From positions 1-64,000 of the forward strand of contig JAJQIK010000038.1 in NCBI GenBank assembly GCA_021199255.1: DNA of 64,000 bases, given 5' to 3'. The notes below the pieces were generated by a model. It searched no databases and was not told where the DNA came from. It worked only from the letters and a program-made list of their open reading frames with translations. Of the stretch, positions 1-64,000 are shown one piece after another. The DNA comes from Clostridiales bacterium (GTDB taxonomy: Bacteria > Bacillota > Clostridia > Lachnospirales > Lachnospiraceae). The position numbers were made by a program, and so were the translations under genes. The first letter of the stretch is position 1; each line of letters starts with the position of its first letter.

Positions 1-144
1 GTCTGCCATCAGGGCTATTTGCTTTCGCTCAGAAACAAATAGCCAAATCCACTTCCAGAGGATTGTGAAAAATCAGCACATCAATGTGATTTTTCAACCT
101 ATGTTCTCCTTTTTCTGTTGTTCTCGCTAAGGCGCTTGCAAAAT
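1..144. other. Intergenic edge region with two hairpins
   Basis: No gene is supported here. There are two inverted repeats. GGCTATTTG at 13-21 pairs exactly with CAAATAGCC at 36-44 around a 14-nt loop. TGAAAAATCA at 67-76 pairs with TGATTTTTCA at 88-97. They lie downstream of the minus-strand flavoprotein gene and could end its transcript, but neither has a clean U-tract. Confidence 0.4.
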
Positions 145-1383
145 TCATTCACAATTGCCTATACTGCTTCCCGCCAGATGCCCCGTAGACCAGGCAAGCT
201 GTAGATTAAATCCGCCTGTAAGAGCGTCCAAATCTAACACTTCTCCCGCGAAATACAGGCCGGAAACCAGTTTGGATTCCATCGTGGAAGGATTAATTTC
301 CTGGACGCGGACACCTCCCTGCGTGATAATCGCCTCCTGAAAGCCCCTCAACCCTCTGACTTTCATCGTAAGACGCTTTGTCACGGTAAGCAGCGCCCTT
401 CTCTCTTCTCTGGTAATCTCATGAATGGTCTTGTTCCCGTCAATCCCTGATAAGGCTGTCATCACCGGCACCAGCTTCGAAGGATACAAACTCCCGATTA
501 CATTTTTGAACTGCCTGTTCCGGTTCTGTTCAAAATCCCGCAGGATTCTCCTGTCCAACTGTTCCTCGGAGAGCGCCGGTTTCAAGTCCACACTGACGGT
601 AACCCGGGATCGTTCCTTACATTTGCCATAATAACTGCTGGCGGATAACACCAAAGGGCCGCTGATTCCAAAATGGGTAAACAGCATCTCGCCAAAGCCC
701 TCATAAATCTCCTTTGTCCCGCATCTCATGGTAAGCGTTACGTTTTTCAGGGATAATCCCTGCAAAGCCCGGCACCATTCTTCCTCAATTTCCATGGGCA
801 CCAGCGCCGGCCTGCATTCCTTCACCTGATGCCCCAGCGCTTCCGCCATGCGGTATCCGGCTCCGGTCGCCCCGGTGGTGGGATAAGACAGTCCTCCGGT
901 GGCAAGGATTACCGCGTCCGCAGCAATTCTCTCGCCAGTTTCCAGCGCTGCGCCTGTTACGCGCCCCTGTTCTGCCAGGATTTCCCGCACCCTCGTCCTC
1001 AGCCGGACGGCCACTCCCCTTTTCTTCAGGGTGCGTTCCAACGCCGCTATAATATCTGAAGCGTGATCCGATACCGGAAATACGCGCTCGCCGCGCTCCG
1101 TCTTTAAAGGGCAGCCCGCCTCCTCAAAAAACTTCATGACCTGTAGATTGGAATAGCCGGAAAATGCGCTGTAAAGGAATTTGGGATTGCTCACCATATT
1201 TTCCAAAAACTTGTCCTTTTCACAGGCATTGGTCACATTGCATCTGCCCTTTCCTGTGATATACAGCTTCTTCCCCAGCTTTTCGTTCTGTTCCAGCAGC
1301 GTTACGCCGTGCCCCTGCCCAGCCGCAGCGACGGCAGCCATCATGCCCGCCGCGCCGCCGCCTATCACAAGTACCTTACTCAT
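145..1383 (-). CDS. HI0933/BaiN-family NAD(P)/FAD-dependent oxidoreductase
   Basis: Predicted cytosolic flavoprotein of 412 residues, the usual length for the HI0933-like (BaiN/YhiN) family. An FAD-binding Rossmann motif VIGGGAAG lies at residues 6-13. The family motif GKKLYITGKGRCNVTN is near residue 40, and the C-terminal GEVLDLDALTGGFNLQ block that closes the FAD site is near residue 380. Members are annotated as reductases; BaiN of bile-acid 7-dehydroxylating clostridia was proposed to act on steroid enoyl intermediates, but most copies are housekeeping genes of unknown substrate. The gene starts 7 bp after the RpiR regulator gene, with a GGAAAG site before ATG, so the two are probably co-transcribed. 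The family assignment is firm; the substrate is unknown. Confidence 0.85.
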   Translation of the reverse strand: MSKVLVIGGGAAGMMAAVAAAGQGHGVTLLEQNEKLGKKLYITGKGRCNVTNACEKDKFLENMVSNPKFLYSAFSGYSNLQVMKFFEEAGCPLKTERGERVFPVSDHASDIIAALERTLKKRGVAVRLRTRVREILAEQGRVTGAALETGERIAADAVILATGGLSYPTTGATGAGYRMAEALGHQVKECRPALVPMEIEEEWCRALQGLSLKNVTLTMRCGTKEIYEGFGEMLFTHFGISGPLVLSASSYYGKCKERSRVTVSVDLKPALSEEQLDRRILRDFEQNRNRQFKNVIGSLYPSKLVPVMTALSGIDGNKTIHEITREERRALLTVTKRLTMKVRGLRGFQEAIITQGGVRVQEINPSTMESKLVSGLYFAGEVLDLDALTGGFNLQLAWSTGHLAGSSIGNCE

Positions 1384-1390
1384 CTTTCCT

Positions 1391-2326
1391 TCATTCCCTC
1401 TCTTCTTTCCTGCGAAGAGGGTAATTTAACATCGGTTCCTCATCTATAAAATTAATCTCATCATTCAGATACACCTGATAATTATTCCATGCCTCTTCCA
1501 GATTTTTCAGATTCTTCTTCACATCCTCCGGGCGTTTCAGGCACATGGCCACCACCAGGGCGTTGATTACGCTGAGAGGAGCCACCAGAGAATCCACAAT
1601 GGACACCATATCGCTTCTGGCCAGCAAATTACAGGAGGAATAAAGATTCATGGGAGAATGTACGGAATCGGTAATCGCAATAACCTTGGCGTTTCTGTCA
1701 TTGGCGAACTCCATGGCCTTAAGCGTGCGCATGGAATATCTGGGGAAGCTGATACCGATCATCGCGTCCTTCTCGTCGATCCGAATCATCTGTTCAAAGG
1801 TCTCCGACACGCTGGTGGTCTTAAGAAGCACCACGCCGCCACGTATCATATTCAGATAAAAATGTAAAAAATCCGCCAGCGGCTCGCAGCTTCGAACCCC
1901 CATCACATAGACTGTTTTCGCCTCTAAGATAATATCCACCGCCGTCTCAAAGGCGACCGGGTCTAAATGCTGTATGGTATCCTGCAGCTTTTCCATATCG
2001 GACTGCAGCACGGAGGTCAGAATCTCCGACTGGGAGCTTTGTCCATATTTAGCGCCGATTTTCTGTACCGAATTGATCTTATTCTGCACCCAGTCTTCCA
2101 AATCCCGCTGGAACTCCGGATACCCGCTATATCCGATATACGCCGCATAGCGCACCACCGTGGATTCGCTGACGCCCACCACTTCTCCCAGCTTCGCCGC
2201 CGTCATAAATACGGCTTGGTCGTAATGATCATAAATAAATGCGGAAATCGCTTTCTGCCCCTTGCTCATTCTGCCGTAATGTTCATTGATCCTTGTGATG
2301 ATATCATAACGATTTTCAATAGCCAT
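1391..2326 (-). CDS. MurR/RpiR family transcriptional regulator
   Basis: A 311-residue regulator with an N-terminal RpiR helix-turn-helix (about residues 1-80, containing LGEVVGVSESTVVRYAAYIGYSG). A sugar-isomerase (SIS) ligand domain follows at about residues 120-260 (VYVMGVRSCEPLADF and later IGISFPRYS). Family members sense phosphorylated sugars and control sugar or amino-sugar catabolism. No sugar genes adjoin it, and its only co-directional neighbours are the flavoprotein gene downstream and tetR upstream. The ribosome site is weak: AGGAA sits only 2 nt from ATG, so an internal start near 2269 cannot be excluded, although it would remove part of the HTH domain. The target genes are unknown. 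Confidence 0.85.
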   Translation of the reverse strand: MAIENRYDIITRINEHYGRMSKGQKAISAFIYDHYDQAVFMTAAKLGEVVGVSESTVVRYAAYIGYSGYPEFQRDLEDWVQNKINSVQKIGAKYGQSSQSEILTSVLQSDMEKLQDTIQHLDPVAFETAVDIILEAKTVYVMGVRSCEPLADFLHFYLNMIRGGVVLLKTTSVSETFEQMIRIDEKDAMIGISFPRYSMRTLKAMEFANDRNAKVIAITDSVHSPMNLYSSCNLLARSDMVSIVDSLVAPLSVINALVVAMCLKRPEDVKKNLKNLEEAWNNYQVYLNDEINFIDEEPMLNYPLRRKEERE

Positions 2327-2353
2327 TTCCTGTTATAAACAACCTTTCCGCCT

Positions 2354-2905
2354 CTAAATATTCTGAAATGCGCGATAACATTCTTCCAATAACTTGACCG
2401 TATCCTCTTCCTGCAAATCATAGTCGTCCGTAAGAGACATACACGCAGAGCCATGAATGAAAATCCACATTTTCATAAACATACCGCTGGGATCTTTACA
2501 GCCATAAAACTTCGCATTATTGATTTCCCTCACCACCGCGCCGTTTTTGCCGTTGAGCAGATCATACAGGCTCCTGCCGTGGCGGTTCTCTGACAAAAAC
2601 AACATTCTGAACAGTTGCTGCTCCTCCTGCGCGAACTGAATATAGGCAAGTCCGAGATTGACGAAGGGCGTATCGTTTTTCTGAGGAAACTTTTCATAAT
2701 AAAGACCAAAAAAGTCAATCGCCCTGGCAAACAGTTCCTCGCCCAGCTCCTCCATATTCTTGTAGACGCGGAAGATCGGCTGTGTGGAACAGCCCGCCTT
2801 AGCCGCCAGCGTTCTGGCGGTTACCTGGGAAACGCCCTCCTTACGCGCCATCTCAAACGCAGCATTTAATATATCGTCCTTCGTAATCGTCGCTTTCCTT
2901 GCCAT
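2354..2905 (-). CDS. TetR/AcrR family transcriptional regulator
   Basis: A 183-residue protein with a TetR N-terminal HTH (residues 8-55: ITKDDILNAAFEMARKEG, then ARTLAAKAGCSTQPIFRVYKN) and an all-helical ligand domain of the TetR_C type. It probably represses its own transcription. A consensus-like promoter lies about 55-83 bp upstream, and the palindrome TAACATATGTTA overlaps the -10 box. AGAGG precedes ATG by about 10 nt. The ligand and other targets are not evident. The next upstream gene, the decarboxylase operon end, is co-directional but 231 bp away, so tetR is transcribed separately. Confidence 0.85.
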   Translation of the reverse strand: MARKATITKDDILNAAFEMARKEGVSQVTARTLAAKAGCSTQPIFRVYKNMEELGEELFARAIDFFGLYYEKFPQKNDTPFVNLGLAYIQFAQEEQQLFRMLFLSENRHGRSLYDLLNGKNGAVVREINNAKFYGCKDPSGMFMKMWIFIHGSACMSLTDDYDLQEEDTVKLLEECYRAFQNI

Positions 2906-2948
2906 AAGCTTATACCTCTCTTGTATTTCCCAACGAAATATCTTTTAG

Positions 2949-2988
2949 TAACATATGTTATTATAGTACATTATGTAACCCTCGTCAA
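2949..2988 (-). promoter_or_regulatory. tetR promoter with overlapping palindromic operator
   Basis: On the minus strand a -35 box TTGACG (2983-2988) is 17 bp from a -10 box TATAAT (2960-2965). The perfect 12-bp palindrome TAACATATGTTA occupies 2949-2960, touching the -10 box and covering the likely start site. This is the expected place for an autorepressor to bind, so TetR (2354-2905) is the inferred ligand. Confidence 0.65.
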
Positions 2989-3136
2989 CCGTGAGTTTTC
3001 AGAACAGCCGCACCTGCCAGATGAGCCTGCGGCTCCTGCCGAAGGAATAAGCGGTGAGCATAAAAAGCGGCTGCCCTTGGAATATGATTCGCCGGGCGGC
3101 CGCCTGTTTGTGCCGTTTTACTATGAAATTTCTGTC

Positions 3137-4558
3137 TTATACAGGATAAGCGCCGTTTTTCGTGTCAGCCTGAGTCATATCTACCTTCTCCTGCTGTGCC
3201 TGGCGGTATTTGAAGAAATCGGTAGCCACCTGCGGGAACAAAGCGTAAGATAATACGTCTTCATCCTGCTGTTTCCACTCTTTCATCTCTGACTCTAATT
3301 TATTCATCTCATTCTCTAACAAATCAGCCGGACGGCAGGTAATCCTCTCCTCACCGGGGATAACCTTGTCGATAACCTCCTGATTCATAGGCTTAACAGT
3401 CTGTCCATACTCGCCGCGGAGAACCGCTTTGGTCTCCTTGGTAGCCATCTTGTATCTCTCGCCCATCAATACGTTAAATACAGCCTGCGTACCAACGATC
3501 TGGGAAGAAGGCGTTACCAGCGGCGGTTCGCCCAGATCCTTGCGGACTTCCGGAATCTCCTTCAGCACGTCGTAATACTTATCCTCGGCATTCTGCTCCT
3601 TTAACTGGCTTACCATATTGGAAAGCATACCGCCCGGTACCTGATATAACAACGTCTTAATATCAACGCCCATAACCTTCGGGTTCAACAGGCCGTTTGC
3701 AAGGCACTCGTCTCTGTAGGGTCTGAAATAATCAGCGATTTCAGCCAGAATATTCTGGTCATAGCCTGTATCGTAAGGAGTCCCTTTGAAGGTCTCAACC
3801 ATAACCTCCGTAGCCGGCTGGGAGGTACCCATGGCAAACGGGGAAATCGCGCAGTCGATTACGTCTACGCCTGCTTCAACCGCTTTCAGATAAGTCATGC
3901 TGGCCACGCCGGAGGTATAATGGGTGTGCAGCTGAATCGGAAGCTTGGTCGCGGACTTCATAGCAGCAATCATTTCGGAAGCCTTATAAGGAACCAGCAG
4001 GCCGGCCATATCCTTGATACAGATGGAATCCGCCCCCATCTCCTCAATCTTCTTAGCCATATCCATCCAGTATTCCATGGTATAGGCGTCGCCTAACGTA
4101 TAGGAGAGCGCTACCTGGGCATGTCCTCTGCCCTCCTGGGCTTTGATTTTATTGGTGGCGTTCACCGCTTCCTGTAAATTTCTCAAATCATTCAAACAGT
4201 CAAAGATACGAATGATATCGATACCGTTAGCGATCGACTTCTCTACAAAGCTGTCTACCACGTCATCCGCATAGGGTCTGTAACCTAAAATATTCTGTCC
4301 TCTGAACAGCATCTGCAGCTTCGTATTCTTGAAGCCGTCTCTCAGCTTTCTAAGTCTCTCCCAGGGATCTTCCTTTAAGAAACGAAGAGACGCGTCGAAT
4401 GTAGCGCCGCCCCAGCACTCTACTGCATGATATCCGACTTTATCCATTTTCTCCACGATAGGAAGCATCATCTCGGTAGGCATTCTTGTTGCGATCAGAG
4501 ACTGATGCGCGTCACGGAGAACCGTTTCCATAATCTTAACCGGTTTTTGTTCTGCCAT
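3137..4558 (-). CDS. Oxaloacetate decarboxylase alpha / pyruvate carboxylase subunit B type carboxyltransferase
   Basis: A 473-residue carboxyltransferase of the oxaloacetate decarboxylase alpha / PycB / transcarboxylase 5S family. The HMGL-like TIM barrel opens with ETVLRDAHQSLIATRM (residues 10-25), whose Asp and His-Gln belong to the metal and pyruvate site, and continues with ECWGGATFDASLRFL and an LHTHYTSG metal motif. The PYC_OADA conserved domain follows to about residue 450. No biotin domain is fused; the carrier is a separate gene at 5830-6213. It moves carboxyl groups between oxaloacetate/pyruvate and carrier biotin at the membrane complex. It is the last gene of the five-gene decarboxylase operon. 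Whether the free substrate is oxaloacetate or the protein works as a 5S-like transcarboxylase subunit cannot be decided from sequence. Confidence 0.9.
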   Translation of the reverse strand: MAEQKPVKIMETVLRDAHQSLIATRMPTEMMLPIVEKMDKVGYHAVECWGGATFDASLRFLKEDPWERLRKLRDGFKNTKLQMLFRGQNILGYRPYADDVVDSFVEKSIANGIDIIRIFDCLNDLRNLQEAVNATNKIKAQEGRGHAQVALSYTLGDAYTMEYWMDMAKKIEEMGADSICIKDMAGLLVPYKASEMIAAMKSATKLPIQLHTHYTSGVASMTYLKAVEAGVDVIDCAISPFAMGTSQPATEVMVETFKGTPYDTGYDQNILAEIADYFRPYRDECLANGLLNPKVMGVDIKTLLYQVPGGMLSNMVSQLKEQNAEDKYYDVLKEIPEVRKDLGEPPLVTPSSQIVGTQAVFNVLMGERYKMATKETKAVLRGEYGQTVKPMNQEVIDKVIPGEERITCRPADLLENEMNKLESEMKEWKQQDEDVLSYALFPQVATDFFKYRQAQQEKVDMTQADTKNGAYPV

Positions 4559-4621
4559 AATTATAACCTTTCCTTTCTCTTAATAAATTTATATCATGTA
4601 CTCTCTCAAAACCAGATACGC

Positions 4622-5770
4622 TTAGAATACTCCGAATACCGCCATGAAAGTACCGGCCGCAACCGCAGTACCGATAACGCCCGCCACGTTAGGTCCCATG
4701 GCATGCATTAACAGGAAATTGGTAGGGTCCGCTTCCGCGCCTACCTTCTGGGACACTCTGGCCGCCATAGGAACCGCGGACACTCCTGCGGAACCGATCA
4801 GCGGATTCACAGCGCCCTTTGTCAATATACGCATCAACTGGCCGAACAGCACGCCCGCCGCAGTACCGAAGCAGAACGCGATCAGTCCGAGGGCAACGAT
4901 TTTCAGCGTATCCGTATTCAGGAATGCCTCCGCGCTGGTCGTTGCGCCAACGGAAGTACCCAGAATGATAACCACAATATACATCAGCGCATTGGAAGCG
5001 GTATCCGCTAACTGTCTTACCACGCCCGACTCACGGAACAGATTACCTAACATCAGCATACCCACAAGCGGAGCCGTCGTAGGAAGAATCAGCGCTACAA
5101 CAATAGTAACCACAATCGGGAAAAGAATCTTCTCTAATTTCGTTACAGGACGAAGCTGCCCCATTTTGATCTTTCTTTGTTCCTCCGTCGTCAACAGCCT
5201 CATAATCGGCGGCTGAATAATCGGGACAAGAGACATATAGGAATATGCCGCCACCGCGATGGGTCCCAGCAGCGCTGTCTGCCCCAGCTTCGTGGCAAGG
5301 AAAATAGAGGTAGGGCCGTCCGCGCCGCCGATAATGGAAATAGCTGCGGCCGCTTTGTCATTGAAGCCCATTGCAATCGCCCCGAAATAAGCCGCAAAAA
5401 TACCAAACTGCGCCGCCGCTCCCAGCAGGAAGCTCTTCGGATTGGCAATCAGCGGGCCAAAATCCGTTAACGCCCCGACGCCCATGAAAATCAGGGACGG
5501 CAGGATCGCCCACTCGTCTAATTTGTAGAAGTAATAGAGCAGGCCGCCGCCGGCTCCCCCTTCTCCGTATTCCGCCATAATATCAGGATAGATATTAACC
5601 AGCAGCATACCAAAGGCTATCGGCACCAAGAGAAGCGGTTCATACTCTTTGGCAATAGCCAGATATAGAAAAACAAGTGCTACAACAATCATAATATAGT
5701 TGCCGACAGTCAGATTGAAAAATGCTGTCTGGTGAACCAGATTGCTGAGCGTGGTTGCTATATAAGCCAT
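4622..5770 (-). CDS. oadB: Na+-transporting decarboxylase beta subunit
   Basis: A 382-residue polytopic membrane protein of the OadB/GcdB/MmdB family. It decarboxylates carboxybiotin and couples this to sodium export. It is rich in membrane segments and shows the family signatures: an N-terminal amphipathic plus TM start, [16 protein letters not shown] with the conserved Asp of the sodium site, [14 protein letters not shown], and the C-terminal [13 protein letters not shown] and [16 protein letters not shown] loops. Its length is typical for the short forms. An AGGAG-like site precedes the ATG. It lies between the biotin carrier and alpha genes in one transcription unit. Confidence in the family is very high; the acyl substrate of the complex is set by the carboxyltransferase subunits. 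Confidence 0.93.
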
Positions 5771-5829
5771 TTTTTTAACCTCCTGTAGATTTCACTTCAG
5801 AAATATGTCTTCTCAGACTATTCCGGGAA

Positions 5830-6213
5830 TTAGTTTAATGTTGCCAGTAACGCGCCTGCCTCTACAGCATCGCCTACCGCTACATTAATACTGGCTACCG
5901 TGCCATCCTGAGGTGCTACTACAGGGATTTCCATCTTCATCGCTTCTACGATGATAACTGCATCGCCCTTCTTTACTGCGTCGCCTGCGTTCTTCTCAAT
6001 CTTAAATACTTTACCAGCCGCACCGGCTTCGATCTTTACGCTGCCGGCTGCGCCGCCTGCCGTTGCCGCGGGTGCTGCCGCAGGAGCGGGAGCCGCTTTC
6101 GGAGCTGCCTTAGGCGCTGCGGGCGCTGCCGCAACAGGTGCGCCGGATGTTGCTCCCTCTTCTACTACTACGTCATATACGCTGCCGTTTACGGTAATTG
6201 TATAATTTTTCAT
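5830..6213 (-). CDS. Biotin carrier protein of the decarboxylase complex
   Basis: A 127-residue biotinyl/lipoyl-domain protein. The N-terminal segment of about 25 residues is followed by a long Ala/Pro linker (about residues 25-60, repeated AAPKAAPKAAP), typical of swinging-arm carriers. The biotinyl domain (60-127) has the attachment motif EAMKMEIP, where the Lys between the Met residues is biotinylated by BirA. It shuttles CO2 from the two carboxyltransferase subunits to OadB. It matches the GcdC/MmdC (1.3S) carrier type rather than a fused alpha-subunit domain. It sits directly between oadG-like and oadB, with a GGAGGATAT ribosome site. Confidence 0.92.
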   Translation of the reverse strand: MKNYTITVNGSVYDVVVEEGATSGAPVAAAPAAPKAAPKAAPAPAAAPAATAGGAAGSVKIEAGAAGKVFKIEKNAGDAVKKGDAVIIVEAMKMEIPVVAPQDGTVASINVAVGDAVEAGALLATLN

Positions 6214-6234
6214 TTTGATATCCTCCTATGACTC

Positions 6235-6981
6235 TTAGGCATTCTGCCATTTACTCTTATTAGATTTTCTTATGGAACGTACTACGAAGCCATCCGTGGA
6301 ACCGGCGCCCTCATAAGCGGCGACCGCAGCCGCGATGACTGCCACTAACTCTGTATCGTCGGCAAGCTCTTCTCTGGCGGCGATCTGCGTAACCACCGGA
6401 TCCGCCTGCGCGGCCCCGTCTGCATTACCCGCAGCATTTGCTTCGGACTTCTTCTGCTGCTTCTCCTGGAACTTGGAAATAAGGCCGAAGCAGGAAATAA
6501 TCAGGCTGATCAGAATCAGCACGACAAATACGGTTCCCAGACCGATCAGGGTATTCAGGGCGGCATTCTTCATCAGCTCGCCGAAGGAATAGGAAATATT
6601 GGTGCTGATGCTTACGTAGGAAGACAAAGCGCTGTCCAGAATAATTTCCACCTCAGCGTCATGCTCCGAACCCTTCACGTTCACCGTAATGATAACCTCG
6701 TCGTCGTTAAATTGTACCGAACCGCCGTCTGTGCCTTCGAACACCCCGATCTCATCCAAAGCGTCCTGCCAGCCCGACAGGCCCGCGTATACAACATCCT
6801 GATCCGCATACTGCTCGATAGCTCCCTGACTGACGATCATGTCAATCTGCTGAACGGTGGTAGCGCCATACTCTACCGCCTGTTCCTCCGTAATAGGGCC
6901 AACCGACGTTTCCTCCTGACCGCACGCGCTCAGACCGACCATACAGGTAACCATACCTAATATCGCTAATAATTTTCTCAT
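6235..6981 (-). CDS. OadG-like gamma/delta subunit, lipoprotein-type
   Basis: Predicted membrane-anchoring subunit of the sodium-pump decarboxylase. The start chosen (MRKLLAIL) gives a lipoprotein signal ending in LSAC near residue 20 and has AAAGG about 10 nt upstream; an ATG 12 bp further upstream overlaps that ribosome site. The extracytoplasmic part (residues 25-130) resembles a DUF3887-like fold. A single membrane helix follows (about 145-170, TLIGLGTVFVVLILISLIISCFG) with the OadG-like short cytoplasmic tail. The tail ends in a positively charged RSIRKSNKSKW. It is longer (248 residues) than classical OadG (about 85), because the N-terminal secreted domain is added. Its place in the operon supports the assignment. 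Confidence 0.8.
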   Translation of the reverse strand: MRKLLAILGMVTCMVGLSACGQEETSVGPITEEQAVEYGATTVQQIDMIVSQGAIEQYADQDVVYAGLSGWQDALDEIGVFEGTDGGSVQFNDDEVIITVNVKGSEHDAEVEIILDSALSSYVSISTNISYSFGELMKNAALNTLIGLGTVFVVLILISLIISCFGLISKFQEKQQKKSEANAAGNADGAAQADPVVTQIAAREELADDTELVAVIAAAVAAYEGAGSTDGFVVRSIRKSNKSKWQNA

Positions 6982-6998
6982 ATTAAGCATCATCCTTT

Positions 6999-8426
6999 CT
7001 AGACTGTACCGTGTTTTTTCTCTGGACGGCCTTCGCTCTTAGTAGCTAACATCTCGAAAGCGCCGATGACATATTTTCTGGTATCGGCAGGCTCTACGAT
7101 CTGGTCTACATATCCTCTCTTTGCCGCACTTGCCACATTGTTCTGAAGCGCCGCATACTCTTTTGCACAGGCGTCGATCGCATCGGAGCCTTGTCCATCA
7201 CAAATAATCTTAGCCGCAAGTCTGGCGTCCATCATGCCGATCTCGGCATCAGGCCAGGCGATCGTAATATCCGCGCCAACCGCCTTGGAATTCATTGCCA
7301 CATAAGCGCTGCCGTACGCCTTGCCGATAATAACGTTAACCTTAGGAACGGTAGCGTTAGCAAATGCGTATGTAAGCTTGCTGGCAGCCTTAGCCATTCT
7401 CTTCTCGGAACATTTGGTAGCGGAAAAGCCCGTTACGTTTGTCAGGGACAATACCGGAATGTCAAACGCGTCGCAGAAATTGATAAATTCCGCCGCTTTC
7501 TCCGCTCCTCTTGCGGACAATACCGCGTCAAATTTATCTGTCACTTCACCGTCCGCATTATATACCTCTGTGCGGTTGGCAACAGCGCCTATGGTCGCGC
7601 CGTTTAATCTGATAAAGCCTACAACCATATCCTTGGCATAATTCTGTTTTACCTCCACAAAAACGCCGTTGTCGGCGATCTGGGATAACGCGATGGAAGT
7701 ATCTCCCACGCAGCCGGTAATCTGTGCGCACGCCCTGTTCAGGTCATCCGTACATTCCTCAAGGGCGATTTCCGCATTATTGGCAGGCAAAATAGACACT
7801 AACTGTCTGATCTGTGCCAGAATAGAGGCTTCATCTGCCACCATATCCACAAGGCCTGTCTCCTCGCTCTGGAATGTCGCCGCGGAAGTATCGCAACGGG
7901 AAATTTCATTTCCTTCTAAAGCATTAGGGGAATTTACAAACAGCTTCGCTTTCTTCTCTTCCATAAAGGTAAAATCCGTGATACCCGGAATCAGCGCCAA
8001 TCCGCCGCCGCAGCTGCCGAACACAGCCGTAATCTGCGGAATCACGCCGGACGCCAGCGTCTGTTTCATATAGATCTCGCCAAAGCCGTTTAAAGCGTCT
8101 GTCGCCTCCTGTAATCTAAGACCGGCAGAGTCAAGCAGGCCGATCACAGGCGCACCTGTCTTCAGCGCCAGATCATAGAGGTTCGCAATCTTCTTCGCGT
8201 GCATTTCACCAACCGATCCGTTCAGGACGGACGCATCCTGGCTGTATACATACACAAGATTGCCGTCAATTACTCCATACCCGGTCACAACGCCGTCAGA
8301 AGGAGTTTCTGTCTGTTTCAGATTGAAATCCGTCGCCCTTGCAGTTACAAGGCCGCCGATTTCAACGAAACTGTTTTCATCGAGTAAAGCATTGATTCTT
8401 TGACTCGCTTGAGAAGTAGTACTCAT
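6999..8426 (-). CDS. Acyl-CoA carboxyltransferase subunit (MmdA/PccB-like)
   Basis: A 475-residue carboxyl transferase with the tandem crotonase-like halves of the MmdA/GcdA/PccB family. The N-half contains GVVTGYGVIDG, VYVYSQDASVLNGSVGEMHAKKI and the oxyanion-hole loop FGSCGGGLALIPG. The C-half contains TNVTGFSATKC, KVNVIIGKAYGSAYVAM and AWPDAEIGMMD. It transfers a carboxyl group from methylmalonyl-, malonyl- or glutaconyl-CoA to carrier biotin. It is somewhat shorter than MmdA (about 510). It is first in the operon, with a strong GGAGGG site 7 nt before ATG. The exact acyl-CoA is not determined; methylmalonyl-CoA is the commonest in gut Firmicutes. Confidence 0.85.
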   Translation of the reverse strand: MSTTSQASQRINALLDENSFVEIGGLVTARATDFNLKQTETPSDGVVTGYGVIDGNLVYVYSQDASVLNGSVGEMHAKKIANLYDLALKTGAPVIGLLDSAGLRLQEATDALNGFGEIYMKQTLASGVIPQITAVFGSCGGGLALIPGITDFTFMEEKKAKLFVNSPNALEGNEISRCDTSAATFQSEETGLVDMVADEASILAQIRQLVSILPANNAEIALEECTDDLNRACAQITGCVGDTSIALSQIADNGVFVEVKQNYAKDMVVGFIRLNGATIGAVANRTEVYNADGEVTDKFDAVLSARGAEKAAEFINFCDAFDIPVLSLTNVTGFSATKCSEKRMAKAASKLTYAFANATVPKVNVIIGKAYGSAYVAMNSKAVGADITIAWPDAEIGMMDARLAAKIICDGQGSDAIDACAKEYAALQNNVASAAKRGYVDQIVEPADTRKYVIGAFEMLATKSEGRPEKKHGTV

Positions 8427-8564
8427 TTTTCAGCCCTCCATTTATCATAATATTATATAATGAAAACATTATTATTGTGTGGCACAGCACACGAACGTAG
8501 TATAACACAGATTCCATATCCCGACTAGCCATTTTTGAAAAAAATACAAATTCTACGCGAAAAA
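8427..8564 (-). promoter_or_regulatory. Probable promoter region of the decarboxylase operon
   Basis: This 138-bp gap precedes the first gene of the decarboxylase operon. On the minus strand there is an extended -10 (TGTTATACT) near 8500 and an A+T-rich TATAAT-like stretch near 8450. Neither has a good -35 box. GTGTG and CACAC arms at 8477-8481 and 8488-8492 form a small inverted repeat between them, a possible operator. The assignment is tentative. Confidence 0.35.
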
Positions 8565-9872
8565 TCACATCAGATACAACCCCAAAATATACCGGAGCAT
8601 AAAACCAAGGGTACGCTCCTGAACCTCCCCTCCTGTCACGATGGGATATCGTTTGACCAGGGTGTCATTGAGGTAATAGGACACCGCCCCGACCTCCGTC
8701 CCGGCCGCCACCGGCGCTTCCAGCGTTTGGGCGACCTGCGTCTGAACCTCAATCTCATCCTCCTCGCATAGCAGATACGCGATTTCCGTTTCCCCGCCGT
8801 TATCCAGATATACGCTTACCGCCGCGTCCTCATAAGGCGTCGCGTCTTCCCCCGCTATGCCGTTTTGTACCGGGATATCCGTAAAAGTCCTGTCCTCATA
8901 AATATTTCGATACTGGTAGCGCTCCATTCCATAGACGGCAAGCTTTTTCATGTCGCTCCACTTGTAGGTCTTATTATTGGGCCAGCCGCAGGCGAGAAGC
9001 GCCACTGTGAACACCCTGCCCTCGCTTTCCACAGCGCCCACATAACAATATCCGGCGTTATTGGTAAAGCCGGTCTTGCCGGAAAGCGCTTCCTCCATCA
9101 TACCCAGAAAGGCATTATGATTGCTGCAATGAAAGCTCCGGCTTCCGGATACGTCCGTAAAATCATAACTGGCAGTCCGGGTAATCTCCAGGAAGCGCTC
9201 CTTCATGGGAGAATCCGTCACACAATAGGCCATAATTCTCGCCAAATCCTCGGCTGTGGTGGAATGGATTTTTCCATTCTCATTCACCACGGCGTCCAGA
9301 CCGTTAGGGGTGATAAAATAAGAATCAAAACAGCCGATATCCCTGGCCTTCTGGTTCATCATCACCGCAAACTCCTCCACGCTGCCCCCTACCGCCTCTG
9401 CAATCACCACCGCCGAATCATTGTGGGATTCTAACATCATCGAATACAACAGGTCGCCGAGACGGTATTGTTCTCCCTGTTTTGCATATAGCTTGACCTT
9501 CGGCATACTTGCCGCATAGGCGGAGACCTCCACAATTTCATCAGGATTGCCGTATTCCAGCGCCAGAATACAGGTCATGATTTTGGTGGTGCTCGCCATC
9601 GGCAGAACCTCCTCCTGATTTTTGCCATAAAGCACCCTGCCGGAATCTGCGTCCATCAGAACCGCCGCCTGGGCGTACAGGGTAAGGCTTTCCTTTTCCT
9701 CAGCCCGCACCGTAATCTGCGGCGCCAAGGCTCCTGCCAGTATCGATACCCCAACCAGAGTAACGATCCCTAAGCCCGCGGCAGATTTTTTAACAGAAAG
9801 CCTTTGATAAGGCAGAAACGGCAGAAAAAGCAAGCCCGCCGCCAGACAAACCCCAATAAAAAAAACGCACAT
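8565..9872 (-). CDS. D-alanyl-D-alanine carboxypeptidase (low-molecular-weight PBP, DacF-like)
   Basis: A 435-residue serine peptidase S11 that trims the terminal D-Ala of peptidoglycan pentapeptides outside the membrane. Two N-terminal hydrophobic stretches (residues 1-20 and 32-55) anchor or export it. The catalytic motifs are clear: STTK (ASTTKIM, near residue 94), SHN as the SxN motif (near 150) and KTG (SGKTGF, near 262). A C-terminal PBP5_C beta domain follows, ending in an amphipathic LGFMLRYILGLYLM tail that fits membrane association. It is monocistronic or first before scpB (67-bp gap). A second carboxypeptidase of the same family lies at 12383-13573. Confidence 0.9.
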   Translation of the reverse strand: MCVFFIGVCLAAGLLFLPFLPYQRLSVKKSAAGLGIVTLVGVSILAGALAPQITVRAEEKESLTLYAQAAVLMDADSGRVLYGKNQEEVLPMASTTKIMTCILALEYGNPDEIVEVSAYAASMPKVKLYAKQGEQYRLGDLLYSMMLESHNDSAVVIAEAVGGSVEEFAVMMNQKARDIGCFDSYFITPNGLDAVVNENGKIHSTTAEDLARIMAYCVTDSPMKERFLEITRTASYDFTDVSGSRSFHCSNHNAFLGMMEEALSGKTGFTNNAGYCYVGAVESEGRVFTVALLACGWPNNKTYKWSDMKKLAVYGMERYQYRNIYEDRTFTDIPVQNGIAGEDATPYEDAAVSVYLDNGGETEIAYLLCEEDEIEVQTQVAQTLEAPVAAGTEVGAVSYYLNDTLVKRYPIVTGGEVQERTLGFMLRYILGLYLM

Positions 9873-9939
9873 ATATTAACTCTCATAAGATCCTCGTTAA
9901 TATATATGCATTCTTTTGGCACGCATGAACACTTTCCGT

Positions 9940-10521
9940 TTAGATATCCAACTGTAGCTGCACCTCCGACTCCGCCTGCTGTTTAAATTCTTCAATCTGC
10001 ACCGCGTTTAATTCCGGCAGCTCCTCTATGCTCTTCACCCCGAAGCTCCTTAAAAACTGCTCCGTGGTGCCAAACAGTAAGGGGCGTCCCGGCGCATCCA
10101 TTCTGCCCACCTCTGTAATCAGGTCAAATTCCAAAAGCCTGTTGACCGCGTGGTCGCAGCTTACGCCTCGGATTCTTTCGATCTCCAGTCTGGTAACCGG
10201 CTGCTTATAAGCGATAATAGACAAAGTTTCCAGCAGCGTATCGGTCAGGACAAATTTTTTCGGTGCCTTGGCGATCTTAATCAGGTATTCATATAATTCG
10301 CCTTTTGTACATAACTGTACCGCGTCCTCCAGTACGGTAAGGCCGATTCCCCGCTCCTGCCTTTGATAGTCCTGCGCCATCTCTTCCAGCAGCGCCCTGG
10401 TAGTCTTCCGGTCCTCCTCTATCACGTTGGCAAGTCTGTCAATCTCCACGGAATCGCCCATCGTAAATAAAACCGCCTCTAATACCGCCTTCGCCTTGTT
10501 CTTTTCCATGCTAATAACCAT
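9940..10521 (-). CDS. scpB: Segregation and condensation protein B
   Basis: A 193-residue ScpB, the winged-helix dimer of the SMC-ScpA-ScpB condensin that compacts and segregates the chromosome. Two winged-helix domains are visible: residues 8-85, and 90-165 with ETLSIIAYKQPVTRLEIERIRGVSCDHAVNRLLEFDL, the most conserved block of the family. It lies 10 bp after scpA, the standard scpA-scpB pair. The ATG at 10521 has AAGGA almost abutting it. A second ATG four codons on (10509) has better spacing, so the true N-terminus may be MEKNKAKAV. Confidence 0.93.
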   Translation of the reverse strand: MVISMEKNKAKAVLEAVLFTMGDSVEIDRLANVIEEDRKTTRALLEEMAQDYQRQERGIGLTVLEDAVQLCTKGELYEYLIKIAKAPKKFVLTDTLLETLSIIAYKQPVTRLEIERIRGVSCDHAVNRLLEFDLITEVGRMDAPGRPLLFGTTEQFLRSFGVKSIEELPELNAVQIEEFKQQAESEVQLQLDI

Positions 10522-10531
10522 GTCCTTCCCG

Positions 10532-11314
10532 CTATTCCAGAGAGGTCAGCCGGGTAACGGCAGTATCCGACGCGTCCCTGGTCGTAATAATAATATCGGA
10601 AAAGGTATCCTCCTGCTCGATACTGATTCTACCCGTTTTGATCATCTCCAGAATGACTAAAAACGTTACAATCACTTCCATCTTACTGTTCTGCTTCTCC
10701 AGAAGCTTTCGGAAGCTGAATGTCTTGTGGCTGCGCACATAGGCTTCCACAAATGTGGTCTTGAGATCCATATCGATCTCGTCCTTCTCAATCTGTCCGA
10801 AAGTACTTCTGACCGGATCGATTTTATCCTCCTGCCGCTTCATCATCTGCTTAAAGATTTCATGAAGCTTCTGCAGTGTCATATCCCCTATCAATTCCTC
10901 GTAATCTACCGGCTGCCTGTAATCCTCTACCTCCTTAGGGAGCATAGGCCTTTTATACAGGCTTCTCTGCGCGTCCACCATACGGTCGCGCAGCTCATAG
11001 GACATATATTTGCACATTTTATACTCTAACAGCTTCTCCACCAGCTCCGCCCTGGGATCTTCCTCTTCCCCTTCTTCATTGACCTCCTTGGGCAGAAGCA
11101 TCTTGCATTTAATATCGATCAACGTGGCCGCCATGACGAGAAATTCGCTCATCACGTTCATATCCTCGGTTTCCATCTGTTTGATGTAATCCAGATATTG
11201 CCCGGTAATTTCCACAATCGGAATATCATAGATATCTACTTTATTTTTTTCAATCAGGTGCAGGAGAAGATCCAGGGGTCCCTCAAACACCTCTAACTTT
11301 ACAGGAATCGCCAT
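10532..11314 (-). CDS. scpA: Segregation and condensation protein A
   Basis: The kleisin subunit of bacterial condensin, about 260 residues. The N-terminal SMC-binding part is very typical: VKLEVFEGPLDLLLHLIEKNKVDIYDIPI. The C-terminal winged helix (about 190-245, with VVTFLVILEMIKTGRISIEQE) contacts the Smc cap. The start used is ATG at 11314, because GAAAGGA lies about 9 nt upstream and the family begins here. The open frame upstream of it has no family similarity. It is followed by scpB in the same operon and preceded by the metallophosphoesterase gene with a 73-bp gap. Confidence 0.94.
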   Translation of the reverse strand: MAIPVKLEVFEGPLDLLLHLIEKNKVDIYDIPIVEITGQYLDYIKQMETEDMNVMSEFLVMAATLIDIKCKMLLPKEVNEEGEEEDPRAELVEKLLEYKMCKYMSYELRDRMVDAQRSLYKRPMLPKEVEDYRQPVDYEELIGDMTLQKLHEIFKQMMKRQEDKIDPVRSTFGQIEKDEIDMDLKTTFVEAYVRSHKTFSFRKLLEKQNSKMEVIVTFLVILEMIKTGRISIEQEDTFSDIIITTRDASDTAVTRLTSLE

Positions 11315-11387
11315 AACAGCTTGTCCTTTCTGCGTCCGCCGGCGCATTGGCGCGTAATCTGTCCAGCCCCCCGCCAAAAAGCCGCTC

Positions 11388-12257
11388 TTATTTCTCCGGC
11401 TTTAAGCTAATTACAATCAACTCGCCCGGATTGAAAATCCGCAGGGGAATCGTATGAGTCCCCAACCCCCGGCTTAAAATCATGGTGGAACGGCCCTTTT
11501 CAAACCTTCCGCCATCGTATTTGGGAAAAAGCGTCAAATTAGGCGACAATACGCCGCCTAACACCGGCAGCCTCATAATGCCGCCGTGGACATGGCCCGA
11601 CGCCACCACATCTGCGCCCCATGCCGCATACTCCTCAAAATATTCGGGATTATGGGCGATCAGCAATTGACAGCCGCCAGTCTCCGGCTGTCCCAATATG
11701 CGGGGCAGATAGTCGGGTTCCATAGGCGTCTTACGGAATCTCCGATAATAACGCCGTTCAATCTCCGCTCCGCAGATAAACAGATTAAATTCCGGCAAAT
11801 ACGTATTTTCATTCACCAGCGGGACGATCCCCGCCTCGGCAAGTCCCTCCATATACCCCTGATACATTCCCGGATACTGATCGGGATATAATTTCAGACG
11901 GTATTCATGATTTCCCATGCCGTAATAAATCTTATATCGGGACGCCAGCCGTTTCATAAGAGAAAGCGCCGGGGCAAAATCCTGCCTGCCAGCGGCGGTC
12001 AGCATATCTCCCGCCACCAGGATTCCGTCCGGGGATATGCCGTCTATCGTTTCTACCAGCTTTTCATTATCTTTGCCAAAGGACTTGTTGTGTAAGTCCG
12101 ACAGGAAAACAAATCTGCACGGGCGGGTAAGCTTATCGGATACGATCTCATACTCCAACGTAACAAATCGGTTACAGTCTACAGCGGATACAAGCAGACA
12201 CAATATAAGGATTACGATTACCAAAATAACAAGCCACTTGATCATGCCCTTCTCCAT
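11388..12257 (-). CDS. Membrane-anchored metallophosphoesterase (YkuE-like)
   Basis: A 289-residue calcineurin-like phosphoesterase with one N-terminal membrane helix (about residues 7-25) and a catalytic domain probably on the outside. All metal motifs are present: FLSDLHNKSFG (D-x-H), GDML, GNHEY, HNPEY and the final GHVHGG. Relatives such as YkuE are exported or membrane-bound and cleave lipid-linked or wall phosphoesters; the substrate here is not known. A promoter with -10 TATACT and -35 TTGCGG at 18-bp spacing lies upstream. Its ribosome site GGAGAAGGGC precedes ATG. Confidence 0.85.
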   Translation of the reverse strand: MEKGMIKWLVILVIVILILCLLVSAVDCNRFVTLEYEIVSDKLTRPCRFVFLSDLHNKSFGKDNEKLVETIDGISPDGILVAGDMLTAAGRQDFAPALSLMKRLASRYKIYYGMGNHEYRLKLYPDQYPGMYQGYMEGLAEAGIVPLVNENTYLPEFNLFICGAEIERRYYRRFRKTPMEPDYLPRILGQPETGGCQLLIAHNPEYFEEYAAWGADVVASGHVHGGIMRLPVLGGVLSPNLTLFPKYDGGRFEKGRSTMILSRGLGTHTIPLRIFNPGELIVISLKPEK

Positions 12258-12360
12258 TGATACAATCTGAAAATATAACTTATAAAGTATATCACAAAAT
12301 CCCTCTCTCCCGCAATCAGGGAACTGACGTTCTGCCTATACTAATACCATTGATACAATC
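12254..12360. repeat. 14-bp direct repeat flanking the phosphoesterase promoter
   Basis: CCATTGATACAATC occurs at 12254-12267 and again at 12347-12360, 93 bp apart. After a 4-bp indel, both copies continue into AATATAAC. The second copy also reads ATTGA-TACAA-TCAAT, a 5-bp-arm inverted repeat. The two copies bracket the promoter of the phosphoesterase gene. They may be a local duplication or paired regulator sites; nothing decides between these. Confidence 0.5.
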
Positions 12361-12382
12361 AATATAACATTCCGGACAGGGT

Positions 12383-13573
12383 TCACAACGCTCTGTTCAT
12401 CAGATACTGCATCCAGACCTTTTGATAATAATCCTTGTATCCGGCTTTCTCCACGCCGTGAGCCGCCAGAATGGACACGCTGCCGATTCTTGTGCCGTTC
12501 AGCTTATAGACCGCCTCGCCGACGGCGTCTCCCTCTTTCACAGGCGCTTCCACTACATCCGGCAGGCTGATTTCTTTCGTAATCTCATTCAGATTGCCGC
12601 CTGTTGTATCCAGATACTCAAAAGCGCCCGCATAGCTTAAATTAACGGTATCCTCAATACCGCCGGATACCTTCTGCGGAGGCAGGGCGTCCTTATTCTC
12701 ATCTGTATACATCTGGCTCACGCTGTATCCATAATTTAATAAAGTCATGGCGTCCTGAAACCTGGTTTTATTGTCTGGCGCCGCCATGACCACCGCAATC
12801 AGTTCCATACCGTCTTTGTTGGCGGTTGCAGACAGGCAGTACAGGGCTTTAGAGGTGGAACCGGTCTTAAGCCCCGTGGCCCATTCGTACTGCTTTAACA
12901 GCTTATTCGTGCTGGACAGGGTGAACGTACTGGTTCCCTGTGCGGTCTTATGCTCAATATCTTCCATCCAGATCTGCGTATATTCAAAGACCTCCGGATA
13001 TTTGGTAATCAGCTCCCTGGACATAATCGCCACATCTCTTGCCGAGGAATAGTGGCCATCTGAATCCGTCAGCCCGCAGCAGTCCTCAAAGTGCGTATTC
13101 TGCATACCGAGCGCATCTGCTTTTTCATTCATCAGCTTTACAAACTCTGACTCGCTTCCCGCTATGTATTCCGCCACCGCCACGCTGGCGTCATTGCCGG
13201 AGGCTACCGCTATACATTTAATCATCGTTTCCAGGGTCTGGGTTTCTCCTTCCTCCAGGAACACCTGAGAGCCTCCCATCGATTTCGCGTAGGCGCTTGT
13301 AGTCACCTGATCCTCCAAGTGTATTCTTCCGCTCTTTATGTGTTCAAAAACCAGCAGCAATGTCATAATCTTGGTAATACTCGCCGGACTTCTCTGCGTA
13401 TCCGCGTCCTGTTCGCAGATCACCTGCCCGGTGGACGCTTCCATCACAAGGTAAGACGGCGTAGACACATCTGGCGCGGCCTGCGCCGTCATGGACCATT
13501 CCGCAAATCCAATGTGAAAGAGGAACGCCCCCATCAATAACCATACGACAAACCGTTTTGCTATTCTACCCAA
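12383..13573 (-). CDS. D-alanyl-D-alanine carboxypeptidase (S11 family)
   Basis: A second DacF/DacB-type low-molecular-weight penicillin-binding protein, 396 residues. A signal sequence (residues 1-32, VVWLLMGAFLFHIGFAEW then TAQAA) precedes the mature domain. The catalytic motifs are SITK (SPASITKIM, near 66), SGN (VASGNDASV, near 124) and KTG (GLKTGSTSKA, near 232), followed by a PBP5_C domain and an amphipathic C-terminus. The start codon is TTG with GGGAG 9 nt upstream; the next in-frame ATG would cut into the signal sequence. It shares family but not close identity with the protein at 8565-9872. They are separated by the scp genes and the phosphoesterase. Confidence 0.9.
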   Translation of the reverse strand: MGRIAKRFVVWLLMGAFLFHIGFAEWSMTAQAAPDVSTPSYLVMEASTGQVICEQDADTQRSPASITKIMTLLLVFEHIKSGRIHLEDQVTTSAYAKSMGGSQVFLEEGETQTLETMIKCIAVASGNDASVAVAEYIAGSESEFVKLMNEKADALGMQNTHFEDCCGLTDSDGHYSSARDVAIMSRELITKYPEVFEYTQIWMEDIEHKTAQGTSTFTLSSTNKLLKQYEWATGLKTGSTSKALYCLSATANKDGMELIAVVMAAPDNKTRFQDAMTLLNYGYSVSQMYTDENKDALPPQKVSGGIEDTVNLSYAGAFEYLDTTGGNLNEITKEISLPDVVEAPVKEGDAVGEAVYKLNGTRIGSVSILAAHGVEKAGYKDYYQKVWMQYLMNRAL

Positions 13574-13645
13574 GCTCAGTCACTCCCACACTTTCTTATG
13601 TACTATATGTATTATGATGGGACATTGGATATGACAGATAATAAA

Positions 13646-13671
13646 ACAGACCCGGAAAATTCCGAGTCTGT
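13646..13671 (-). terminator. Intrinsic terminator of rpsU
   Basis: A 12-bp stem (one G-U pair) with a 2-nt loop, read on the minus strand just after the rpsU stop, followed by GTTTTATTAT. The arms are 13646-13657 and 13660-13671. It ends rpsU before the carboxypeptidase gene. Confidence 0.85.
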
Positions 13672-13683
13672 TTCATATACATC

Positions 13684-13860
13684 TTAGTTGTATTTACGTT
13701 TTCTGGCTGCTTCAGATTTCTTCTTACGTCTTACGCTGGGCTTCTCGTAATGCTCTCTCTTACGAATCTCCTGCTGGATACCAGCTTTTGCGCAGCTTCT
13801 CTTAAAGCGACGTAAAGCGCTATCTAAAGTTTCGTTTTCTTTAACGATTACGTTTGACAT
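13684..13860 (-). CDS. rpsU: 30S ribosomal protein S21
   Basis: A 58-residue basic protein starting [20 protein letters not shown], with RREHYEKPS-type and [13 protein letters not shown] stretches typical of S21 in Lachnospiraceae. S21 joins the 30S platform near the anti-Shine-Dalgarno end of 16S rRNA and helps initiation. The start at 13860 follows a strong GGGAGGT ribosome site; the open frame upstream lacks family residues. It has its own promoter (13956-13983) and terminator (13646-13671), so it is a single-gene unit. A small hairpin TGCGC-TTAC-GCGCA (13919-13932) lies in its leader. Confidence 0.96.
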
Positions 13861-13955
13861 TCTCGCACCTGACCTCCCTTCAGTCCCTAACAAGCAACTC
13901 GACTGATCGGGTTATTTATGCGCTTACGCGCACTGTGTCCTCACACACAACATAA

Positions 13956-13983
13956 ATTATACCACATTTTGGTTATGAGTCAA
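13956..13983 (-). promoter_or_regulatory. rpsU promoter
   Basis: On the minus strand TTGACT (13978-13983) and TATAAT (13956-13961) are separated by 16 bp, close to the sigma-A consensus. This gives a leader of about 90 nt before the rpsU ATG. Confidence 0.75.
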
Positions 13984-14013
13984 CTACTAATTATACTTTT
14001 AAACAAAACTTTT

Positions 14014-16653
14014 CTAAGAAACCTGTCCTGCAAGGATTTTCGCGCTCTCGGCAATGGCAGCGTCGATACCGGCAGGATTCTTGCCGCCTGCCTGCGCCAT
14101 ATTGGGACGTCCGCCGCCGCCGCCGCCCACAAGAGCCGCAATCCCTTTGATCAGATTGCCGGCATGGGCGCCCTTCGCCATAGCGCCCTCTGTCGCCATG
14201 GCAATCAGATGAACCTTGCCGTCGTTTTCAGATATCAGCACAACCACGCCTTCCGCAAGCTTCTCCTTAAGCTGATCTCCCAGCTCCCGCAGTCCGTTCA
14301 TATCCACACCGGCCAGCCGTGCGGCCAGAAGCTTCACGCCGCCGATCTCCTGTACCTGATCCATCACATCTCCCAAAGCTTCTTTGGCAGCCTTGCTCTT
14401 TAAGGATTCATTCTCACTCTGTAACGCTTTCATATCCGCCATCAGATGTTCCGCACGCTCCAGCAGATTAGCGGGCGTGGTTTTCAGCAGTTTGGCAGCC
14501 GCGCGCAGCTCTTCCTCCAGCTTCTGATAGTATGCGGTCACATGGCTGCCTGTGACCGCCTCGATCCGTCGTACTCCCGCCGCCACGCCGGATTCTGACA
14601 GAATCTTAAAGGAACCGATCATACCGGTGCTGCCTACATGGGTACCGCCGCAAAATTCTTTGGAAAATTCACCCATCTGCACCACCCGGACAGTTTCTCC
14701 GTACTTTTCTCCAAACAGCGCCATAGCGCCGGTTTTCTTGGCTTCCTCTATAGTCATGACCTTCGTCTCAACAGGCAGGTTCTCCGCAATCTTTTCATTG
14801 ACGATCTGTTCTACCCTTCTAATCTCTTCCTCCGTCATTGCCTGAGAATGGGAAAAGTCGAAACGGGTTCTTTCGCCGTCCTGATAGGAGCCGGACTGTT
14901 CTACGTGGTCGCCCAGCACTTCCCGGAGCGCTTTCTGCAAAAGATGGGTGGCGCTATGATTTTTACAGGTATCCGCCCTTCGGTTCTTATCCACCTCCAG
15001 AGAAGCCTCGTCGCCAACGCGGATCATACCCTTAATCACACGCCCTACATGAGCCACCTTGCCGCCTACGACCTTCAGGGTATTTTCTACCGCGAACTCG
15101 CCGTCCCTCGTTCTGATCACGCCGATATCGCCCTCCTGGCCGCCCATCGTCGCGTAAAAGGGCGTTTCTGTCACAATCACAGAGCCGGTTTCCCCGTCCG
15201 CGAGAACCTCTACCACCTCCGACTCCGTTGTCAGGGCGGCAATCCGGGAATCATAGGCCAAATGATCATACCCTACAAACTCTGTAGTCAGCGCCACATC
15301 CAGTTCTTCATACACGGTAGCGTCCGCTCCCATATAATTCGAAACCTTGCGGGCGCTGCGGGCTCTTTCCTTCTGCTCCTGCATACAGGCATTGAAGCCC
15401 GCCTCGTCTACGGTAAGCCCCTTCTCTTCCAGAATCTCCTTGGTTAAATCAATGGGGAAGCCGTAGGTATCATACAATTTAAAAGCGTCCGCCCCGGTCA
15501 ATTCCTTCTTGCCGTTTCCAGCCAGTTCTTCCTCCATACCGGCTAAAATGCTTAAGCCCTGATCGATGGTTTTATGAAAGGCGTTTTCTTCCGTTGTAAG
15601 CTGCGCAAAGATAAAGGCTTTCTTTTCCTCCAGCTCCGGATAGCCGTCCTTAGAACCCTCGATTACCGTATTGGAAAGCTCCGCCAAAAAGGTTCCCTGA
15701 ATCCCCAGCTTGCGCCCCTGACGAGCCGCCCGGCGAATGATACGGCGCAGCACGTAGCCTCTGCCCTCATTACTGGGACGGATACCGTCGGAAATCATAA
15801 AGGTAGCGGAACGGATATGATCCGTAATAATACGAATCGACACATCTGTATCATAATCCTTCTTATACTCTACGCCTGCAATCTCGCACACTCTGGTTCT
15901 GAGCGCCAGCACCGTATCCACATCAAAGATGGAATCCACATCCTGTACCACCGAGGCAAGCCTTTCCAGCCCCATTCCCGTATCGATATTCTTCTGTGCA
16001 AGCTCCGTATAATTGCCCTGTCCGTCGTTATCAAACTGGGTAAATACGTTATTCCAGATTTCCATATAACGGTCGCAGTCACAGCCCACGGTACAGCCCG
16101 GCTTACCGCAGCCGTATTTCTCTCCGCGGTCGTAATAGATTTCGGAACAGGGGCCGCAGGGGCCGGAGCCGTGCTCCCAGAAGTTGTCCGCCTTACCGAA
16201 GCGGAAGATTCGCTCCGGCGCGATACCGATTTCCTTATTCCAGATTTCAAAGGCTTCCTCATCGTTTTCATAGATGGACGGATACAGCCTGTCTGCATCT
16301 AATCCCACCACTTCTGTCAAAAATTCCCAGCTCCACGCAATCGCCTCATGCTTGAAATAATCGCCGAAGGAAAAGTTGCCCAGCATTTCAAAAAAGGTGC
16401 CGTGCCGCGCCGTTTTCCCCACATTTTCCAGATCGCCCGTCCGGATACATTTCTGACAGGTGGTGACGCGCTTTCTCGGCGGGATCTCCTGCCCTGTAAA
16501 ATAAGGCTTCAAAGGCGCCATACCGGAATTAATCAACAGCAGGCTGTTATCATTGTGCGGCACCAGAGAAAAACTCTTCATTTTCAAATGTCCCTTGCTC
16601 TCGAAAAAATCAAGAAACATTCTGCGTAATTCATTGACTCCATATTGTTTCAT
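14014..16653 (-). CDS. alaS: Alanyl-tRNA synthetase
   Basis: An 879-residue class II synthetase of normal length that charges tRNA-Ala. The catalytic core (1-240) begins NELRRMFLDFFESKGH and contains the motif 2 region FFEMLGNFSFGDYFK. The tRNA-recognition middle domain follows. The editing domain has the zinc/active-site motifs HSATHLLQKAL (near 590) and CGGTHV (near 690). The C-terminal DHHA1-type C-Ala domain ends with the Gly-rich GGGGGGRPNMAQAGG (near 850). It follows glyQS by 45 bp and likely closes the era-recO operon. AAAGGA lies about 12 nt before ATG. No T-box was seen in front of either synthetase gene. Confidence 0.97.
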   Translation of the reverse strand: MKQYGVNELRRMFLDFFESKGHLKMKSFSLVPHNDNSLLLINSGMAPLKPYFTGQEIPPRKRVTTCQKCIRTGDLENVGKTARHGTFFEMLGNFSFGDYFKHEAIAWSWEFLTEVVGLDADRLYPSIYENDEEAFEIWNKEIGIAPERIFRFGKADNFWEHGSGPCGPCSEIYYDRGEKYGCGKPGCTVGCDCDRYMEIWNNVFTQFDNDGQGNYTELAQKNIDTGMGLERLASVVQDVDSIFDVDTVLALRTRVCEIAGVEYKKDYDTDVSIRIITDHIRSATFMISDGIRPSNEGRGYVLRRIIRRAARQGRKLGIQGTFLAELSNTVIEGSKDGYPELEEKKAFIFAQLTTEENAFHKTIDQGLSILAGMEEELAGNGKKELTGADAFKLYDTYGFPIDLTKEILEEKGLTVDEAGFNACMQEQKERARSARKVSNYMGADATVYEELDVALTTEFVGYDHLAYDSRIAALTTESEVVEVLADGETGSVIVTETPFYATMGGQEGDIGVIRTRDGEFAVENTLKVVGGKVAHVGRVIKGMIRVGDEASLEVDKNRRADTCKNHSATHLLQKALREVLGDHVEQSGSYQDGERTRFDFSHSQAMTEEEIRRVEQIVNEKIAENLPVETKVMTIEEAKKTGAMALFGEKYGETVRVVQMGEFSKEFCGGTHVGSTGMIGSFKILSESGVAAGVRRIEAVTGSHVTAYYQKLEEELRAAAKLLKTTPANLLERAEHLMADMKALQSENESLKSKAAKEALGDVMDQVQEIGGVKLLAARLAGVDMNGLRELGDQLKEKLAEGVVVLISENDGKVHLIAMATEGAMAKGAHAGNLIKGIAALVGGGGGGRPNMAQAGGKNPAGIDAAIAESAKILAGQVS

Positions 16654-16698
16654 CGCTGTACTTTATCCTTTCCCATCTCTACTGCTTTCAGATAAATG

Positions 16699-18087
16699 TT
16701 AAAATGTAAATTTATCCGCAAAATAAGCGTCCAGATCCTGAATGGCAACTCGTTCCTGCTCCATCGTATCACGGAATCTGACGGTAACGCAGCCGTCCGT
16801 TTCCGACTCGAAATCGTATGTAATACAGAAAGGCGTACCGATTTCGTCCTGTCTGCGGTACCTCTTCCCAATATTTCCTCTGTCGTCAAACTCGCAGTTA
16901 TATTTCTTAGATAACTCCGTAAAAATCTTCTCCGCCCCTTCGTTCAGCTTTTTAGACAGGGGGAGTACGCCGATCTTAACCGGCGCCAGCGCCGGATGGA
17001 AATGCAGTACGGTACGCACGTCGCCCTCTCCGATTTCCTCTTCGTCATAAGCGCCGCAGAGCACCGCGAGGAATAATCTCTCCACGCCAAGAGACGGTTC
17101 AATTACATAGGGAATATATTTCTCATTCTTCGTATCGTCAAAGTAGGACATATCCTCACCGGATACGGTCTGATGCTGTGTCAAATCATAGTTGGTTCGG
17201 TCGGCAATGCCCCAAAGCTCGCCCCAGCCGAAGGGGAATAAAAACTCAATATCCGTAGTGGCTTTGGAATAGAAGGAAAGCTCCTCCTGCTCGTGGTCGC
17301 GGACGCGCATTTCTTCCTCTTTCATGCCAAGGCTCTTTAAGAAGTCAATACAATACTGTTTCCAGTATGCAAACCACTCCAAATCCGTATCCGGCTCACA
17401 GAAAAATTCCATCTCCATCTGCTCGAACTCCCTGACACGGAAAATAAAATTCCCCGGCGTGATCTCGTTACGGAAGGATTTTCCCACTTGGCAAATGCCG
17501 AAAGGAATTTTCTTGCGGGAAGTTCTCTGTACGTTCTTAAAATTCACAAAAATTCCCTGCGCCGTCTCAGGCCGTAAGTACACCGTGTTCTTCGCGTCCT
17601 CGGTTACGCCCTGAAAGGTCTTAAACATCAGGTTAAACTGTCTGATATCCGTAAAATTATGTTTGCCGCAGGTGGGACAGGGAATATTATGTTCCTCGAT
17701 AAAATCTTTCATCTGCTGCTGGCTCCAGCCATCCACGGAGCTCTCCAGCGCCATACCCTTTTGGGCAACATAATCCTCGATGATCTTATCGGCGCGGAAT
17801 CTTTCATGACATTCCTTACAATCCATAAGAGGATCGGAAAAGCTTCCCAGATGGCCGGAAGCGACCCATGTCTGGGGATTCATCAGAATCGCGCAGTCCA
17901 CGCCCACATTATAAGGGCTCTCCATGACAAACTTCTGCCACCACGCTTTCTTAATATTATTCTTCAATTCCACGCCGAGATTCCCAAAATCCCATGTGTT
18001 GGCAAGTCCGCCGTAAATCTCCGAGCCGGGATATACAAACCCTCTCGCCTTTGATAACGCTACAATTTTTTCCATTGTCTTTTCCAT
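16699..18087 (-). CDS. glyQS: Glycyl-tRNA synthetase (single-chain class II)
   Basis: A 462-residue dimeric-type glycyl-tRNA synthetase. It starts [32 protein letters not shown], the family's N-terminal hallmark. Motif 2 residues lie in [29 protein letters not shown] and motif 3 in [10 protein letters not shown] zinc-like CPTCGKHNF pair is inside the insertion near residue 138. The C-terminal anticodon-binding domain (about 360-462) closes the protein. It lies 46 bp after the lipoprotein gene and 45 bp before alaS, so the two synthetases are probably co-transcribed. Confidence 0.96.
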
Positions 18088-18133
18088 AATATATACGCCT
18101 TTCTATCTTCTCCCGCCCTCAGACAGGTGATTT

Positions 18134-18775
18134 TTATTCAAAAATAATATAGGAAAGAGCCGCCTGCGCCCCGTTGCTGTCCTCCTGTACCGGATTGTCA
18201 ATACGGACGCTCTTTTTATCCTCAAAGGACACGTCGATATCGCTGTCGGCGCTCTGGTTGATGTACAATACCTTGCCGTAGGCGGTCACCAGAAGTTCTT
18301 CGCCGGGCTTAGTCGCGATAATGATAATCTTTTTAGACTCCGGCTCCTCAATATACCCCAGCTCCATGGGTTCTCCCTTGGCGGAGACAAAGGCTACCTT
18401 CTCCAGCGTATAGCCCTGCTCCTGAGCCTCCTCCAGCGTGCCCAGATATAACTCCCTGTGATTAAAGCCCGCGTAATCCTCCGGCGCGGCATATTTTAAA
18501 GTGACCTGGACCGTGCTTTCTTCTTTCTCCACAGATTCCAGAATAACGCACCCTTCTCCATAATCGGCGCAGTATTCCTCTACCCGTTCCTCCGCCAGAG
18601 CCGTCAGGCCGTCCGTCTCATAATAATTCTGTTCAAACTGCCCTACAATCTGATGGGTTACCGTGCCGTCTTTCTCAATGGAAACGGAACTCACCTCCGG
18701 CGTCTTAGCCTGACCGCAGCCGGCAAGTCCCAGAACCGCCGTCAACAGAATCAGGATTCCTTTCCCTCTCCGCAT
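18134..18775 (-). CDS. Putative lipoprotein of unknown function
   Basis: A 213-residue protein whose start at 18775 has GGAGAGGA about 8 nt upstream; longer upstream frames are unlikely. The N-terminus MRRGKGILILLTAVLGLAGC is a lipoprotein signal with lipobox LAGC. The mature part is acidic, repeatedly beta-strand-like and without motifs I can name. In many related bacteria a similar lipoprotein gene sits between recO and glyQS, so the position is conserved, but the role is unknown. It shows no truncation. Confidence 0.75.
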   Translation of the reverse strand: MRRGKGILILLTAVLGLAGCGQAKTPEVSSVSIEKDGTVTHQIVGQFEQNYYETDGLTALAEERVEEYCADYGEGCVILESVEKEESTVQVTLKYAAPEDYAGFNHRELYLGTLEEAQEQGYTLEKVAFVSAKGEPMELGYIEEPESKKIIIIATKPGEELLVTAYGKVLYINQSADSDIDVSFEDKKSVRIDNPVQEDSNGAQAALSYIIFE

Positions 18776-18827
18776 ACTTTTTCCTCTCCGTCTATCCTCA
18801 ACCGTCAACATACCGCATTACATTATA

Positions 18828-19475
18828 TTAAAGATTATCCACAATTTCAAGACTTTTAAACGTCCTGTCCATGAATCGCTTCCGGTAATCATCTGCAATC
18901 AGCTTCATCTGGGCAAGCACCGGGGGCGTCACGGTAAAGGTGTACAGCTTCTCAATGCCGGAATTGACAATATAGGAAACCGCGTACCGCGTGGAATCCT
19001 CCCATTCGCCCTCCGCGGGCATACCGGGAAATTCACCGTTTAGTACCATCGCTTTCATTTCAAATATGTATCTGACAAGCGGATTGCCCAGCTTCTCGTT
19101 CATCAAGGCTTTCAGGGACTGGTACAGGAGCTTGAGCATCTCCTTCTCGTCATTGTTCTCCCTTGTATAGTAATCCATAACCTCTAAAAAGTATATGCCG
19201 TAATACGCGCCCTCAAAATCTTTCCTAAGCCCCTCAAAATAATTACTGATAGAAACATCTGTGATATTATAAGAGCTTCTGCCCGCATATAACCTGAATT
19301 CTCCGAAGGAAAAGGGGTTGGTGGCCGCCAGCAGCTTACTGTTGGGGCGCCTTGCGCCCTTGGCGAAGGCGGATATTTTGCCCTTCTCCTTCGTCAGCAG
19401 TACCACTCTTCTATCATATTCCCCCATGGGCTCAGCCTTTAAAACCATCCCCGTAATCTCTGTCAAATCCTGCAT
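18828..19475 (-). CDS. recO: DNA repair protein RecO
   Basis: A 215-residue RecO, which loads RecA on gapped DNA with RecR and anneals SSB-coated strands. The N-terminal OB fold is clear: EITGMVLKAEPMGEYDRRVVLLTKEKGKISAFAKGARRPNSKLLAATNPFSFGEF. A helical C-terminal domain follows. It is shorter than the usual 240-260 residues, and the four-Cys zinc site between the C-terminal helices is absent (MPAEGEWEDSTRY where CxxC would be). Its start overlaps the end of the YqzL-like gene by 44 bp, which suggests coupled translation. Confidence 0.92.
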   Translation of the reverse strand: MQDLTEITGMVLKAEPMGEYDRRVVLLTKEKGKISAFAKGARRPNSKLLAATNPFSFGEFRLYAGRSSYNITDVSISNYFEGLRKDFEGAYYGIYFLEVMDYYTRENNDEKEMLKLLYQSLKALMNEKLGNPLVRYIFEMKAMVLNGEFPGMPAEGEWEDSTRYAVSYIVNSGIEKLYTFTVTPPVLAQMKLIADDYRKRFMDRTFKSLEIVDNL

Positions 19476-19608
19476 GAGAATGTTCTCCCGACTCTTCTCT
19501 TCCCCTACCCTCTTCGGGCTGTGTATCTCTTACCGCGTTTTTATATGCCAGAAAATCTTCAATTCTTCCAGTGGCCATAAATTGCTCCCAGTAGTTTATC
19601 GCTTTCAT
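19432..19608 (-). CDS. YqzL-like small protein
   Basis: A 58-codon gene between era and recO, too short for most gene callers. It reads MKAINYWEQFMATGRIEDFL at its start, the YqzL-like pattern (short Trp/Phe motif, then TGxIExFL, then YK), with a charged C-terminal tail. It is preceded by AGGGGG about 8 nt before ATG and overlaps the recO start by 44 bp. YqzL occupies the same era-recO slot in Bacillus; its function is not established. Position, ribosome site and motif together make it a likely real gene. Confidence 0.75.
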   Translation of the reverse strand: MKAINYWEQFMATGRIEDFLAYKNAVRDTQPEEGRGREESGEHSHAGFDRDYGDGFKG

Positions 19609-19668
19609 CTTACGCCCCCTAATCCTCTTCGTAACAGATGGTATTAGAGTTCGCAGATTTGTCTTTTT

Positions 19669-20574
19669 CTATTCGGAATCCTTGGGATTATATCCGAAAT
19701 TTTTCAGCAGATAATCACTGTCTCTCCAGTCCTTTTTGACCTTGACCCAAAGCTTGAGGTTTACCTGGCGTTCCACCAGTTCTTCGATTTCCGGCCTTGC
19801 CAGAGAACCGATCTTTTTCAGCATACTGCCCTGTTTGCCAATGATAATCCCCTTGTGGGAATCCTTTTCACAGATAACAGTGGCTTCAATATCCACGATC
19901 CGTTTCCTGAATTTCATCATCTCTATGGTAACCGCAATGCCATGGGGAATCTCATCCTCCAGACATTTCAATGCCTTCTCCCGAATCAGCTCCGCCACAA
20001 TCTGGCGCATCGGCTGGTCGGTAACCGTATCCTCATCATAAAAGGGTTCCCCATAGGGCAGGTATTTCATGATATTCTCAATCAGTTCCTCCATGCCGTC
20101 CCTTTTCAGCGCGGACACCGGGATAATCTCGGCAAAATCCAACTGCCTGCTGTACTGGTCGATCACGGACAGCAGCAGTTCCTTCTTAACCGTGTCTATC
20201 TTATTGATGACCAGGATCACCGGGGTCCTGGTCTTCTGAAGCTGCTCGATGATATGCCGTTCTCCGGCTCCGATATAATCGGTAGGCTCTACCAGCCAGA
20301 GGATCACATCTACCTCCGACATGGTACGCTCCGCCACATTCACCATATAGCTGCCCAGCTTATTCTTGGCCTTATGAATCCCCGGCGTATCCAGGAATAC
20401 AATCTGCCCCTCCTCGGAAGTATAGACTGTCTGAATCCTGTTTCTGGTGGTCTGGGGTCTGCCTGAGGTAATAGCAATCTTCTGCCCGATCAATGTATTC
20501 ATTAAGGTGGATTTGCCCACGTTTGGCCTGCCGATGATGGTGGCGAAACCTGATTTAAAATTCTGTTGTTCCAT
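19669..20574 (-). CDS. era: GTPase Era
   Basis: A 301-residue essential GTPase that binds the 3' end of 16S rRNA and matures the 30S subunit. The G motifs are complete: G1 GRPNVGKST, G3 DTPGIHKAK, G4 NKID and G5-like SALK. The C-terminal KH domain has GIIIGKQGSMLKKIG. The start at 20574 follows AAGGGGA 5 nt upstream and matches the family start MEQQNFKSGF; an upstream in-frame ATG at 20688 lies inside the preceding gene. It begins 8 bp after the DUF4349 lipoprotein gene. Confidence 0.96.
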   Translation of the reverse strand: MEQQNFKSGFATIIGRPNVGKSTLMNTLIGQKIAITSGRPQTTRNRIQTVYTSEEGQIVFLDTPGIHKAKNKLGSYMVNVAERTMSEVDVILWLVEPTDYIGAGERHIIEQLQKTRTPVILVINKIDTVKKELLLSVIDQYSRQLDFAEIIPVSALKRDGMEELIENIMKYLPYGEPFYDEDTVTDQPMRQIVAELIREKALKCLEDEIPHGIAVTIEMMKFRKRIVDIEATVICEKDSHKGIIIGKQGSMLKKIGSLARPEIEELVERQVNLKLWVKVKKDWRDSDYLLKNFGYNPKDSE

Positions 20575-20582
20575 AAGTCCCC

Positions 20583-21608
20583 TTATTCTTTCCTCTCTTC
20601 TTCTGTTGTCTGCGCCTGCTTCTTCCTGCGTCTGCGCTTCCTGATTATGCGGCATAAAAATATGGCCGCCCCAATGACAATCGCCCACGCAAGCAAATAG
20701 GGTAAATGAATGACAAGCCAGACCGCCAGATCGCAGATGCCCGTTCCAACGCCCCGCAGGCTCTCCAGGAAACCGCTTCTGATCCGTTCCATAACGCCGG
20801 CATCTTCCCCCGGCGTATAATGCTCTACTTCTTCCAGGGACAGATATACCGTACTGTAATCAATCTTGTTGTCATAGGTTCTCAACTGCGACTCCATACT
20901 TTCAATCTCATAGCGAACCTCTGAAAGCCTGCTTTCAATGGCGATGATATCCTCCACCGTCTCCGCTTCCCCTAAAAGCTCCATCAGCCTGTCCTGCTCG
21001 GTCAGAAGCGCCTGTTTATGGCTCTCTAAATCTACATATTGCAGCGTCACATCGGAAACGCTTTCCGAACGGCTGACAATATTAGACTGTTCATCTACCT
21101 GCGTCAGAAAGGAATCCAGATTGTCTGCGGGGATACGCGCGGTCATACCCGCATAGCGCAGATATCTCCCCTCTTCCTCATAGGCCGAATAATTGTTTCT
21201 GTTATAGACAGACAAATCCTCTATGTAGCCTCCCAGCGCCGTAACCTGTTCCTCCAGGCCGGAAAGCAGGCTGTCGAAATCCTCTGTCTCCGCACTGATA
21301 TTGACAGTCTTAATCAGCTTTCTGTCCGTCGCCGCCGCTTCTGTGATCTGCTCTGCGCCCTCCTCCGCCGCGGACTCTTCTTCATAAACCGCCGTTCTTG
21401 CCTCATAAATACCGGTATCCGCCATATCATAAGCGGCCGCGCTGTCCTCCGTCACGGTCGCGGATTCCGACTGCATATCCGCGGCGTCGCTGCCGCAGGC
21501 GGTCAGCGACGCCGCCAATAATCCGGCAGCCAGCAGCCTCCTGGCTTTCAGCCGTCCTCCCGCTGCATTTCTGTCCCTATTCCAACCTGTCAAGCCGATA
21601 CTCCGCAT
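20583..21608 (-). CDS. DUF4349 lipoprotein
   Basis: A 341-residue membrane protein. A lipobox LTAC lies near residue 38 after the hydrophobic RLLAAGLLAASLTAC, and the mature N-terminal 60 residues are acidic and low-complexity. The DUF4349 domain (about 95-300) contains the usual long coiled-coil (ESHKQALLTEQDRLMELLGEAETVEDIIAIESRLSEVRYEIESME). One C-terminal membrane helix (about 300-320) precedes a very basic tail RKRRRRKKQ. The domain's function is unknown; some homologues neighbour envelope or quorum-peptide genes. The start has GGGAG about 9 nt upstream. It sits between the M16C protease gene and era in one operon. Confidence 0.85.
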   Translation of the reverse strand: MRSIGLTGWNRDRNAAGGRLKARRLLAAGLLAASLTACGSDAADMQSESATVTEDSAAAYDMADTGIYEARTAVYEEESAAEEGAEQITEAAATDRKLIKTVNISAETEDFDSLLSGLEEQVTALGGYIEDLSVYNRNNYSAYEEEGRYLRYAGMTARIPADNLDSFLTQVDEQSNIVSRSESVSDVTLQYVDLESHKQALLTEQDRLMELLGEAETVEDIIAIESRLSEVRYEIESMESQLRTYDNKIDYSTVYLSLEEVEHYTPGEDAGVMERIRSGFLESLRGVGTGICDLAVWLVIHLPYLLAWAIVIGAAIFLCRIIRKRRRRKKQAQTTEEERKE

Positions 21609-21645
21609 GGCTTTACTCTCCCTTCCGCTTCCTTATCGTTCCCAT

Positions 21646-24567
21646 CTAGTGGAACAGATAATCAGTGCTGCCAAACAGCGCCTGCTGTTCCTTAATCTTC
21701 TCCTCGTTCCCCACAACGCACAGGCAGTCGTCCTCCATAAATGCACGAATATACGCCGCCAGCCCCCTGATGGTGTCCGCATCGGCGGCAAGCAGCTCGT
21801 CCCGATCCTGCTGTACCCGTTCATAGGGATAATGCGTCATATAGCCGCCCAGGGAATAGGCCCCCTTGGCCGCCGGGGTCATAGGCATATCCATTTCACT
21901 GACAGCGCCGATGATATACTGGGTCATCGTCCGCTCATCCGCCTCAAAGCCTGCGATATAATCCGCCGCTTTCTCATAGACGTCGATGGTCTTCTCCAGA
22001 TTCGGGTCACGGTAGGAAACGAAGTAGCTGTCCCCCGACTTGCCGAAACTGCACATACAGCCGTAGGCTCCGCCCTTTACGCGCACCTGCGTCCACAGGT
22101 AGTCATATCCCATCATCACCCGCAGAACCCTGAGCGCCCCCGTATAAGGCAGCCCCTTATCCGTAAAATTACCGGCGCGGCACACATACTGAATCTGCGC
22201 CGAGGACATCAGCCCCTCGTTCTTCTTAACAGGCACGGGATCATATCCCGCCCCCTCGATCGGCTCCGTAAACAAACTCCTTTTTAATTCCTCCACCAGC
22301 GGTTCGATTCCTGCAAGCCCCTCTTTCGGAGCCGTATAATCCACCAGCAGATTCTCCGGGCGAAAAATGCAGCGCGTCACCTGGCACAGCTTCCGGGTCA
22401 GTTCTTCCTTTCTTCCGTCAAAATCGCTTTCCAGCTCTTCCAGCAATCTATAAAAAGGAATACCGTTCATGTGCTCCAATACACAGGCCGGTTTGGAAAG
22501 ATAGGAAAGCGCCCTGCCCGCGGCAAGCGTATGCCCGGCGGTCATCATATGAGCCTGCTTCTCCGATCTCGCCTCCGCGATCAGTTCAAAAAGCCGTTTC
22601 GGATCTTCATAAACCGATTCAGTCAATATCTCTTCCGCCAGTGCAAATGCCTGCGGCAGATTCTCATATAGGGTCTTCACCTTCAAATCAAAGGTCGCGG
22701 TATACCGGGACAAATCCTCCGCGTCGGTATAGGTGTTCACCACCGGGTCAATTCCGCCGGTCTGGAGGTTGATTTCATTATATAATTCGCCGTAGCCCCG
22801 CTTCTTCGTATCTACTAAGCCGATCATAAGCTTCAAAATGCCTACATAGGGGAATAACTCTTCCGGCACCTGCCTTAAATCAAACAGGAACCGCAGATAT
22901 CCGATTCCATTGGTATAGATATCATGGTAAAGCAGCGTGGTATCCCCTACCTTCTTTTCCTCATTATAATAAGGCGCCGCCTCCTTGCGCATATCCGCCC
23001 TGGTCAGCAACGGTATTTTCTCCAGGTCTTCCCTGGCGCTGGGCGCTTCCTGATATTCCCGGAGAGCCTTTGTCTCCCCCACAATCTGCCGGATTTCTTC
23101 CTTACCCATGGCGGCCTTCCTTGCGGCAAGCAGGTTGGCAAGCTCTTTATCCTTCCTGCCGGTCAGCCCCTTTACCGGCTTCACCACCACAATACTCTTA
23201 TGGGGGTTCTCCACCAGATACCGGCTGATCAAATCCTCAAACCAGGAAGTGGACGCCGCTTCTTTTAACTCCCTGTAAGTATCCAGAAGCTCCACATAAT
23301 AGAAAGGCTTACTGTCATCATAAAGCCATGATTCCAGCATATTCAGGCCATACATAAGCCCCTTGGGATAGGAGCCGAAATCCGCCTCCCGGTACTTAAA
23401 CTCATCCCGGTTAATGGTTGCCTGTAAGGTCTTCTTATCCAGCCCTTCCTCAGACAGTTCCCTGAGCTTATCTTCAATAATCCGTACAAACTCCTCCTGC
23501 TGTCCGGCATCTGCGTTCTTGGCCACAATGGAAAAATAAGGCTGCTTCACGCCCATGTCAAAGGCACACTGCAAGTCCGTACCGATTCCCGCATCCAAAA
23601 GCGCCTGCTTCACCGGAGCCGCCGGCACCATACACAATACATCCGCCAGCACGCCGACGCCAAAGCAAAGCTTCCTATCCGTTGCCTCTCCCAAAGAAAT
23701 ATTATAGGACAGGTACGTATTATGCTCTTCCGATTCACTCTCCATAATCGGATATTCCTTCTCAAGCTTCACGACAGTATCAAAGGCCGGTTCTGATGCC
23801 AGCCCTGAGTCCACTTCCAGGGCGTCATAGTGGGACAAATATTCCTCGTCGATAAAAGCGAGCTTCTGCGCCATATCCATATTGCCGTAAAGATAAATAT
23901 AACTGTTGGAAGGGTGGTAATACTTCTCATGGAACGCCAGGAAATCCTCATAGGTCAGTTCCGGGATCACATCCGGGTCGCCCCCCGACTCCACCGCATA
24001 CGCGGTGTGGGGATACAGGGAATTCATGATTTCCCTCCACAGCACATCGTCCGGGGACGAATACGCCCCCTTCATTTCATTATATACCACCCCGTTGATG
24101 GTCAGGTCGTCATCCTCATCCTCCAGCTCATAATGCCAGCCCTCCTGCCGGAAAATCTTCTCCTCGCGGTAAATATCAGGATGGAACACCGCATCCAGAT
24201 AGACGTCCATCAGGTTCTGGAAATCCTTATCGTTGCAGCTCGCCACCGGATAGACAGTCTTGTCCGGGTAAGTCATGGCGTTCAGGAACGTATTTAAGGA
24301 GCCTTTGGCCAACTCGATAAACGGGTCTTTCACCGGGAACTTATCGGAACCGCACAGCACGGAGTGCTCAATGATATGCGCCACGCCGGTACTGTCCCTG
24401 GGCGGCGTCCGGAAACCGATATAAAATACCTTATTGTCGTCATCGTTGGATAAAAGGGCCACCCTGGCGCCTGTTTTATTGTGCTTCAGCAGGTAACCCA
24501 CAGAATTTAAATCCTTAATTTCCCGCTTCTCTATCACTGTATAAGACTGCAACTGTTCAATCTGCAT
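21646..24567 (-). CDS. M16C (presequence-protease-like) zinc metallopeptidase
   Basis: A 973-residue single-chain M16C peptidase related to PreP and to clostridial HypA/insulinase-like proteins. The inverted zinc motif HxxEH is present (AHIIEHSVLCG, near residue 78), with SLNTFLNAMTYPDKTVYPVAS just after and the distal Glu expected near residue 150. Four homologous M16 domains are joined by the M16C_associated helical hairpin in the middle (about 450-690). It degrades peptides inside a closed chamber, probably in the cytosol because no signal is visible. I chose the ATG at 24567 (MQIEQL) because GGAGG lies 5 nt upstream; 24579 also has an AAGGA site. A -10 TATACT is at 24615-24620. Confidence 0.9.
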   Translation of the reverse strand: MQIEQLQSYTVIEKREIKDLNSVGYLLKHNKTGARVALLSNDDDNKVFYIGFRTPPRDSTGVAHIIEHSVLCGSDKFPVKDPFIELAKGSLNTFLNAMTYPDKTVYPVASCNDKDFQNLMDVYLDAVFHPDIYREEKIFRQEGWHYELEDEDDDLTINGVVYNEMKGAYSSPDDVLWREIMNSLYPHTAYAVESGGDPDVIPELTYEDFLAFHEKYYHPSNSYIYLYGNMDMAQKLAFIDEEYLSHYDALEVDSGLASEPAFDTVVKLEKEYPIMESESEEHNTYLSYNISLGEATDRKLCFGVGVLADVLCMVPAAPVKQALLDAGIGTDLQCAFDMGVKQPYFSIVAKNADAGQQEEFVRIIEDKLRELSEEGLDKKTLQATINRDEFKYREADFGSYPKGLMYGLNMLESWLYDDSKPFYYVELLDTYRELKEAASTSWFEDLISRYLVENPHKSIVVVKPVKGLTGRKDKELANLLAARKAAMGKEEIRQIVGETKALREYQEAPSAREDLEKIPLLTRADMRKEAAPYYNEEKKVGDTTLLYHDIYTNGIGYLRFLFDLRQVPEELFPYVGILKLMIGLVDTKKRGYGELYNEINLQTGGIDPVVNTYTDAEDLSRYTATFDLKVKTLYENLPQAFALAEEILTESVYEDPKRLFELIAEARSEKQAHMMTAGHTLAAGRALSYLSKPACVLEHMNGIPFYRLLEELESDFDGRKEELTRKLCQVTRCIFRPENLLVDYTAPKEGLAGIEPLVEELKRSLFTEPIEGAGYDPVPVKKNEGLMSSAQIQYVCRAGNFTDKGLPYTGALRVLRVMMGYDYLWTQVRVKGGAYGCMCSFGKSGDSYFVSYRDPNLEKTIDVYEKAADYIAGFEADERTMTQYIIGAVSEMDMPMTPAAKGAYSLGGYMTHYPYERVQQDRDELLAADADTIRGLAAYIRAFMEDDCLCVVGNEEKIKEQQALFGSTDYLFH

Positions 24568-24654
24568 TCCGTCCTCCATTCTGAATCCTTCCATTCATAC
24601 ATTCTACAATTTATAGTATACCACTTTCGCTGATTTTTAGGTATATTTACACCA

Positions 24655-24825
24655 CTAAATGTAAAAATCAACACCCTCAGAAGAGGGTGCTGGTTTTCCT
24701 GTGCACTGATAGCCGTTTCTTTCAATATCCGCCAGAAGCTTATTTATTTTCTTTAGTGTTTTCTTGTCCTGACTCTGCCAATATACATACTCATCCCAGG
24801 CTTCGTCATGCCAAACCTTTCTCAT
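24655..24825 (-). pseudogene. Truncated YoeB/Txe-type toxin gene
   Basis: A 56-codon frame starting MRKVWHDEAWDEYVYWQSQD, strongly like the N-terminal half of YoeB/Txe mRNA interferases (85 residues). Similarity continues through LLADIERNGYQCTGKP and then stops. The tail PAPSSEGVDFYI is unrelated, so the conserved catalytic Glu, Arg and the C-terminal His-Tyr are missing. Its ATG overlaps the antitoxin TGA by ATGA coupling. An intrinsic terminator (24669-24692) lies inside the altered tail. I infer a 3' deletion that left an inactive toxin under a still intact antitoxin. Confidence 0.75.
24669..24692 (-). terminator. Terminator at the end of the toxin-antitoxin unit
   Basis: A 10-bp stem with one G-U pair, arms 24669-24678 and 24683-24692, and a 4-nt loop. 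Read on the minus strand it is followed by ATTTTTAC. It overlaps the 3' end of the truncated toxin frame. Confidence 0.75.
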
Positions 24826-25079
24826 TCCTCCACCTCAAGAAGTTCATGCTCATGCATATTTTTTCTGGCTTTCATGTCTGCCACACGTCTTTCAAGCATA
24901 GCGATATGTTCATCACTATAGAATGGATCTACATTTATCTCAAAAGGAATGCGTTTTTCTCTTCCCACTTTAACAAGGAACATATTGATAGCTGTAGACA
25001 TCGTAAGTCCCATGTCCTTTAAGGCTTTTTCTGCATTTAATTTTACATCGTCTTCAACTCTAAAATTTACCTGTGCCAT
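24822..25079 (-). CDS. RelB/DinJ family antitoxin
   Basis: An 85-residue antitoxin. The N-terminal ribbon-helix-helix dimerisation and DNA-binding domain is MAQVNFRVEDDVKLNAEKALKDMGLTMSTAINMFLVKVGR, the RelB/DinJ pattern. The acidic C-terminal half would wrap the toxin. Start at 25079 chosen because GAGGAGA lies 7 nt upstream; an upstream in-frame ATG at 25100 overlaps the promoter. The stop overlaps the toxin ATG. The promoter at 25102-25130 is nearly perfect, and GTAT-n3-ATAC just upstream of it may be its operator. Pairing of this antitoxin class with a YoeB-type toxin is seen in Firmicutes. Confidence 0.87.
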   Translation of the reverse strand: MAQVNFRVEDDVKLNAEKALKDMGLTMSTAINMFLVKVGREKRIPFEINVDPFYSDEHIAMLERRVADMKARKNMHEHELLEVEE

Positions 25080-25101
25080 AGTAACATCTCCTCTCGCCAT
25101 T

Positions 25102-25130
25102 ATTATATTATCCAGTATTTACATTGTCAA
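25102..25130 (-). promoter_or_regulatory. Consensus sigma-A promoter of the antitoxin gene
   Basis: On the minus strand TTGACA (25125-25130) and TATAAT (25102-25107) are exactly 17 bp apart, both perfect consensus hexamers. The -10 box lies directly in front of the ribosome site, so the leader is very short (about 20 nt). GTAT-AGC-ATAC immediately upstream is a possible autoregulatory site. Confidence 0.88.
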
Positions 25131-25154
25131 GTGTATGCTATACATGTGTTTTTA

Positions 25155-26201
25155 CTATCTTTGCCCCATCACCTTGATATATGGCTCCTTTTTATCCCGC
25201 GCAAGCTCTATGCCCTCTGCGAACCTGTCAAACTCCAGCCGATGCGTAATAAGCCGCTCCGGGTGGATACGCCCTTCCCGCAGGCGTTTCAGTACATAGT
25301 GCCAGTCGTCCGTCTCCTCATTCGTAAAAGAGGAATTCCATGTTCCCACCAGAGTGAGCTGATTTCTTAAAATCTTCCAATAAATCTGTTTCCCTAACGC
25401 CATATCCGAAGCCGGATTCCCCATGAGCAGCACGCTTCCCCCCGGTGCGACGGCGCTGATTCCCTGCGATACGACCTCCTGCTTTCCTACGCAGTCAAAG
25501 AATACGTCTACGCCCCTTCCACCGGTTCTTGCCAATAACCATTCTCCGGCATCCGCGCCCCTTTCAAATAAGCAGCGCGCTTCCTCCGCACCCATGGTAA
25601 GGGCGGCTTGTTTCTGTACCTCCTTGTTGCCAATCACATAGAGTTCCTGAACGCCACGCTCCCTTAAAAACATCAGAAGCAGCAGCCCGATTGTTCCCTG
25701 CCCGCAAATGGCAACCGTTGTTTTGGGAGTGATGGATACCCTGCGCATAGCGTGTACCGCCACCGCCATAGGCTCCAGCATCGCGGCCTGCTCAAAAGTA
25801 ACGTTGTCCGGCAGCAGAAGCAGATTCCCCGCCGGGACACGCGCATACTCGGCAAAACCGCCGTCTGTACGCGAACCAAGATAGCTGTAGCTGCGGCACA
25901 GCTCATATTGCCGGTTTTGGCACGGCTCGCATTTTCCGCAGGGAATCAGCGGAAATACCCCCACGCGTTTTCCCAGCAAGGACTCTGCGACATTTTCTCC
26001 AATCTCCTCCACAACTCCCGAAAATTCATGTCCGGGAATCAGGGGAAAGGAATAGGTTCCTGTCTGGTAAATCCGCGGAATATCAGAGCCGCAAACGCCC
26101 ATCGCCATGACCTTTAAAAGTACCGAATCCTTTGTTAACTGCGGCTTTTCGGATTCCTCATAACGCAAATCGCCAATCCCATGCAATACATATGCTTTCA
26201 T
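25155..26201 (-). CDS. Zinc-dependent medium-chain dehydrogenase, polyol-phosphate type
   Basis: A 348-residue MDR dehydrogenase closest in pattern to galactitol-1-phosphate 5-dehydrogenase (GatD). It has CGSDIPRIY and PGHEFSG for the catalytic zinc, the four-Cys structural zinc loop CGKCEPCQNRQYELC (near 90-105), GSRTDGGFAEY, and a cofactor Rossmann GQGTIGLL (near 170). In this setting, next to an IspD/TarI-like cytidylyltransferase and an epimerase-like gene, it probably reduces a ketose phosphate to a polyol phosphate, as TarJ does for ribulose 5-phosphate. It keeps all zinc ligands and is not a typical TarJ, so another polyol is possible. It is the last gene of the glycan operon. Confidence 0.75.
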   Translation of the reverse strand: MKAYVLHGIGDLRYEESEKPQLTKDSVLLKVMAMGVCGSDIPRIYQTGTYSFPLIPGHEFSGVVEEIGENVAESLLGKRVGVFPLIPCGKCEPCQNRQYELCRSYSYLGSRTDGGFAEYARVPAGNLLLLPDNVTFEQAAMLEPMAVAVHAMRRVSITPKTTVAICGQGTIGLLLLMFLRERGVQELYVIGNKEVQKQAALTMGAEEARCLFERGADAGEWLLARTGGRGVDVFFDCVGKQEVVSQGISAVAPGGSVLLMGNPASDMALGKQIYWKILRNQLTLVGTWNSSFTNEETDDWHYVLKRLREGRIHPERLITHRLEFDRFAEGIELARDKKEPYIKVMGQR

Positions 26202-26218
26202 CGCTGCTCCTTCACCTG

Positions 26219-26917
26219 TTATCTCTGTTTTAATAATTGCTCAAACCGCTCTAAATCTGCTTTCGTGGTAATTTTAAAATTTGTTTCCTCCCCGGCAAGA
26301 TAGACAACATCCATTCCCGCCATCATTGCCGGTTCGGTAGAACCGTTGATTTTCAATATTTGATCCGGCATAAGCTCCTGGTTCGCCTGATAATATTTCC
26401 CTAAGACAAAGGCCTCCGGCGCCTGCCCCGCTATGACACAGCTCCGATCCAGCAAAGACACGATCCGCCCTTCCCTGCCCAGATAGACGGTATCCTTCAT
26501 GGGCAGCGCCGGCATCACGCCTTCATGCTCCTTCAGCATGGCAAGGCACTCCGAAATCATCGCATTGCTCACAAGCGGCCTTGCCGCGTCATGAATGACC
26601 ACGTTATCCCTATCCTCCGCATAGCTTCGGATATCCTTAATCCCATTCCAAATAGAAAGCTGGCGGTTTGCCCCCGGCTCGGAAAAGCCCGCAAACTTAT
26701 CCTGCCATTCTATATCATCTTCCGCAAAGCACGATATAATCCGCCCATGCCATTCCTTCTGAGCAACAATCTGAAGCTTATCAATCTGTTCATGCCGCAC
26801 AAACCGCTCCAGACAATATGCTATGACAGGCTTTCCCATCACCTCTATGTATTGCTTCGGCAGGCTCATTCCCATCCGGGTACCTGTTCCGCCGGCTAAA
26901 ATAATCGCTATATTCAC
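26219..26917 (-). CDS. IspD/TarI-family cytidylyltransferase
   Basis: A 232-residue nucleotidyltransferase of the IspD/TarI family. The CTP loop IILAGGTGTRMGMSLPKQY (residues 5-23), the central IHDAARPLVS, the KDTVYL and the C-terminal NFKITTKADL motif are all present. TarI makes CDP-ribitol from CTP and ribitol 5-phosphate; IspD makes CDP-methylerythritol. The neighbours (polyol-phosphate dehydrogenase 18 bp downstream, epimerase-like gene and TagB/F polymerase upstream) favour a TarI-type role in making a CDP-polyol for a surface polymer. The exact polyol is inferred, not shown. Confidence 0.82.
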   Translation of the reverse strand: MNIAIILAGGTGTRMGMSLPKQYIEVMGKPVIAYCLERFVRHEQIDKLQIVAQKEWHGRIISCFAEDDIEWQDKFAGFSEPGANRQLSIWNGIKDIRSYAEDRDNVVIHDAARPLVSNAMISECLAMLKEHEGVMPALPMKDTVYLGREGRIVSLLDRSCVIAGQAPEAFVLGKYYQANQELMPDQILKINGSTEPAMMAGMDVVYLAGEETNFKITTKADLERFEQLLKQR

Positions 26918-26934
26918 TCTTTTCCTGCCTCAAA

Positions 26935-27597
26935 TCAGAATTGTAACTCTCGTATATTCTTTAAAGTCTCACCATATGACTTCTCTTTCCCAAACAGCAG
27001 CGACGTACCCAGCACAAAGCCGTCCATCCCTTTAGGCGCAAATTCCAAAATCTTTTCCGCGCTGCACGCACCGTCCCAGTACAGCTCTAAATCCATCTCT
27101 TCTTTAATTGCCAGCAGCTTCGTTATTTTCTTACTGACATACGGCATATACATCTGTCCGGCATTGCCCGGATTCACCGTCATCACCAATACCCGCTTTA
27201 CGATCCTGAGCATCTCCGTTACATATTCCACGCTTGTCCCCGGATTAATGGCAAGTCCCGGCGTCATACCCGCATTGATAATCTTCTGTATCGTCGTGGA
27301 GGCATGATACTCCGCCTCCGGATGAATATAAATCGTATCTCCCTTGCGCAGGGAATTAGTAAAAAGCTCTATCGTATTATTCGGATGCTCTACCATCAGA
27401 TGCACGTCCAGCGGCTTCTGCGCCACGGAAGCGATATATCGCAAATCATTCAGGGACATGGCATAATTCGGCACGAAGCGCCCGTCCATAATATCGATAT
27501 GAAACGAATCAATCCCGCCCGCTTCCAGTTCCTTCACCTCTTTTTTCAAGTTCCCATAGTTTGCGCACATCATAGACGCGGTTAATTTAAAGTTCAA
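26935..27597 (-). CDS. Ribulose-phosphate 3-epimerase family protein
   Basis: A 220-residue TIM-barrel protein of the RPE family. It shows SMMCANYGNLKKEVKELEAGGIDSFHIDIMDGRFVPN, with the metal-site His and Asp, then DVHLMVEHP and the flexible-loop VNPGNAGQ. The C-terminal phosphate-binding loop is changed: WDGACSAEKI replaces the common VDGGI/N form, so specificity may differ from the pentose-phosphate enzyme. It overlaps the polymerase gene end by 11 bp and precedes the cytidylyltransferase. A role in supplying a pentulose or hexulose phosphate for the CDP-polyol is inferred from this order. Confidence 0.75.
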   Translation of the reverse strand: MNFKLTASMMCANYGNLKKEVKELEAGGIDSFHIDIMDGRFVPNYAMSLNDLRYIASVAQKPLDVHLMVEHPNNTIELFTNSLRKGDTIYIHPEAEYHASTTIQKIINAGMTPGLAINPGTSVEYVTEMLRIVKRVLVMTVNPGNAGQMYMPYVSKKITKLLAIKEEMDLELYWDGACSAEKILEFAPKGMDGFVLGTSLLFGKEKSYGETLKNIRELQF

Positions 27598-29131
27598 TAT
27601 TCAACGCCTCCAATACTCTTTTACAACCGTTGCCATCGCCAAAAGCGTGCAGCGCCTTCCGTATCCGATTTCTAAGCTCTTGTGTAGAATCTACGCCGTT
27701 TCCGACCTCTGTTACAAACTCCAGAAAATTCTTCATATCATAAATCCTGGCGCCCGGTAACCATTCTTCAATCTTGTCAAACACAAAGCCTCTGCTGCTT
27801 TGATACTCTTCCACGTCCGTTAACGTAAACGCCATAGGACGATCTAATATTAAATAATCGATCGCCGCAGAAGAATAATCGCTAATCATAGCGTCCGCCA
27901 TTCCCAACAATTGATTGATCTGGATATCCTTCCTGGCAAGCTCCTGATTCGAAATGGTTACAATATGGGACGCCTTTAATTGATCAGTGATCGCCTTCTC
28001 GTCCTGAAAAGGGTGCAGCTTCACGATTAAAACAATATTTTGCTCCGCCAAAAGACGATTCAGTACCATTGCCTGTTCCAGGTTCTCCACAATCGGGAGC
28101 CCTGTGCTGCCCTCCAGCTGATATTGATTCAGCTCCGTAAACCTCTCGTCCGTCGAACGAAAGGTCGGCAGCCAGAAAATATATTTCCCTGCCTCCGGGA
28201 TTCCCAACTCCTTAAAATACTCCCTGTGACGTTCAAAAAGCCAATCCTCTTTGGGATATCCTGTTACAAGCACCTGATCCTCCCGCAATCCATAGATGCG
28301 GGCATGAATCTCCTTATATTTCTCGCTAATCACAATATTATATTCATACCGGCGCTCACACCGGGAGAAATTAACCCTTGTCTTAAAGCCGCAGCCATGC
28401 CATAGCTGAACCCTGATCTGCCCTTTTCTGCAACTCTTCGCAAACCCATAAGCATCTGTAAAGAAAATATATTTTGCCAGGAACAATATTTCATAATATT
28501 GATCTCTTTTAACAGGGTCATCAGATACAGCGTCGTCAAACGCCACAAATTCTACATTGTCAAACCTATGATACGCCTGATATTCTTCCGGGTTCTTTAC
28601 GATCCAGACCAAACGATATTTCCTGCAATACCCATTTTTCAGCATATATTCAAACAGCGCCCTCGCATTATCTGCAAAATCCATTCCTTTTACGTAGGAG
28701 GAAGCGTGAGGGCCGCTTCGAAAAACGATTTGATTCTCCAATGGCCGATCGGCAAATTTTGTAAGATAACGCTCTTCATACTCCATTACCGTATTCGCAA
28801 AATAATATACTCTCACAGACTCCAGATGAAGTTCTGTACTGTCGGCAAGCTCCTGGTATAATTCCATGTAATAATCATCTGCCAAAACAATGACCGTACT
28901 ATTCCAGTCAATCTGTGCCAGACCATCAAAACGAAGCACACAAATATCCATGGAATCAATAGAACACTTGATGTCTTTTCCAAAAGTATTTTCTATGATA
29001 TATGTAATCTGTTTTGACACAGGATACGCTCCGCAAAACTCCTCTATATAAGAAAGATTGCTGCACACGATACATATTTTCTGGTCTGAAATCCTTCTGT
29101 AAGTTTCCTTTGTAAGCTTAACTGGTTTCAC
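27587..29131 (-). CDS. CDP-glycerol/ribitol glycerophosphotransferase family (TagB/TagF-like)
   Basis: A 514-residue protein. The C-terminal two thirds are a GT-B polyol-phosphotransferase: QLWHGCGFKTR (catalytic His), TGYPKEDWLF, FWLPTFR, IVKLHP and SDYSSAAIDYLILDRP are the recognised TagB/TagF/TarL motifs. The first 130 residues are not recognised and lack a membrane helix. It would transfer polyol phosphate from the CDP donor made by the three downstream genes onto a lipid- or protein-linked acceptor at the inner face of the membrane. It marks the locus as teichoic-acid-like or as glycan phosphopolyol modification. It overlaps the RPE-like gene by 11 bp. Confidence 0.82.
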   Translation of the reverse strand: MKPVKLTKETYRRISDQKICIVCSNLSYIEEFCGAYPVSKQITYIIENTFGKDIKCSIDSMDICVLRFDGLAQIDWNSTVIVLADDYYMELYQELADSTELHLESVRVYYFANTVMEYEERYLTKFADRPLENQIVFRSGPHASSYVKGMDFADNARALFEYMLKNGYCRKYRLVWIVKNPEEYQAYHRFDNVEFVAFDDAVSDDPVKRDQYYEILFLAKYIFFTDAYGFAKSCRKGQIRVQLWHGCGFKTRVNFSRCERRYEYNIVISEKYKEIHARIYGLREDQVLVTGYPKEDWLFERHREYFKELGIPEAGKYIFWLPTFRSTDERFTELNQYQLEGSTGLPIVENLEQAMVLNRLLAEQNIVLIVKLHPFQDEKAITDQLKASHIVTISNQELARKDIQINQLLGMADAMISDYSSAAIDYLILDRPMAFTLTDVEEYQSSRGFVFDKIEEWLPGARIYDMKNFLEFVTEVGNGVDSTQELRNRIRKALHAFGDGNGCKRVLEALNIEL

Positions 29132-29146
29132 GGCGGCTTTTGCTCC

Positions 29147-30358
29147 TTAATACTGTCCTTTATCGATCATCAACAAATGTTTATAATCGTCCCCATGCAT
29201 TACATGGGCGCATACGCTTCCGCTGCATACGCTGGCAATCATATGATCACATCTGGACAAAATTTCTATTGTTTTCAAATATTCAGCCCCTCTGTCCCTT
29301 CTGGTTCCCTGCACCTCATCGAAAATCTCCCCCAGCCATCTATTAGCTGTGTTTGCAAAGCGAAGCTGACTGGAATACACTATTTTCTCCCCAAACCTCT
29401 TTTTGAAAACCTCTAAAGCGGCCGCATCCTCCGTACACAAATAAATCATTTCACATTCCCATTCCTCCCAATACCTTTCGATCAATTCACATATTTCATC
29501 CAGCGTTGGCTGTGCCGGATGATTCTTGAGCTTTAAACTTACCATATCCGTTCCACGATACAAAACTCCCAGAACCTTTTCAAAACCGCAGGGTAATATT
29601 TCGTTACATTCCCGGTTAATATCCTCCAAAACCTCCGGCTTCATATGTATCCACTTCCGATAAGCCCGATGCAGCCTCGCAATATCATATTTCTCTGTAT
29701 AATTTGTTTTGTATTCCGGGGCATCATAGCCCAATAAAATATTTTTACAATCAGCTATTTCCTCAACCGACAGATTAGATAACGGCTCAAAATAATATTC
29801 CCACGCATTTTCCCTGCCAACCTTATCCTGGTCTAAATAAATATTAGGGAAGCTGCGCATATCCACAACAGGAATCGCCTGCATATCTTCTGCATATCGA
29901 AGCTGGTCTGCAACTGTAAATACATAGGAAAACAAGCCGCTTTTAACACGAATCGGTTTGGAAATCACATAGACATATTGGTCTGGATAACGAATCCCAG
30001 CTCCCTGTTTCACAAAAACCAGCCTGCCCCATTCTTCGCGCGTCAAAATTCTGGCAGGCTGCACCTCATAAGCTTGTATCAGCCTGTCACGAATTTCATC
30101 ATCATAAATGCTTACGACAAATATATAATCATAGAAAATCTGCGCCAGCTCTTGGGGCGAATAAAACGGATATCTCTTAGCCAGATCCGATTCTCTTCTG
30201 CCCTCGTCAGAATCGGAACAACCAATAATATTGACACGTTCCAGCAAATAGCCTTCCGATTCTAAAAAACTATTTCCCATGCCATATACAACGATATTAA
30301 GAGTCTGTGCCTGATAAATTTCCCGATTATTCATATGACATTTCCCACACCATTTCAT
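29147..30358 (-). CDS. Rossmann module plus fucosyltransferase-fold (NodZ/O-FucT-like) protein
   Basis: A 403-residue protein. Residues 20-115 form a Rossmann-like module (NIVVYGMGNS, IIGCSDSD, YDYIFVVSIYDDEI) also found in seven other proteins of this locus. The C-terminal part (about 240-400) has VLYRGTDM, reminiscent of the H-x-R-x-T-D motif of GT23/O-fucosyltransferases, then MIYLCTEDAAALEVFKKRFG and a late SVCSGSV loop. I infer a glycosyltransferase, with substrate unknown. The start is uncertain: the ATG at 30358 follows the previous stop at once without a ribosome site, while 30334 (MNNREIYQ) has a weak GGGAAA. It sits between the RgpF-like and TagB/F-like genes. Confidence 0.6.
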   Translation of the reverse strand: MKWCGKCHMNNREIYQAQTLNIVVYGMGNSFLESEGYLLERVNIIGCSDSDEGRRESDLAKRYPFYSPQELAQIFYDYIFVVSIYDDEIRDRLIQAYEVQPARILTREEWGRLVFVKQGAGIRYPDQYVYVISKPIRVKSGLFSYVFTVADQLRYAEDMQAIPVVDMRSFPNIYLDQDKVGRENAWEYYFEPLSNLSVEEIADCKNILLGYDAPEYKTNYTEKYDIARLHRAYRKWIHMKPEVLEDINRECNEILPCGFEKVLGVLYRGTDMVSLKLKNHPAQPTLDEICELIERYWEEWECEMIYLCTEDAAALEVFKKRFGEKIVYSSQLRFANTANRWLGEIFDEVQGTRRDRGAEYLKTIEILSRCDHMIASVCSGSVCAHVMHGDDYKHLLMIDKGQY

Positions 30359-30360
30359 CT

Positions 30361-31602
30361 TTAATAACCAAACATATAGTTTTGAAACCCGTTTTTGCGC
30401 AAACTCTCTTCCAACTCCTTTTGCAGATCATAGTTTGCCGCAATGATAATCCCTTCCTCATTTTGCGGGACAAGCTCCTGAAGCTCCCAGACCCTTACGC
30501 CCTCTACATACTCCTCTGTCCGTTTTCCTGCACTTACAAGAAATCCTTCCACTTCCATCTGAACAGTACTCAGATATTCCAGCATACGTTTCCCATACTC
30601 GCCTGCCCCATAAAGATAGATTCGGGGATAACAGGAAACGAACTCCCGAAGTTCCGCTTCCTTTTGCTTCCAATTTCTTGCCTGATGCATATTATAGATT
30701 GGGAAGGTTCTCTTCAAGTGATAAAACATATTCCGCATAAAGTCCTGTGCGTCAATCAGAAGCCTGGAAGCATACCTGCTTGTCATAACCGTTCCCGTCC
30801 GATATCCGGCATCCTGTGCGACAAAACCTAATATTCTCTCTATCGCATGGCTTAATGTACCGTCTCTCGGCAAAGGCTCATCTTGAAAATCCTCATACTT
30901 CCATTGCTGTTCAAAGAGCTTTCTCAACGCTTCTGTCCTGGCCCAAAATATTGTGCCCAATGTGAACACAGGCTTGTCTAAGTCGATATCCGCCTTTAAA
31001 TGCAGCTTATCCGCCAGTTGTCTGGTGATTTCAAAATCCTTAGCCCAAGTAGCGTCATACCACCACTCAAGATATTCTCCATAGGGTTCCGGCGGCACTA
31101 AAAGTCCCAAATCAGGGTTTTGATAAAAGGTATGCAGCACCTGTTTCATATAAGCGCCCGACGCCAGCATATTATCCCACATATTCTTTACCCAATAATC
31201 AATGTCTGCCTTTAAATACTCATCCTTCGCCATTTTATCATGCACAAAGCAAACATATTCATACCCGGAAACCACTTCTGACGCCGTCACTAATAATGCG
31301 CTGATATCCCTACCCCTGTTTGCTTTCCAATGGTATGTTACTTTCTCCCTGCCGCATTTGAGCCGAACCATATCCAGCACTTCCTGCCGGGAAGAATATA
31401 CATAAACCGGAATTTCAACCGGAATATGATCTATATAGGAAACGTACCTGTCCACCGTATCCGGATAATACAGATTGACGATGACAACGGCGTTACCAGT
31501 TATCGCTTGCTCACAGGTACGATCTTCGTCTATGATAAATAAAAGGTTTTCTTCTTCTCGTATGTCATAAATATTTTTCATATTGATAACCTGACTTTTC
31601 AA
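30361..31602 (-). CDS. RgpF-family rhamnan synthesis protein with C-terminal Rossmann module
   Basis: A 413-residue protein. Residues 30-320 match the RgpF family (PF05045): VVIVNLYYPD, YHWKANRGRDISALLV, YVCFVHDK, LGLLVPPEP, FWARTEALRKLF and the late RYASRLLIDAQDF. RgpF proteins build rhamnose-rich wall or capsule glycans and are thought to be cytosolic glycosyltransferases or partners. Residues 330-413 form a Rossmann-like module (IYLYGAGEYGKRMLEYL) as in other proteins nearby. An in-frame ATG seven codons in (MKNIYD) is an alternative start. It lies 2 bp from the next gene, fully operonic. Confidence 0.78.
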   Translation of the reverse strand: MKSQVINMKNIYDIREEENLLFIIDEDRTCEQAITGNAVVIVNLYYPDTVDRYVSYIDHIPVEIPVYVYSSRQEVLDMVRLKCGREKVTYHWKANRGRDISALLVTASEVVSGYEYVCFVHDKMAKDEYLKADIDYWVKNMWDNMLASGAYMKQVLHTFYQNPDLGLLVPPEPYGEYLEWWYDATWAKDFEITRQLADKLHLKADIDLDKPVFTLGTIFWARTEALRKLFEQQWKYEDFQDEPLPRDGTLSHAIERILGFVAQDAGYRTGTVMTSRYASRLLIDAQDFMRNMFYHLKRTFPIYNMHQARNWKQKEAELREFVSCYPRIYLYGAGEYGKRMLEYLSTVQMEVEGFLVSAGKRTEEYVEGVRVWELQELVPQNEEGIIIAANYDLQKELEESLRKNGFQNYMFGY

Positions 31603-31627
31603 GATAAGCTAAACACCAAAGCACTGT

Positions 31628-32476
31628 CTAATAATAGCGCCCCTGCTTTTTCAACACAAAATGGCAAAAGCCTTTCAAAATACAGGCATACTTTTTGAGC
31701 GGTTGTTTTTCATATGGGATAGAAACAAAATATTCCCATAATCTTATTTTCGCCCGTTGGATTTCATCTTCCAAGGAGGAATATTTTCCATATTGTTTGA
31801 TCAAATAAAAATAGTTCCTAAAAATATAGTAATATCGCACCGGCGGGTAATTATGCGTTATAGCCGCCTCTCCTGAGCCAAGCATGATTTTCTTCTTATT
31901 ACCTATAAAATGAACCATCACTGCTTCGTTGAGCCGAATCATTCTATAGCCATGAAGATATAATCTATAGCAAAACTCCATATCCACGCCGTCAATAAAA
32001 AAGGCTTCATTAAATTTCCCTATTTTCTCCGCAATTTCTATATTTACAATACTGCCTGATGTGAGCGCAAATTTTAAAAAATCATACTTTCCCTTCCCCA
32101 CATCCTCAGTCCATCTGAGACACGCTATTCCTATGTTTCCTATTTCCGTACAAGAAAGATAGCTGCGGGCATATTCTATGGCATCAGCCTTGACAATCGT
32201 ATCCTGATCCATCGTCAGCAGCCACTCAAACCCTTCTCTTTTGGCCCATCGCAGCGCGCAGTTTAATGCCTTGCCAATCCCATAATTATCCCCCAGTTCT
32301 ATGTAAACGCTATTGGGAACAGTATGAACCGCCTCTTTTCTCCCTCTGTTTGGCGTTTCTGAATTATCTATCAAATAGATCCTGTCCAACGCCCTAGCAT
32401 ACTCTGCGATATGCCGTATATTTTCTTTTGTCGGATGATAGAGGACGACACAAGCCGCTAACTTTATTGTGCACAT
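31628..32476 (-). CDS. Family 2 glycosyltransferase (rhamnosyltransferase-like)
   Basis: A 282-residue GT-A enzyme. It opens CVVLYHPTKENIRHI, has DNSETPNRG, and the metal-binding DQD motif in WLLTMDQDTIV (near residue 90), then a C-terminal membrane-proximal basic helix region. The pattern matches rhamnosyltransferases such as RfbF/WbbL. I placed the start at 32476 (MCTIKL) because the GT2 fold begins there; the open frame continues upstream to 32536 but runs into the preceding gene, which ends at 32506. No strong ribosome site is visible. It acts in the cytosol on a lipid-linked glycan, together with the RgpF-like protein. Confidence 0.78.
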   Translation of the reverse strand: MCTIKLAACVVLYHPTKENIRHIAEYARALDRIYLIDNSETPNRGRKEAVHTVPNSVYIELGDNYGIGKALNCALRWAKREGFEWLLTMDQDTIVKADAIEYARSYLSCTEIGNIGIACLRWTEDVGKGKYDFLKFALTSGSIVNIEIAEKIGKFNEAFFIDGVDMEFCYRLYLHGYRMIRLNEAVMVHFIGNKKKIMLGSGEAAITHNYPPVRYYYIFRNYFYLIKQYGKYSSLEDEIQRAKIRLWEYFVSIPYEKQPLKKYACILKGFCHFVLKKQGRYY

Positions 32477-32505
32477 ATATCTACACCAGCTTTCTTTCCT
32501 ATCTG

Positions 32506-33504
32506 CTATACCAGGTGCCCATAATACTTTACCCACTGTGTGTTATAAGGTACCTCATTCGCTAAATCCGGCTGTATTTGATGCTTCCAGAAAACATATG
32601 GCAGACTAATCTGATCCCTATAAGAGTGCGTACATATTTCCCGGTACCAGTCTTCCATGCAGTCCTTTATTTCCTTCCGGTTATGTTCACGCACGATAAA
32701 ACCTCCCAAATATAATCCATTTTCCTCCGGATAGCCTTCCTCCAAATAGCGGCTCACCTGCTTTATAATTTCAATATTACTTGCCTTTTTTAACATGATA
32801 TTAGCCGCAGCTTCCTCGTAAATACAATCACGCTCCGTATGCGGCATCAATAGAATACCGGTACTGCCCATATATTTTACAACAAAATCTCGTATGGGCT
32901 TCTTGATTTGCATGTTCGCATCAACCCAGACGCTGATATCATATTGTTCAAAAAATTTATGGGGATTACATTTATAATACCTGACCTTTCTCTGCGGCAT
33001 TTCTTCATACCGATCTATGTACCGTATTTCCCACACATTTGACTGCAGCTTACGCTGATCCGTAAAGCAAACATATGTCACATTATCCTCTTTTACAAGC
33101 GGCTCCTTCAGGGTATCATAATCCCCGAAAATCCCCGTATATATGACCATCCTCTTTCCCGATATATCATACCGCCCTTTTTTTATCCCTGTATATCGGG
33201 CTTTATATTTTTCATCAACATATTTTTTCTGCTTCCATTGTTCCCAGCTTAATATTTTTTCTTTTGGAATATGTAAATCGTTGAGCAACTGTTGCCTGAC
33301 TGCCTTTTCATAGATCGTCGTGATAACAATATAGTCATATTCCATATCTGCAATATCTGCCGGAGCACTAATATTAAAATTTAAAAAGCTGATTCCCCAC
33401 TTGCTTTTATCATTATCTGCAATGGCTATAATATCAATATTCTTATTTGCCTTTAAAAATTTTTCAGTATTTTCACCCGCTGAAAAAATAATGATTTTTT
33501 CCAT
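32506..33504 (-). CDS. Rossmann module fused to DUF616-type glycosyltransferase
   Basis: A 332-residue protein. Residues 1-110 form a Rossmann-like module (KIIIFSAGENTEKFL, IIAIADNDKSKWG, YDYIVITTIYEKAV). Residues 115-332 resemble the DUF616/TOD1-MUCI70 glycosyltransferase domain: VIYTGIFGDYDTLKEP, YVCFTDQ, RYYKCNPHKFF, SVWVDANMQI (DxD-like) and GLYLGGFIVREHN. Bacterial DUF616 proteins occur in capsule and LPS loci; the sugar is unknown. It lies in the A+T-richer part of the operon and is translated just before the GT2 gene. Confidence 0.7.
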   Translation of the reverse strand: MEKIIIFSAGENTEKFLKANKNIDIIAIADNDKSKWGISFLNFNISAPADIADMEYDYIVITTIYEKAVRQQLLNDLHIPKEKILSWEQWKQKKYVDEKYKARYTGIKKGRYDISGKRMVIYTGIFGDYDTLKEPLVKEDNVTYVCFTDQRKLQSNVWEIRYIDRYEEMPQRKVRYYKCNPHKFFEQYDISVWVDANMQIKKPIRDFVVKYMGSTGILLMPHTERDCIYEEAAANIMLKKASNIEIIKQVSRYLEEGYPEENGLYLGGFIVREHNRKEIKDCMEDWYREICTHSYRDQISLPYVFWKHQIQPDLANEVPYNTQWVKYYGHLV

Positions 33505-33540
33505 GCTGTTACCCCTTCTATCCCCCGTTACAATATAAAC

Positions 33541-34662
33541 TTATACGCCAAAATTCCACATGATATATTCTTCCACATATTCGCCCAAATCCATTGCTAT
33601 ATTCCTTAATCTGTATCCCCGGTTATATTTTCTTAAAATTCCAGGAAAGTATTCCAAACCTAATGCATTTGTCACGGATTTGTATATGGGAATCTCTAAA
33701 GCATCCCATCTGGTTAAGCCAAAGTAATACTCTTGTGGCATTACTCCTATTCCAAGCTTTTTAGATATTTCCGCCGCTATATACTCCATGATGATATTAC
33801 TGGGATGATACGGATCATGAAAAAGCTGTTTACTTCTATAGCAGCCCAAAATAAAATCTGTGATATTGATATCCCAATCTTTTTGTCTGGAATATAGTTT
33901 CTCCATAAACACTTCCCACGCTGTTTGAATATCCGCCTTACTAATATAATCTGTATCAACAATGTTACTTACTATTTGAGCGAGGGACAGACCATTCATA
34001 TATGACTCATCTATATATTTATCTCTATATGGAAAGTAATTAACATTATAACCTTCATTGCCCTTTCCCCTTCCAACATCATATACTTGCGGGAAAAAGC
34101 ATTTGGGCAACCCATATAAATTCGGGAAGGATATTATCCGACATGCGGGCTTTAACTTCTTTTCAATATGTTGGGAAGAATATCTTTCACCATATCGATT
34201 ATTTGACCGAATAGATTGATGCAGAAACAAATCGCATATCCCATATACCGGTAAATCTAAATCTCTTTCCGTCATACACTGAATTTGCTTTAAAGGATAA
34301 AATCCATATTCTTTGCGAAATTCCTTTGATAAGCACAGGCCTTCTTTAATCGGCGTAATATGGCAGTTGCCATATATCAACGCTATTTTTCTCTGGTAGA
34401 TTTCATAATATGTAAAATCTTCAAATTCACAAAGCCCCCATTTTTCTAAATTTTCTTTTATTTCGTAATATGCGCTTGCCGATGATGCCACTACTATGAA
34501 CAATTTCTCTCTCAACGCATCTTCCAGCCTTAAAACCGGCCGCCCTGCAAATTCCCTGATGTCTTTCTTTTCTTCAATAAAATATTTGATATTTTCTTTT
34601 TCATTTTCCATTAAGAAAGCAAGGCAGTTTACGCCAGTTCCATATACTGCAATATTTTTCAT
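33541..34662 (-). CDS. Rossmann module plus WcbI-like polysaccharide biosynthesis protein
   Basis: A 373-residue protein. Residues 1-110 are the shared Rossmann-like module (NIAVYGTGVNCLAFL, FIVVASSASAYYEI). From residue 120 it resembles the WcbI family: IALIYGNCHITPIKEGL carries the GNC(H/Q) signature, followed by DLFLHQSIR and ISFPNLYGLPKCFFPQ. WcbI is a capsule-locus protein that binds CoA and is thought to be an acyl- or acetyltransferase. The module lies at the N-terminus, as in the FkbM and DUF616 proteins. Low GC matches its neighbours. Confidence 0.7.
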   Translation of the reverse strand: MKNIAVYGTGVNCLAFLMENEKENIKYFIEEKKDIREFAGRPVLRLEDALREKLFIVVASSASAYYEIKENLEKWGLCEFEDFTYYEIYQRKIALIYGNCHITPIKEGLCLSKEFRKEYGFYPLKQIQCMTERDLDLPVYGICDLFLHQSIRSNNRYGERYSSQHIEKKLKPACRIISFPNLYGLPKCFFPQVYDVGRGKGNEGYNVNYFPYRDKYIDESYMNGLSLAQIVSNIVDTDYISKADIQTAWEVFMEKLYSRQKDWDINITDFILGCYRSKQLFHDPYHPSNIIMEYIAAEISKKLGIGVMPQEYYFGLTRWDALEIPIYKSVTNALGLEYFPGILRKYNRGYRLRNIAMDLGEYVEEYIMWNFGV

Positions 34663-34672
34663 ACGACACCTT

Positions 34673-35152
34673 CTATTCTACTTCATACAAAATATCCTCT
34701 ATCGAAATAATTGGGCAATTTAATTTTTGTGCCAGTTCTTCTTCAATTTCATTAAAGAAAAATACAGGCGTAACGATTACCGCGTCTACTTCTTCCAGTT
34801 CCGCATCCATTGTTACCATGTCTATTTCTGAATAGATAGCATCCGCATTTTTATCAATGCCATATTTAATCGTAATATCACTGTCTTTCAGTTCTTCCAC
34901 CAAGCGTTCCCCAACATAGCTCATTCCATAGATGGCTATGGTTTTGTACCCATTCTTTTCAAAATAATCCTTTAAATTCTTTCCTTCCTGCTTAACGGCA
35001 ACCCATTGGTTCATTAGAAGGAACAACGCCAGATGCTTGTCTGACATTGTCGTTTTCTTATTAAGCGCCTTTCCTGTTACTCGTAAGGATGCCCCCGCCC
35101 CTACCGTTACTCCTGCTAATGCAGAAATAATTGAAATGATACCTTTTTTCAT
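34673..35152 (-). CDS. Membrane-anchored stand-alone Rossmann module
   Basis: A 159-residue protein with no catalytic domain. Residues 1-25 (MKKGIISIISALAGVTVGAG) form a probable membrane anchor. Residues 65-159 are the same Rossmann-like module found fused to other enzymes here (TIAIYGMSYVGERLVEEL, then VDAVIVTPVFFFNEIEEEL and CPIISIEDILYEVE). I do not recognise a named family. Its membrane anchor and lack of an enzyme part suggest a scaffold or ligand-sensing role for the glycan complex; this is inference only. The genes on both sides are 10-15 bp away. Confidence 0.6.
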   Translation of the reverse strand: MKKGIISIISALAGVTVGAGASLRVTGKALNKKTTMSDKHLALFLLMNQWVAVKQEGKNLKDYFEKNGYKTIAIYGMSYVGERLVEELKDSDITIKYGIDKNADAIYSEIDMVTMDAELEEVDAVIVTPVFFFNEIEEELAQKLNCPIISIEDILYEVE

Positions 35153-35166
35153 TGTGTCCCTCTCCT

Positions 35167-36333
35167 TTAATTATTTTCTATAAGCTGATCCCAAAGTACG
35201 TTGACCCTATCTGCCGTAAAATGCAGGGAGCGCTCTTTGGCTTTTTGAGCATATATTGTCCATTGTTCTCCATTTTCCAACATTTGTATTATTTCTGAAA
35301 CAATTTCTTTTTTGATTTCCGTGTAATGATCATCTCTTATATCTTCATCACAGCATGGACAAAGCACTCCATACTTTCCATGCACTGCCTTTTCTATATG
35401 TTTTTGCCTTATCTCCGGAGCCAATATCTCACGATTTGCACCCGGAGCATCTAGTGCCACCACCGGAACCCCTTCTGTCATCGCCTCCAGCACTGCATTG
35501 GGAAATCCCTCTGCTTTAGACAAATTAATAAACACCTTGCTGTGTTGCAAATAATAGGTGACGTTATCCACCTGACCTATAAATTTAACTGCATCGCCAA
35601 GCCTCTTTTCTTTTACATATTTTGCAATTCTGCTCGCATAAGGCGTCGCATTATTTCCTATCAACAACAATTTTGCTTCTGGTACTTTTTCCTTTATCTG
35701 TTCCAAGCACTCAACCATCAATTGTTGCTGTTTCACTTCAGAAATTCTGGCAATAGATAGAATCACCTTATTCCCATAGTTCCATTCTCCTTCCTCTTTC
35801 ACATCTTTCATTTGTCTGATATGATTAGGAATAATCTTCAATAACTCCCTTTTAATCCCATATGACCGAATCATATCGGCCTTACCATACCTCGAAAGAA
35901 CCACTACCGCATCTGCCCGATTATAAACAAAGTTTAAAAATACCTTATTATAATACAGTCCTTGTAAATCTTTTCGACCTGATAAAGTAGTCCTCACAGA
36001 TGCAATGACTCTATCTTTTCCTTTGGACAAAATATTCGGTATATTCATTTCTTCCATAAAGCTAATAGATACGGAAATGTTATACCGTTCTTTTAAATTT
36101 GCAAGTTGTTTTGCTTCAGAATAAATTTTTATCGCATCGCTTATATATGTTTGCTTCAAACTCCCCAATGAAGATAGCTTTATAATTGTGCCGCAAAAGG
36201 GATAATCATTCTTAGTTTTATAACGTGTAAAAATATATAAAGTGTTTTTTTTCGCCAAATGATAGCTCAATTCAGACGCCGCACGTTCTGCGCCTCCGCC
36301 CCACAATGCTGGCAAAATTAATGCAATATTCAT
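35167..36333 (-). CDS. Family 4 glycosyltransferase
   Basis: A 388-residue GT-B retaining glycosyltransferase. It starts IALILPALWGGGAERAASELSYHL, the donor-side loop is IARISEVKQQQLMVECL and LLLIGN, and the E-x7-E motif region is NLSKAEGFPNAVLEAMTEGVPVVALDAPG (near 280). It transfers a sugar from a nucleotide donor to a lipid-linked intermediate in the cytosol. A near-identical copy of its first about 35 codons is stranded at 41446-41587, evidence of past duplication. It is the gene before the deacetylase-like one, with a 12-bp gap. Confidence 0.85.
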   Translation of the reverse strand: MNIALILPALWGGGAERAASELSYHLAKKNTLYIFTRYKTKNDYPFCGTIIKLSSLGSLKQTYISDAIKIYSEAKQLANLKERYNISVSISFMEEMNIPNILSKGKDRVIASVRTTLSGRKDLQGLYYNKVFLNFVYNRADAVVVLSRYGKADMIRSYGIKRELLKIIPNHIRQMKDVKEEGEWNYGNKVILSIARISEVKQQQLMVECLEQIKEKVPEAKLLLIGNNATPYASRIAKYVKEKRLGDAVKFIGQVDNVTYYLQHSKVFINLSKAEGFPNAVLEAMTEGVPVVALDAPGANREILAPEIRQKHIEKAVHGKYGVLCPCCDEDIRDDHYTEIKKEIVSEIIQMLENGEQWTIYAQKAKERSLHFTADRVNVLWDQLIENN

Positions 36334-36345
36334 AGTTCCTAATCC

Positions 36346-37284
36346 TTATGTACAGTATTTCGTTTTTACATATTCACTAACAGAAATTCCTGTATAATCC
36401 TTTTCCAGTTCTTCAAATAAAATCTCTAAATCATGATACAATTTATTAATGCTTTGCCTGGTTTTAAAGGTAGGATTTGTTCCTGCTGTTAATTCGGAAG
36501 AATGTAACATAAATTCTAAATAATCCATTTTAGGATTTTGCATTACTCTATCCTTTATCCATAGCAAAGATTCCAAATTTGTCCCATCGGGTCTCATCCA
36601 TTCCATTTTCTTGGTAAGCATAAATTTGCGGCGGCTATATCTTGGCAAAATAGTCGGTGGGATTTCATATATTCCGGAATTTCCCTGCCTATGAATATTT
36701 TTTGCAGACAACATATAACTACCTCTATATTTATCCTTTGAATAATCTGTCCCATACTGTTTATTTCCAATACAGTTTGTCCAAGATACTCCCGGCGTCA
36801 CTGTGCAATCTGCTATATAGCCCAATTTTTTCAAACATTTTACACCAAACTCGTCCAAATACCATCTTCCACTCCTATGGCTTGTCATTTTTATTTGAAA
36901 AACATCCTCTAGATGATTTGTTAAATATTTCATTTTGTTCCATTGAAGTTTAGTATCATACTCACCAATATATGAATGCGTTCCTTTGGGATTATATGGC
37001 AAATGTATCACCGGGGGGCAATTCCATGCGTGCATATGCATTCCGATTTCTGCAGTTCTCGACTGTAGTGCTGCTTTTGCCAATTCTACAAACGGTTCTG
37101 CATTGGACATTTCATAATTTACTAAATAAGTCGGAATAAAATGATATTTTTCACACAATATCTGAAACCGTTCTATATTTTGGGCATTTTCCGTTGTAAT
37201 TGGTTTTAACCCGTAACGAGTTATCTTATTTCGCCACAAATCATCTCCCTCTGTGTCAATCGTGATAATAAAGCTTTTTTTCAT
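36346..37284 (-). CDS. WalW-like polysaccharide-deacetylase-fold protein
   Basis: A 312-residue protein with the NodB-like opening SFIITIDTEGDD (residues 4-15), then GMHMHAWNCPP (near 82) as the metal His pair and SHRSGRWYLDEFGVKCLKKLGY (near 138). These match WalW-type predicted deacetylases in O-antigen loci. The catalytic Asp and His positions appear kept. No signal sequence is seen, so it may act on lipid-linked or nucleotide sugars in the cytosol. Fragments of a second copy of this gene lie at 41560-41760. Function is inferred from fold. Confidence 0.7.
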   Translation of the reverse strand: MKKSFIITIDTEGDDLWRNKITRYGLKPITTENAQNIERFQILCEKYHFIPTYLVNYEMSNAEPFVELAKAALQSRTAEIGMHMHAWNCPPVIHLPYNPKGTHSYIGEYDTKLQWNKMKYLTNHLEDVFQIKMTSHRSGRWYLDEFGVKCLKKLGYIADCTVTPGVSWTNCIGNKQYGTDYSKDKYRGSYMLSAKNIHRQGNSGIYEIPPTILPRYSRRKFMLTKKMEWMRPDGTNLESLLWIKDRVMQNPKMDYLEFMLHSSELTAGTNPTFKTRQSINKLYHDLEILFEELEKDYTGISVSEYVKTKYCT

Positions 37285-37317
37285 AACATATTATCCTCAG
37301 CTTTCAGGGTTATGTTT

Positions 37318-38388
37318 CTATATATATGCATACAATATAGTGCTGTAGTAACGCATTCCATAATGACGTATATGCATCTTATATTCCGGCACCCACTCCT
37401 TTAACATAAGAGGAATTTCCCATAAATCATTTGGTTTATGATATATACAAATAGCAAGCTTTGGCTTGTTACGCATTATCATATTTTTTGCGCCTTGTAA
37501 TGCAGGTATTTCCGCACCTTCAATATCCATCTTTATAAAGGAGACTTTTTCTTGTATTTCTGTATCCAAATCCACTACATCAATATAATGATTCCCTATA
37601 TTTTTCTCTGTAATTCGACCCGAATATACACTATCCGTATTATTAAAAGGCAGCCTTGTTTTCTTTGAATAAAGCCCTTTAGGAATAACATGTATTCTAT
37701 TGTCAAATTTGTACAACTTATTTTTTATTTTTTCTATCATAATAGAATCTGGTTCAAAACTATAGATTGCCTTAAACTGATTGCCTGTCCACTTACAAAA
37801 TTCCTCTATTGTATCGCCATCCCAAGCCCCTCCATCTACAAATACCTCATCTTTATCCTTTGAAAAATATTCATCTACAAAATATTCTGTCCCCGAACTC
37901 ATAATATCTGTATAATCCATAAAACCATTTCTTCTTTTATCAACCAGTACATCCACTAACTTTCTTGAAGCTTCATCATCTAATATATTTTTTAATTTAT
38001 CGATAATAGCATCGTCTATATCCTGCTGATACAAATAATCTTTCATTTCCGTATCCATCCATAACGCGGAATAATAATTGCTTAATCCCGCATTAGACAA
38101 TTGTTGTGCGATAACCCCAGGATACATTGTGCAGATTAGAATAATTGATTTCTTTATCTCTGCCAATGTTAAAATATCCTTCCCATAAACACGAAATCCC
38201 TCTATTTCTAATCCATTTTTTTGTGGGTCATTATCTATAAATCCTGCTATTTCCCAGCAAGAATTATATTTTTTACACTCCTTCGCCACACGCCTGCCCA
38301 TATCGCCCGCACCAAATAAATATATCTTTTTATTTACTGCACTTTCATTAAATAATTCCCAGGTATCATTTTTAAAATCCTTACGCAT
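37318..38388 (-). CDS. Rossmann module plus FkbM-family methyltransferase
   Basis: A 356-residue protein. Residues 18-120 form the shared Rossmann-like module (KIYLFGAGDMGRRVAKEC, IAGFIDNDPQKNG). Residues 170-356 are an FkbM methyltransferase: VFVDGGAWDGDTIEEFCKW is the SAM-binding motif I, IYSFEPDS motif II, and FIKMDIEGAEIPALQGA the family signature. It would O-methylate a sugar of the glycan. A frameshifted duplicate of its last about 45 codons lies at 43513-43643. A second, diverged paralogue is at 40244-41386. Confidence 0.85.
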   Translation of the reverse strand: MRKDFKNDTWELFNESAVNKKIYLFGAGDMGRRVAKECKKYNSCWEIAGFIDNDPQKNGLEIEGFRVYGKDILTLAEIKKSIILICTMYPGVIAQQLSNAGLSNYYSALWMDTEMKDYLYQQDIDDAIIDKLKNILDDEASRKLVDVLVDKRRNGFMDYTDIMSSGTEYFVDEYFSKDKDEVFVDGGAWDGDTIEEFCKWTGNQFKAIYSFEPDSIMIEKIKNKLYKFDNRIHVIPKGLYSKKTRLPFNNTDSVYSGRITEKNIGNHYIDVVDLDTEIQEKVSFIKMDIEGAEIPALQGAKNMIMRNKPKLAICIYHKPNDLWEIPLMLKEWVPEYKMHIRHYGMRYYSTILYAYI

Positions 38389-38406
38389 TCTTTCTCATCT
38401 CTTTTC

Positions 38407-38956
38407 CTATTTTTTATATATTAATACTTTTCTGCTGCTTCCATATGCCGCTTCAAACCTCTGAGATTCTTTATATAAGTGATATCCCAAATTCTCAAAA
38501 ATACTGTTAAATTCATGCGAATATTGATATGGCGGCGATTGCACTTTATCTACCACTAAGTATGCAATATCATTGTTTTTTATTATTGCTTTTAGATTAC
38601 TTTCAGCGTTTTTTACTGAATGTAACACATTCACGCAAATCAAAAAGCTTATCCGCCTCCCTTTAACATTCACAAAAGAGCCTTTTTTAAATTTTATAAA
38701 CGGATGCTTCATTTTAGCCCCCCACTACCTTTTCTGAAACATCCAATCCATATCTGTTTTTTACTTTTATATGCGAAATAATATCGCCCAGTCCACAGCC
38801 TATTTCTACAATTTCCATTTTTTTTAATTGAGTATCTGTATTAATAATTTTATTTATTTTTTCAATTGTCCAACACGCATATGGTCTTTTATTCACTTCA
38901 GTGATATGCCATATATCATATTTAAATATTCTTTGCAGCAAAACATTACTATTCAT
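38407..38956 (-). pseudogene. Class I SAM methyltransferase interrupted at a G6 tract
   Basis: Two adjoining frames make one protein of about 182 residues. The first (38714-38956) starts MNSNVLLQRIFKYDIWHI and has the SAM motif VEIGCGLGDII, then runs into TAA directly after GTGGGGGG. The second (38407-38712) continues VNVLHSVKNAESNL to the end. Removing one G from the six-base run (38718-38723, read on the minus strand) restores a single frame across the junction. This may be a true pseudogene, a phase-variable switch by strand slippage, or a sequencing error. The start overlaps the end of the GT10 gene by 8 bp, with AGGAG upstream. Confidence 0.75.
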
Positions 38957-40223
38957 TCTCTACTCCTGCTATTAAATCTTTAACATCAAAAATTTCAATA
39001 CCATTACATATTTCCTGCAAATAACCATGTATTCCCTCTACCGTATTAATAATACAAGCAGCTTTTTGATCAAAATATTGCGATATGTCATATATATTGA
39101 TATTCCGATACTTCTTCCCTGATAATTTTTTATCATAAATAGCTAATATGTTTATATCATCTCTTCTATATATCATATCTACTATCATTTTCCCGATCAA
39201 TCCATTCCCATATATAGAAATATTACCCCCTTTAAATTTGTGTAGCGGATCAATATCTTTTTCTTTCAATTCCTGTAATTTTTGGAGGATCTCATAATAA
39301 TTGCTCTGTTTTACCAATTTTTTTTGCTGGTCTCCTATCATCTTCCCCCGAGAATAACGTTGTCTTCGATACGCTTGTTCTTTATCCTGTTCAAAAATAT
39401 GTTTAAAAAATGAGAGCAATTCCTTATCACTTAGATATTTCTTAGCTCGTGATTTATTAGTTAATATGGGTTGTCGCATCATTTCAAGATATAAATTATC
39501 ATCATTATCTATTTCTTTTATTTTTTCGATAACTTCTTTCATAGTTGAAAACTTATTGTAATTAATAAATGCCTTTTCATTAAATTCTTCTGTAATATCA
39601 TCTGCGCCCCAATAAATTGGTACCGTATTTGCTGCCCATGCCTCAACAATTTTTTCCGTTATGTATCCTTCCTCAGAAGTATTTTCAAACGCGAGAGAAA
39701 ATTTGTAATTTTTCTGAAATTCAAGCTTATTGTCTACCTTATAGCCAATATTGTTTAAATATCTCCCTCCTGAATCTACTTGCTTATATTTTGATAATTC
39801 ATAAAAAAATTCTTCTCGGCAGGGGTTTGCACTTATTCCGTTTGATACCATCCAATTACAAAATTTCTTGTTTTGTATATCAATTGGGGCTTTATGCTTA
39901 CCAAGAGCCAAATCAAATTCTCTTCTCGTCCCATCCCGCCATAAATAGAAAGGCCAACGCAAATACCTATCATTTATATCAATATGAACCAGGTCAATCG
40001 CGTAATCATACATATTAAAATCAGGCCATTCACATTCACCACCAATATAAATTCTTATACATTCATAATTCAAATATTCATGTGTAAAAAAATCTCCGCA
40101 AAAAACATAATCTGGATCATCACATATTTCAACTTCATAAAGCGATTTTAATATGCTCATAACAAAATCGTATACGATATTGTTATTTCCTATATCTGCA
40201 AAATTTATTTTTATCTTTTTCAT
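38949..40223 (-). CDS. Family 10 fucosyltransferase-like protein with C-terminal Rossmann module
   Basis: A 424-residue protein. The GT10 domain (residues 1-290) has the strongest family block, FENTSEEGYITEKIVEAWAANTVPIYWG, near 195-222. Alpha-1,3/4-fucosyltransferases carry this GDP-fucose site. Residues 340-424 are the shared Rossmann-like module (ISIYGNGLIGKMIVDMI, ILAIYDKKLSG, ACIINTVEGIHGYLQEI). The ATG at 40223 is chosen over an upstream TTG because AGGA lies 6 nt before it. It precedes the broken methyltransferase and follows the second FkbM gene by 20 bp. Confidence 0.82.
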   Translation of the reverse strand: MKKIKINFADIGNNNIVYDFVMSILKSLYEVEICDDPDYVFCGDFFTHEYLNYECIRIYIGGECEWPDFNMYDYAIDLVHIDINDRYLRWPFYLWRDGTRREFDLALGKHKAPIDIQNKKFCNWMVSNGISANPCREEFFYELSKYKQVDSGGRYLNNIGYKVDNKLEFQKNYKFSLAFENTSEEGYITEKIVEAWAANTVPIYWGADDITEEFNEKAFINYNKFSTMKEVIEKIKEIDNDDNLYLEMMRQPILTNKSRAKKYLSDKELLSFFKHIFEQDKEQAYRRQRYSRGKMIGDQQKKLVKQSNYYEILQKLQELKEKDIDPLHKFKGGNISIYGNGLIGKMIVDMIYRRDDINILAIYDKKLSGKKYRNINIYDISQYFDQKAACIINTVEGIHGYLQEICNGIEIFDVKDLIAGVENE

Positions 40224-40243
40224 GACATTTCCTATCAAGATTT

Positions 40244-41386
40244 TTATAAATGCATATTTGTACCATTACGCAATCTTTTCACAGGCACCGCATATAATAC
40301 CGTTTCATTCGAATCCATGCGGTGTAAAGCTGCATATTTTCTGACGAAAAATTTATATTCTGGAGAAATTTTCCCAATAAATTTTGTTATACTAATCAAA
40401 TCATCCCACTTATGATATGCACTAATAGCCAAAATCGGCATTTGATTCCGTATTATATCCGCCCCGCCCTTCAAGGCAATTAACTCCATTCCTTCTATAT
40501 CCATAGTAATCAGCGTTACTTTTCTATTTTCAAAAAATTCATTTAATGTAGTTTCTTTATCTGATACCTTGTCTGATACGTAACGACGTATAATTTCAAT
40601 TTTCTGTTTTATCTCAACAGGTAATACATTTAAATTTCTCTCTAACACTTTCCACAGTTCTGGTTCAAAACAATAAACTTTATTAAATCTCTCAGAAAAT
40701 TTATCAAGGAAATAATAGACAGTGTCTCCAATCCCTCCCCCAATACATGCCAAATATTTTTCATCCTCGTCCCCCAAAAAACCCTCCCCCCAATATTTCT
40801 CGAAAGATGGATATACTTTTAAGCGATAAAAATCATTAAACAAGGAACTTCGTATTAATTCACATAAAGTTTCTTTAGACTCATCATCCCATAACAGATT
40901 AAGTATACTTTTGAACTCATCCTTTGCCTGATAATATTCATACGCCCACCCACTTGCAGGCGAATCATATATATGACCAATATTTATGTCAAAAATTTCC
41001 GAAATGCCTAATTTATAAAGCTGCTTTTTTATATCATTTGCCTCTTCTCCAAGATTCACAGCTATAATACACAGATAATTAACTCCATTCCTTTCATTAA
41101 CTGTATTTTCCAGTTGATCCCAATCAATTATTTTATTTCCTAATATTATTTCCCCTAATTTTGCTGGATTTCTATCCACAAAAAAATCTATTTCTATACC
41201 CATTTGTTTTAACCAAAATGCTGTATAAAATCCTATACGACCCGCACCATAAACAAGGATTCTTTTTTTTGAATACTTCAACTGATATTTTAATAGTGCC
41301 TCTCTACCGCAATATTCTATCAATCCACTTTTAACAGATGGATCACCCGAAAATATTTTTTCAAAATAATTCTCAAATTCCATCAT
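40244..41386 (-). CDS. Second FkbM-family methyltransferase with N-terminal Rossmann module
   Basis: A 380-residue paralogue of the protein at 37318-38388. The Rossmann-like module is at residues 38-140 (KRILVYGAGRIGFYTAFWL, IDFFVDRNPAKLG). The FkbM domain has YLACIGGGIGDTVYYFLDKF, VYCFEPELWKVL and LITMDIEGMELIALKGGADII. It differs clearly from the first paralogue in sequence, so it probably methylates another position. GGAGGGG stands 4-7 nt before its two alternative ATG codons. Its 5' end overlaps a stranded gene tail (41373-41447). Confidence 0.82.
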   Translation of the reverse strand: MMEFENYFEKIFSGDPSVKSGLIEYCGREALLKYQLKYSKKRILVYGAGRIGFYTAFWLKQMGIEIDFFVDRNPAKLGEIILGNKIIDWDQLENTVNERNGVNYLCIIAVNLGEEANDIKKQLYKLGISEIFDINIGHIYDSPASGWAYEYYQAKDEFKSILNLLWDDESKETLCELIRSSLFNDFYRLKVYPSFEKYWGEGFLGDEDEKYLACIGGGIGDTVYYFLDKFSERFNKVYCFEPELWKVLERNLNVLPVEIKQKIEIIRRYVSDKVSDKETTLNEFFENRKVTLITMDIEGMELIALKGGADIIRNQMPILAISAYHKWDDLISITKFIGKISPEYKFFVRKYAALHRMDSNETVLYAVPVKRLRNGTNMHL

Positions 41387-41447
41387 TACCCCTCCGCATT
41401 TGATTTATTATATTCTTAACATTAACAAATCCATTTTTATTTATAGT
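41373..41447 (-). pseudogene. Stranded 3' end of a propeller-type gene
   Basis: 24 codons ending in TGA read TINKNGFVNVKNIINQMRRG then NDGI. They match the last residues of the large protein at 43696-46230 (FVNLRSIIKQIQ...I), with the same overlap onto an FkbM start. I take it as the tail of a second, otherwise deleted copy of that gene. It abuts the stranded glycosyltransferase start at 41446. Confidence 0.65.
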
Positions 41448-41587
41448 AAAAATATATAAAGTGTTTTTTTCACTGAATGATAGCGCAAGTCAGACGCCGC
41501 ACGTTCTGCGCCTCTGCCCCACAATGCTGGCAAAATTAATGCAATATTCATAGTTCCTAATCCTTATGTACAGTATCTCGTTTTTAT
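41446..41587. repeat. Duplicated 5' end of the GT4 gene plus 3' end of the deacetylase gene
   Basis: About 141 bp matches 36227-36368 with only a handful of differences. It includes the first about 35 codons of the GT4 gene, the 12-bp gap and the last codons of the deacetylase-like gene. In this copy the frame has several changes and no full gene follows. It is a fossil of a duplicated segment. Confidence 0.85.
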
Positions 41588-41647
41588 CCTTTTTCTACTT
41601 TCGGACATCTGATTTTCAGATTCTGGAAGTGCGATTTCATCGCTTTT
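41588..41647. other. Unassigned spacer between the two stranded copies
   Basis: Sixty bases lie between the two duplicated fragments and match neither source region. I see no gene or motif in them. Confidence 0.4.
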
Positions 41648-41760
41648 GCATTTTCTGTTGTAATTGGTTTAACCCGTAACGAGTTACCTTATTTCGCCAC
41701 AAATTATCTCCCTCTGTGTCAATTGTAATAATAATTTTTTCATAACACATTATTCTCAAC
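41648..41760. repeat. Duplicated 5' end of the deacetylase-like gene
   Basis: About 113 bp matches 37183-37298, the first about 33 codons and leader of the WalW-like gene. A one-base deletion (GGTTTAACCC against GGTTTTAACCC) breaks the frame. Together with 41446-41587 it shows that most of a second copy of the gene was lost by internal deletion. The fragment abuts the 3' end of asnB. Confidence 0.85.
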
Positions 41761-43477
41761 TTATAATACTTCCCCATTCATTTTTTAAAATATTTTCCGA
41801 TATACATACATTTTCATTTATCTTTTTGATATAAGTTGGCGGGACAGAAAATCCTCTTTTAGCATGATATAAAATTTGCTTTGGGATTTCTTTATAAAAC
41901 GCATCCTTTAAAATTTTCTTTAAACTGTTTGCCGTGTAACAATCTTCCGCACTCAAAGAAAAGGCAAATTCTATCACTTTTCTCGACAAAAACGGTACCC
42001 TTGCTTCTAAAGAATTTACCATACTTACCCGATCTATCTTTGTCAAAATATCACCCGGCAAATATGTCTTAAAATCCAAATAACGTAACCTTGTTAAAAT
42101 CGGAAGTTCTTTAATATAATATTTTCTAAGATGCCAATATACATCATAATCTTTACTGATTCCCCATTCTTTTCGGTATACCTCTGCATGCTTCTTATTA
42201 TTCAATAATATTAATGGTAAATATTCTTTAAAACCGCAATTAATATATTTTGTTCTCATTTCCTGATTTAACACATCTTCTAACTTAAATTTTTCAACTA
42301 GTTGATTCAATATTTCACTATCAATTTTCTTTTTTTTCATCAGGTTATAATAAATATTATATCTTTGATAACCACCGAATAATTCGTCTCCTCCATCTCC
42401 GGTCAATACCACCGTAACCTTCCTTTTGGCAAGTTCAGAAACAGCATATGAAGGATATGCCGATGTGTCTGCAAATGGCTCATCATACCATTCCTGCATT
42501 TTTCCCTTGATTTTTTCTGTCTGAACATTAGTCAATATCATATTAGTATTATTCAGGCTATACTTTTCAACCAACATCTGTGCATATCTTGTTTCATCAT
42601 ACTTTTTCCCCTCAAAACCAATTGTAAAAGTATGAATATTAGGACTATACATATTGCAAAGATAGGAAATAATACTTGAATCCACACCACCACTGAGAAA
42701 TGTCCCTACTGGAACATCCGCAACAAGTTGCTCTTTTACACTTTTACCCAGCAATGCACTTAATCTTATTCCCAACTCCTCTGACGTTCTATGGCATCCT
42801 TCAGAAGAATTTACCCGTAATTTCCAATATTTCCTTTTTTCTACAATTCTTTTTTTTTCAATATCATAAGTAAGCATATGTGCAGGTTCTAATTTAAAAC
42901 ATCTTTTATACATACTCTTGGGTTCAGGAATATACCCGTAAAACAGATAATCGTATAATGCAGTATAATCTATCTCAAATTTTATATCTGTACAAGTTGT
43001 CTGCAATGCCTTTAGTTCCGATGCAAATGCAAAATAATGATTATCAATATAATAATACAGCGGTTTAATACCAACTCTATCCCGATATAACTTAACCTGC
43101 ATATTTCTTTGATCATAAATAGCAATCGAAAACATTCCGTCTATCAAATCAATAAATTTTTCACCATATTCCAAGTATGCATATAAAACAACTTCTGTAT
43201 CAGAATCAGAAAGAAAGCTATATTTCGTACTTAATATTTTTTTTAGTTCACTATATCCATAAATTTCTCCATTAAATACTACTGTAATATTTCCATCCGC
43301 ACTCGTCATTGGCTGCATACCATTATCAGACAAATCAACAATGGATAATCTTGCAAAAGCAAACGTAAAGTTATCTAATTCTTTTATGCGGATACCATCT
43401 GGACCTCTATGATATAATCTTTCAATTCCATCTTTATAATTCCAGTTTCTATTATTGCCGCCCAAAATACCGCACAT
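41756..43477 (-). CDS. asnB: Asparagine synthetase (glutamine-hydrolysing)
   Basis: A 573-residue class II amidotransferase. The catalytic Cys2 starts MCGILGGNNRNW, and YHRGPDG, ARLSIVDLS and VFNGEIYGY follow in the glutaminase half. The synthetase half has the PP-loop VGTFLSGGVDSSIISYL and LTGDGGDELFGGYQRYN. In surface-glycan loci such enzymes often amidate a sugar carboxylate rather than make free asparagine; this is inference from context. A GGAGG site is 7 nt before ATG. It lies between two recombination scars, so it may have entered with a duplicated segment. Confidence 0.88.
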   Translation of the reverse strand: MCGILGGNNRNWNYKDGIERLYHRGPDGIRIKELDNFTFAFARLSIVDLSDNGMQPMTSADGNITVVFNGEIYGYSELKKILSTKYSFLSDSDTEVVLYAYLEYGEKFIDLIDGMFSIAIYDQRNMQVKLYRDRVGIKPLYYYIDNHYFAFASELKALQTTCTDIKFEIDYTALYDYLFYGYIPEPKSMYKRCFKLEPAHMLTYDIEKKRIVEKRKYWKLRVNSSEGCHRTSEELGIRLSALLGKSVKEQLVADVPVGTFLSGGVDSSIISYLCNMYSPNIHTFTIGFEGKKYDETRYAQMLVEKYSLNNTNMILTNVQTEKIKGKMQEWYDEPFADTSAYPSYAVSELAKRKVTVVLTGDGGDELFGGYQRYNIYYNLMKKKKIDSEILNQLVEKFKLEDVLNQEMRTKYINCGFKEYLPLILLNNKKHAEVYRKEWGISKDYDVYWHLRKYYIKELPILTRLRYLDFKTYLPGDILTKIDRVSMVNSLEARVPFLSRKVIEFAFSLSAEDCYTANSLKKILKDAFYKEIPKQILYHAKRGFSVPPTYIKKINENVCISENILKNEWGSIIS

Positions 43478-43512
43478 ACCGAATCCTCCAAAATATGTTT
43501 TTTAGTCCTACA

Positions 43513-43709
43513 CATATGCATACAATATAATGCTGTAGTAACACATTCCATAATGACGTATATGCATCTTATATTCTGGCACCCACTCCCTTTAACATAA
43601 GAGGAATTTCCCATAAATCATTTGGTTTATGATAGATGCAAATTAATCCACTGCTCATAGATGGAACACCCTAAAATATTTTCTCAAGCCAACTGTCAAA
43701 TTTCACTAT
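43513..43709 (-). pseudogene. Chimeric FkbM methyltransferase remnant
   Basis: Two fused fragments. Positions 43643-43709 encode KFDSWLEKIF, a stop, then GVPSMSSGLI, matching the start of the FkbM gene at 40244-41386 (EFENYFEKIFSGDPSVKSGLI). Positions 43513-43643 continue as CIYHKPNDLWEIPLMLK, matching the last about 45 codons of the FkbM gene at 37318-38388, with an extra base that shifts the frame. The fragment records deletion between two FkbM genes. It fills the gap between asnB and the large gene. Confidence 0.78.
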
Positions 43710-46230
43710 TACTTCTCTCCACTTGAATTTGTTTTATTATGCTTCTGAGGTTTACAAACTCATTTTCACTTAGAACAAAGCTTTTCTGATTAGCATACAA
43801 AATATTTTTGCTTGGTAAATCTGCAAAAGCCATCTCTTCTTTATCAATTTCCATCTCTTCAATCGTCAAATCGTTTATATCTAACCTATAGATTTTCGCA
43901 TTTCCTCTGACCTGAAAGAATAATGTCGTACCATCATTAACTACAAAGCCAAATGCATTATAAGTTCCTGCTTCTCGCCAATATCCATCACTTTTTTCGA
44001 TTTCTATTTTGCTTATTTTTCGCTCTGATTTCTCCCTCACTCCAATTTCTTCCTTAGTTGGCAGGAAATAGAAAATCCTATTCTGTCCCCAAACCGCCCA
44101 TTCATACGCTTGGCCATTTTCGACCTCGACTGCCAACATTTTTTCTTCTATTTCTTTGGTTTCCATATCGACAATAAACTCATTATTATCTAAGCCTAAA
44201 ATAATAAGCCTGTTATTTTCCTCCCAAATACTACGCAGGCCATGATTTTGCGAACGATTCTTACATACAATAGGGATTATTTCAAATTTCTTTTGCTCAA
44301 CATCATAAGATATAATATATGGAATATATCTCATAGATAAAAACACCTTGTTTTCTTTCATACAATAATAATCTGATAAAACATAATTATTAATCGCAGC
44401 TTTTTCCCCATTATCCAATATCGTATAACCTAATTTATCTATTCCCATTCTCTGTAATTCTTTCATATATCCGTCATATCTATTAAGTTTTTTATCCTTC
44501 CTTCCAATAATATAGATTCCCGGAATCTCTTCGCCCACCAAATATATATTTTTTTCATCATGAAATATCGTAAAAAATTTTTGATCTATTTTATCTAAAA
44601 GAGTTTCATATTTAGTAAAGGTTTTTGTATTGAGATTAAAGATACATATATTTTCTGCATTAAAAGGCGCCATCCATATTTCGTCTTCAATCAAATCGAA
44701 TGCAATAAACAAATTCTCTCTATATCCTTCATAGGGATTTTCATACACTTCAATTCTTCTGGTATTTAAATTTATTTCAATTAAAGCATTCGTATATTCA
44801 GATAGTAAATATAATGTATCATGATAAATTATTGCACGCATACTGCTCAGCATATACTCTTGCCAACTATTCTTATTAACATACAGTGGATTTTGTATGC
44901 AAACGCTTTTCCGTTTTCCTTTAAACAGTTGTACAATACTGCTCCCGTCCCCATAATACGCGTCGCTTAATACCACCGCCCTGTCCATATCAGCCGTATC
45001 GTCATAAATGCCCCAGCCTGCCATTCTGTACTGCTCCACTATTCTCCGGTACTCCTCCCAGAGCTGCGGGCGCATAGACTTAATCGTATTTTCAATCAGG
45101 GGATGGGGACGCCAGAGAAGCGCCACCTCTTCTCGATTTTCGTAAAAGGTCCGGAATACGTCCTGCATTTTCTCCAGCATCTTTTCTCCATGCCGTAATA
45201 ATGCGCTGATGCCCGTATTGTAGAAAATGATCTTCTTTCGGTTTCCATCCGGCTTATGAATAATCCGCAGCCATTCCTGCGGTATTTCTAAATCCTCCAT
45301 TTTGGTATTTAATACTTTATCTATCTTTGGAGAGCCAAGCCCCAGAAATTTCTTTTTCAGCCATTCCCTGTCTGTATGTTCCTTCGGGAAGCCATTGGCG
45401 ACGGCTTCTTTCTGATATTCATTCACGTAAATCTGTGCCATTTTTTCTGATTGTAGAATGACCTTATCCGCACAGATAACGCCCGGCGTCCAGACAAAAT
45501 GCTTCATGCCGTCGATGGCCGTCTGGTCATCCGGTTCTATTTCCTGTAATACAAAATAAGGTATATACACTAACTCTTCGGTATACTTTTTCAGATTTGC
45601 CGCGTAATATCTCGGATGGACGCTTGTTACAAAGTTACAGTTGTCATACGGGTTGTGAATATAAATCACATCCGGTTTCCTATCCTCGAAAGAATAGGTC
45701 TGCCAGTCAATCACTTCTATGTTTTTGGGGTATTCGCGACCTTCATAATGAATCTGGCCCAGGCTGCCGTCCGGATTTTTATCATAATAGGGAATCGGCA
45801 CACAATAGACATCGCAGTTGGGATCTTTCTTCGCCTCCAGATATACGCTTTCCAGAGAGTCCCACATACTGGCCTTATATGGGAAAAAAGCAATTTCCCT
45901 GCGCACAGGCATATGCTTGATTTCGTTTTCAGCTTTCAACAGTATTTCATCCAGATTTTTATAAAACTTCTGTGGTGGAATCGTTTCCAATCTTACGCAC
46001 GCCTGATAAACTCTTTCGCAGTATTCCTCCAGAAAAGCGACAGCCTGCGTGCCTTCTCCCTCAATCTGCTCGATGGCTTCCCCCATTTGGATAGCGGCCT
46101 CCTGGCAGTCCGCCAGTGCGGTCTGGACAGCCTGATAATCTTTCCGCTCCAGCCGGTTCCGGCTCTTCTGATGAAGCGTATGCAGGCTCTTACATATTTC
46201 TAACAGTTGTTCCTTCTGCACCTTGCGCAT
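43696..46230 (-). CDS. Large chimeric protein: TagB/F-like GT-B half plus propeller-like half
   Basis: An 844-residue protein. Residues 1-430 start with coiled-coil helices and include VIYIHNPYDN, LWRPHPL and DAYYGDGSSIVQLFKGKRK, which resemble the nucleotide-side motifs of CDP-glycerol glycerophosphotransferases. Residues 450-844 show repeated short strand motifs (IYHDTLYLLSEYTNALIEI, IYIIGRK, IISYDVEQKK) like a beta-propeller. Base composition changes sharply near 44,900: the 5' half is G+C-rich like the core genome, the 3' half A+T-rich like the variable genes. The start at 46230 (MRKVQKEQ) follows AAGGGG. Function is unknown; a role in glycan phosphopolyol transfer is possible. Confidence 0.65.
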   Translation of the reverse strand: MRKVQKEQLLEICKSLHTLHQKSRNRLERKDYQAVQTALADCQEAAIQMGEAIEQIEGEGTQAVAFLEEYCERVYQACVRLETIPPQKFYKNLDEILLKAENEIKHMPVRREIAFFPYKASMWDSLESVYLEAKKDPNCDVYCVPIPYYDKNPDGSLGQIHYEGREYPKNIEVIDWQTYSFEDRKPDVIYIHNPYDNCNFVTSVHPRYYAANLKKYTEELVYIPYFVLQEIEPDDQTAIDGMKHFVWTPGVICADKVILQSEKMAQIYVNEYQKEAVANGFPKEHTDREWLKKKFLGLGSPKIDKVLNTKMEDLEIPQEWLRIIHKPDGNRKKIIFYNTGISALLRHGEKMLEKMQDVFRTFYENREEVALLWRPHPLIENTIKSMRPQLWEEYRRIVEQYRMAGWGIYDDTADMDRAVVLSDAYYGDGSSIVQLFKGKRKSVCIQNPLYVNKNSWQEYMLSSMRAIIYHDTLYLLSEYTNALIEINLNTRRIEVYENPYEGYRENLFIAFDLIEDEIWMAPFNAENICIFNLNTKTFTKYETLLDKIDQKFFTIFHDEKNIYLVGEEIPGIYIIGRKDKKLNRYDGYMKELQRMGIDKLGYTILDNGEKAAINNYVLSDYYCMKENKVFLSMRYIPYIISYDVEQKKFEIIPIVCKNRSQNHGLRSIWEENNRLIILGLDNNEFIVDMETKEIEEKMLAVEVENGQAYEWAVWGQNRIFYFLPTKEEIGVREKSERKISKIEIEKSDGYWREAGTYNAFGFVVNDGTTLFFQVRGNAKIYRLDINDLTIEEMEIDKEEMAFADLPSKNILYANQKSFVLSENEFVNLRSIIKQIQVERSNSEI

Positions 46231-46252
46231 AGACGAATATCCCCTTCTGTCA

Positions 46253-46441
46253 TCACATTTTCTTTTCCCCTTTGACCACCACAACGCGCGGTGCCGGGCT
46301 TTCCGCCTTCTCCCGCCGAATGGCTATCTCAGGCGGCGCGTCTATTTCCAGTTGAATACGGTTATAGGTAGATTGTGTGACTTTCACCTTAGCGCGGTCT
46401 ATCGCAATACTGTCTCCCGGTTTGATCGTTATTTTCAGCAT
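46253..46441 (-). CDS. csrA: Carbon storage regulator CsrA
   Basis: A 62-residue CsrA homologue starting MLKITIKPGDSIAID, with the RNA-binding strand and core IEIDAPPEIAIRREK (QLEIDAPPEIAIRREK here), where the conserved Arg follows AIR. CsrA binds GGA motifs in mRNA leaders and in Firmicutes controls flagellin (hag) translation with FliW as antagonist. The start at 46441 has GGAGGAG 5 nt upstream; the longer open frame upstream has no family match. It is 22 bp ahead of the large GT gene, so it heads the glycan operon. No fliW or flagellin gene is in the window. Confidence 0.85.
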   Translation of the reverse strand: MLKITIKPGDSIAIDRAKVKVTQSTYNRIQLEIDAPPEIAIRREKAESPAPRVVVVKGEKKM

Positions 46442-46496
46442 TGAACTCCTCCATGTTATAGATATTGCCGTAAAAATCAGATTTAAAAGAAGAACA

Positions 46497-46681
46497 TTAT
46501 CAAAAGGTGTACTTTTTGATAAAAATTTTGCGCCAGGAAAATGAAACGTGAAATAATAAGAAGATAATACGAAATGACCCATTTCATAGGGTTAAGGATA
46601 TTGATTTTTTGTCGATAATATAATAAAATAAGTACAAGTTTTATGTATTTGACCATTATCAAAAAGTACACTATATGATTT
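46497..46681. promoter_or_regulatory. Candidate serine-recombinase invertible promoter element
   Basis: Left site 46497-46522: TTATCAAAAGGT, GT, ACTTTTTGATAA; the two 12-bp halves are inverted repeats matching at 11 of 12 positions. Right site 46656-46681: TTATCAAAAAGT, AC, ACTATATGATTT, halves matching at 8 of 12. The sites are inverted relative to each other, share a 16-bp core and have the same GT centre when aligned. Between them on the plus strand is TTGATT (46601-46606), 17 bp, TAAAAT (46624-46629). A serine invertase gene is at 48220-48831. In the present orientation the promoter points away from csrA. Confidence 0.5.
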
Positions 46682-46815
46682 TGCGAATCCATGATATGTA
46701 ATTTTAAGAATGGGATAAGTGATTCAGGCTTGCACAACGAGGATTGTTTCAGATAGGAGCAGTCTTTTTTTGTTTAGTGAAATTTATTTTACGTATTATT
46801 TCATCACAACATGGA
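46682..46815. other. Intergenic stretch without a gene
   Basis: Between the inverted element and the direct repeats no gene, clear promoter or terminator is seen. The region is A+T-rich on its right side. Confidence 0.4.
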
Positions 46816-46931
46816 CATCTTAAACTTAGGGCGCAAGCGTCAAAAGTTTTTGATAAATCTCTGTTTTCCGATTTACTTTTGAGGCTCTTTTTGCTATACT
46901 CATCTTAAACTTAGGGCGCAAGCGTCAAAAG
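46816..46931 (+). repeat. 31-bp direct repeats around the DUF4143 ATPase promoter
   Basis: Identical 31-bp copies lie at 46816-46846 and 46901-46931, beginning CATCTTAAACTTAGGGCGCA. Between them is a promoter, TTTACT (46872-46877), 17 bp, TATACT (46895-46900), so the second copy covers the transcription start and the first lies upstream of the -35 box. The likely roles are paired operator sites or a duplicated segment. Confidence 0.7.
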
Positions 46932-46945
46932 CAGGAGGCGCAAAA

Positions 46946-48223
46946 ATGATCCAAAGAGATTTTTATTTAAACAGACTGATTCGCAATATGTGGAATGGGG
47001 AAATCAAGGTTATCACGGGGATTCGTCGTTGCGGGAAATCTGTGTTACTGCTTGACCTGTTTTACAACTATTTGCTGGAACAGGGAGTGACGGATGACCA
47101 TATTCTGAGACTGGAGCTTGACCAACGTAGGTTTTATAAATTCCGCAATCCTATTACTCTGTGCGAATATGTAGAGAACATTGTAACAGGTAACAAAGAT
47201 GAAAAATATTTTCTGTTCGTAGATGAGGTTCAGTTCACGACTAAAGTAAAAGATAAAGAAAACGACGGCATTGAGGTTTCCATTTACGATATGCTCAACG
47301 AGCTGAAGTCTTACAGGAATCTTGATGTATATGTGACAGGCAGCAATTCCAGAATGTTGTCAAAGGATATTGCAACAGAATTTCGTGGCAGAGCCACGCA
47401 GATTCACGTTTATCCGCTTTCCTTCGCCGAATTTTACGCTTATGCAGGCGGCGACAAAAGAACTGCGCTGGATCAGTATATGCTTTACGGCGGTATGCCG
47501 CGCATTACCGCTCTGAATGATGAGCATGAGAAGAAATTCTACTTGAAAAATCTTTACGATGAGTTGTACGTAAAGGATATTGTGGAGCGGAACAATTTAG
47601 AGCGTGAGGATGTGCTGAATGCTATTTTGGACTATGTTGCGTCGGGGATTGGTTCGCTTACAAATCCCACCAATATTGCGAATGCGCTTTCCTCTATGCG
47701 AAACGAGAAAATAAACGGCTCCCTTATTTCTGCCTACCTGTCCCATACAATGGATGCTTTTCTGATTGAGATGGCGAGGAGATACGATGTCAAGGGTAAG
47801 ACCTATTTCAACTATCCGAACAAGTATTACTACACGGATATCGGACTGCGCAATGCGAGACTCAATTACCGTCAATTTGATCCGGGGCATATCATGGAGA
47901 ATATGATCTATAATGAACTTGTGCGCCGTCGTTATTCCGTAGATGTAGGAGTGGTTACAGAAAGAAATCACTCAGAAAAGATTCGGCGGGAAATTGACTT
48001 TGTTGTGAATGATGCCGACCGCCGCATTTATATTCAGTCGGCCTATCAGATGGATAACGAAAAGAAAGAGAACTCCGAATTGCAGTCCCTGCGCCTGACG
48101 GGAGATTTTTTCAAAAAAATTGTGATACGGATGGATATCCCCCACAGCTTCTATGATGATAACGGATTTTTGCACTGTAATCTGATTGATTTTTTACTTG
48201 GTGACGTAGATATATTTGTTTAA
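46946..48223 (+). CDS. AAA ATPase with DUF4143 domain
   Basis: A 425-residue P-loop ATPase of the AAA_14/DUF4143 type. Walker A is GIRRCGKS (near 27), Walker B FLFVDEVQ (near 92), and a sensor-like TGSNSRML follows. The C-terminal DUF4143 domain (about 210-400) carries EIDFVV and a nuclease-like core where the usual Lys is replaced by QSAYQ. The family is widespread in gut anaerobes; roles are not established, with links to mobile elements suggested. AGGAGG precedes ATG by 7 nt. Its stop overlaps the stop of the convergent recombinase gene by 4 bp. Confidence 0.88.
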   Translation: MIQRDFYLNRLIRNMWNGEIKVITGIRRCGKSVLLLDLFYNYLLEQGVTDDHILRLELDQRRFYKFRNPITLCEYVENIVTGNKDEKYFLFVDEVQFTTKVKDKENDGIEVSIYDMLNELKSYRNLDVYVTGSNSRMLSKDIATEFRGRATQIHVYPLSFAEFYAYAGGDKRTALDQYMLYGGMPRITALNDEHEKKFYLKNLYDELYVKDIVERNNLEREDVLNAILDYVASGIGSLTNPTNIANALSSMRNEKINGSLISAYLSHTMDAFLIEMARRYDVKGKTYFNYPNKYYYTDIGLRNARLNYRQFDPGHIMENMIYNELVRRRYSVDVGVVTERNHSEKIRREIDFVVNDADRRIYIQSAYQMDNEKKENSELQSLRLTGDFFKKIVIRMDIPHSFYDDNGFLHCNLIDFLLGDVDIFV

Positions 48224-48831
48224 TGGGATTTGTATTTCAGGGACTGTTCGTTTGCTCTCCTATAGAACGTAGCCGTAGCAATGTTGCACAGCTTTGCCGC
48301 CTCCTTTCCCGATATTTCTTTTGCAACCCATCTGCCGTATATCTGTTCGAAATTTTCCGGTATGGGTTTAGGCGGCCTGCCAAACTGTACGCCGCGCAAT
48401 TTCGCCGCTTCTATTCCCTCTCTCTGTCTCTGCTTAATATTTTTACGTTCATTTTCCGCCACGAAAGACAACACCTGCAGCACAATATCGCTGAGGAAGG
48501 TTCCCATCAGGTCTTTACCCCTTCTGGTATCCAGAAGCGGCATATCCAGCACTACAATATCGACTTTCTTTTCTCTTGTCAGCACTCGCCATTGCTCCAG
48601 AATCTCTTCATAATCCCTGCCCAGCCTGTCGATGCTTACCACATAAAGCAAATCCTCCTGCTTCAATTTCATGAGAAGCCTCTGATACATAGGACGGTTA
48701 AAATCCTTGCCGGACTGCTTATCCATATAAATATTCTCCTCCGGCACCTTTACTCCGCTCATGGCTATCATCTGTCTGTCCTCATTCTGTTCTTTTGTGC
48801 TGACACGCACATAACCATACACTTTTCCCAT
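48220..48831 (-). CDS. Serine recombinase/DNA invertase (Hin/Pin type)
   Basis: A small serine recombinase of about 203 residues. The catalytic domain begins GKVYGYVRVSTKEQNEDRQ, with nucleophile Ser in VRVS, and has SIDRLGRDYEEI with the active-site Arg pair and a LRGVQFGRP hinge. A C-terminal HTH (GKEAAKLCNIATATFYRR) reads the half-site. Such enzymes invert or resolve DNA between 26-bp sites built of two 12-bp half-sites around a 2-bp crossover, the form found at 46497-46681. The start at 48831 has GGGGA 5 nt upstream, better than the ATG 12 bp earlier. Confidence 0.9.
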   Translation of the reverse strand: MGKVYGYVRVSTKEQNEDRQMIAMSGVKVPEENIYMDKQSGKDFNRPMYQRLLMKLKQEDLLYVVSIDRLGRDYEEILEQWRVLTREKKVDIVVLDMPLLDTRRGKDLMGTFLSDIVLQVLSFVAENERKNIKQRQREGIEAAKLRGVQFGRPPKPIPENFEQIYGRWVAKEISGKEAAKLCNIATATFYRRANEQSLKYKSH

Positions 48832-48938
48832 ACCAATCCCCATTTCTGAGCAACTTGTTGCGAAGCATTAACAAAAAACAGGCACAAAAAAAAGCGCCTA
48901 TCCGAAGATAGACACTTAAGGCTATCATTCCACCCTTT

Positions 48939-50279
48939 TTACATAAACGGAACCATATAGATTGGCAAATAATAAATGCCATTCTCCCACTTATAATCTT
49001 TCGTGTGAACAACGTATTTGTCTCCAATACGATTACTATATTTATCACAGAATACGTCTAATGATTTATGGTTTCTATAGTTTCCGGACTTTACTTCCAC
49101 GGGATTTATTTTATTTTCCGCCGAAAGAATAAAATCTATTTCATATAAATGATTCGACTTACCATTCTCCATCGTATAATAAAACAGATGATTGCCCTTC
49201 GCTACCAGCATCTGTGCTACGACATTTTCATATACATATCCTAAATTAGCTTCCAGCTTATCCGAAAGGAGTTTATTATAAATTATATTATCGGTATAGT
49301 GTTTGTCCTTAAACGCAAGCGTCACAAACAGCCCCACATCTGACAGAAACAGCTTGTATCGTCCTGCATCCTTTTCAAGTGCCATTCCCACGCTGGGATT
49401 ATTGGCATGGTAGGCAATATTTACCGTATACGAGCTAAGGATATCCGGTAATAATTCGCGTACCTGTTCTGTGCGTATCCCCTCCCTCGCATTTGACAAA
49501 ACATATCTGGACGCATTGCCTGTGAGGCTGGCCGGAATAGAATCATAGATATCGCCTGCCAATCCAGTACCGTCTATCTTTGTAAAATCCTCCTCGTATA
49601 AATCCACGATTTCCCTTTTGACTTCATCAACCGCTTGTAAATTATTATGCTCCAAATAGGTTTCTATAGCCTGAGGCATCCCCCCGATAAGCATATACAA
49701 TCTAAATATGCGCATCAAATTTCTGTGCAGCGCATTGCCTGCAGCCCTTTTGTTTTTTAAAAGCAGTCTAATCGTATCCGCCGTGATTTCATCGCCTATA
49801 GCCCATAAAAATTCCTCAAAATCCATGGGATACATCGATATCTTGTGCTCCTCACTGGGAATTAATATGTCCCTTGTATTCCTCCTTATCGATAAAAGCG
49901 ACCCTGTTTCAATATACTTATATCTTCCGTCAGCTACAAAATACTTAATAGCCTGTCTGGCCTTAGGGAGCATCTGAACCTCGTCAAATATGATGACAGA
50001 CTCATTTTTATATAACCTGACGCCGGTTAACTGCTGTAGCTGCAAAAAGAAAAAATCCAGGTTGTATGTGTCGTCAAACAATTCCATAATTTCCTTACTG
50101 GTGTGCGCAAAATCTATCAAAATATATGACTTGAAATTTTTCCTGGCAAATTCTTCCGCTATGGTTGATTTCCCAACTCTTCTGGCGCCTTTAATCAAGA
50201 GCGCATATTTGCCGCTGCGCCTTTCTTTCCAATCAAGCATTTCATCATATATTTTTCTTCTAAAAACAGTTTTAACCAT
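48939..50279 (-). CDS. AAA ATPase with DUF4143 domain
   Basis: A second AAA_14/DUF4143 protein, 446 residues, clearly different in sequence from the one at 46946. Walker A is GARRVGKS (near 31), Walker B VIIFDEVQ (near 96), sensor TGSLLS. The C-terminal domain has YEIDFILSAENKINPVEVKSGN, an intact PD-(D/E)xK-like core with the Lys kept. It is upstream of, and read in the same direction as, the recombinase gene. A promoter with extended -10 TGTTATAAT and -35 TTGTAA at 16 bp lies just in front, with AAGGAGG before ATG. Confidence 0.87.
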   Translation of the reverse strand: MVKTVFRRKIYDEMLDWKERRSGKYALLIKGARRVGKSTIAEEFARKNFKSYILIDFAHTSKEIMELFDDTYNLDFFFLQLQQLTGVRLYKNESVIIFDEVQMLPKARQAIKYFVADGRYKYIETGSLLSIRRNTRDILIPSEEHKISMYPMDFEEFLWAIGDEITADTIRLLLKNKRAAGNALHRNLMRIFRLYMLIGGMPQAIETYLEHNNLQAVDEVKREIVDLYEEDFTKIDGTGLAGDIYDSIPASLTGNASRYVLSNAREGIRTEQVRELLPDILSSYTVNIAYHANNPSVGMALEKDAGRYKLFLSDVGLFVTLAFKDKHYTDNIIYNKLLSDKLEANLGYVYENVVAQMLVAKGNHLFYYTMENGKSNHLYEIDFILSAENKINPVEVKSGNYRNHKSLDVFCDKYSNRIGDKYVVHTKDYKWENGIYYLPIYMVPFM

Positions 50280-50623
50280 GACGATATCCCTCCTTAGAAC
50301 GCATTATAACACAAATCCCCGTTTTTACAAGCGTCAATAACGCGCTAATCCCCATTCATTTCTCCTCTATTTCCGCACAAATCCCCGTTTTATTACAAAA
50401 CCCCCCAACAATAAAAGAACAGGCAAAAACTACTTGCTTCGTCTCTACCTGTCCAGTGTAAAAGGGGAATTTTACCGTATATTTAGATCAAAATCGACAA
50501 ATCCGTGTAACAATTTGTCGTTCATCGCTATCGTTTTGTTTAATAATGTCAGTTTAACAGAAAAAAAGAAGATAAGCAAGCATTAATTATTGGTATCCGT
50601 TGTAATCTATCGCGCGATTCGAC
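50280..50623. promoter_or_regulatory. Intergenic region with direct repeats and hairpins
   Basis: CACAAATCCCCGTTTT occurs at 50310-50325, overlapping the DUF4143 ATPase promoter, and again at 50376-50391. A weaker third GGGGATT lies between. CGACAAAT (50495-50502) pairs exactly with ATTTGTCG (50513-50520); on the minus strand it is followed by ATTTTG, a weak terminator for the 50624-52703 operon. ATCGCGCGAT at 50609-50618 is a perfect palindrome. No gene is seen. Confidence 0.5.
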
Positions 50624-51046
50624 TTACAGGCTGAAGGCCATCAGCGCCAGCTTTGAAATGATCAGTTCCTGCACCACCAGCCCCATTTTTTTCTTCTGTG
50701 CCAGATTCCATCCCGTAAGCTCGTCTAAGCCCACCGTCCTGGTCCGATATCCGATTCTGGTTTTCCCAAAGACGCTTTTCTTCTCCTCCAGCACGCTGAC
50801 CTTTACCTTAGCCCTGATCTGTCTGTAGGTTCGGTAGGAAAACTGTTCCGGCGTCATATAATACAGATGGCTTTCCAGAGCGGTAGACAAATCCGTATCC
50901 TTGGCAATATAATGCTCGATAATCGACTTGAATTTGAAATTGGCCATTTCATCTTCCATGATATCCAGATAATTATATCTGGCGCCGAAATAAAGCGCTC
51001 CCGCGTCCTGCATAAAGTATTTATAATCATTATCCTGATATTCCAC
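50624..51046 (-). CDS. Conserved-looking protein of unknown function
   Basis: A 140-residue protein starting at GTG (51046), with GGTAGGT close upstream. It begins EYQDNDYKYFMQDAGALYFGARYNYLDIMEDE, then has a helical middle and RTYRQIRAKVKVSVLEEKKSVFGKTRIGYR. No membrane segment or recognised domain. It follows the sigma-like gene by 17 bp, the third of a three-gene operon with the rhomboid-like gene. I do not recognise the family. Confidence 0.6.
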   Translation of the reverse strand: MEYQDNDYKYFMQDAGALYFGARYNYLDIMEDEMANFKFKSIIEHYIAKDTDLSTALESHLYYMTPEQFSYRTYRQIRAKVKVSVLEEKKSVFGKTRIGYRTRTVGLDELTGWNLAQKKKMGLVVQELIISKLALMAFSL

Positions 51047-51063
51047 GTACCTACCGCCTTTTC

Positions 51064-51810
51064 TTATGATGTCTGGCCGGCCGCCAACGCTTCTATTTTG
51101 TCCCCGCTCATACGGATAGCGTCTTCTATCGTCCTGCGGCTGAATCCGGTTTCCGCCATCAGCTCTTCCACCGTCACTTTACGGCGCAGCTCCTCCGACA
51201 ATTCATTGGCCGCGTCCGCCACCCGGTTGACCTTATCCGCAATGCGTTTGTCCTTTTTGGCTTCTTCCACATTCTGGGTAATATACTCTTCCATAGCGTC
51301 CATAATCAGCCTGGCCAACATTCCCTGGGCTTCCGAAGCATGCTCTAAAGCGCCCAGCATTGTGACTCCCATAGCCACCGCCACATTTCCCTCTCCGATC
51401 AGGTCTTCCAGATAAACGCCCTGTCCGGCGTACAGCTTGGCAATCTCCGTCACCTCCGGCAGAAACAGCTCCGTCAGCTTTCTCTGGGCGTCTGCATCTC
51501 CCGCCATGGCCGACAGGGTGACAGCCTCTCTTTCTCCCGCCGACATCTCCGGCAGCGCCCCCAGCTCTTCCAGATAGTTGTCCAGATAATCCTTCTCTTC
51601 CTCCTGCAAATACTGATCGGGATCCGGCTGTTCACCGATACTGATCTTATGCTGGTCAAGGTACTGGTACACCATTTTCATCTGTTCTTCAGAAAGAGCC
51701 AGAGAAGCGAAGGCTTCCTCTACCTGTTCCTTTGAAATACAGTTCTTCTGTTCCTTCGCCCTGTTCCTGACCTTCTCCAATGCCTGCGCAAACTGAACCT
51801 CTCTATCCAT
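51064..51810 (-). CDS. Degenerate sigma-70-like protein
   Basis: A 248-residue protein. The middle resembles sigma-70 regions 1.2 to 2 (YLEELGALPEMSAGEREAVTLSAMAGDADAQRKLTELFLPEVTEIAKLYAGQGVYLEDLIGEGNVAVAMGV). Region 2.3/2.4, which melts and reads the -10 box, is replaced by unrelated residues. A region 3-like helix set (VTVEELMAETGFSRRTIEDAIRMS) ends the protein and region 4 is missing. It may be a diverged RNA polymerase-binding protein rather than an active sigma factor. The ATG at 51810 has GGA-type sites 6-12 nt upstream; a TTG at 51840 overlaps the previous stop. Confidence 0.7.
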   Translation of the reverse strand: MDREVQFAQALEKVRNRAKEQKNCISKEQVEEAFASLALSEEQMKMVYQYLDQHKISIGEQPDPDQYLQEEEKDYLDNYLEELGALPEMSAGEREAVTLSAMAGDADAQRKLTELFLPEVTEIAKLYAGQGVYLEDLIGEGNVAVAMGVTMLGALEHASEAQGMLARLIMDAMEEYITQNVEEAKKDKRIADKVNRVADAANELSEELRRKVTVEELMAETGFSRRTIEDAIRMSGDKIEALAAGQTS

Positions 51811-51836
51811 CTGCTTTCCATGCCTTTCTATATCTG

Positions 51837-52703
51837 TCAACTTCTTTTAATATGCGTGTGGGTATACAAATGCTCTTCGCAGTATTCATAATTGCCGTCA
51901 CATTTGGAGCAGAACCGGAACTGCATATTGGGACTGTCAACCTCCGTCCTGCCGCAGATAGCGCATTTATGCTTGGTAATCCCCGTGCTTCTGCGCATAT
52001 CCCGCTTAAATTCCTGTCGCCGGTGTATCTGCTTGGGATTGAGGTGCATCATGTTCCGGGACGTCACGAAGAACACGATAAAATTCAACAGGGACGCCAC
52101 AATAGCAAATTTATAATATACATTATACGCTAAAAATTCATACGCCAGCATAATGCCGTAGATGATCCCCAGCCACTTGATCTTAATCGGTATAATAAAC
52201 ATCAGCAGCACCTGGGCGTCCGGGAAGGTAGCCGCAAAGCCCAGGAAAATGGACATATTGATATAATAAGTGCTGAACACCGTAGAGACAGCCGTAAAAA
52301 ACAGTTCCGGCGTATAGGCCGCGATTTCCTGCGCCTGGAACAGATAGCAGTAGCCCATCAGCAAAAAGCTGCCCGCAATCGTAAACAGCATGCCGCCGAA
52401 GATATAGACATTATAGCGGTAGGTTCCCCAGGTTCTCTCCAGGGTGGTGCCGATGGAGCAATAAAAATACAGCATAATAAGCGTAAAGAAAATCCCCCCG
52501 CTGCTGGGCGGAATTAAAATCCATGTGACAAGCCTCCAGACCTGCCCGTGCAGGATCGCATAAGGATTCAGCGTCAAATAATAAATAAGCGTATTGCTGC
52601 TGTCCAATAATTGAAGTAAATATCCAGCGGCATAACAGAGCACTAATATAAAGGACAAATTTTTAATCGCATATTTTCCAAATTTACGTTCAAAGGAACT
52701 CAT
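51837..52703 (-). CDS. Rhomboid-fold membrane protein with zinc-ribbon tail
   Basis: A protein of about 288 residues with six or seven membrane helices in a rhomboid-like arrangement (LSFILVLCYAAGYLLQLL, then PYAILHGQVWRLVTWILIPP, LIMLYFYCSIGTTLERTWGTYRYN). The GxSG serine motif and catalytic His of active rhomboids are not seen, so it is probably an inactive (Derlin/iRhom-like) member. The cytosolic tail has CAICGRTEVDSPNMQFRFCSKCDGNYEYCEEH, a Cys-rich zinc ribbon. The ATG at 52703 fits AAAGG at 12 nt better than the GTG at 52715. Its promoter is at 52760-52788. Confidence 0.7.
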   Translation of the reverse strand: MSSFERKFGKYAIKNLSFILVLCYAAGYLLQLLDSSNTLIYYLTLNPYAILHGQVWRLVTWILIPPSSGGIFFTLIMLYFYCSIGTTLERTWGTYRYNVYIFGGMLFTIAGSFLLMGYCYLFQAQEIAAYTPELFFTAVSTVFSTYYINMSIFLGFAATFPDAQVLLMFIIPIKIKWLGIIYGIMLAYEFLAYNVYYKFAIVASLLNFIVFFVTSRNMMHLNPKQIHRRQEFKRDMRRSTGITKHKCAICGRTEVDSPNMQFRFCSKCDGNYEYCEEHLYTHTHIKRS

Positions 52704-52759
52704 ATCGTTACTCACGCCTTTCTTTCAGCCTGTTCATTTTTATAAGCAAAACCGAATAC

Positions 52760-52788
52760 ATTTTATCATTAGTCTTTTTAAAAGTAAA
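52760..52788 (-). promoter_or_regulatory. Promoter of the rhomboid-like operon
   Basis: On the minus strand TTTACT (52783-52788) and TAAAAT (52760-52765) are 17 bp apart, with TG one base before the -10 box (extended -10). Confidence 0.6.
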
Positions 52789-52872
52789 CGGCGCGCAATT
52801 CAAAATCCCGAAAGTCATAAAAATTTAATAATTGCTTTTTGATAACTTCATAATTTCTGTCCAATTAGCAGA

Positions 52873-52916
52873 TTGCTTTTTGGATATCAGTGTCGTATAA
52901 TGACAGGGTGTGTCAT
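52873..52916 (+). promoter_or_regulatory. Promoter and palindrome of the dehydratase-activase gene
   Basis: TTGCTT (52873-52878) and TATAAT (52896-52901) are 17 bp apart. At the likely start site ATGACA (52900-52905) and TGTCAT (52911-52916) form a perfect 6-bp inverted repeat with a 5-bp spacer, a possible repressor site. The leader to ATG is about 75 nt. Confidence 0.65.
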
Positions 52917-52984
52917 AACACCATTTAATAAGTAAAAATATGTCAGATTTTACCACTTAGATTAAAAAGGAGAGATATTTAGAA

Positions 52985-55900
52985 ATGAGTAAAACGCAAT
53001 ATACCCTTGGCATCGATATCGGTTCTACCACTGTCAAGATCGCCATTCTCAACGGCAGCTATCAGATACTCTTTTCCGACTATCAAAGACATTTTGCTAA
53101 CATAAGAGAAACGCTTTCCGATTTGCTGCAAAAAGCATATCGGCAGTTAGGCAACCTGACGGTACATCCGATGATTACCGGCTCCGGCGGCCTGACTCTG
53201 GCCAATCATCTTCAGGTTCCTTTTTGCCAGGAGGTGATTGCCGTCTCTACCGCCCTGCAAAACATCGCCCCCTCCACGGACGTGGCCATAGAGCTTGGGG
53301 GAGAGGACGCCAAGATTATTTATTTCGAGGGCGGAAATGTGGAGCAGCGCATGAACGGTATCTGCGCCGGCGGTACAGGCTCCTTCATCGACCAGATGGC
53401 TTCCTTATTACAGACGGACGCCGCCGGATTAAATGAATACGCCAGAAATTATCATTCCCTCTATACCATTGCGGCAAGATGCGGCGTATTTGCCAAGTCC
53501 GATATCCAGCCCTTAATTAACGAGGGAGCTACCAAGGAAGATCTATCCGCCTCCATTTTTCAGGCGGTAGTGAATCAGACCATCAGCGGACTTGCCTGCG
53601 GCAAGCCGATTCGCGGCCATGTTGCCTTTTTAGGCGGCCCACTGCACTTTTTACCGGAATTAAAGCGGGCCTTTATCCGCACCTTAAAGCTGGACGAGGA
53701 GCATATCATCGATACGGACAATTCCCATCTCTTTGCCGCCATCGGCTCGGCCATGAACGCGAAGGAGGAGGTTTTCTATACCATGGAGGAAATGGTGCAG
53801 AAGCTTGCTTCGGACATTAAGATGGAATTTGAGGTAGAGCGAATGGAACCGCTCTTTGCCTCCCAGCAGGACTATGAGCTTTTCCGCCGGAAACATTCCG
53901 TTCATCATGTGACTACAGGCGATCTGGCTTCCTATCGGGGCAACTGCTTTTTAGGAATCGACGCCGGTTCTACCACTACCAAGGTCGCGTTAGTAGGCGA
54001 GGACGGCTCTCTGCTCTACTCCTTCTACAGCGGCAACGATGGCAGCCCGTTAAAGACCGCTATCCGCTCTATTAAGGAAATCTACTCTCTGCTCCCGCAG
54101 GGAGCAAAAATTGTCCGCTCCTGCTCCACCGGCTACGGCGAAGCGCTGATGAAAGCGGCGTTCCTGTTAGACGACGGTGAAGTAGAAACCGTAGCCCACT
54201 ATTATGCCGCCGCGTTTTTTGACCCGGAGGTCGACTGTATTCTGGATATCGGCGGGCAGGATATGAAATGCATCAAGATCAAGAACCAGACGGTGGACAG
54301 CGTGCAGTTAAACGAGGCCTGCTCCTCCGGCTGCGGCTCTTTTATTGAAACCTTCGCCAAGTCCCTGAACTACAGTGTAGAAGATTTCGCCAAGGCAGCC
54401 CTCTTCGCGGAGCACCCCATAGACTTAGGCACCCGCTGCACCGTATTTATGAATTCCAAGGTCAAACAGGCGCAGAAGGAAGGCGCTTCCGTTTCCGATA
54501 TCTCCGCCGGCCTGGCTTATTCAGTTATCAAAAATGCGCTCTTTAAGGTAATCAAGGTATCCGACGCCTCCGAGCTTGGCCGGAACATCGTTGTCCAGGG
54601 CGGCACCTTCTATAATGACGCGGTTCTTCGAAGCTTCGAAAAAATCGCGGGCTGCGAAGCCATCCGGCCGGACATCGCCGGTATTATGGGCGCTTTCGGC
54701 GCAGCGTTAATCGCCAGGGAGCATTATGAGACAGGCTATCAGACTTCCATGCTGAATCTGGAGCAGATTACCAGCCTGCAATTTGAAACCAGTATGGCCA
54801 AATGCAGGGGCTGCACCAACAACTGTCGTCTTACCATCAATAAATTTACCGGAGGGCGTCAGTATATCTCCGGGAACCGCTGTGAGCGGGGACTTGGCAA
54901 AACCAAGAATGAGAATGGAATGCCCAATCTCTATGACTATAAATTAAAACGGCTCTTCTCCTATGAACCGCTGCCTTTAGATGAGGCCAGACGGGGAACC
55001 GTAGGGATTCCGAGAGTCTTAAATATGTATGAAAATTATCCCTTCTGGTTTACCTTTTTTACCAGATTAGGCTATCGGGTGATACTCTCTCCCAGCTCCA
55101 ACCGCAAAATCTATGAGCTTGGGATCGAGTCCATTCCCAGTGAATCGGAATGTTATCCGGCTAAATTGGCTCACGGACATGTGGCATGGCTTATCAACCA
55201 AAAGACGGACTTTATCTTCTACCCCGCCCTGTTCTATGAACGAGACGAGTTCCATGACGCCAACAATCACTACAACTGCCCGATTGTCACCTCCTATTCC
55301 GAGAATATTAAGAACAATGTGGAGGAAATCGGCAGGGGCGAGGTTGTTTTCCGCAATCCTTTTATGTCCTTTAAGGATTTGCAGACCGTTACCTCCGCCC
55401 TGACCAGAGAATTTAAAGAGCTGCCTGTGACAGAAGTAATGGACGCCGCGAAAGCCGCATGGGAAGAGCTTGCAAAAGCCCGTCAGGATATGCGGGACAA
55501 GGGAGAAGAGGTTCTGCGCTTTATGGAGGAAAACCATAAACGCGGTATCGTTCTGGCCGGCCGTCCTTATCATATTGACCCTGAGATCAACCACGGTATT
55601 CCTGAGTTGATTAATTCCTATGGCATAGCGGTGCTGACAGAGGACTCCATCTCCCATCTGGCGGAGCCGGAGCGCCCGCTGATCGTGTCCGACCAGTGGA
55701 TGTATCATTCCCGCTTATACGCGGCGGCCAGCTATGTAAAGACCCGGGACGATTTGGATCTGATCCAATTGAACTCCTTCGGCTGCGGACTGGACGCCGT
55801 CACCACCGATCAGGTCAATGATATCCTGTCAGGCTCCGATAAAATCTATACCTGTTTAAAGATCGACGAGGTGAACAATCTGGGCGCCGCCAGAATCCGC

Positions 55901-57223
55901 ATCCGTTCCCTGCTCTCCGCCATTCAGGTCAGGGAACAGAAGCATAAGGAACGGACGATTCGCTCCAGCGCTATTACGAAGGTGCAGTTTACGGAGAAAA
56001 TGCGTAAAAACTATACGATTCTCTGTCCCCAGATGTCTCCTATTCATTTTGAGATTATGCAGGCAGGCTTCCGTGCCTGCGGCTACAACTTTGAAGTGCT
56101 GGATAACGACAACAGGCACGCGGTGGACGTGGGGCTGAAATACGTCAACAACGACGCCTGCTATCCGTCCCTTATGGTGGTAGGGCAGATTATGGACGCC
56201 CTGCTGTCCGGTAAATACGACGTCAACAGGGTTGCCATCATTATGACCCAGACCGGCGGCGGCTGCCGTGCTACCAACTATGTCGGCTTCATCAGGCGGG
56301 CCCTGGAAAAGGCGGGTATGCCGCAGGTTCCCGTTATTTCCTTAAATCTTGCGGGAATTGAAAGCAATCCGGGCTTCCACCTAAACGCCCAGCTTCTGAT
56401 GCGCGCCGCCTACAGCGCCCTCTTCGGCGATATCTTTATGCGCTGCGTATACCGCATGCGCCCTTATGAGGCACACCCCGGCGATGTGGACGCACTCCAC
56501 GCCAAATGGGTCGGGAGATGCTGTGAGTTTGTCTCCCGCAGGCATATGAACTACTTTACTTTCCAGAAAATGTGCAGGCAGATTGTGCGGGAATTCGACG
56601 CCATAGAGATTCAGGAAGACCTGCGCAAGCCCCGGGTCGGCATTGTGGGCGAGATTCTGGTCAAATATGCCCCCGCCGCCAACAACCATCTGGTAGAATT
56701 ACTGGAAAGCGAGGGCGCCGAGGCGGTTGTGCCTGATCTGTTAGACTTTATGCTCTACTGCTTCTATAACCAGATTTATAAAGCCGATTATCTGGGCACC
56801 TCCCAGAAGACCGCGGCCGTGTCTAAAATCGGAATCTGGGCATTGGAAAAGCTGCGCGCCCCCGCTGCGAAAGAATTTGCCAGAAGCAAACACTTTGCGC
56901 CTCCGGTGAGTATTTATCAAATCGTGGATTACGCCAAACCCATCGTCAATATCGGCAACCAGACCGGCGAGGGCTGGTTCCTGACCGGTGAAATGGTAGA
57001 GCTGATCCACAGCGGCGTAAACAATATTGTCTGCACCCAGCCCTTTGGCTGTCTGCCAAACCATGTGGTAGGCAAGGGCGTTATCAAGGAATTGCGCAAG
57101 CGTTTCCCTCTTTCCAATATTGTGGCGATCGACTATGATCCCGGCGCCAGCGAGGTAAACCAGTTAAACCGAATTAAGCTGATGCTCTCCACGGCGCAGA
57201 AGAATCTGAAAAAGCAGCAATAA
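52985..57223 (+). CDS. 2-hydroxyacyl-CoA dehydratase activase, two-ASKHA-domain form
   Basis: A 1412-residue protein of the BcrA/BadF/BadG activase plus DUF2229 type. Two ASKHA ATPase domains are seen: residues 7-260 ([35 protein letters not shown]) and 322-590 ([38 protein letters not shown]). The Cys of each glycine-rich loop would hold the [4Fe-4S] cluster between subunits. The DUF2229 part (about 660-880) has [17 protein letters not shown]. The C-terminal third is dehydratase-like ([33 protein letters not shown]). Such proteins are thought to use ATP to drive low-potential electrons into partner enzymes; the partner is unknown. AAGGAG lies 12 nt before ATG. Confidence 0.9.
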
Positions 57224-57253
57224 AGCCTGCGCCGCAAGACGCAGAATAAATAA

Positions 57254-57289
57254 AGAAAGCAGATGTAGGGGTTCTTACATCTGCTTTCT
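57254..57289 (-). terminator. Convergent terminator between the activase and DUF6472 genes
   Basis: A 14-bp perfect stem: arms 57254-57267 and 57276-57289 around an 8-nt loop. On the minus strand it is followed by TTATTTATT, so it mainly ends the DUF6472 transcript; it includes that gene's stop codon. It may also slow plus-strand transcription after the activase. Confidence 0.8.
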
Positions 57290-57448
57290 GACTACCAAAT
57301 ATTCATTATCCAACTGATAAAAGGAACAATCGAAGCTGCCGCCTTTAAGGAACCGCCCCATATCGTCCTCATCCAGATCTACCATGCACACGTAACATTC
57401 ATAGTCCTCATCGTACTGGTAATTACTACAGGTATCGCAACAGCTCAT
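57275..57448 (-). CDS. DUF6472 family cysteine-rich small protein
   Basis: A 57-residue acidic protein: MSCCDTCSNYQYDEDYECYV then CMVDLDEDDMGRFL and DCSFYQLDNEYLVVRKQM. The CxxC, Cys and DCxFY spacing fits DUF6472, a small family common in Lachnospiraceae with unknown role and a possible zinc or cluster site. It lies 17 bp after the next upstream gene, in one unit with it. It was outside the listed frames because it is short, but the pattern is convincing. Confidence 0.85.
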   Translation of the reverse strand: MSCCDTCSNYQYDEDYECYVCMVDLDEDDMGRFLKGGSFDCSFYQLDNEYLVVRKQM

Positions 57449-57465
57449 CGTTCTTCCTGCCTTCC

Positions 57466-57756
57466 TTAATAAAAGGTTCTGTCCACCCTGCGGTTGACAA
57501 ACTTAATCTTGCCCTTTACTTCCTCCCCCAGCTCCTGAATCGCCTCATCAGCTATCTCCTTCTGCAACTGATTGACGCAGAAAATACAGGCGGAAAACTT
57601 ATCGCCGGAAAACCACTTAGGCTTCTCCCATTTCACAAAATAGGACACCCTGTATTTTAACAAAATTTTCTCTACCTTTTCTTTGGTTGCCATATCCGTT
57701 ACCTGGCACCATTCCAATTCATTATGTACTTTAACCTTCTGATATGCTGTTTCCAT
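57466..57756 (-). CDS. Conserved-looking small protein of unknown function
   Basis: A 96-residue protein starting METAYQKVKVHNELEWCQV. The start at 57756 has GGAGAG 5 nt upstream; an ATG 18 bp earlier lies in front of that site. It has alternating helix/strand with KWFSGDKFSACIFCVNQLQKEIADEAI, and one CxxC-like pair CIFC. No named domain is recognised. It is followed by the DUF6472 gene, and this pair is likely co-transcribed. Confidence 0.65.
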   Translation of the reverse strand: METAYQKVKVHNELEWCQVTDMATKEKVEKILLKYRVSYFVKWEKPKWFSGDKFSACIFCVNQLQKEIADEAIQELGEEVKGKIKFVNRRVDRTFY

Positions 57757-57963
57757 ATTCTCTCCATAATCCAACCGTGATATCTGTACTGCCTAAATTA
57801 TATCTCACTTTAATGAATTGTGCAATTCCCGATTTTGCCCCCGCTTTTCAGGTGATTTTCATCTGGCGGCGCCCGCCATACTTCACGTTGCATTTGTTCC
57901 GCTTTTATGATATGTTGGATACGGAACGCAATTTACTATTTTTCAGAAAGACGAGGATTTCAT

Positions 57964-58878
57964 ATGCCTATCAAAGTCGCAGATTCACTGCCGGCAACGG
58001 CCGTATTGGAGAACGAAAATATATTTGTGATGACGGAGTTTCGTGCCATGCATCAGGATATCCGTCCGCTTAACGTGTTGATTCTGAATCTGATGCCGAC
58101 TAAGATTGTGACGGAAACTCAGCTTTTGCGCAAGCTTTCCAATACGCCCCTGCAGGTCAACGTAGAATTTCTACAGACCGCCAGCTATCAACCGCAGCAT
58201 GTAGATTCCAATCATCTGGAGTCTTTTTATACTACCTTCGATCAGGTTAAGAACCGTAAATTCGACGGCATGATTATCACCGGCGCCCCTCTTGACTATA
58301 TCCGATTCGAGGACGTCACTTACTGGGAGGAAATCTGTGAAATCATGGAATGGGGCAAAACCCATGTGCACTGCACCCTGCATCTGTGCTGGGGAGCTTT
58401 TGCGGCGCTCTATTATTTCTACGGCTTAAAGCGCTACGATTTGGACGAAAAGCTATCCGGCGTATACGCCCATAAGATTGTGAAAAGGACTTCCCCGCTC
58501 TTTCGGGGCTTTGACGATATCTTCTATGCGCCCCAGTCCCGTGCAATGGGCATCGCACAGGAGGAAATTGCCACGGCGCCGGATCTGGAGCTGATGGCCA
58601 TCTCCGATGAAGCAGGCGTTACGATCGTCAAAACCACCGACAGCAGGCATTTCTTCATCACCTGCCACCCGGAATATGACGCCGACACCTTATCCCAGGA
58701 ATATTTCAGAGACTTGGAGAAAGGCTTGAATCCTAAGATTCCCGCCAACTATTTCCCCGATGACGATCCCACAAAGCCGCCCATCGTCAACTGGCGCTCC
58801 ACAGGACAACTGCTCTATTCCAACTGGCTGAACTATTATGTGTATCAGACTACTCCTTACGATATTCGGAATATCTAG
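57964..58878 (+). CDS. metA: Homoserine O-acyltransferase (MetA family)
   Basis: A 304-residue MetA that acylates homoserine, the first committed step to methionine. The start at 57964 (MPIKVADSLPATAVLENENIF) matches the family; GAGG lies about 7 nt upstream. The catalytic Cys is in CTLHLCWGAFAALYYFYG, and the His-Glu pair in TCHPEYD. Class I-type glutamine-amidotransferase fold. Many Firmicute MetA proteins use acetyl-CoA rather than succinyl-CoA; the residue after the Cys region that decides this cannot be judged safely here. No SAM riboswitch consensus was found upstream. A weak promoter (TTCACG, 18 bp, TATGAT) is in the gap. Confidence 0.93.
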   Translation: MPIKVADSLPATAVLENENIFVMTEFRAMHQDIRPLNVLILNLMPTKIVTETQLLRKLSNTPLQVNVEFLQTASYQPQHVDSNHLESFYTTFDQVKNRKFDGMIITGAPLDYIRFEDVTYWEEICEIMEWGKTHVHCTLHLCWGAFAALYYFYGLKRYDLDEKLSGVYAHKIVKRTSPLFRGFDDIFYAPQSRAMGIAQEEIATAPDLELMAISDEAGVTIVKTTDSRHFFITCHPEYDADTLSQEYFRDLEKGLNPKIPANYFPDDDPTKPPIVNWRSTGQLLYSNWLNYYVYQTTPYDIRNI

Positions 58879-58953
58879 GCGTTTGCGAGACTCATCCGTA
58901 ATGATCTGTTCAGAATATCCGGTGTGCTGACCTACACCAGGCGATTGGGAAAT

Positions 58954-60912
58954 CTACAGATATTCCCGCATGAACTCCTCTTCCGACACGATCCGTATCC
59001 CCAATTCCTTCGCCTTTTTATTTTTAGAGGAGGCGGAGGCGGTATCGTTATTGATCAGGCAGGCGGTTTTACCTGTAACGCTTCCGGTCACTTTACCGCC
59101 CTTTGCCTCGATCGCTTCCTTTAACGCGCTGCGGTTCTCATAATGCTCCAGACTGCCGGTAATCACAAAATTCATGCCGGCAAGGGTCTGGCTCTCCTCC
59201 TCAGCCGGTTCCTCGGCTATGGTAATCTCCGGCAATAAGCGTTTTAACTGCTCCATCCGCTCCTGATTGCGGAAAAAGGAATAAATACCGGCCGCAATGA
59301 CGTCTCCTACGCCGTCGATTGCGCTCAGTTCTTCCGGCTCCGCCGCGCATAAGGCGTCCAGATTATATCTAAAATGCTTACAAAGCGTCTTGGCATTTGC
59401 CACCCCGATATTCTCGATTCCCAGCCCGTAAATCACCCTTGGAAGGGTGGTATTCCTTGCCCGTTCAATGCTCTCCATCAGATTTTGATATGATTTCTCC
59501 CCAAATCCTTCCATCTGCGTAATTTCCTGTTCATACCGCGCCAGCTTGAACAGATCCGCAAACTCATGCAGAAATCCCTTCGCCAGAAACTTCTCCAGCG
59601 TAGATTCCGAAAGGCCGTCCACATTCATGGCGTCTCTGCTCACAAACAGCGTAAAAGACTTAATCTTTTTGGCGTCGCAGGAAGGATTATTACAGTAAAG
59701 GGACTGCACCTCGTTTACCTGACGTATCTGGGTGGGCTGCCCGCAGACAGGACAGATTTCCGGAATCTTCAGGGTATCGCTTCCAGTCAGATTCTCCGCG
59801 ATCTGCGGAATAATCATATTGGCTTTATAGACCGTAATGTGATCCCCGATTCCCAGCTTCAACCCCCGCACAATACTGATATTATGCACGGAAGCACGGC
59901 TGACGGTAGTGCCCTCCAGCTCCACCGGCTCAAAAATCGCCACCGGATTGATCAGTCCCGTGCGGCTGGCGCTCCACTCCACATCGGTGAGCACGGTTTC
60001 CCTCAGTTCGTCCGCCCATTTGAAGGCAATGGAATCTCTGGGGAACTTTGCCGTTCTTCCTAAGGATTGTCCATAGCTGATATTCTCATAGGTTAAGACC
60101 AGCCCGTCGGAGGGAATATCGTAAGTCTCTATCTTCTTCTCAAAATCGCTGACCGCACTCAGAATCGTATCCGGTTCCACCCGGCGGTACTCTACCACAT
60201 CGAAGCCCTGCCTGCTTAAGAAAGCAAACTGCTCCTCTCTGGAGTCGAAGAAATCCACCCCCTCCGCTTTCACCAGACTAAAAGCGTAGAATTTCACGTT
60301 TCGGCGGGCAGTAATTTCATTGTTCAACTGTCTGACGGAACCGCTGCATAAATTACGGGGGTTTTTATATTTAGCGTCCGCTTCCCCGATCCGGCGGTTA
60401 ATCTCCTCAAAATCGCTGTAACTGATAACGGCCTCGCCGCGCAGAATCAGTTCCCCCTGATAGGGAATGGACAGCGGTACATTCTGAAATACCTTCGCAT
60501 TATTGGTGATTACCTCCCCCACCTCGCCATTTCCACGGGTGACCGCCTTTGCAAGTTTTCCTGCAAAATAGGTCAGTACAATCGTTAATCCGTCTAATTT
60601 CCAGGACAGCAGCGCCTCTCTTCCATTGAGCCAATCGCGCAGCTCCTCTCTGTCCTTCGTCTTGGCCAGCGAAAGCATGGGCGTCTCATGTCTTTCCTTG
60701 GGAAGCTCCTCTACCGCCTCATATCCGACTTGCATGGTCGGGCTGTTTGCTAAGATAACACCCGTTTCTTCTTCCAGCGCCGTCAGTTCGTCATACAATC
60801 TGTCGTATTCCAGGTTGCTCATCACTTCCATATCTTGTGCGTAATAGGCTTTCGAAGCGCTATTGAGAATAGCCGCCAGTTCTTTCATACGAGCCGTCTT
60901 GTTTTGATCCAT
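58954..60912 (-). CDS. ligA: NAD+-dependent DNA ligase
   Basis: A 652-residue LigA that seals nicks in replication and repair. The adenylation site KLDG is in LLSWKLDGLTIVLTY (Lys near 110). The OB domain, a four-Cys zinc finger (CPVCGQPTQIRQ, then YCNNPSC), four HhH motifs and a C-terminal BRCT domain (LAGMNFVITGSLEHYENRSALKEAIEAKGGKVTGSVTGKT) follow. The start at 60912 (MDQNKTARMK) has AGGTG 7 nt upstream; a GTG at 60921 lies inside that site. It converges with metA across a 75-bp gap. Confidence 0.95.
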   Translation of the reverse strand: MDQNKTARMKELAAILNSASKAYYAQDMEVMSNLEYDRLYDELTALEEETGVILANSPTMQVGYEAVEELPKERHETPMLSLAKTKDREELRDWLNGREALLSWKLDGLTIVLTYFAGKLAKAVTRGNGEVGEVITNNAKVFQNVPLSIPYQGELILRGEAVISYSDFEEINRRIGEADAKYKNPRNLCSGSVRQLNNEITARRNVKFYAFSLVKAEGVDFFDSREEQFAFLSRQGFDVVEYRRVEPDTILSAVSDFEKKIETYDIPSDGLVLTYENISYGQSLGRTAKFPRDSIAFKWADELRETVLTDVEWSASRTGLINPVAIFEPVELEGTTVSRASVHNISIVRGLKLGIGDHITVYKANMIIPQIAENLTGSDTLKIPEICPVCGQPTQIRQVNEVQSLYCNNPSCDAKKIKSFTLFVSRDAMNVDGLSESTLEKFLAKGFLHEFADLFKLARYEQEITQMEGFGEKSYQNLMESIERARNTTLPRVIYGLGIENIGVANAKTLCKHFRYNLDALCAAEPEELSAIDGVGDVIAAGIYSFFRNQERMEQLKRLLPEITIAEEPAEEESQTLAGMNFVITGSLEHYENRSALKEAIEAKGGKVTGSVTGKTACLINNDTASASSKNKKAKELGIRIVSEEEFMREYL

Positions 60913-60940
60913 AACAATCACCTGCCGTTTTCCATACTTT

Positions 60941-61666
60941 TTACATCACGGGTTCCTTTAAGCCGCATTTGGCATAAAGACCCTGCATTTCCTGCCGCGT
61001 CAGTTCCCGGTATTCCCCCGGTTTCAGCTTTGCAAGATTTACGTCAATAACACGTGTTCTTTTTAAAGAAGCCACCTCGTACCCCTCCGCCTTGCACATA
61101 CGCCGTATCTGTCTGTTAATGCCCTGCGTCAGAACCATTCGTATGGTTTTGGGATCGATCTGCTCAATCTTGCAGGGACGGGTGACAAGCTCCAATTCCT
61201 TCAGGTAGATTCCCTGCCGCATATGCTCCAAAGCCTCCGGCGTCCATGCCTTAACGGCCTTGACGATATACTCCTTCTCATGTCCATTGGCGCCGCGCAT
61301 CATGGCGTTGATCAGATCTCCGTCGTTGGTCATCAGCAAAAGGCCTTCCGATTCTTTATCCAGACGCCCCGCGTAGGTTACGCGAATCGGATATCGAACC
61401 TCCTGCGTCACTATTTTATCCGCATGGGCGTCCCGTTCCGTACAGGTCACTCCTACCGGCTTATAATATGCCAGCACCACTTTCCTGTCCGGGCTGCAGA
61501 CCCGCCTGCCGCGAACCGTCACCAGATCCTTCTGCGTCACTTTTAAGCCCCGATCCGCCGTCTGGCCGTTTACGGCTACGACGCCCTGTTCGATCAGCTT
61601 ATCCGCGTCCCTTCTGGAACAGATTCCGCAGGCCGCCAGATATTTATTCAACCGCATTTCCTCCAT
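60941..61666 (-). CDS. RsuA/RluF-family pseudouridine synthase
   Basis: A 241-residue pseudouridine synthase. Residues 4-60 are an S4 RNA-binding domain (RLNKYLAACGICSRRDADKLIEQGVVAVNG). The catalytic Asp is in AGRLDKESEGLLLMTNDG (near 105). VLTQGINRQIRRMC is the RluF/RluB type loop. It modifies uridine in 23S rRNA, or tRNA in the RluF branch; the site cannot be told from sequence. It precedes ligA by 29 bp and follows the SGNH-protein gene by 27 bp, so these may be one transcript. Confidence 0.88.
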   Translation of the reverse strand: MEEMRLNKYLAACGICSRRDADKLIEQGVVAVNGQTADRGLKVTQKDLVTVRGRRVCSPDRKVVLAYYKPVGVTCTERDAHADKIVTQEVRYPIRVTYAGRLDKESEGLLLMTNDGDLINAMMRGANGHEKEYIVKAVKAWTPEALEHMRQGIYLKELELVTRPCKIEQIDPKTIRMVLTQGINRQIRRMCKAEGYEVASLKRTRVIDVNLAKLKPGEYRELTRQEMQGLYAKCGLKEPVM

Positions 61667-61692
61667 CCTTTACACCTCCTGCCTTTCCGTCC

Positions 61693-62820
61693 CTATTCCG
61701 TACCGGTTTTTGTATACTCTTCCGTGCCCTGCGCAGCGTCCGGCGTTCCTGTGCCCTCCACGCCGTGCTTTAACAGAAATTGTCTCCACATTTCATAATG
61801 CTGGGCATACAGATGCACGCCGTCAAAGGTATAATCTTCCTTCAGGAACCCGTCTTCGTCTGTAAACAGCGGATTGCTGTCCAGATAAAAAATATCGGTT
61901 CCGTTTGCCAGCGTAGCGGAGGCGGCGTTCTTATCATTGATATTGATATTGTTGAACTCTGACTCCAGATCATCTTTCTCCCTGCTCACGTGCAGATTCG
62001 CCATAATATATATGACGGCCTCCGGCTGCCATTGCCGAATCTGCTCCACCACCTCGCGGTACTGTTCCAGATACATCTGGGTATTGCCATATCCCAGCTC
62101 ATTCATACCGAGCATCAGATAGATTTTACCATATTGTTTCTCCCGCAGCACCTGATTTAAATTTACTTTTTTGCCCGTCCTTTGCTCGGTAACTCCTTCC
62201 TCCCCTAAAATCTTAAAGATCGTCATTCCGTTTTCGCAATAAAAGTCCGCGCCGTCCAGTCCCGCGTAATCTGATATGCCAAGCGTTCTGGAATCCCCAA
62301 GGAATGCCGCGTCGTTAAAATAACTGGTGTTTTCTATCGTATAAGCATACTCTGTGGTCATGGCCACCCTGCCCGCGTCGGAATAATATGGGGAATCGGT
62401 CTGCCGGGGTTCATAAGAGACAAATCGGGTTATCCCCGTCCGCGCCGCGGAGGAAGCCTGCCGGACTTCACCGTTTTGCGCCTCACCCTCTGATGCGGCT
62501 TTCTCTATCTCACCCTCTGATGCCAGCTCCCCTGTCTCGCCTTCTGATGCCAGCTCTCCTGTCTCCTCCTCTGAGATAAATCCCTCCGGCACAAGCGCCC
62601 CTCCGTCGGCTTCAACCGCCTCGGCGGCAATTTTCCAGCCTGCGGGAAGAATGGCGCTGGCAAGCTCATCTGAGCACAGCATTGCCCCAAGGACAGTAAC
62701 GACCAGCAAAAGCAAATAAGGGCAGCGATACAAAGCTTCTTTTTTTATATCCTTTCCCGCTATGCCGTTTTCTATGTTTTCCTCTATATCTTTCTCTATG
62801 TCTTTCTCTGTCGTATTCAT
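61693..62820 (-). CDS. Membrane-anchored SGNH/GDSL hydrolase-like protein
   Basis: A 375-residue protein with one N-terminal membrane helix (about residues 32-52, CPYLLLLVVTVLGAML). A low-complexity acidic stretch follows (about 75-120) with imperfect 10-residue repeats GELASEGE(T/I). The SGNH domain has FLGDSRTLG (block I Ser), LMLGMNELGYG (block III Asn) and DGVHL (block V Asp-His). With the MBOAT gene 72 bp upstream it forms the AlgI/AlgX-like pair that moves acyl groups across the membrane onto extracellular polymers. A 30-nt DNA repeat at about 62505-62590 underlies the peptide repeats. Confidence 0.8.
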   Translation of the reverse strand: MNTTEKDIEKDIEENIENGIAGKDIKKEALYRCPYLLLLVVTVLGAMLCSDELASAILPAGWKIAAEAVEADGGALVPEGFISEEETGELASEGETGELASEGEIEKAASEGEAQNGEVRQASSAARTGITRFVSYEPRQTDSPYYSDAGRVAMTTEYAYTIENTSYFNDAAFLGDSRTLGISDYAGLDGADFYCENGMTIFKILGEEGVTEQRTGKKVNLNQVLREKQYGKIYLMLGMNELGYGNTQMYLEQYREVVEQIRQWQPEAVIYIMANLHVSREKDDLESEFNNININDKNAASATLANGTDIFYLDSNPLFTDEDGFLKEDYTFDGVHLYAQHYEMWRQFLLKHGVEGTGTPDAAQGTEEYTKTGTE

Positions 62821-62892
62821 CGAATGTTTCCCTGCCGTTTTATCTGTTGCACGGTACTTGCGAAGCCTGTTCTTAGCTGTGGGACTGCGCAG

Positions 62893-64000
62893 TTAGAATC
62901 TGAAATACAGAAACGGATTGCTGCTCCCTGCTATCAGTTCCCGGACGGACAGCCAGAAGATCAGGAGCAGAATCAGCAGGCCAAACCATCTGTCCTTCCA
63001 TTTATGATACCATCTTACGGGATAGGGCGTGGCAAACAGGACGCAGGCTGCCAGCAGTATACCATATTCCCGCAGATATCTCATCACCTGCGCCGTTCCC
63101 ACCATGGCTCCGCCGCTATGTATGCCAAGCATATTCCCCAGATAAGCTCCAAGCTGCTCCCAGTCCGTAACGGCAAAGATCACCCATGTCACGGGGATTA
63201 ATACCAACGTATATACATGGCCGAGTATTTTCGTCCGCTCCAGCCGCCTGCCCAGCCCCAGCTTCTCTATCGCCAACAGCAGGAAAAAGGAAACGCCCCA
63301 CAGCACGAAATTCCATGCGGCTCCATGCCAAAGCCCGGTAAGCGTCCATACTGCCAACAGATTACAGAGGGTTCTGACCCGACCCTTCCGATTGCCTCCC
63401 AGGGGGATATAGACATATTCCTTAAACCAGCTTCCCAAGGTCATATGCCATCTGCGCCAGAAATCCGAAATGGATTTAGAAGCGTAGGGATTCTCAAAGT
63501 TGCGGGGAAGCCTGAAGCCAATCATTCTTCCCAGTCCCATGGCCATCACGGAGTATCCCCAGAAATCGAAATAAATCTGAAAGGAATAGGCGGCGGCGCC
63601 AAGCCATGCCGCCGCCGGACTCAGATTGCCCGCCCCCGCCGTCATCATCGTATCCCACAGCGTACCGATCTGGTTGGCCAGCAATACCTTAAGCCCCAAC
63701 CCCGCCGTAAATAGCTTCAGGCCGTTTTCCAAGTCCCCGGCCTGCACGCGCCGTTCCCGCATCTGCTCTTTAATCTCTCCATACCGCACAATCGGCCCGG
63801 CCACAAGCTGCGGGAACATACTCACATATGCGGCAAATTCAATCGGCCCCGGCGGCTGCTTAATGGTTCCCCGATAACAGTCTATCTGACAGGAAATCAT
63901 CTGAAACATATAAAAGCTGATTCCCAGCGGAAGAGCCAGCGATAACAGCGGCGCATATTCCCGCCCTGCCAGCCTGTTGATCGTGCCCGCAGCGAAATCC
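62893..64000 (-). CDS. MBOAT-family O-acyltransferase (AlgI/DltB-like), partial
   Basis: The 3' part of a polytopic membrane acyltransferase; the frame runs past the right edge, so the start is not in the window. The last 30 codons before the edge read LAGREYAPLLSLALPLGISFYMF, which belongs to the family and shows the ATG at 63909 is internal. The AlgI signature SISDFWRRWHMTLGSWFKEYVYIPLGGNR and the catalytic-His motif LTGLWHGAAWNFVLWG are present. It takes acyl groups from a cytosolic donor to an external polymer, probably with the adjacent SGNH protein. Confidence 0.92.
   Translation of the reverse strand, partial: DFAAGTINRLAGREYAPLLSLALPLGISFYMFQMISCQIDCYRGTIKQPPGPIEFAAYVSMFPQLVAGPIVRYGEIKEQMRERRVQAGDLENGLKLFTAGLGLKVLLANQIGTLWDTMMTAGAGNLSPAAAWLGAAAYSFQIYFDFWGYSVMAMGLGRMIGFRLPRNFENPYASKSISDFWRRWHMTLGSWFKEYVYIPLGGNRKGRVRTLCNLLAVWTLTGLWHGAAWNFVLWGVSFFLLLAIEKLGLGRRLERTKILGHVYTLVLIPVTWVIFAVTDWEQLGAYLGNMLGIHSGGAMVGTAQVMRYLREYGILLAACVLFATPYPVRWYHKWKDRWFGLLILLLIFWLSVRELIAGSSNPFLYFRF

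Follow-up and report, generated by a model that had tools for sequence, protein, structure and literature searches.

The sites at which the Salmonella invertase Hin acts are each built from two 12-bp half-sites around a 2-bp centre, with half-sites resembling TTATCAAAAA. Clostridioides difficile uses the tyrosine recombinase RecV for its flagellar switch, whose effect does not depend on reorienting a promoter. In published accounts, Hin is described as needing a Fis-bound recombinational enhancer, a feature that distinguishes the Hin-type invertases (PMC4513852), Mpi of Bacteroides fragilis as inverting seven PS promoters (PMC4747536), and the C. difficile flagellar switch as an inversion upstream of an operon (PMC7446863). 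Promoter inversion is also reported to be well documented in gut Bacteroidales (PMC10939037, PMC11892184). A search of the open-licence literature returned no paper joining Lachnospiraceae with inversion terms; the class of switch described below may nonetheless have been reported already.

Here we analyze a candidate switch in a 64,000-nucleotide stretch of DNA (the window) from a Lachnospiraceae genome listed as Clostridiales bacterium (GCA_021199255.1, contig JAJQIK010000038.1). The interval 46497-46681 is very probably an invertible promoter (inverton) that is flipped by the recombinase encoded at 48220-48843 and that, in its ON orientation, would drive a csrA-like gene and a set of glycan genes. 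The features on which the argument turns are as follows.

25155-43477, minus strand: remaining surface-glycan cluster, with IspD-like, TarF/TarL-like and asparagine synthase-like genes among others, predicted to form a single operon
43696-46230, minus strand: large glycan-locus gene, 844 aa, with no Pfam or NCBIfam match and with homologs near like switches in loci L094 and L115
46253-46441, minus strand: divergent csrA-like gene, which would be the first gene behind the switch when ON
46497-46522, plus strand: recombination site 1 (csrA side), 12-bp half-sites flanking the centre GT, with like sites in relatives
46511-46667, no strand: predicted invertible segment, 157 bp between crossover centres; the matching interval is inverted in homologous cassettes
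46601-46629, plus strand: sigma70-like promoter TTGATT-17-TAAAAT, facing away from csrA and predicted to be OFF, with like promoters inside homologous cassettes
46656-46681, plus strand: recombination site 2 (recombinase side), centre AC, outer half degenerate
46739-46767, plus strand: terminator-like stem and T-run directly outside site 2, a consensus match only
46946-48223, plus strand: AAA_14/DUF4143 ATPase gene between site 2 and the recombinase; its homologs in loci L162 and L186 are placed elsewhere than between site and recombinase
48220-48843, minus strand: small serine recombinase of 207 aa, the proposed invertase, with a resolvase domain containing Ser15, a long helix and a C-terminal three-helix domain

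The original prediction described two 26-bp imperfect palindromes in inverted orientation, with matched GT/AC centres and a 16-bp identical core, and re-reading of the letters confirmed each of these points. Site 1 reads TTATCAAAAGGT-GT-ACTTTTTGATAA and site 2 reads TTATCAAAAAGT-AC-ACTATATGATTT. Their inner half-sites are identical, 16 bp (TTATCAAAAAGTACAC) are common to both and, since the two centres are reverse complements of one another, the sites lie in inverted orientation. Site 1 forms 11 of 12 palindromic pairs and site 2 only 8 of 12, owing to the degenerate outer half of the latter. The 157 bp that had been placed between the sites is the distance between crossover centres (46511-46667); the 26-bp sites themselves are separated by 133 bp. 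The pair has the 12-2-12, inverted form typical of Hin/Gin/Pin sites and, with a promoter (a consensus match) enclosed upstream of genes, the arrangement of an inverton. When palindromes with at least 8 of 12 pairs and matched centres were sought at distances of 90-240 bp, the pair scored 40 and was the sole one in the 64-kb window with a combined score of 34 or more. Dinucleotide shuffling of the whole window, repeated 40 times, produced no pair at or above 34, and the best score among 1000 shuffled versions of 46201-47000 was 32, below that of the window pair. A chance origin of the pair is ruled out by these shuffles. Across the genome of origin (3.08 Mb, 93 contigs), five matches to the 16-bp half-site-plus-centre pattern were found at one mismatch or fewer, three within the window pair and two on other contigs, compared with two matches for a control pattern.

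Like sites were found in other genomes. The whole site (at most 3 mismatches) was matched in 6 of 77 same-genus genomes, with none for the control. A 20-bp core (at most 2 mismatches) was matched in 76 of 397 family genomes, but the backwards-pattern control matched 27 by count, one of them 18 times, so that single core matches prove little and the evidence is carried by pairs. As a separate observation, 27 site-core matches, mostly with AT centres, occur in one genome (G372, loci L134-L143), perhaps as a many-site regulon or operator set; pairs 240-326 bp apart were seen in 5 of the 10 loci read, and no window-type recombinase was found in those loci. For the analysis of pairs, 40 loci (L094-L133) were picked from site-pattern matches; for at least 20 of them, an evident pair was the reason for the choice. 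With the window included, 32 of 41 loci had at least one pair with reverse-complementary centres, and 34 of the 36 candidate pairs were inverted-matched. Five of these 34 have the self-complementary centre AT and are therefore uninformative on orientation, which leaves 29 with asymmetric centres (e.g. GT/AC, CT/AG) to set against a single direct pair, itself inside a triple. The start-to-start distance was 339 bp in one of the 34 pairs and 125-191 bp in the remaining 33. Nine of the 40 site-fetched loci (L118-L123, L129-L131) had no matched pair, and looser scans gave weak partners for two of them (L119, L123). Of the 31 other loci with a pair, 15 encode a homologous recombinase no more than 400 bp from it. 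These data bear on the idea that the palindromes are paired operators for a dimeric repressor, placed around a fixed promoter. Palindromes do flank a promoter here, and some sites, having AT centres, are fully palindromic. The idea is nevertheless barely credible, given that asymmetric centres are inverted-matched in 29 pairs versus one direct and one unmatched, that the sites sit 3' of serine recombinase stop codons and that the interval is inverted between homologs, as described below.

The recombinase had been placed at 48220-48831. It is indeed encoded there, and its reading frame from the first ATG extends over 48220-48843, position 48831 marking a second ATG, where several relatives start. 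With a PF00239 domain carrying the catalytic serine, a long helix and a C-terminal DNA-binding domain in about 200 aa, the protein has the make-up of a small serine recombinase. Its frame is intact, and Arg13 and Ser15 are invariant across 20 aligned recombinase rows. A structure model (mean pLDDT 79, pTM 0.52) shows the long helix and a three-helix C-terminus; seven of 20 homologs matched the HTH_7 model (E up to 1), and the window protein did not. By profile and fold the nearest solved relatives are Sin and gamma-delta resolvase, with full-length TM-scores below 0.6. Among solved chains only, profile comparison gave 4.9e-38 for Sin (2r0q), 1.4e-26 for gamma-delta, and 2e-20 and 4e-20 for the DNA-invertase chains 4m6f and 3uj3 (Gin). 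The term 'Hin/Gin/Pin-type' used in the original prediction is apt for the 12-2-12 form of the sites, but among solved chains the enzyme comes nearest to Sin and gamma-delta. Against the NCBIfam Mpi model the protein scored 42 bits, with a cut-off of 272, placing it outside that family. Kinship with Sin and gamma-delta is what could suggest that the pair belongs to a mobile element as its resolvase res site, made up of a crossover and an accessory site, and is not an inversion switch. However, over both locus sets (fetched by site and, below, by recombinase) the two sites of a pair resemble each other, face opposite ways and are mostly separated by 113-196 bp, and their interiors have promoters and are found inverted, in homologs rather than at the window itself; this is not the organization of a Tn3/Sin res site, and we regard that explanation as highly improbable.

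Public genomes were scanned with the alignment of the 20 recombinases, which matched at least 592 stretches and provided a second set of loci, the best 80 of at least 562 confirmed (L144-L223). Cultured commensals are represented among the loci with a like unit: L171 is from Ruminococcus turbiniformis and L160, whose partner site is weaker, from Merdimonas faecis BR31. Because the query alignment was made mostly from site-linked enzymes and only the best 80 of at least 562 were kept, a bias toward site-linked kin is possible. Among the 77 of these best 80 that had enough downstream sequence, the motif GYGTAV lay within 60 bp 3' of the recombinase stop codon in 49, as against 4 for an equal stretch upstream, and in 37 it was joined by a GTACRC partner 90-200 bp further on. 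Whole-locus scanning detected pairs in 32 of the best 80, nearly all about 20 bp or less from the recombinase stop, and none in 8 shuffled loci. The half-sites vary among loci (CAAAAAGT, TTACAGGAA, AGGTAAAAA), while the core is mostly GTGTAC/GTACAC. On a tree of 104 recombinases, in which one locus (L144 and L108) is counted in both sets, the label CAAAAAGT was clustered (0 of 500 shuffles as low). The rows nearest to the window enzyme by tree path (L145, L144/L108 and L147) all have CAAAAAGT-type sites; against this, scanning detected no adjacent pair for either the row of highest identity (L146, 79%) or the sister row (L149). The smallest well-supported clade with the window enzyme comprises 19 rows, 8 labelled CAAAAAGT (window included), 11 with no pair detected and none of another type. 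The no-pair label is threshold-dependent: several loci so labelled have weaker partners, and L163 received it despite a pair 66 bp off. We also considered whether the recombinase-proximal site lies inside the terminator of the recombinase gene. Strict stem extension was passed by four of the 56 proximal sites and by none of the 56 distal ones, and the general claim was dropped as unsupported; by eye, some TTACAGG-type sites look terminator-embedded.

Several close kin of the window enzyme abut their sites. In the window, on the other hand, the recombinase lies 1.5 kb from the pair, with the AAA_14 gene intervening, and its end at 48220 overlaps the end of that gene at 48223. Because the sites of relatives are usually about 20 bp or less from the recombinase stop, the AAA_14 gene has probably been inserted between site and recombinase. 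It is preceded by a promoter match of its own (46872-46900) and, just 5' of the gene, by two identical 31-bp repeats (46816-46846 and 46901-46931), a 28-base piece of which was found nowhere else in the same genome at up to 3 mismatches. On the other side of the recombinase there is a second AAA_14/DUF4143 gene (48939-50279), 23.6% identical to the first over 225 aa. The broken layout raises the question of whether the switch is decayed or locked, having once flipped and being now fixed OFF by the intervening gene and by decay of the outer half of site 2. Such a fate would fit the 8 of 12 palindromic pairs of site 2, the separation of site and recombinase by the AAA_14 gene, and the lack of an adjacent pair by scan in 11 of the 19 clade rows. 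It fits poorly with the intact recombinase frame and its invariant residues, with inner half-sites and centres that are perfect at both sites, and with the finding that naturally inverted cassettes (L105/L107; L214) also have uneven outer halves. We consider a locked switch unlikely and the window switch probably functional. Flipping could instead be carried out by one of two paralogous small recombinases on contigs C68 and C85 of the same genome, both full-length and 63-71% identical to the window enzyme (BLAST). Yet the weak candidate pair that accompanies the C68 enzyme is built from other half-sites, and neither protein falls inside the 19-row clade of the window enzyme, making their involvement distinctly improbable. 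The C68 candidate pair (L010, around 1170-1330) has AT centres 127 bp apart and lies 16 bp past the recombinase stop; a stricter scan gave none. With a TTGAAA-16-TATAAT promoter, and beside an MBOAT-like gene, it may be a second switch in this genome.

The original prediction had proposed comparing the interval between related genomes, and this comparison showed that homologous cassettes carry the promoter segment both ways round. Two loci of one genome, L105 and L107, share a 145-bp stretch that is 90% identical and in opposite orientation, while the two sites (25/25 and 26/26 bases) are co-oriented, as is a stretch to the right (81% over 84 columns). The second case involves three loci from MAGs of uncultured Acetatifactor (L163, L166 and L214), in which the recombinase ends are co-oriented at 73-79% identity. 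The right flank is likewise co-oriented between L166 and L214 (74% over 234 bp), and L163 and L166 run in the same sense at the right site and beyond (72% over 130 columns). The promoter-bearing part, by contrast, is inverted between L163 and L166 (82%, 101 columns) and between L166 and L214 (76%, 100 columns), and lies in the same sense in L163 and L214 (71% over 91). The promoter faces the recombinase in L166 and the opposite way in L163 and L214. At the level of aligned sequence, these comparisons show that the cassette class flips in nature. For the window locus itself, represented by one assembly in one orientation, we infer present-day flipping by analogy with these relatives. The reading of 46497-46681 as an invertible promoter is thus supported because paired sites recur, because such sites are linked to homologous recombinases and because homologous cassettes are found inverted. 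At contig ends in L112 and L117, assemblies break 29 bp past one inverton (genome G300) and 54 bp before another (G065), as mixed orientations could cause.

The promoter elements of the window lie at 46601-46606 (-35) and 46624-46629 (-10). The plus-strand TTGATT-17-TAAAAT said to face away from csrA is present as a consensus match, which by itself is not significant against shuffles (p=0.075) under a scoring matrix approximating sigma70 consensus frequencies. The reported absence of a comparable csrA-facing promoter was borne out as well: a consensus scan, in which promoter matches were no commoner than in shuffles (24 vs 25.9), gave no minus-strand promoter of at least 9/12 between 46441 and 46795, the nearest being at 46823-46795. 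Across the cassettes, 30 of 56 recombinase-linked units had a best promoter that outscored 95% of shuffles of the same interior, where by our arithmetic 2.8 units would be expected; in the site-fetched set, 15 of 33 pairs reached p<0.05. The form TTGNTT-17-TARRAT was repeated in several interiors. As for direction, 27 of 37 recombinase-fetched units (from the best 80 of at least 562 loci) had the promoter pointing toward the recombinase, 4 away and 6 ambiguously, L208 being counted as ambiguous with its unit registered off its true site; a two-sided binomial calculation of our own on 27 versus 4 gives about 3e-5. The corresponding numbers for 19 site-fetched units were 9, 2 and 8, and the window promoter likewise faces the recombinase side. 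Antisense feedback on the recombinase, considered in this connection, was not extended to the window because the terminator-like stem intervenes. Terminator-like matches number 8 in 41000-47000, compared with 2.8 in shuffles.

In the mechanism we favor, which borrows its strand-exchange steps from known serine recombinases, the recombinase at 48220-48843 would bind both 26-bp sites as dimers, cut at the GT/AC centres and rejoin the ends after rotation, leaving 46511-46667 inverted. The assembled orientation would be OFF, with the promoter reading right, through site 2, into the terminator-like stem at 46739-46767, which would stop OFF-state transcripts ahead of the AAA_14 gene. After inversion, 108 nt would separate the end of the -10 element from the csrA-like ATG, the leader would contain one site, and the promoter would transcribe the csrA-like gene and then the glycan genes behind it. 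As DNA, the csrA promoter region matched, among 77 genus genomes, its own genome and two short stretches (25 and 30 bases) taken as chance; a 34-base interior piece had 0 matches in a viral contig collection, and a search of a plasmid collection gave no match.

The csrA-like and glycan genes are the likely target of the switch. The csrA-like protein scored 39.9 and 38.8 bits against PF02599 (cut-off 27), and 21.6 and 19.3 bits against the NCBIfam equivalogs (cut-offs 73 and 70.1). A canonical csrA (88.8 bits), to which it is 23% identical, lies on another contig directly after fliW. When compared with solved CsrA (best E 0.19), it keeps the C-terminal AP-E-RE stretch, but the N-terminal LTRR reads ITIK, so that RNA binding is uncertain. 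In the other 76 genomes of the genus the protein had no match at E 0.001. To call it a global RNA-binding regulator was accordingly an overstatement, the window copy being divergent and the canonical gene residing beside fliW. The 20-kb operon, also proposed originally, is a prediction; the cluster as one transcript would have to bridge apparent gaps of 218, 369 and 560 bp between listed ORFs (small ORFs being unlisted), and it has promoter-like matches inside. Within the cluster, the asparagine synthase-like protein exceeds its curated cut-off, and the IspD-like and TarF/TarL-like matches fall below theirs.

How far this pairing of switch and cluster extends was followed through the large glycan gene. 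On contig C60, a paralogous cluster, with 78% identity to the large gene over the first 446 residues of the latter, lacks a pair of this kind. Homologs near a switch were found in L094, behind an IspD-like gene and itself split, and in L115, behind a TnpB-like gene, in both cases without a csrA-like gene. The csrA-plus-switch arrangement was seen in no other genome searched, and among 43 loci around homologs of the large gene and csrA a pair was present only in the window's own locus; the association of switch and cluster is therefore rare. Genome G271 has a closer copy of the large gene (66%) that lacks a pair. The link between large gene and switch is real in three places and is not general. 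Seven neighbor proteins of other switches included IspD, BspA-type LRR, FkbH, NRPS-like, a sub-threshold Wzy_C and a VWA protein with a pilin-tip domain, along with one without a match. In two same-genus genomes a TnpB-like protein with a Cas12f1-like TNB domain is encoded directly 5' of the large glycan gene (L027:92-1561, L259:7682-9040), and in one of the two this gene sits between switch and large gene.

Taken as a whole, the relatives show that Firmicutes have serine-recombinase cassettes whose layout recurs and whose flips are visible, in some cases beside surface-glycan and surface-protein genes. The layout provides a genome-only signature for locating phase-variable surface loci in such bacteria. 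The window extends the possible targets of a switch of this kind to a CsrA-family protein. A more ambitious and rather doubtful reading, offered tentatively, joins all of this into a class of self-contained serine-invertase cassettes that would be widespread in Lachnospiraceae and Oscillospiraceae and so far little described. In such a class the 3' end of the recombinase gene would abut the inverton, the GTGTAC/GTACAC core would be shared and its flanks enzyme-specific, and the layout would build in an OFF bias because the OFF promoter would fire toward the 3' end of the recombinase gene. The window layout would then have been broken by the AAA_14 gene, with its switch controlling a dedicated CsrA-family paralog and glycan genes. 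If this were true, one flip would change a surface sugar and a possible RNA-binding protein together.

The window is a new example of an already known kind of switch, and its parts can be matched to several described systems. It shares with Hin/hix of Salmonella and its kin (Gin, Pin, Cin) the 12-2-12 sites and a serine recombinase comprising, in the window as modelled, a catalytic domain, a long helix and a helical domain at the C-terminus; it differs in that its segment is just 157 bp long and in that Sin and gamma-delta outscore Gin among solved chains. The RecV switch of C. difficile differs in using a tyrosine enzyme and turning no promoter. It is, like the window switch, an inversion switch upstream of an operon, and in a clostridial relative (PMC7446863). 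The group 139 invertons of gut Clostridia, the main Clostridia group in the PhaseFinderDC community survey, are similarly inverted-repeat switches with a linked recombinase nearby, but in the main text of that survey they are tied to tyrosine-type recombinases and the word 'serine' is absent (PMC11892184). Mpi of B. fragilis is described as one serine recombinase that flips promoter segments controlling surface polysaccharide loci (PMC4747536), whereas the window has one pair near one recombinase, in another phylum and with other sites.
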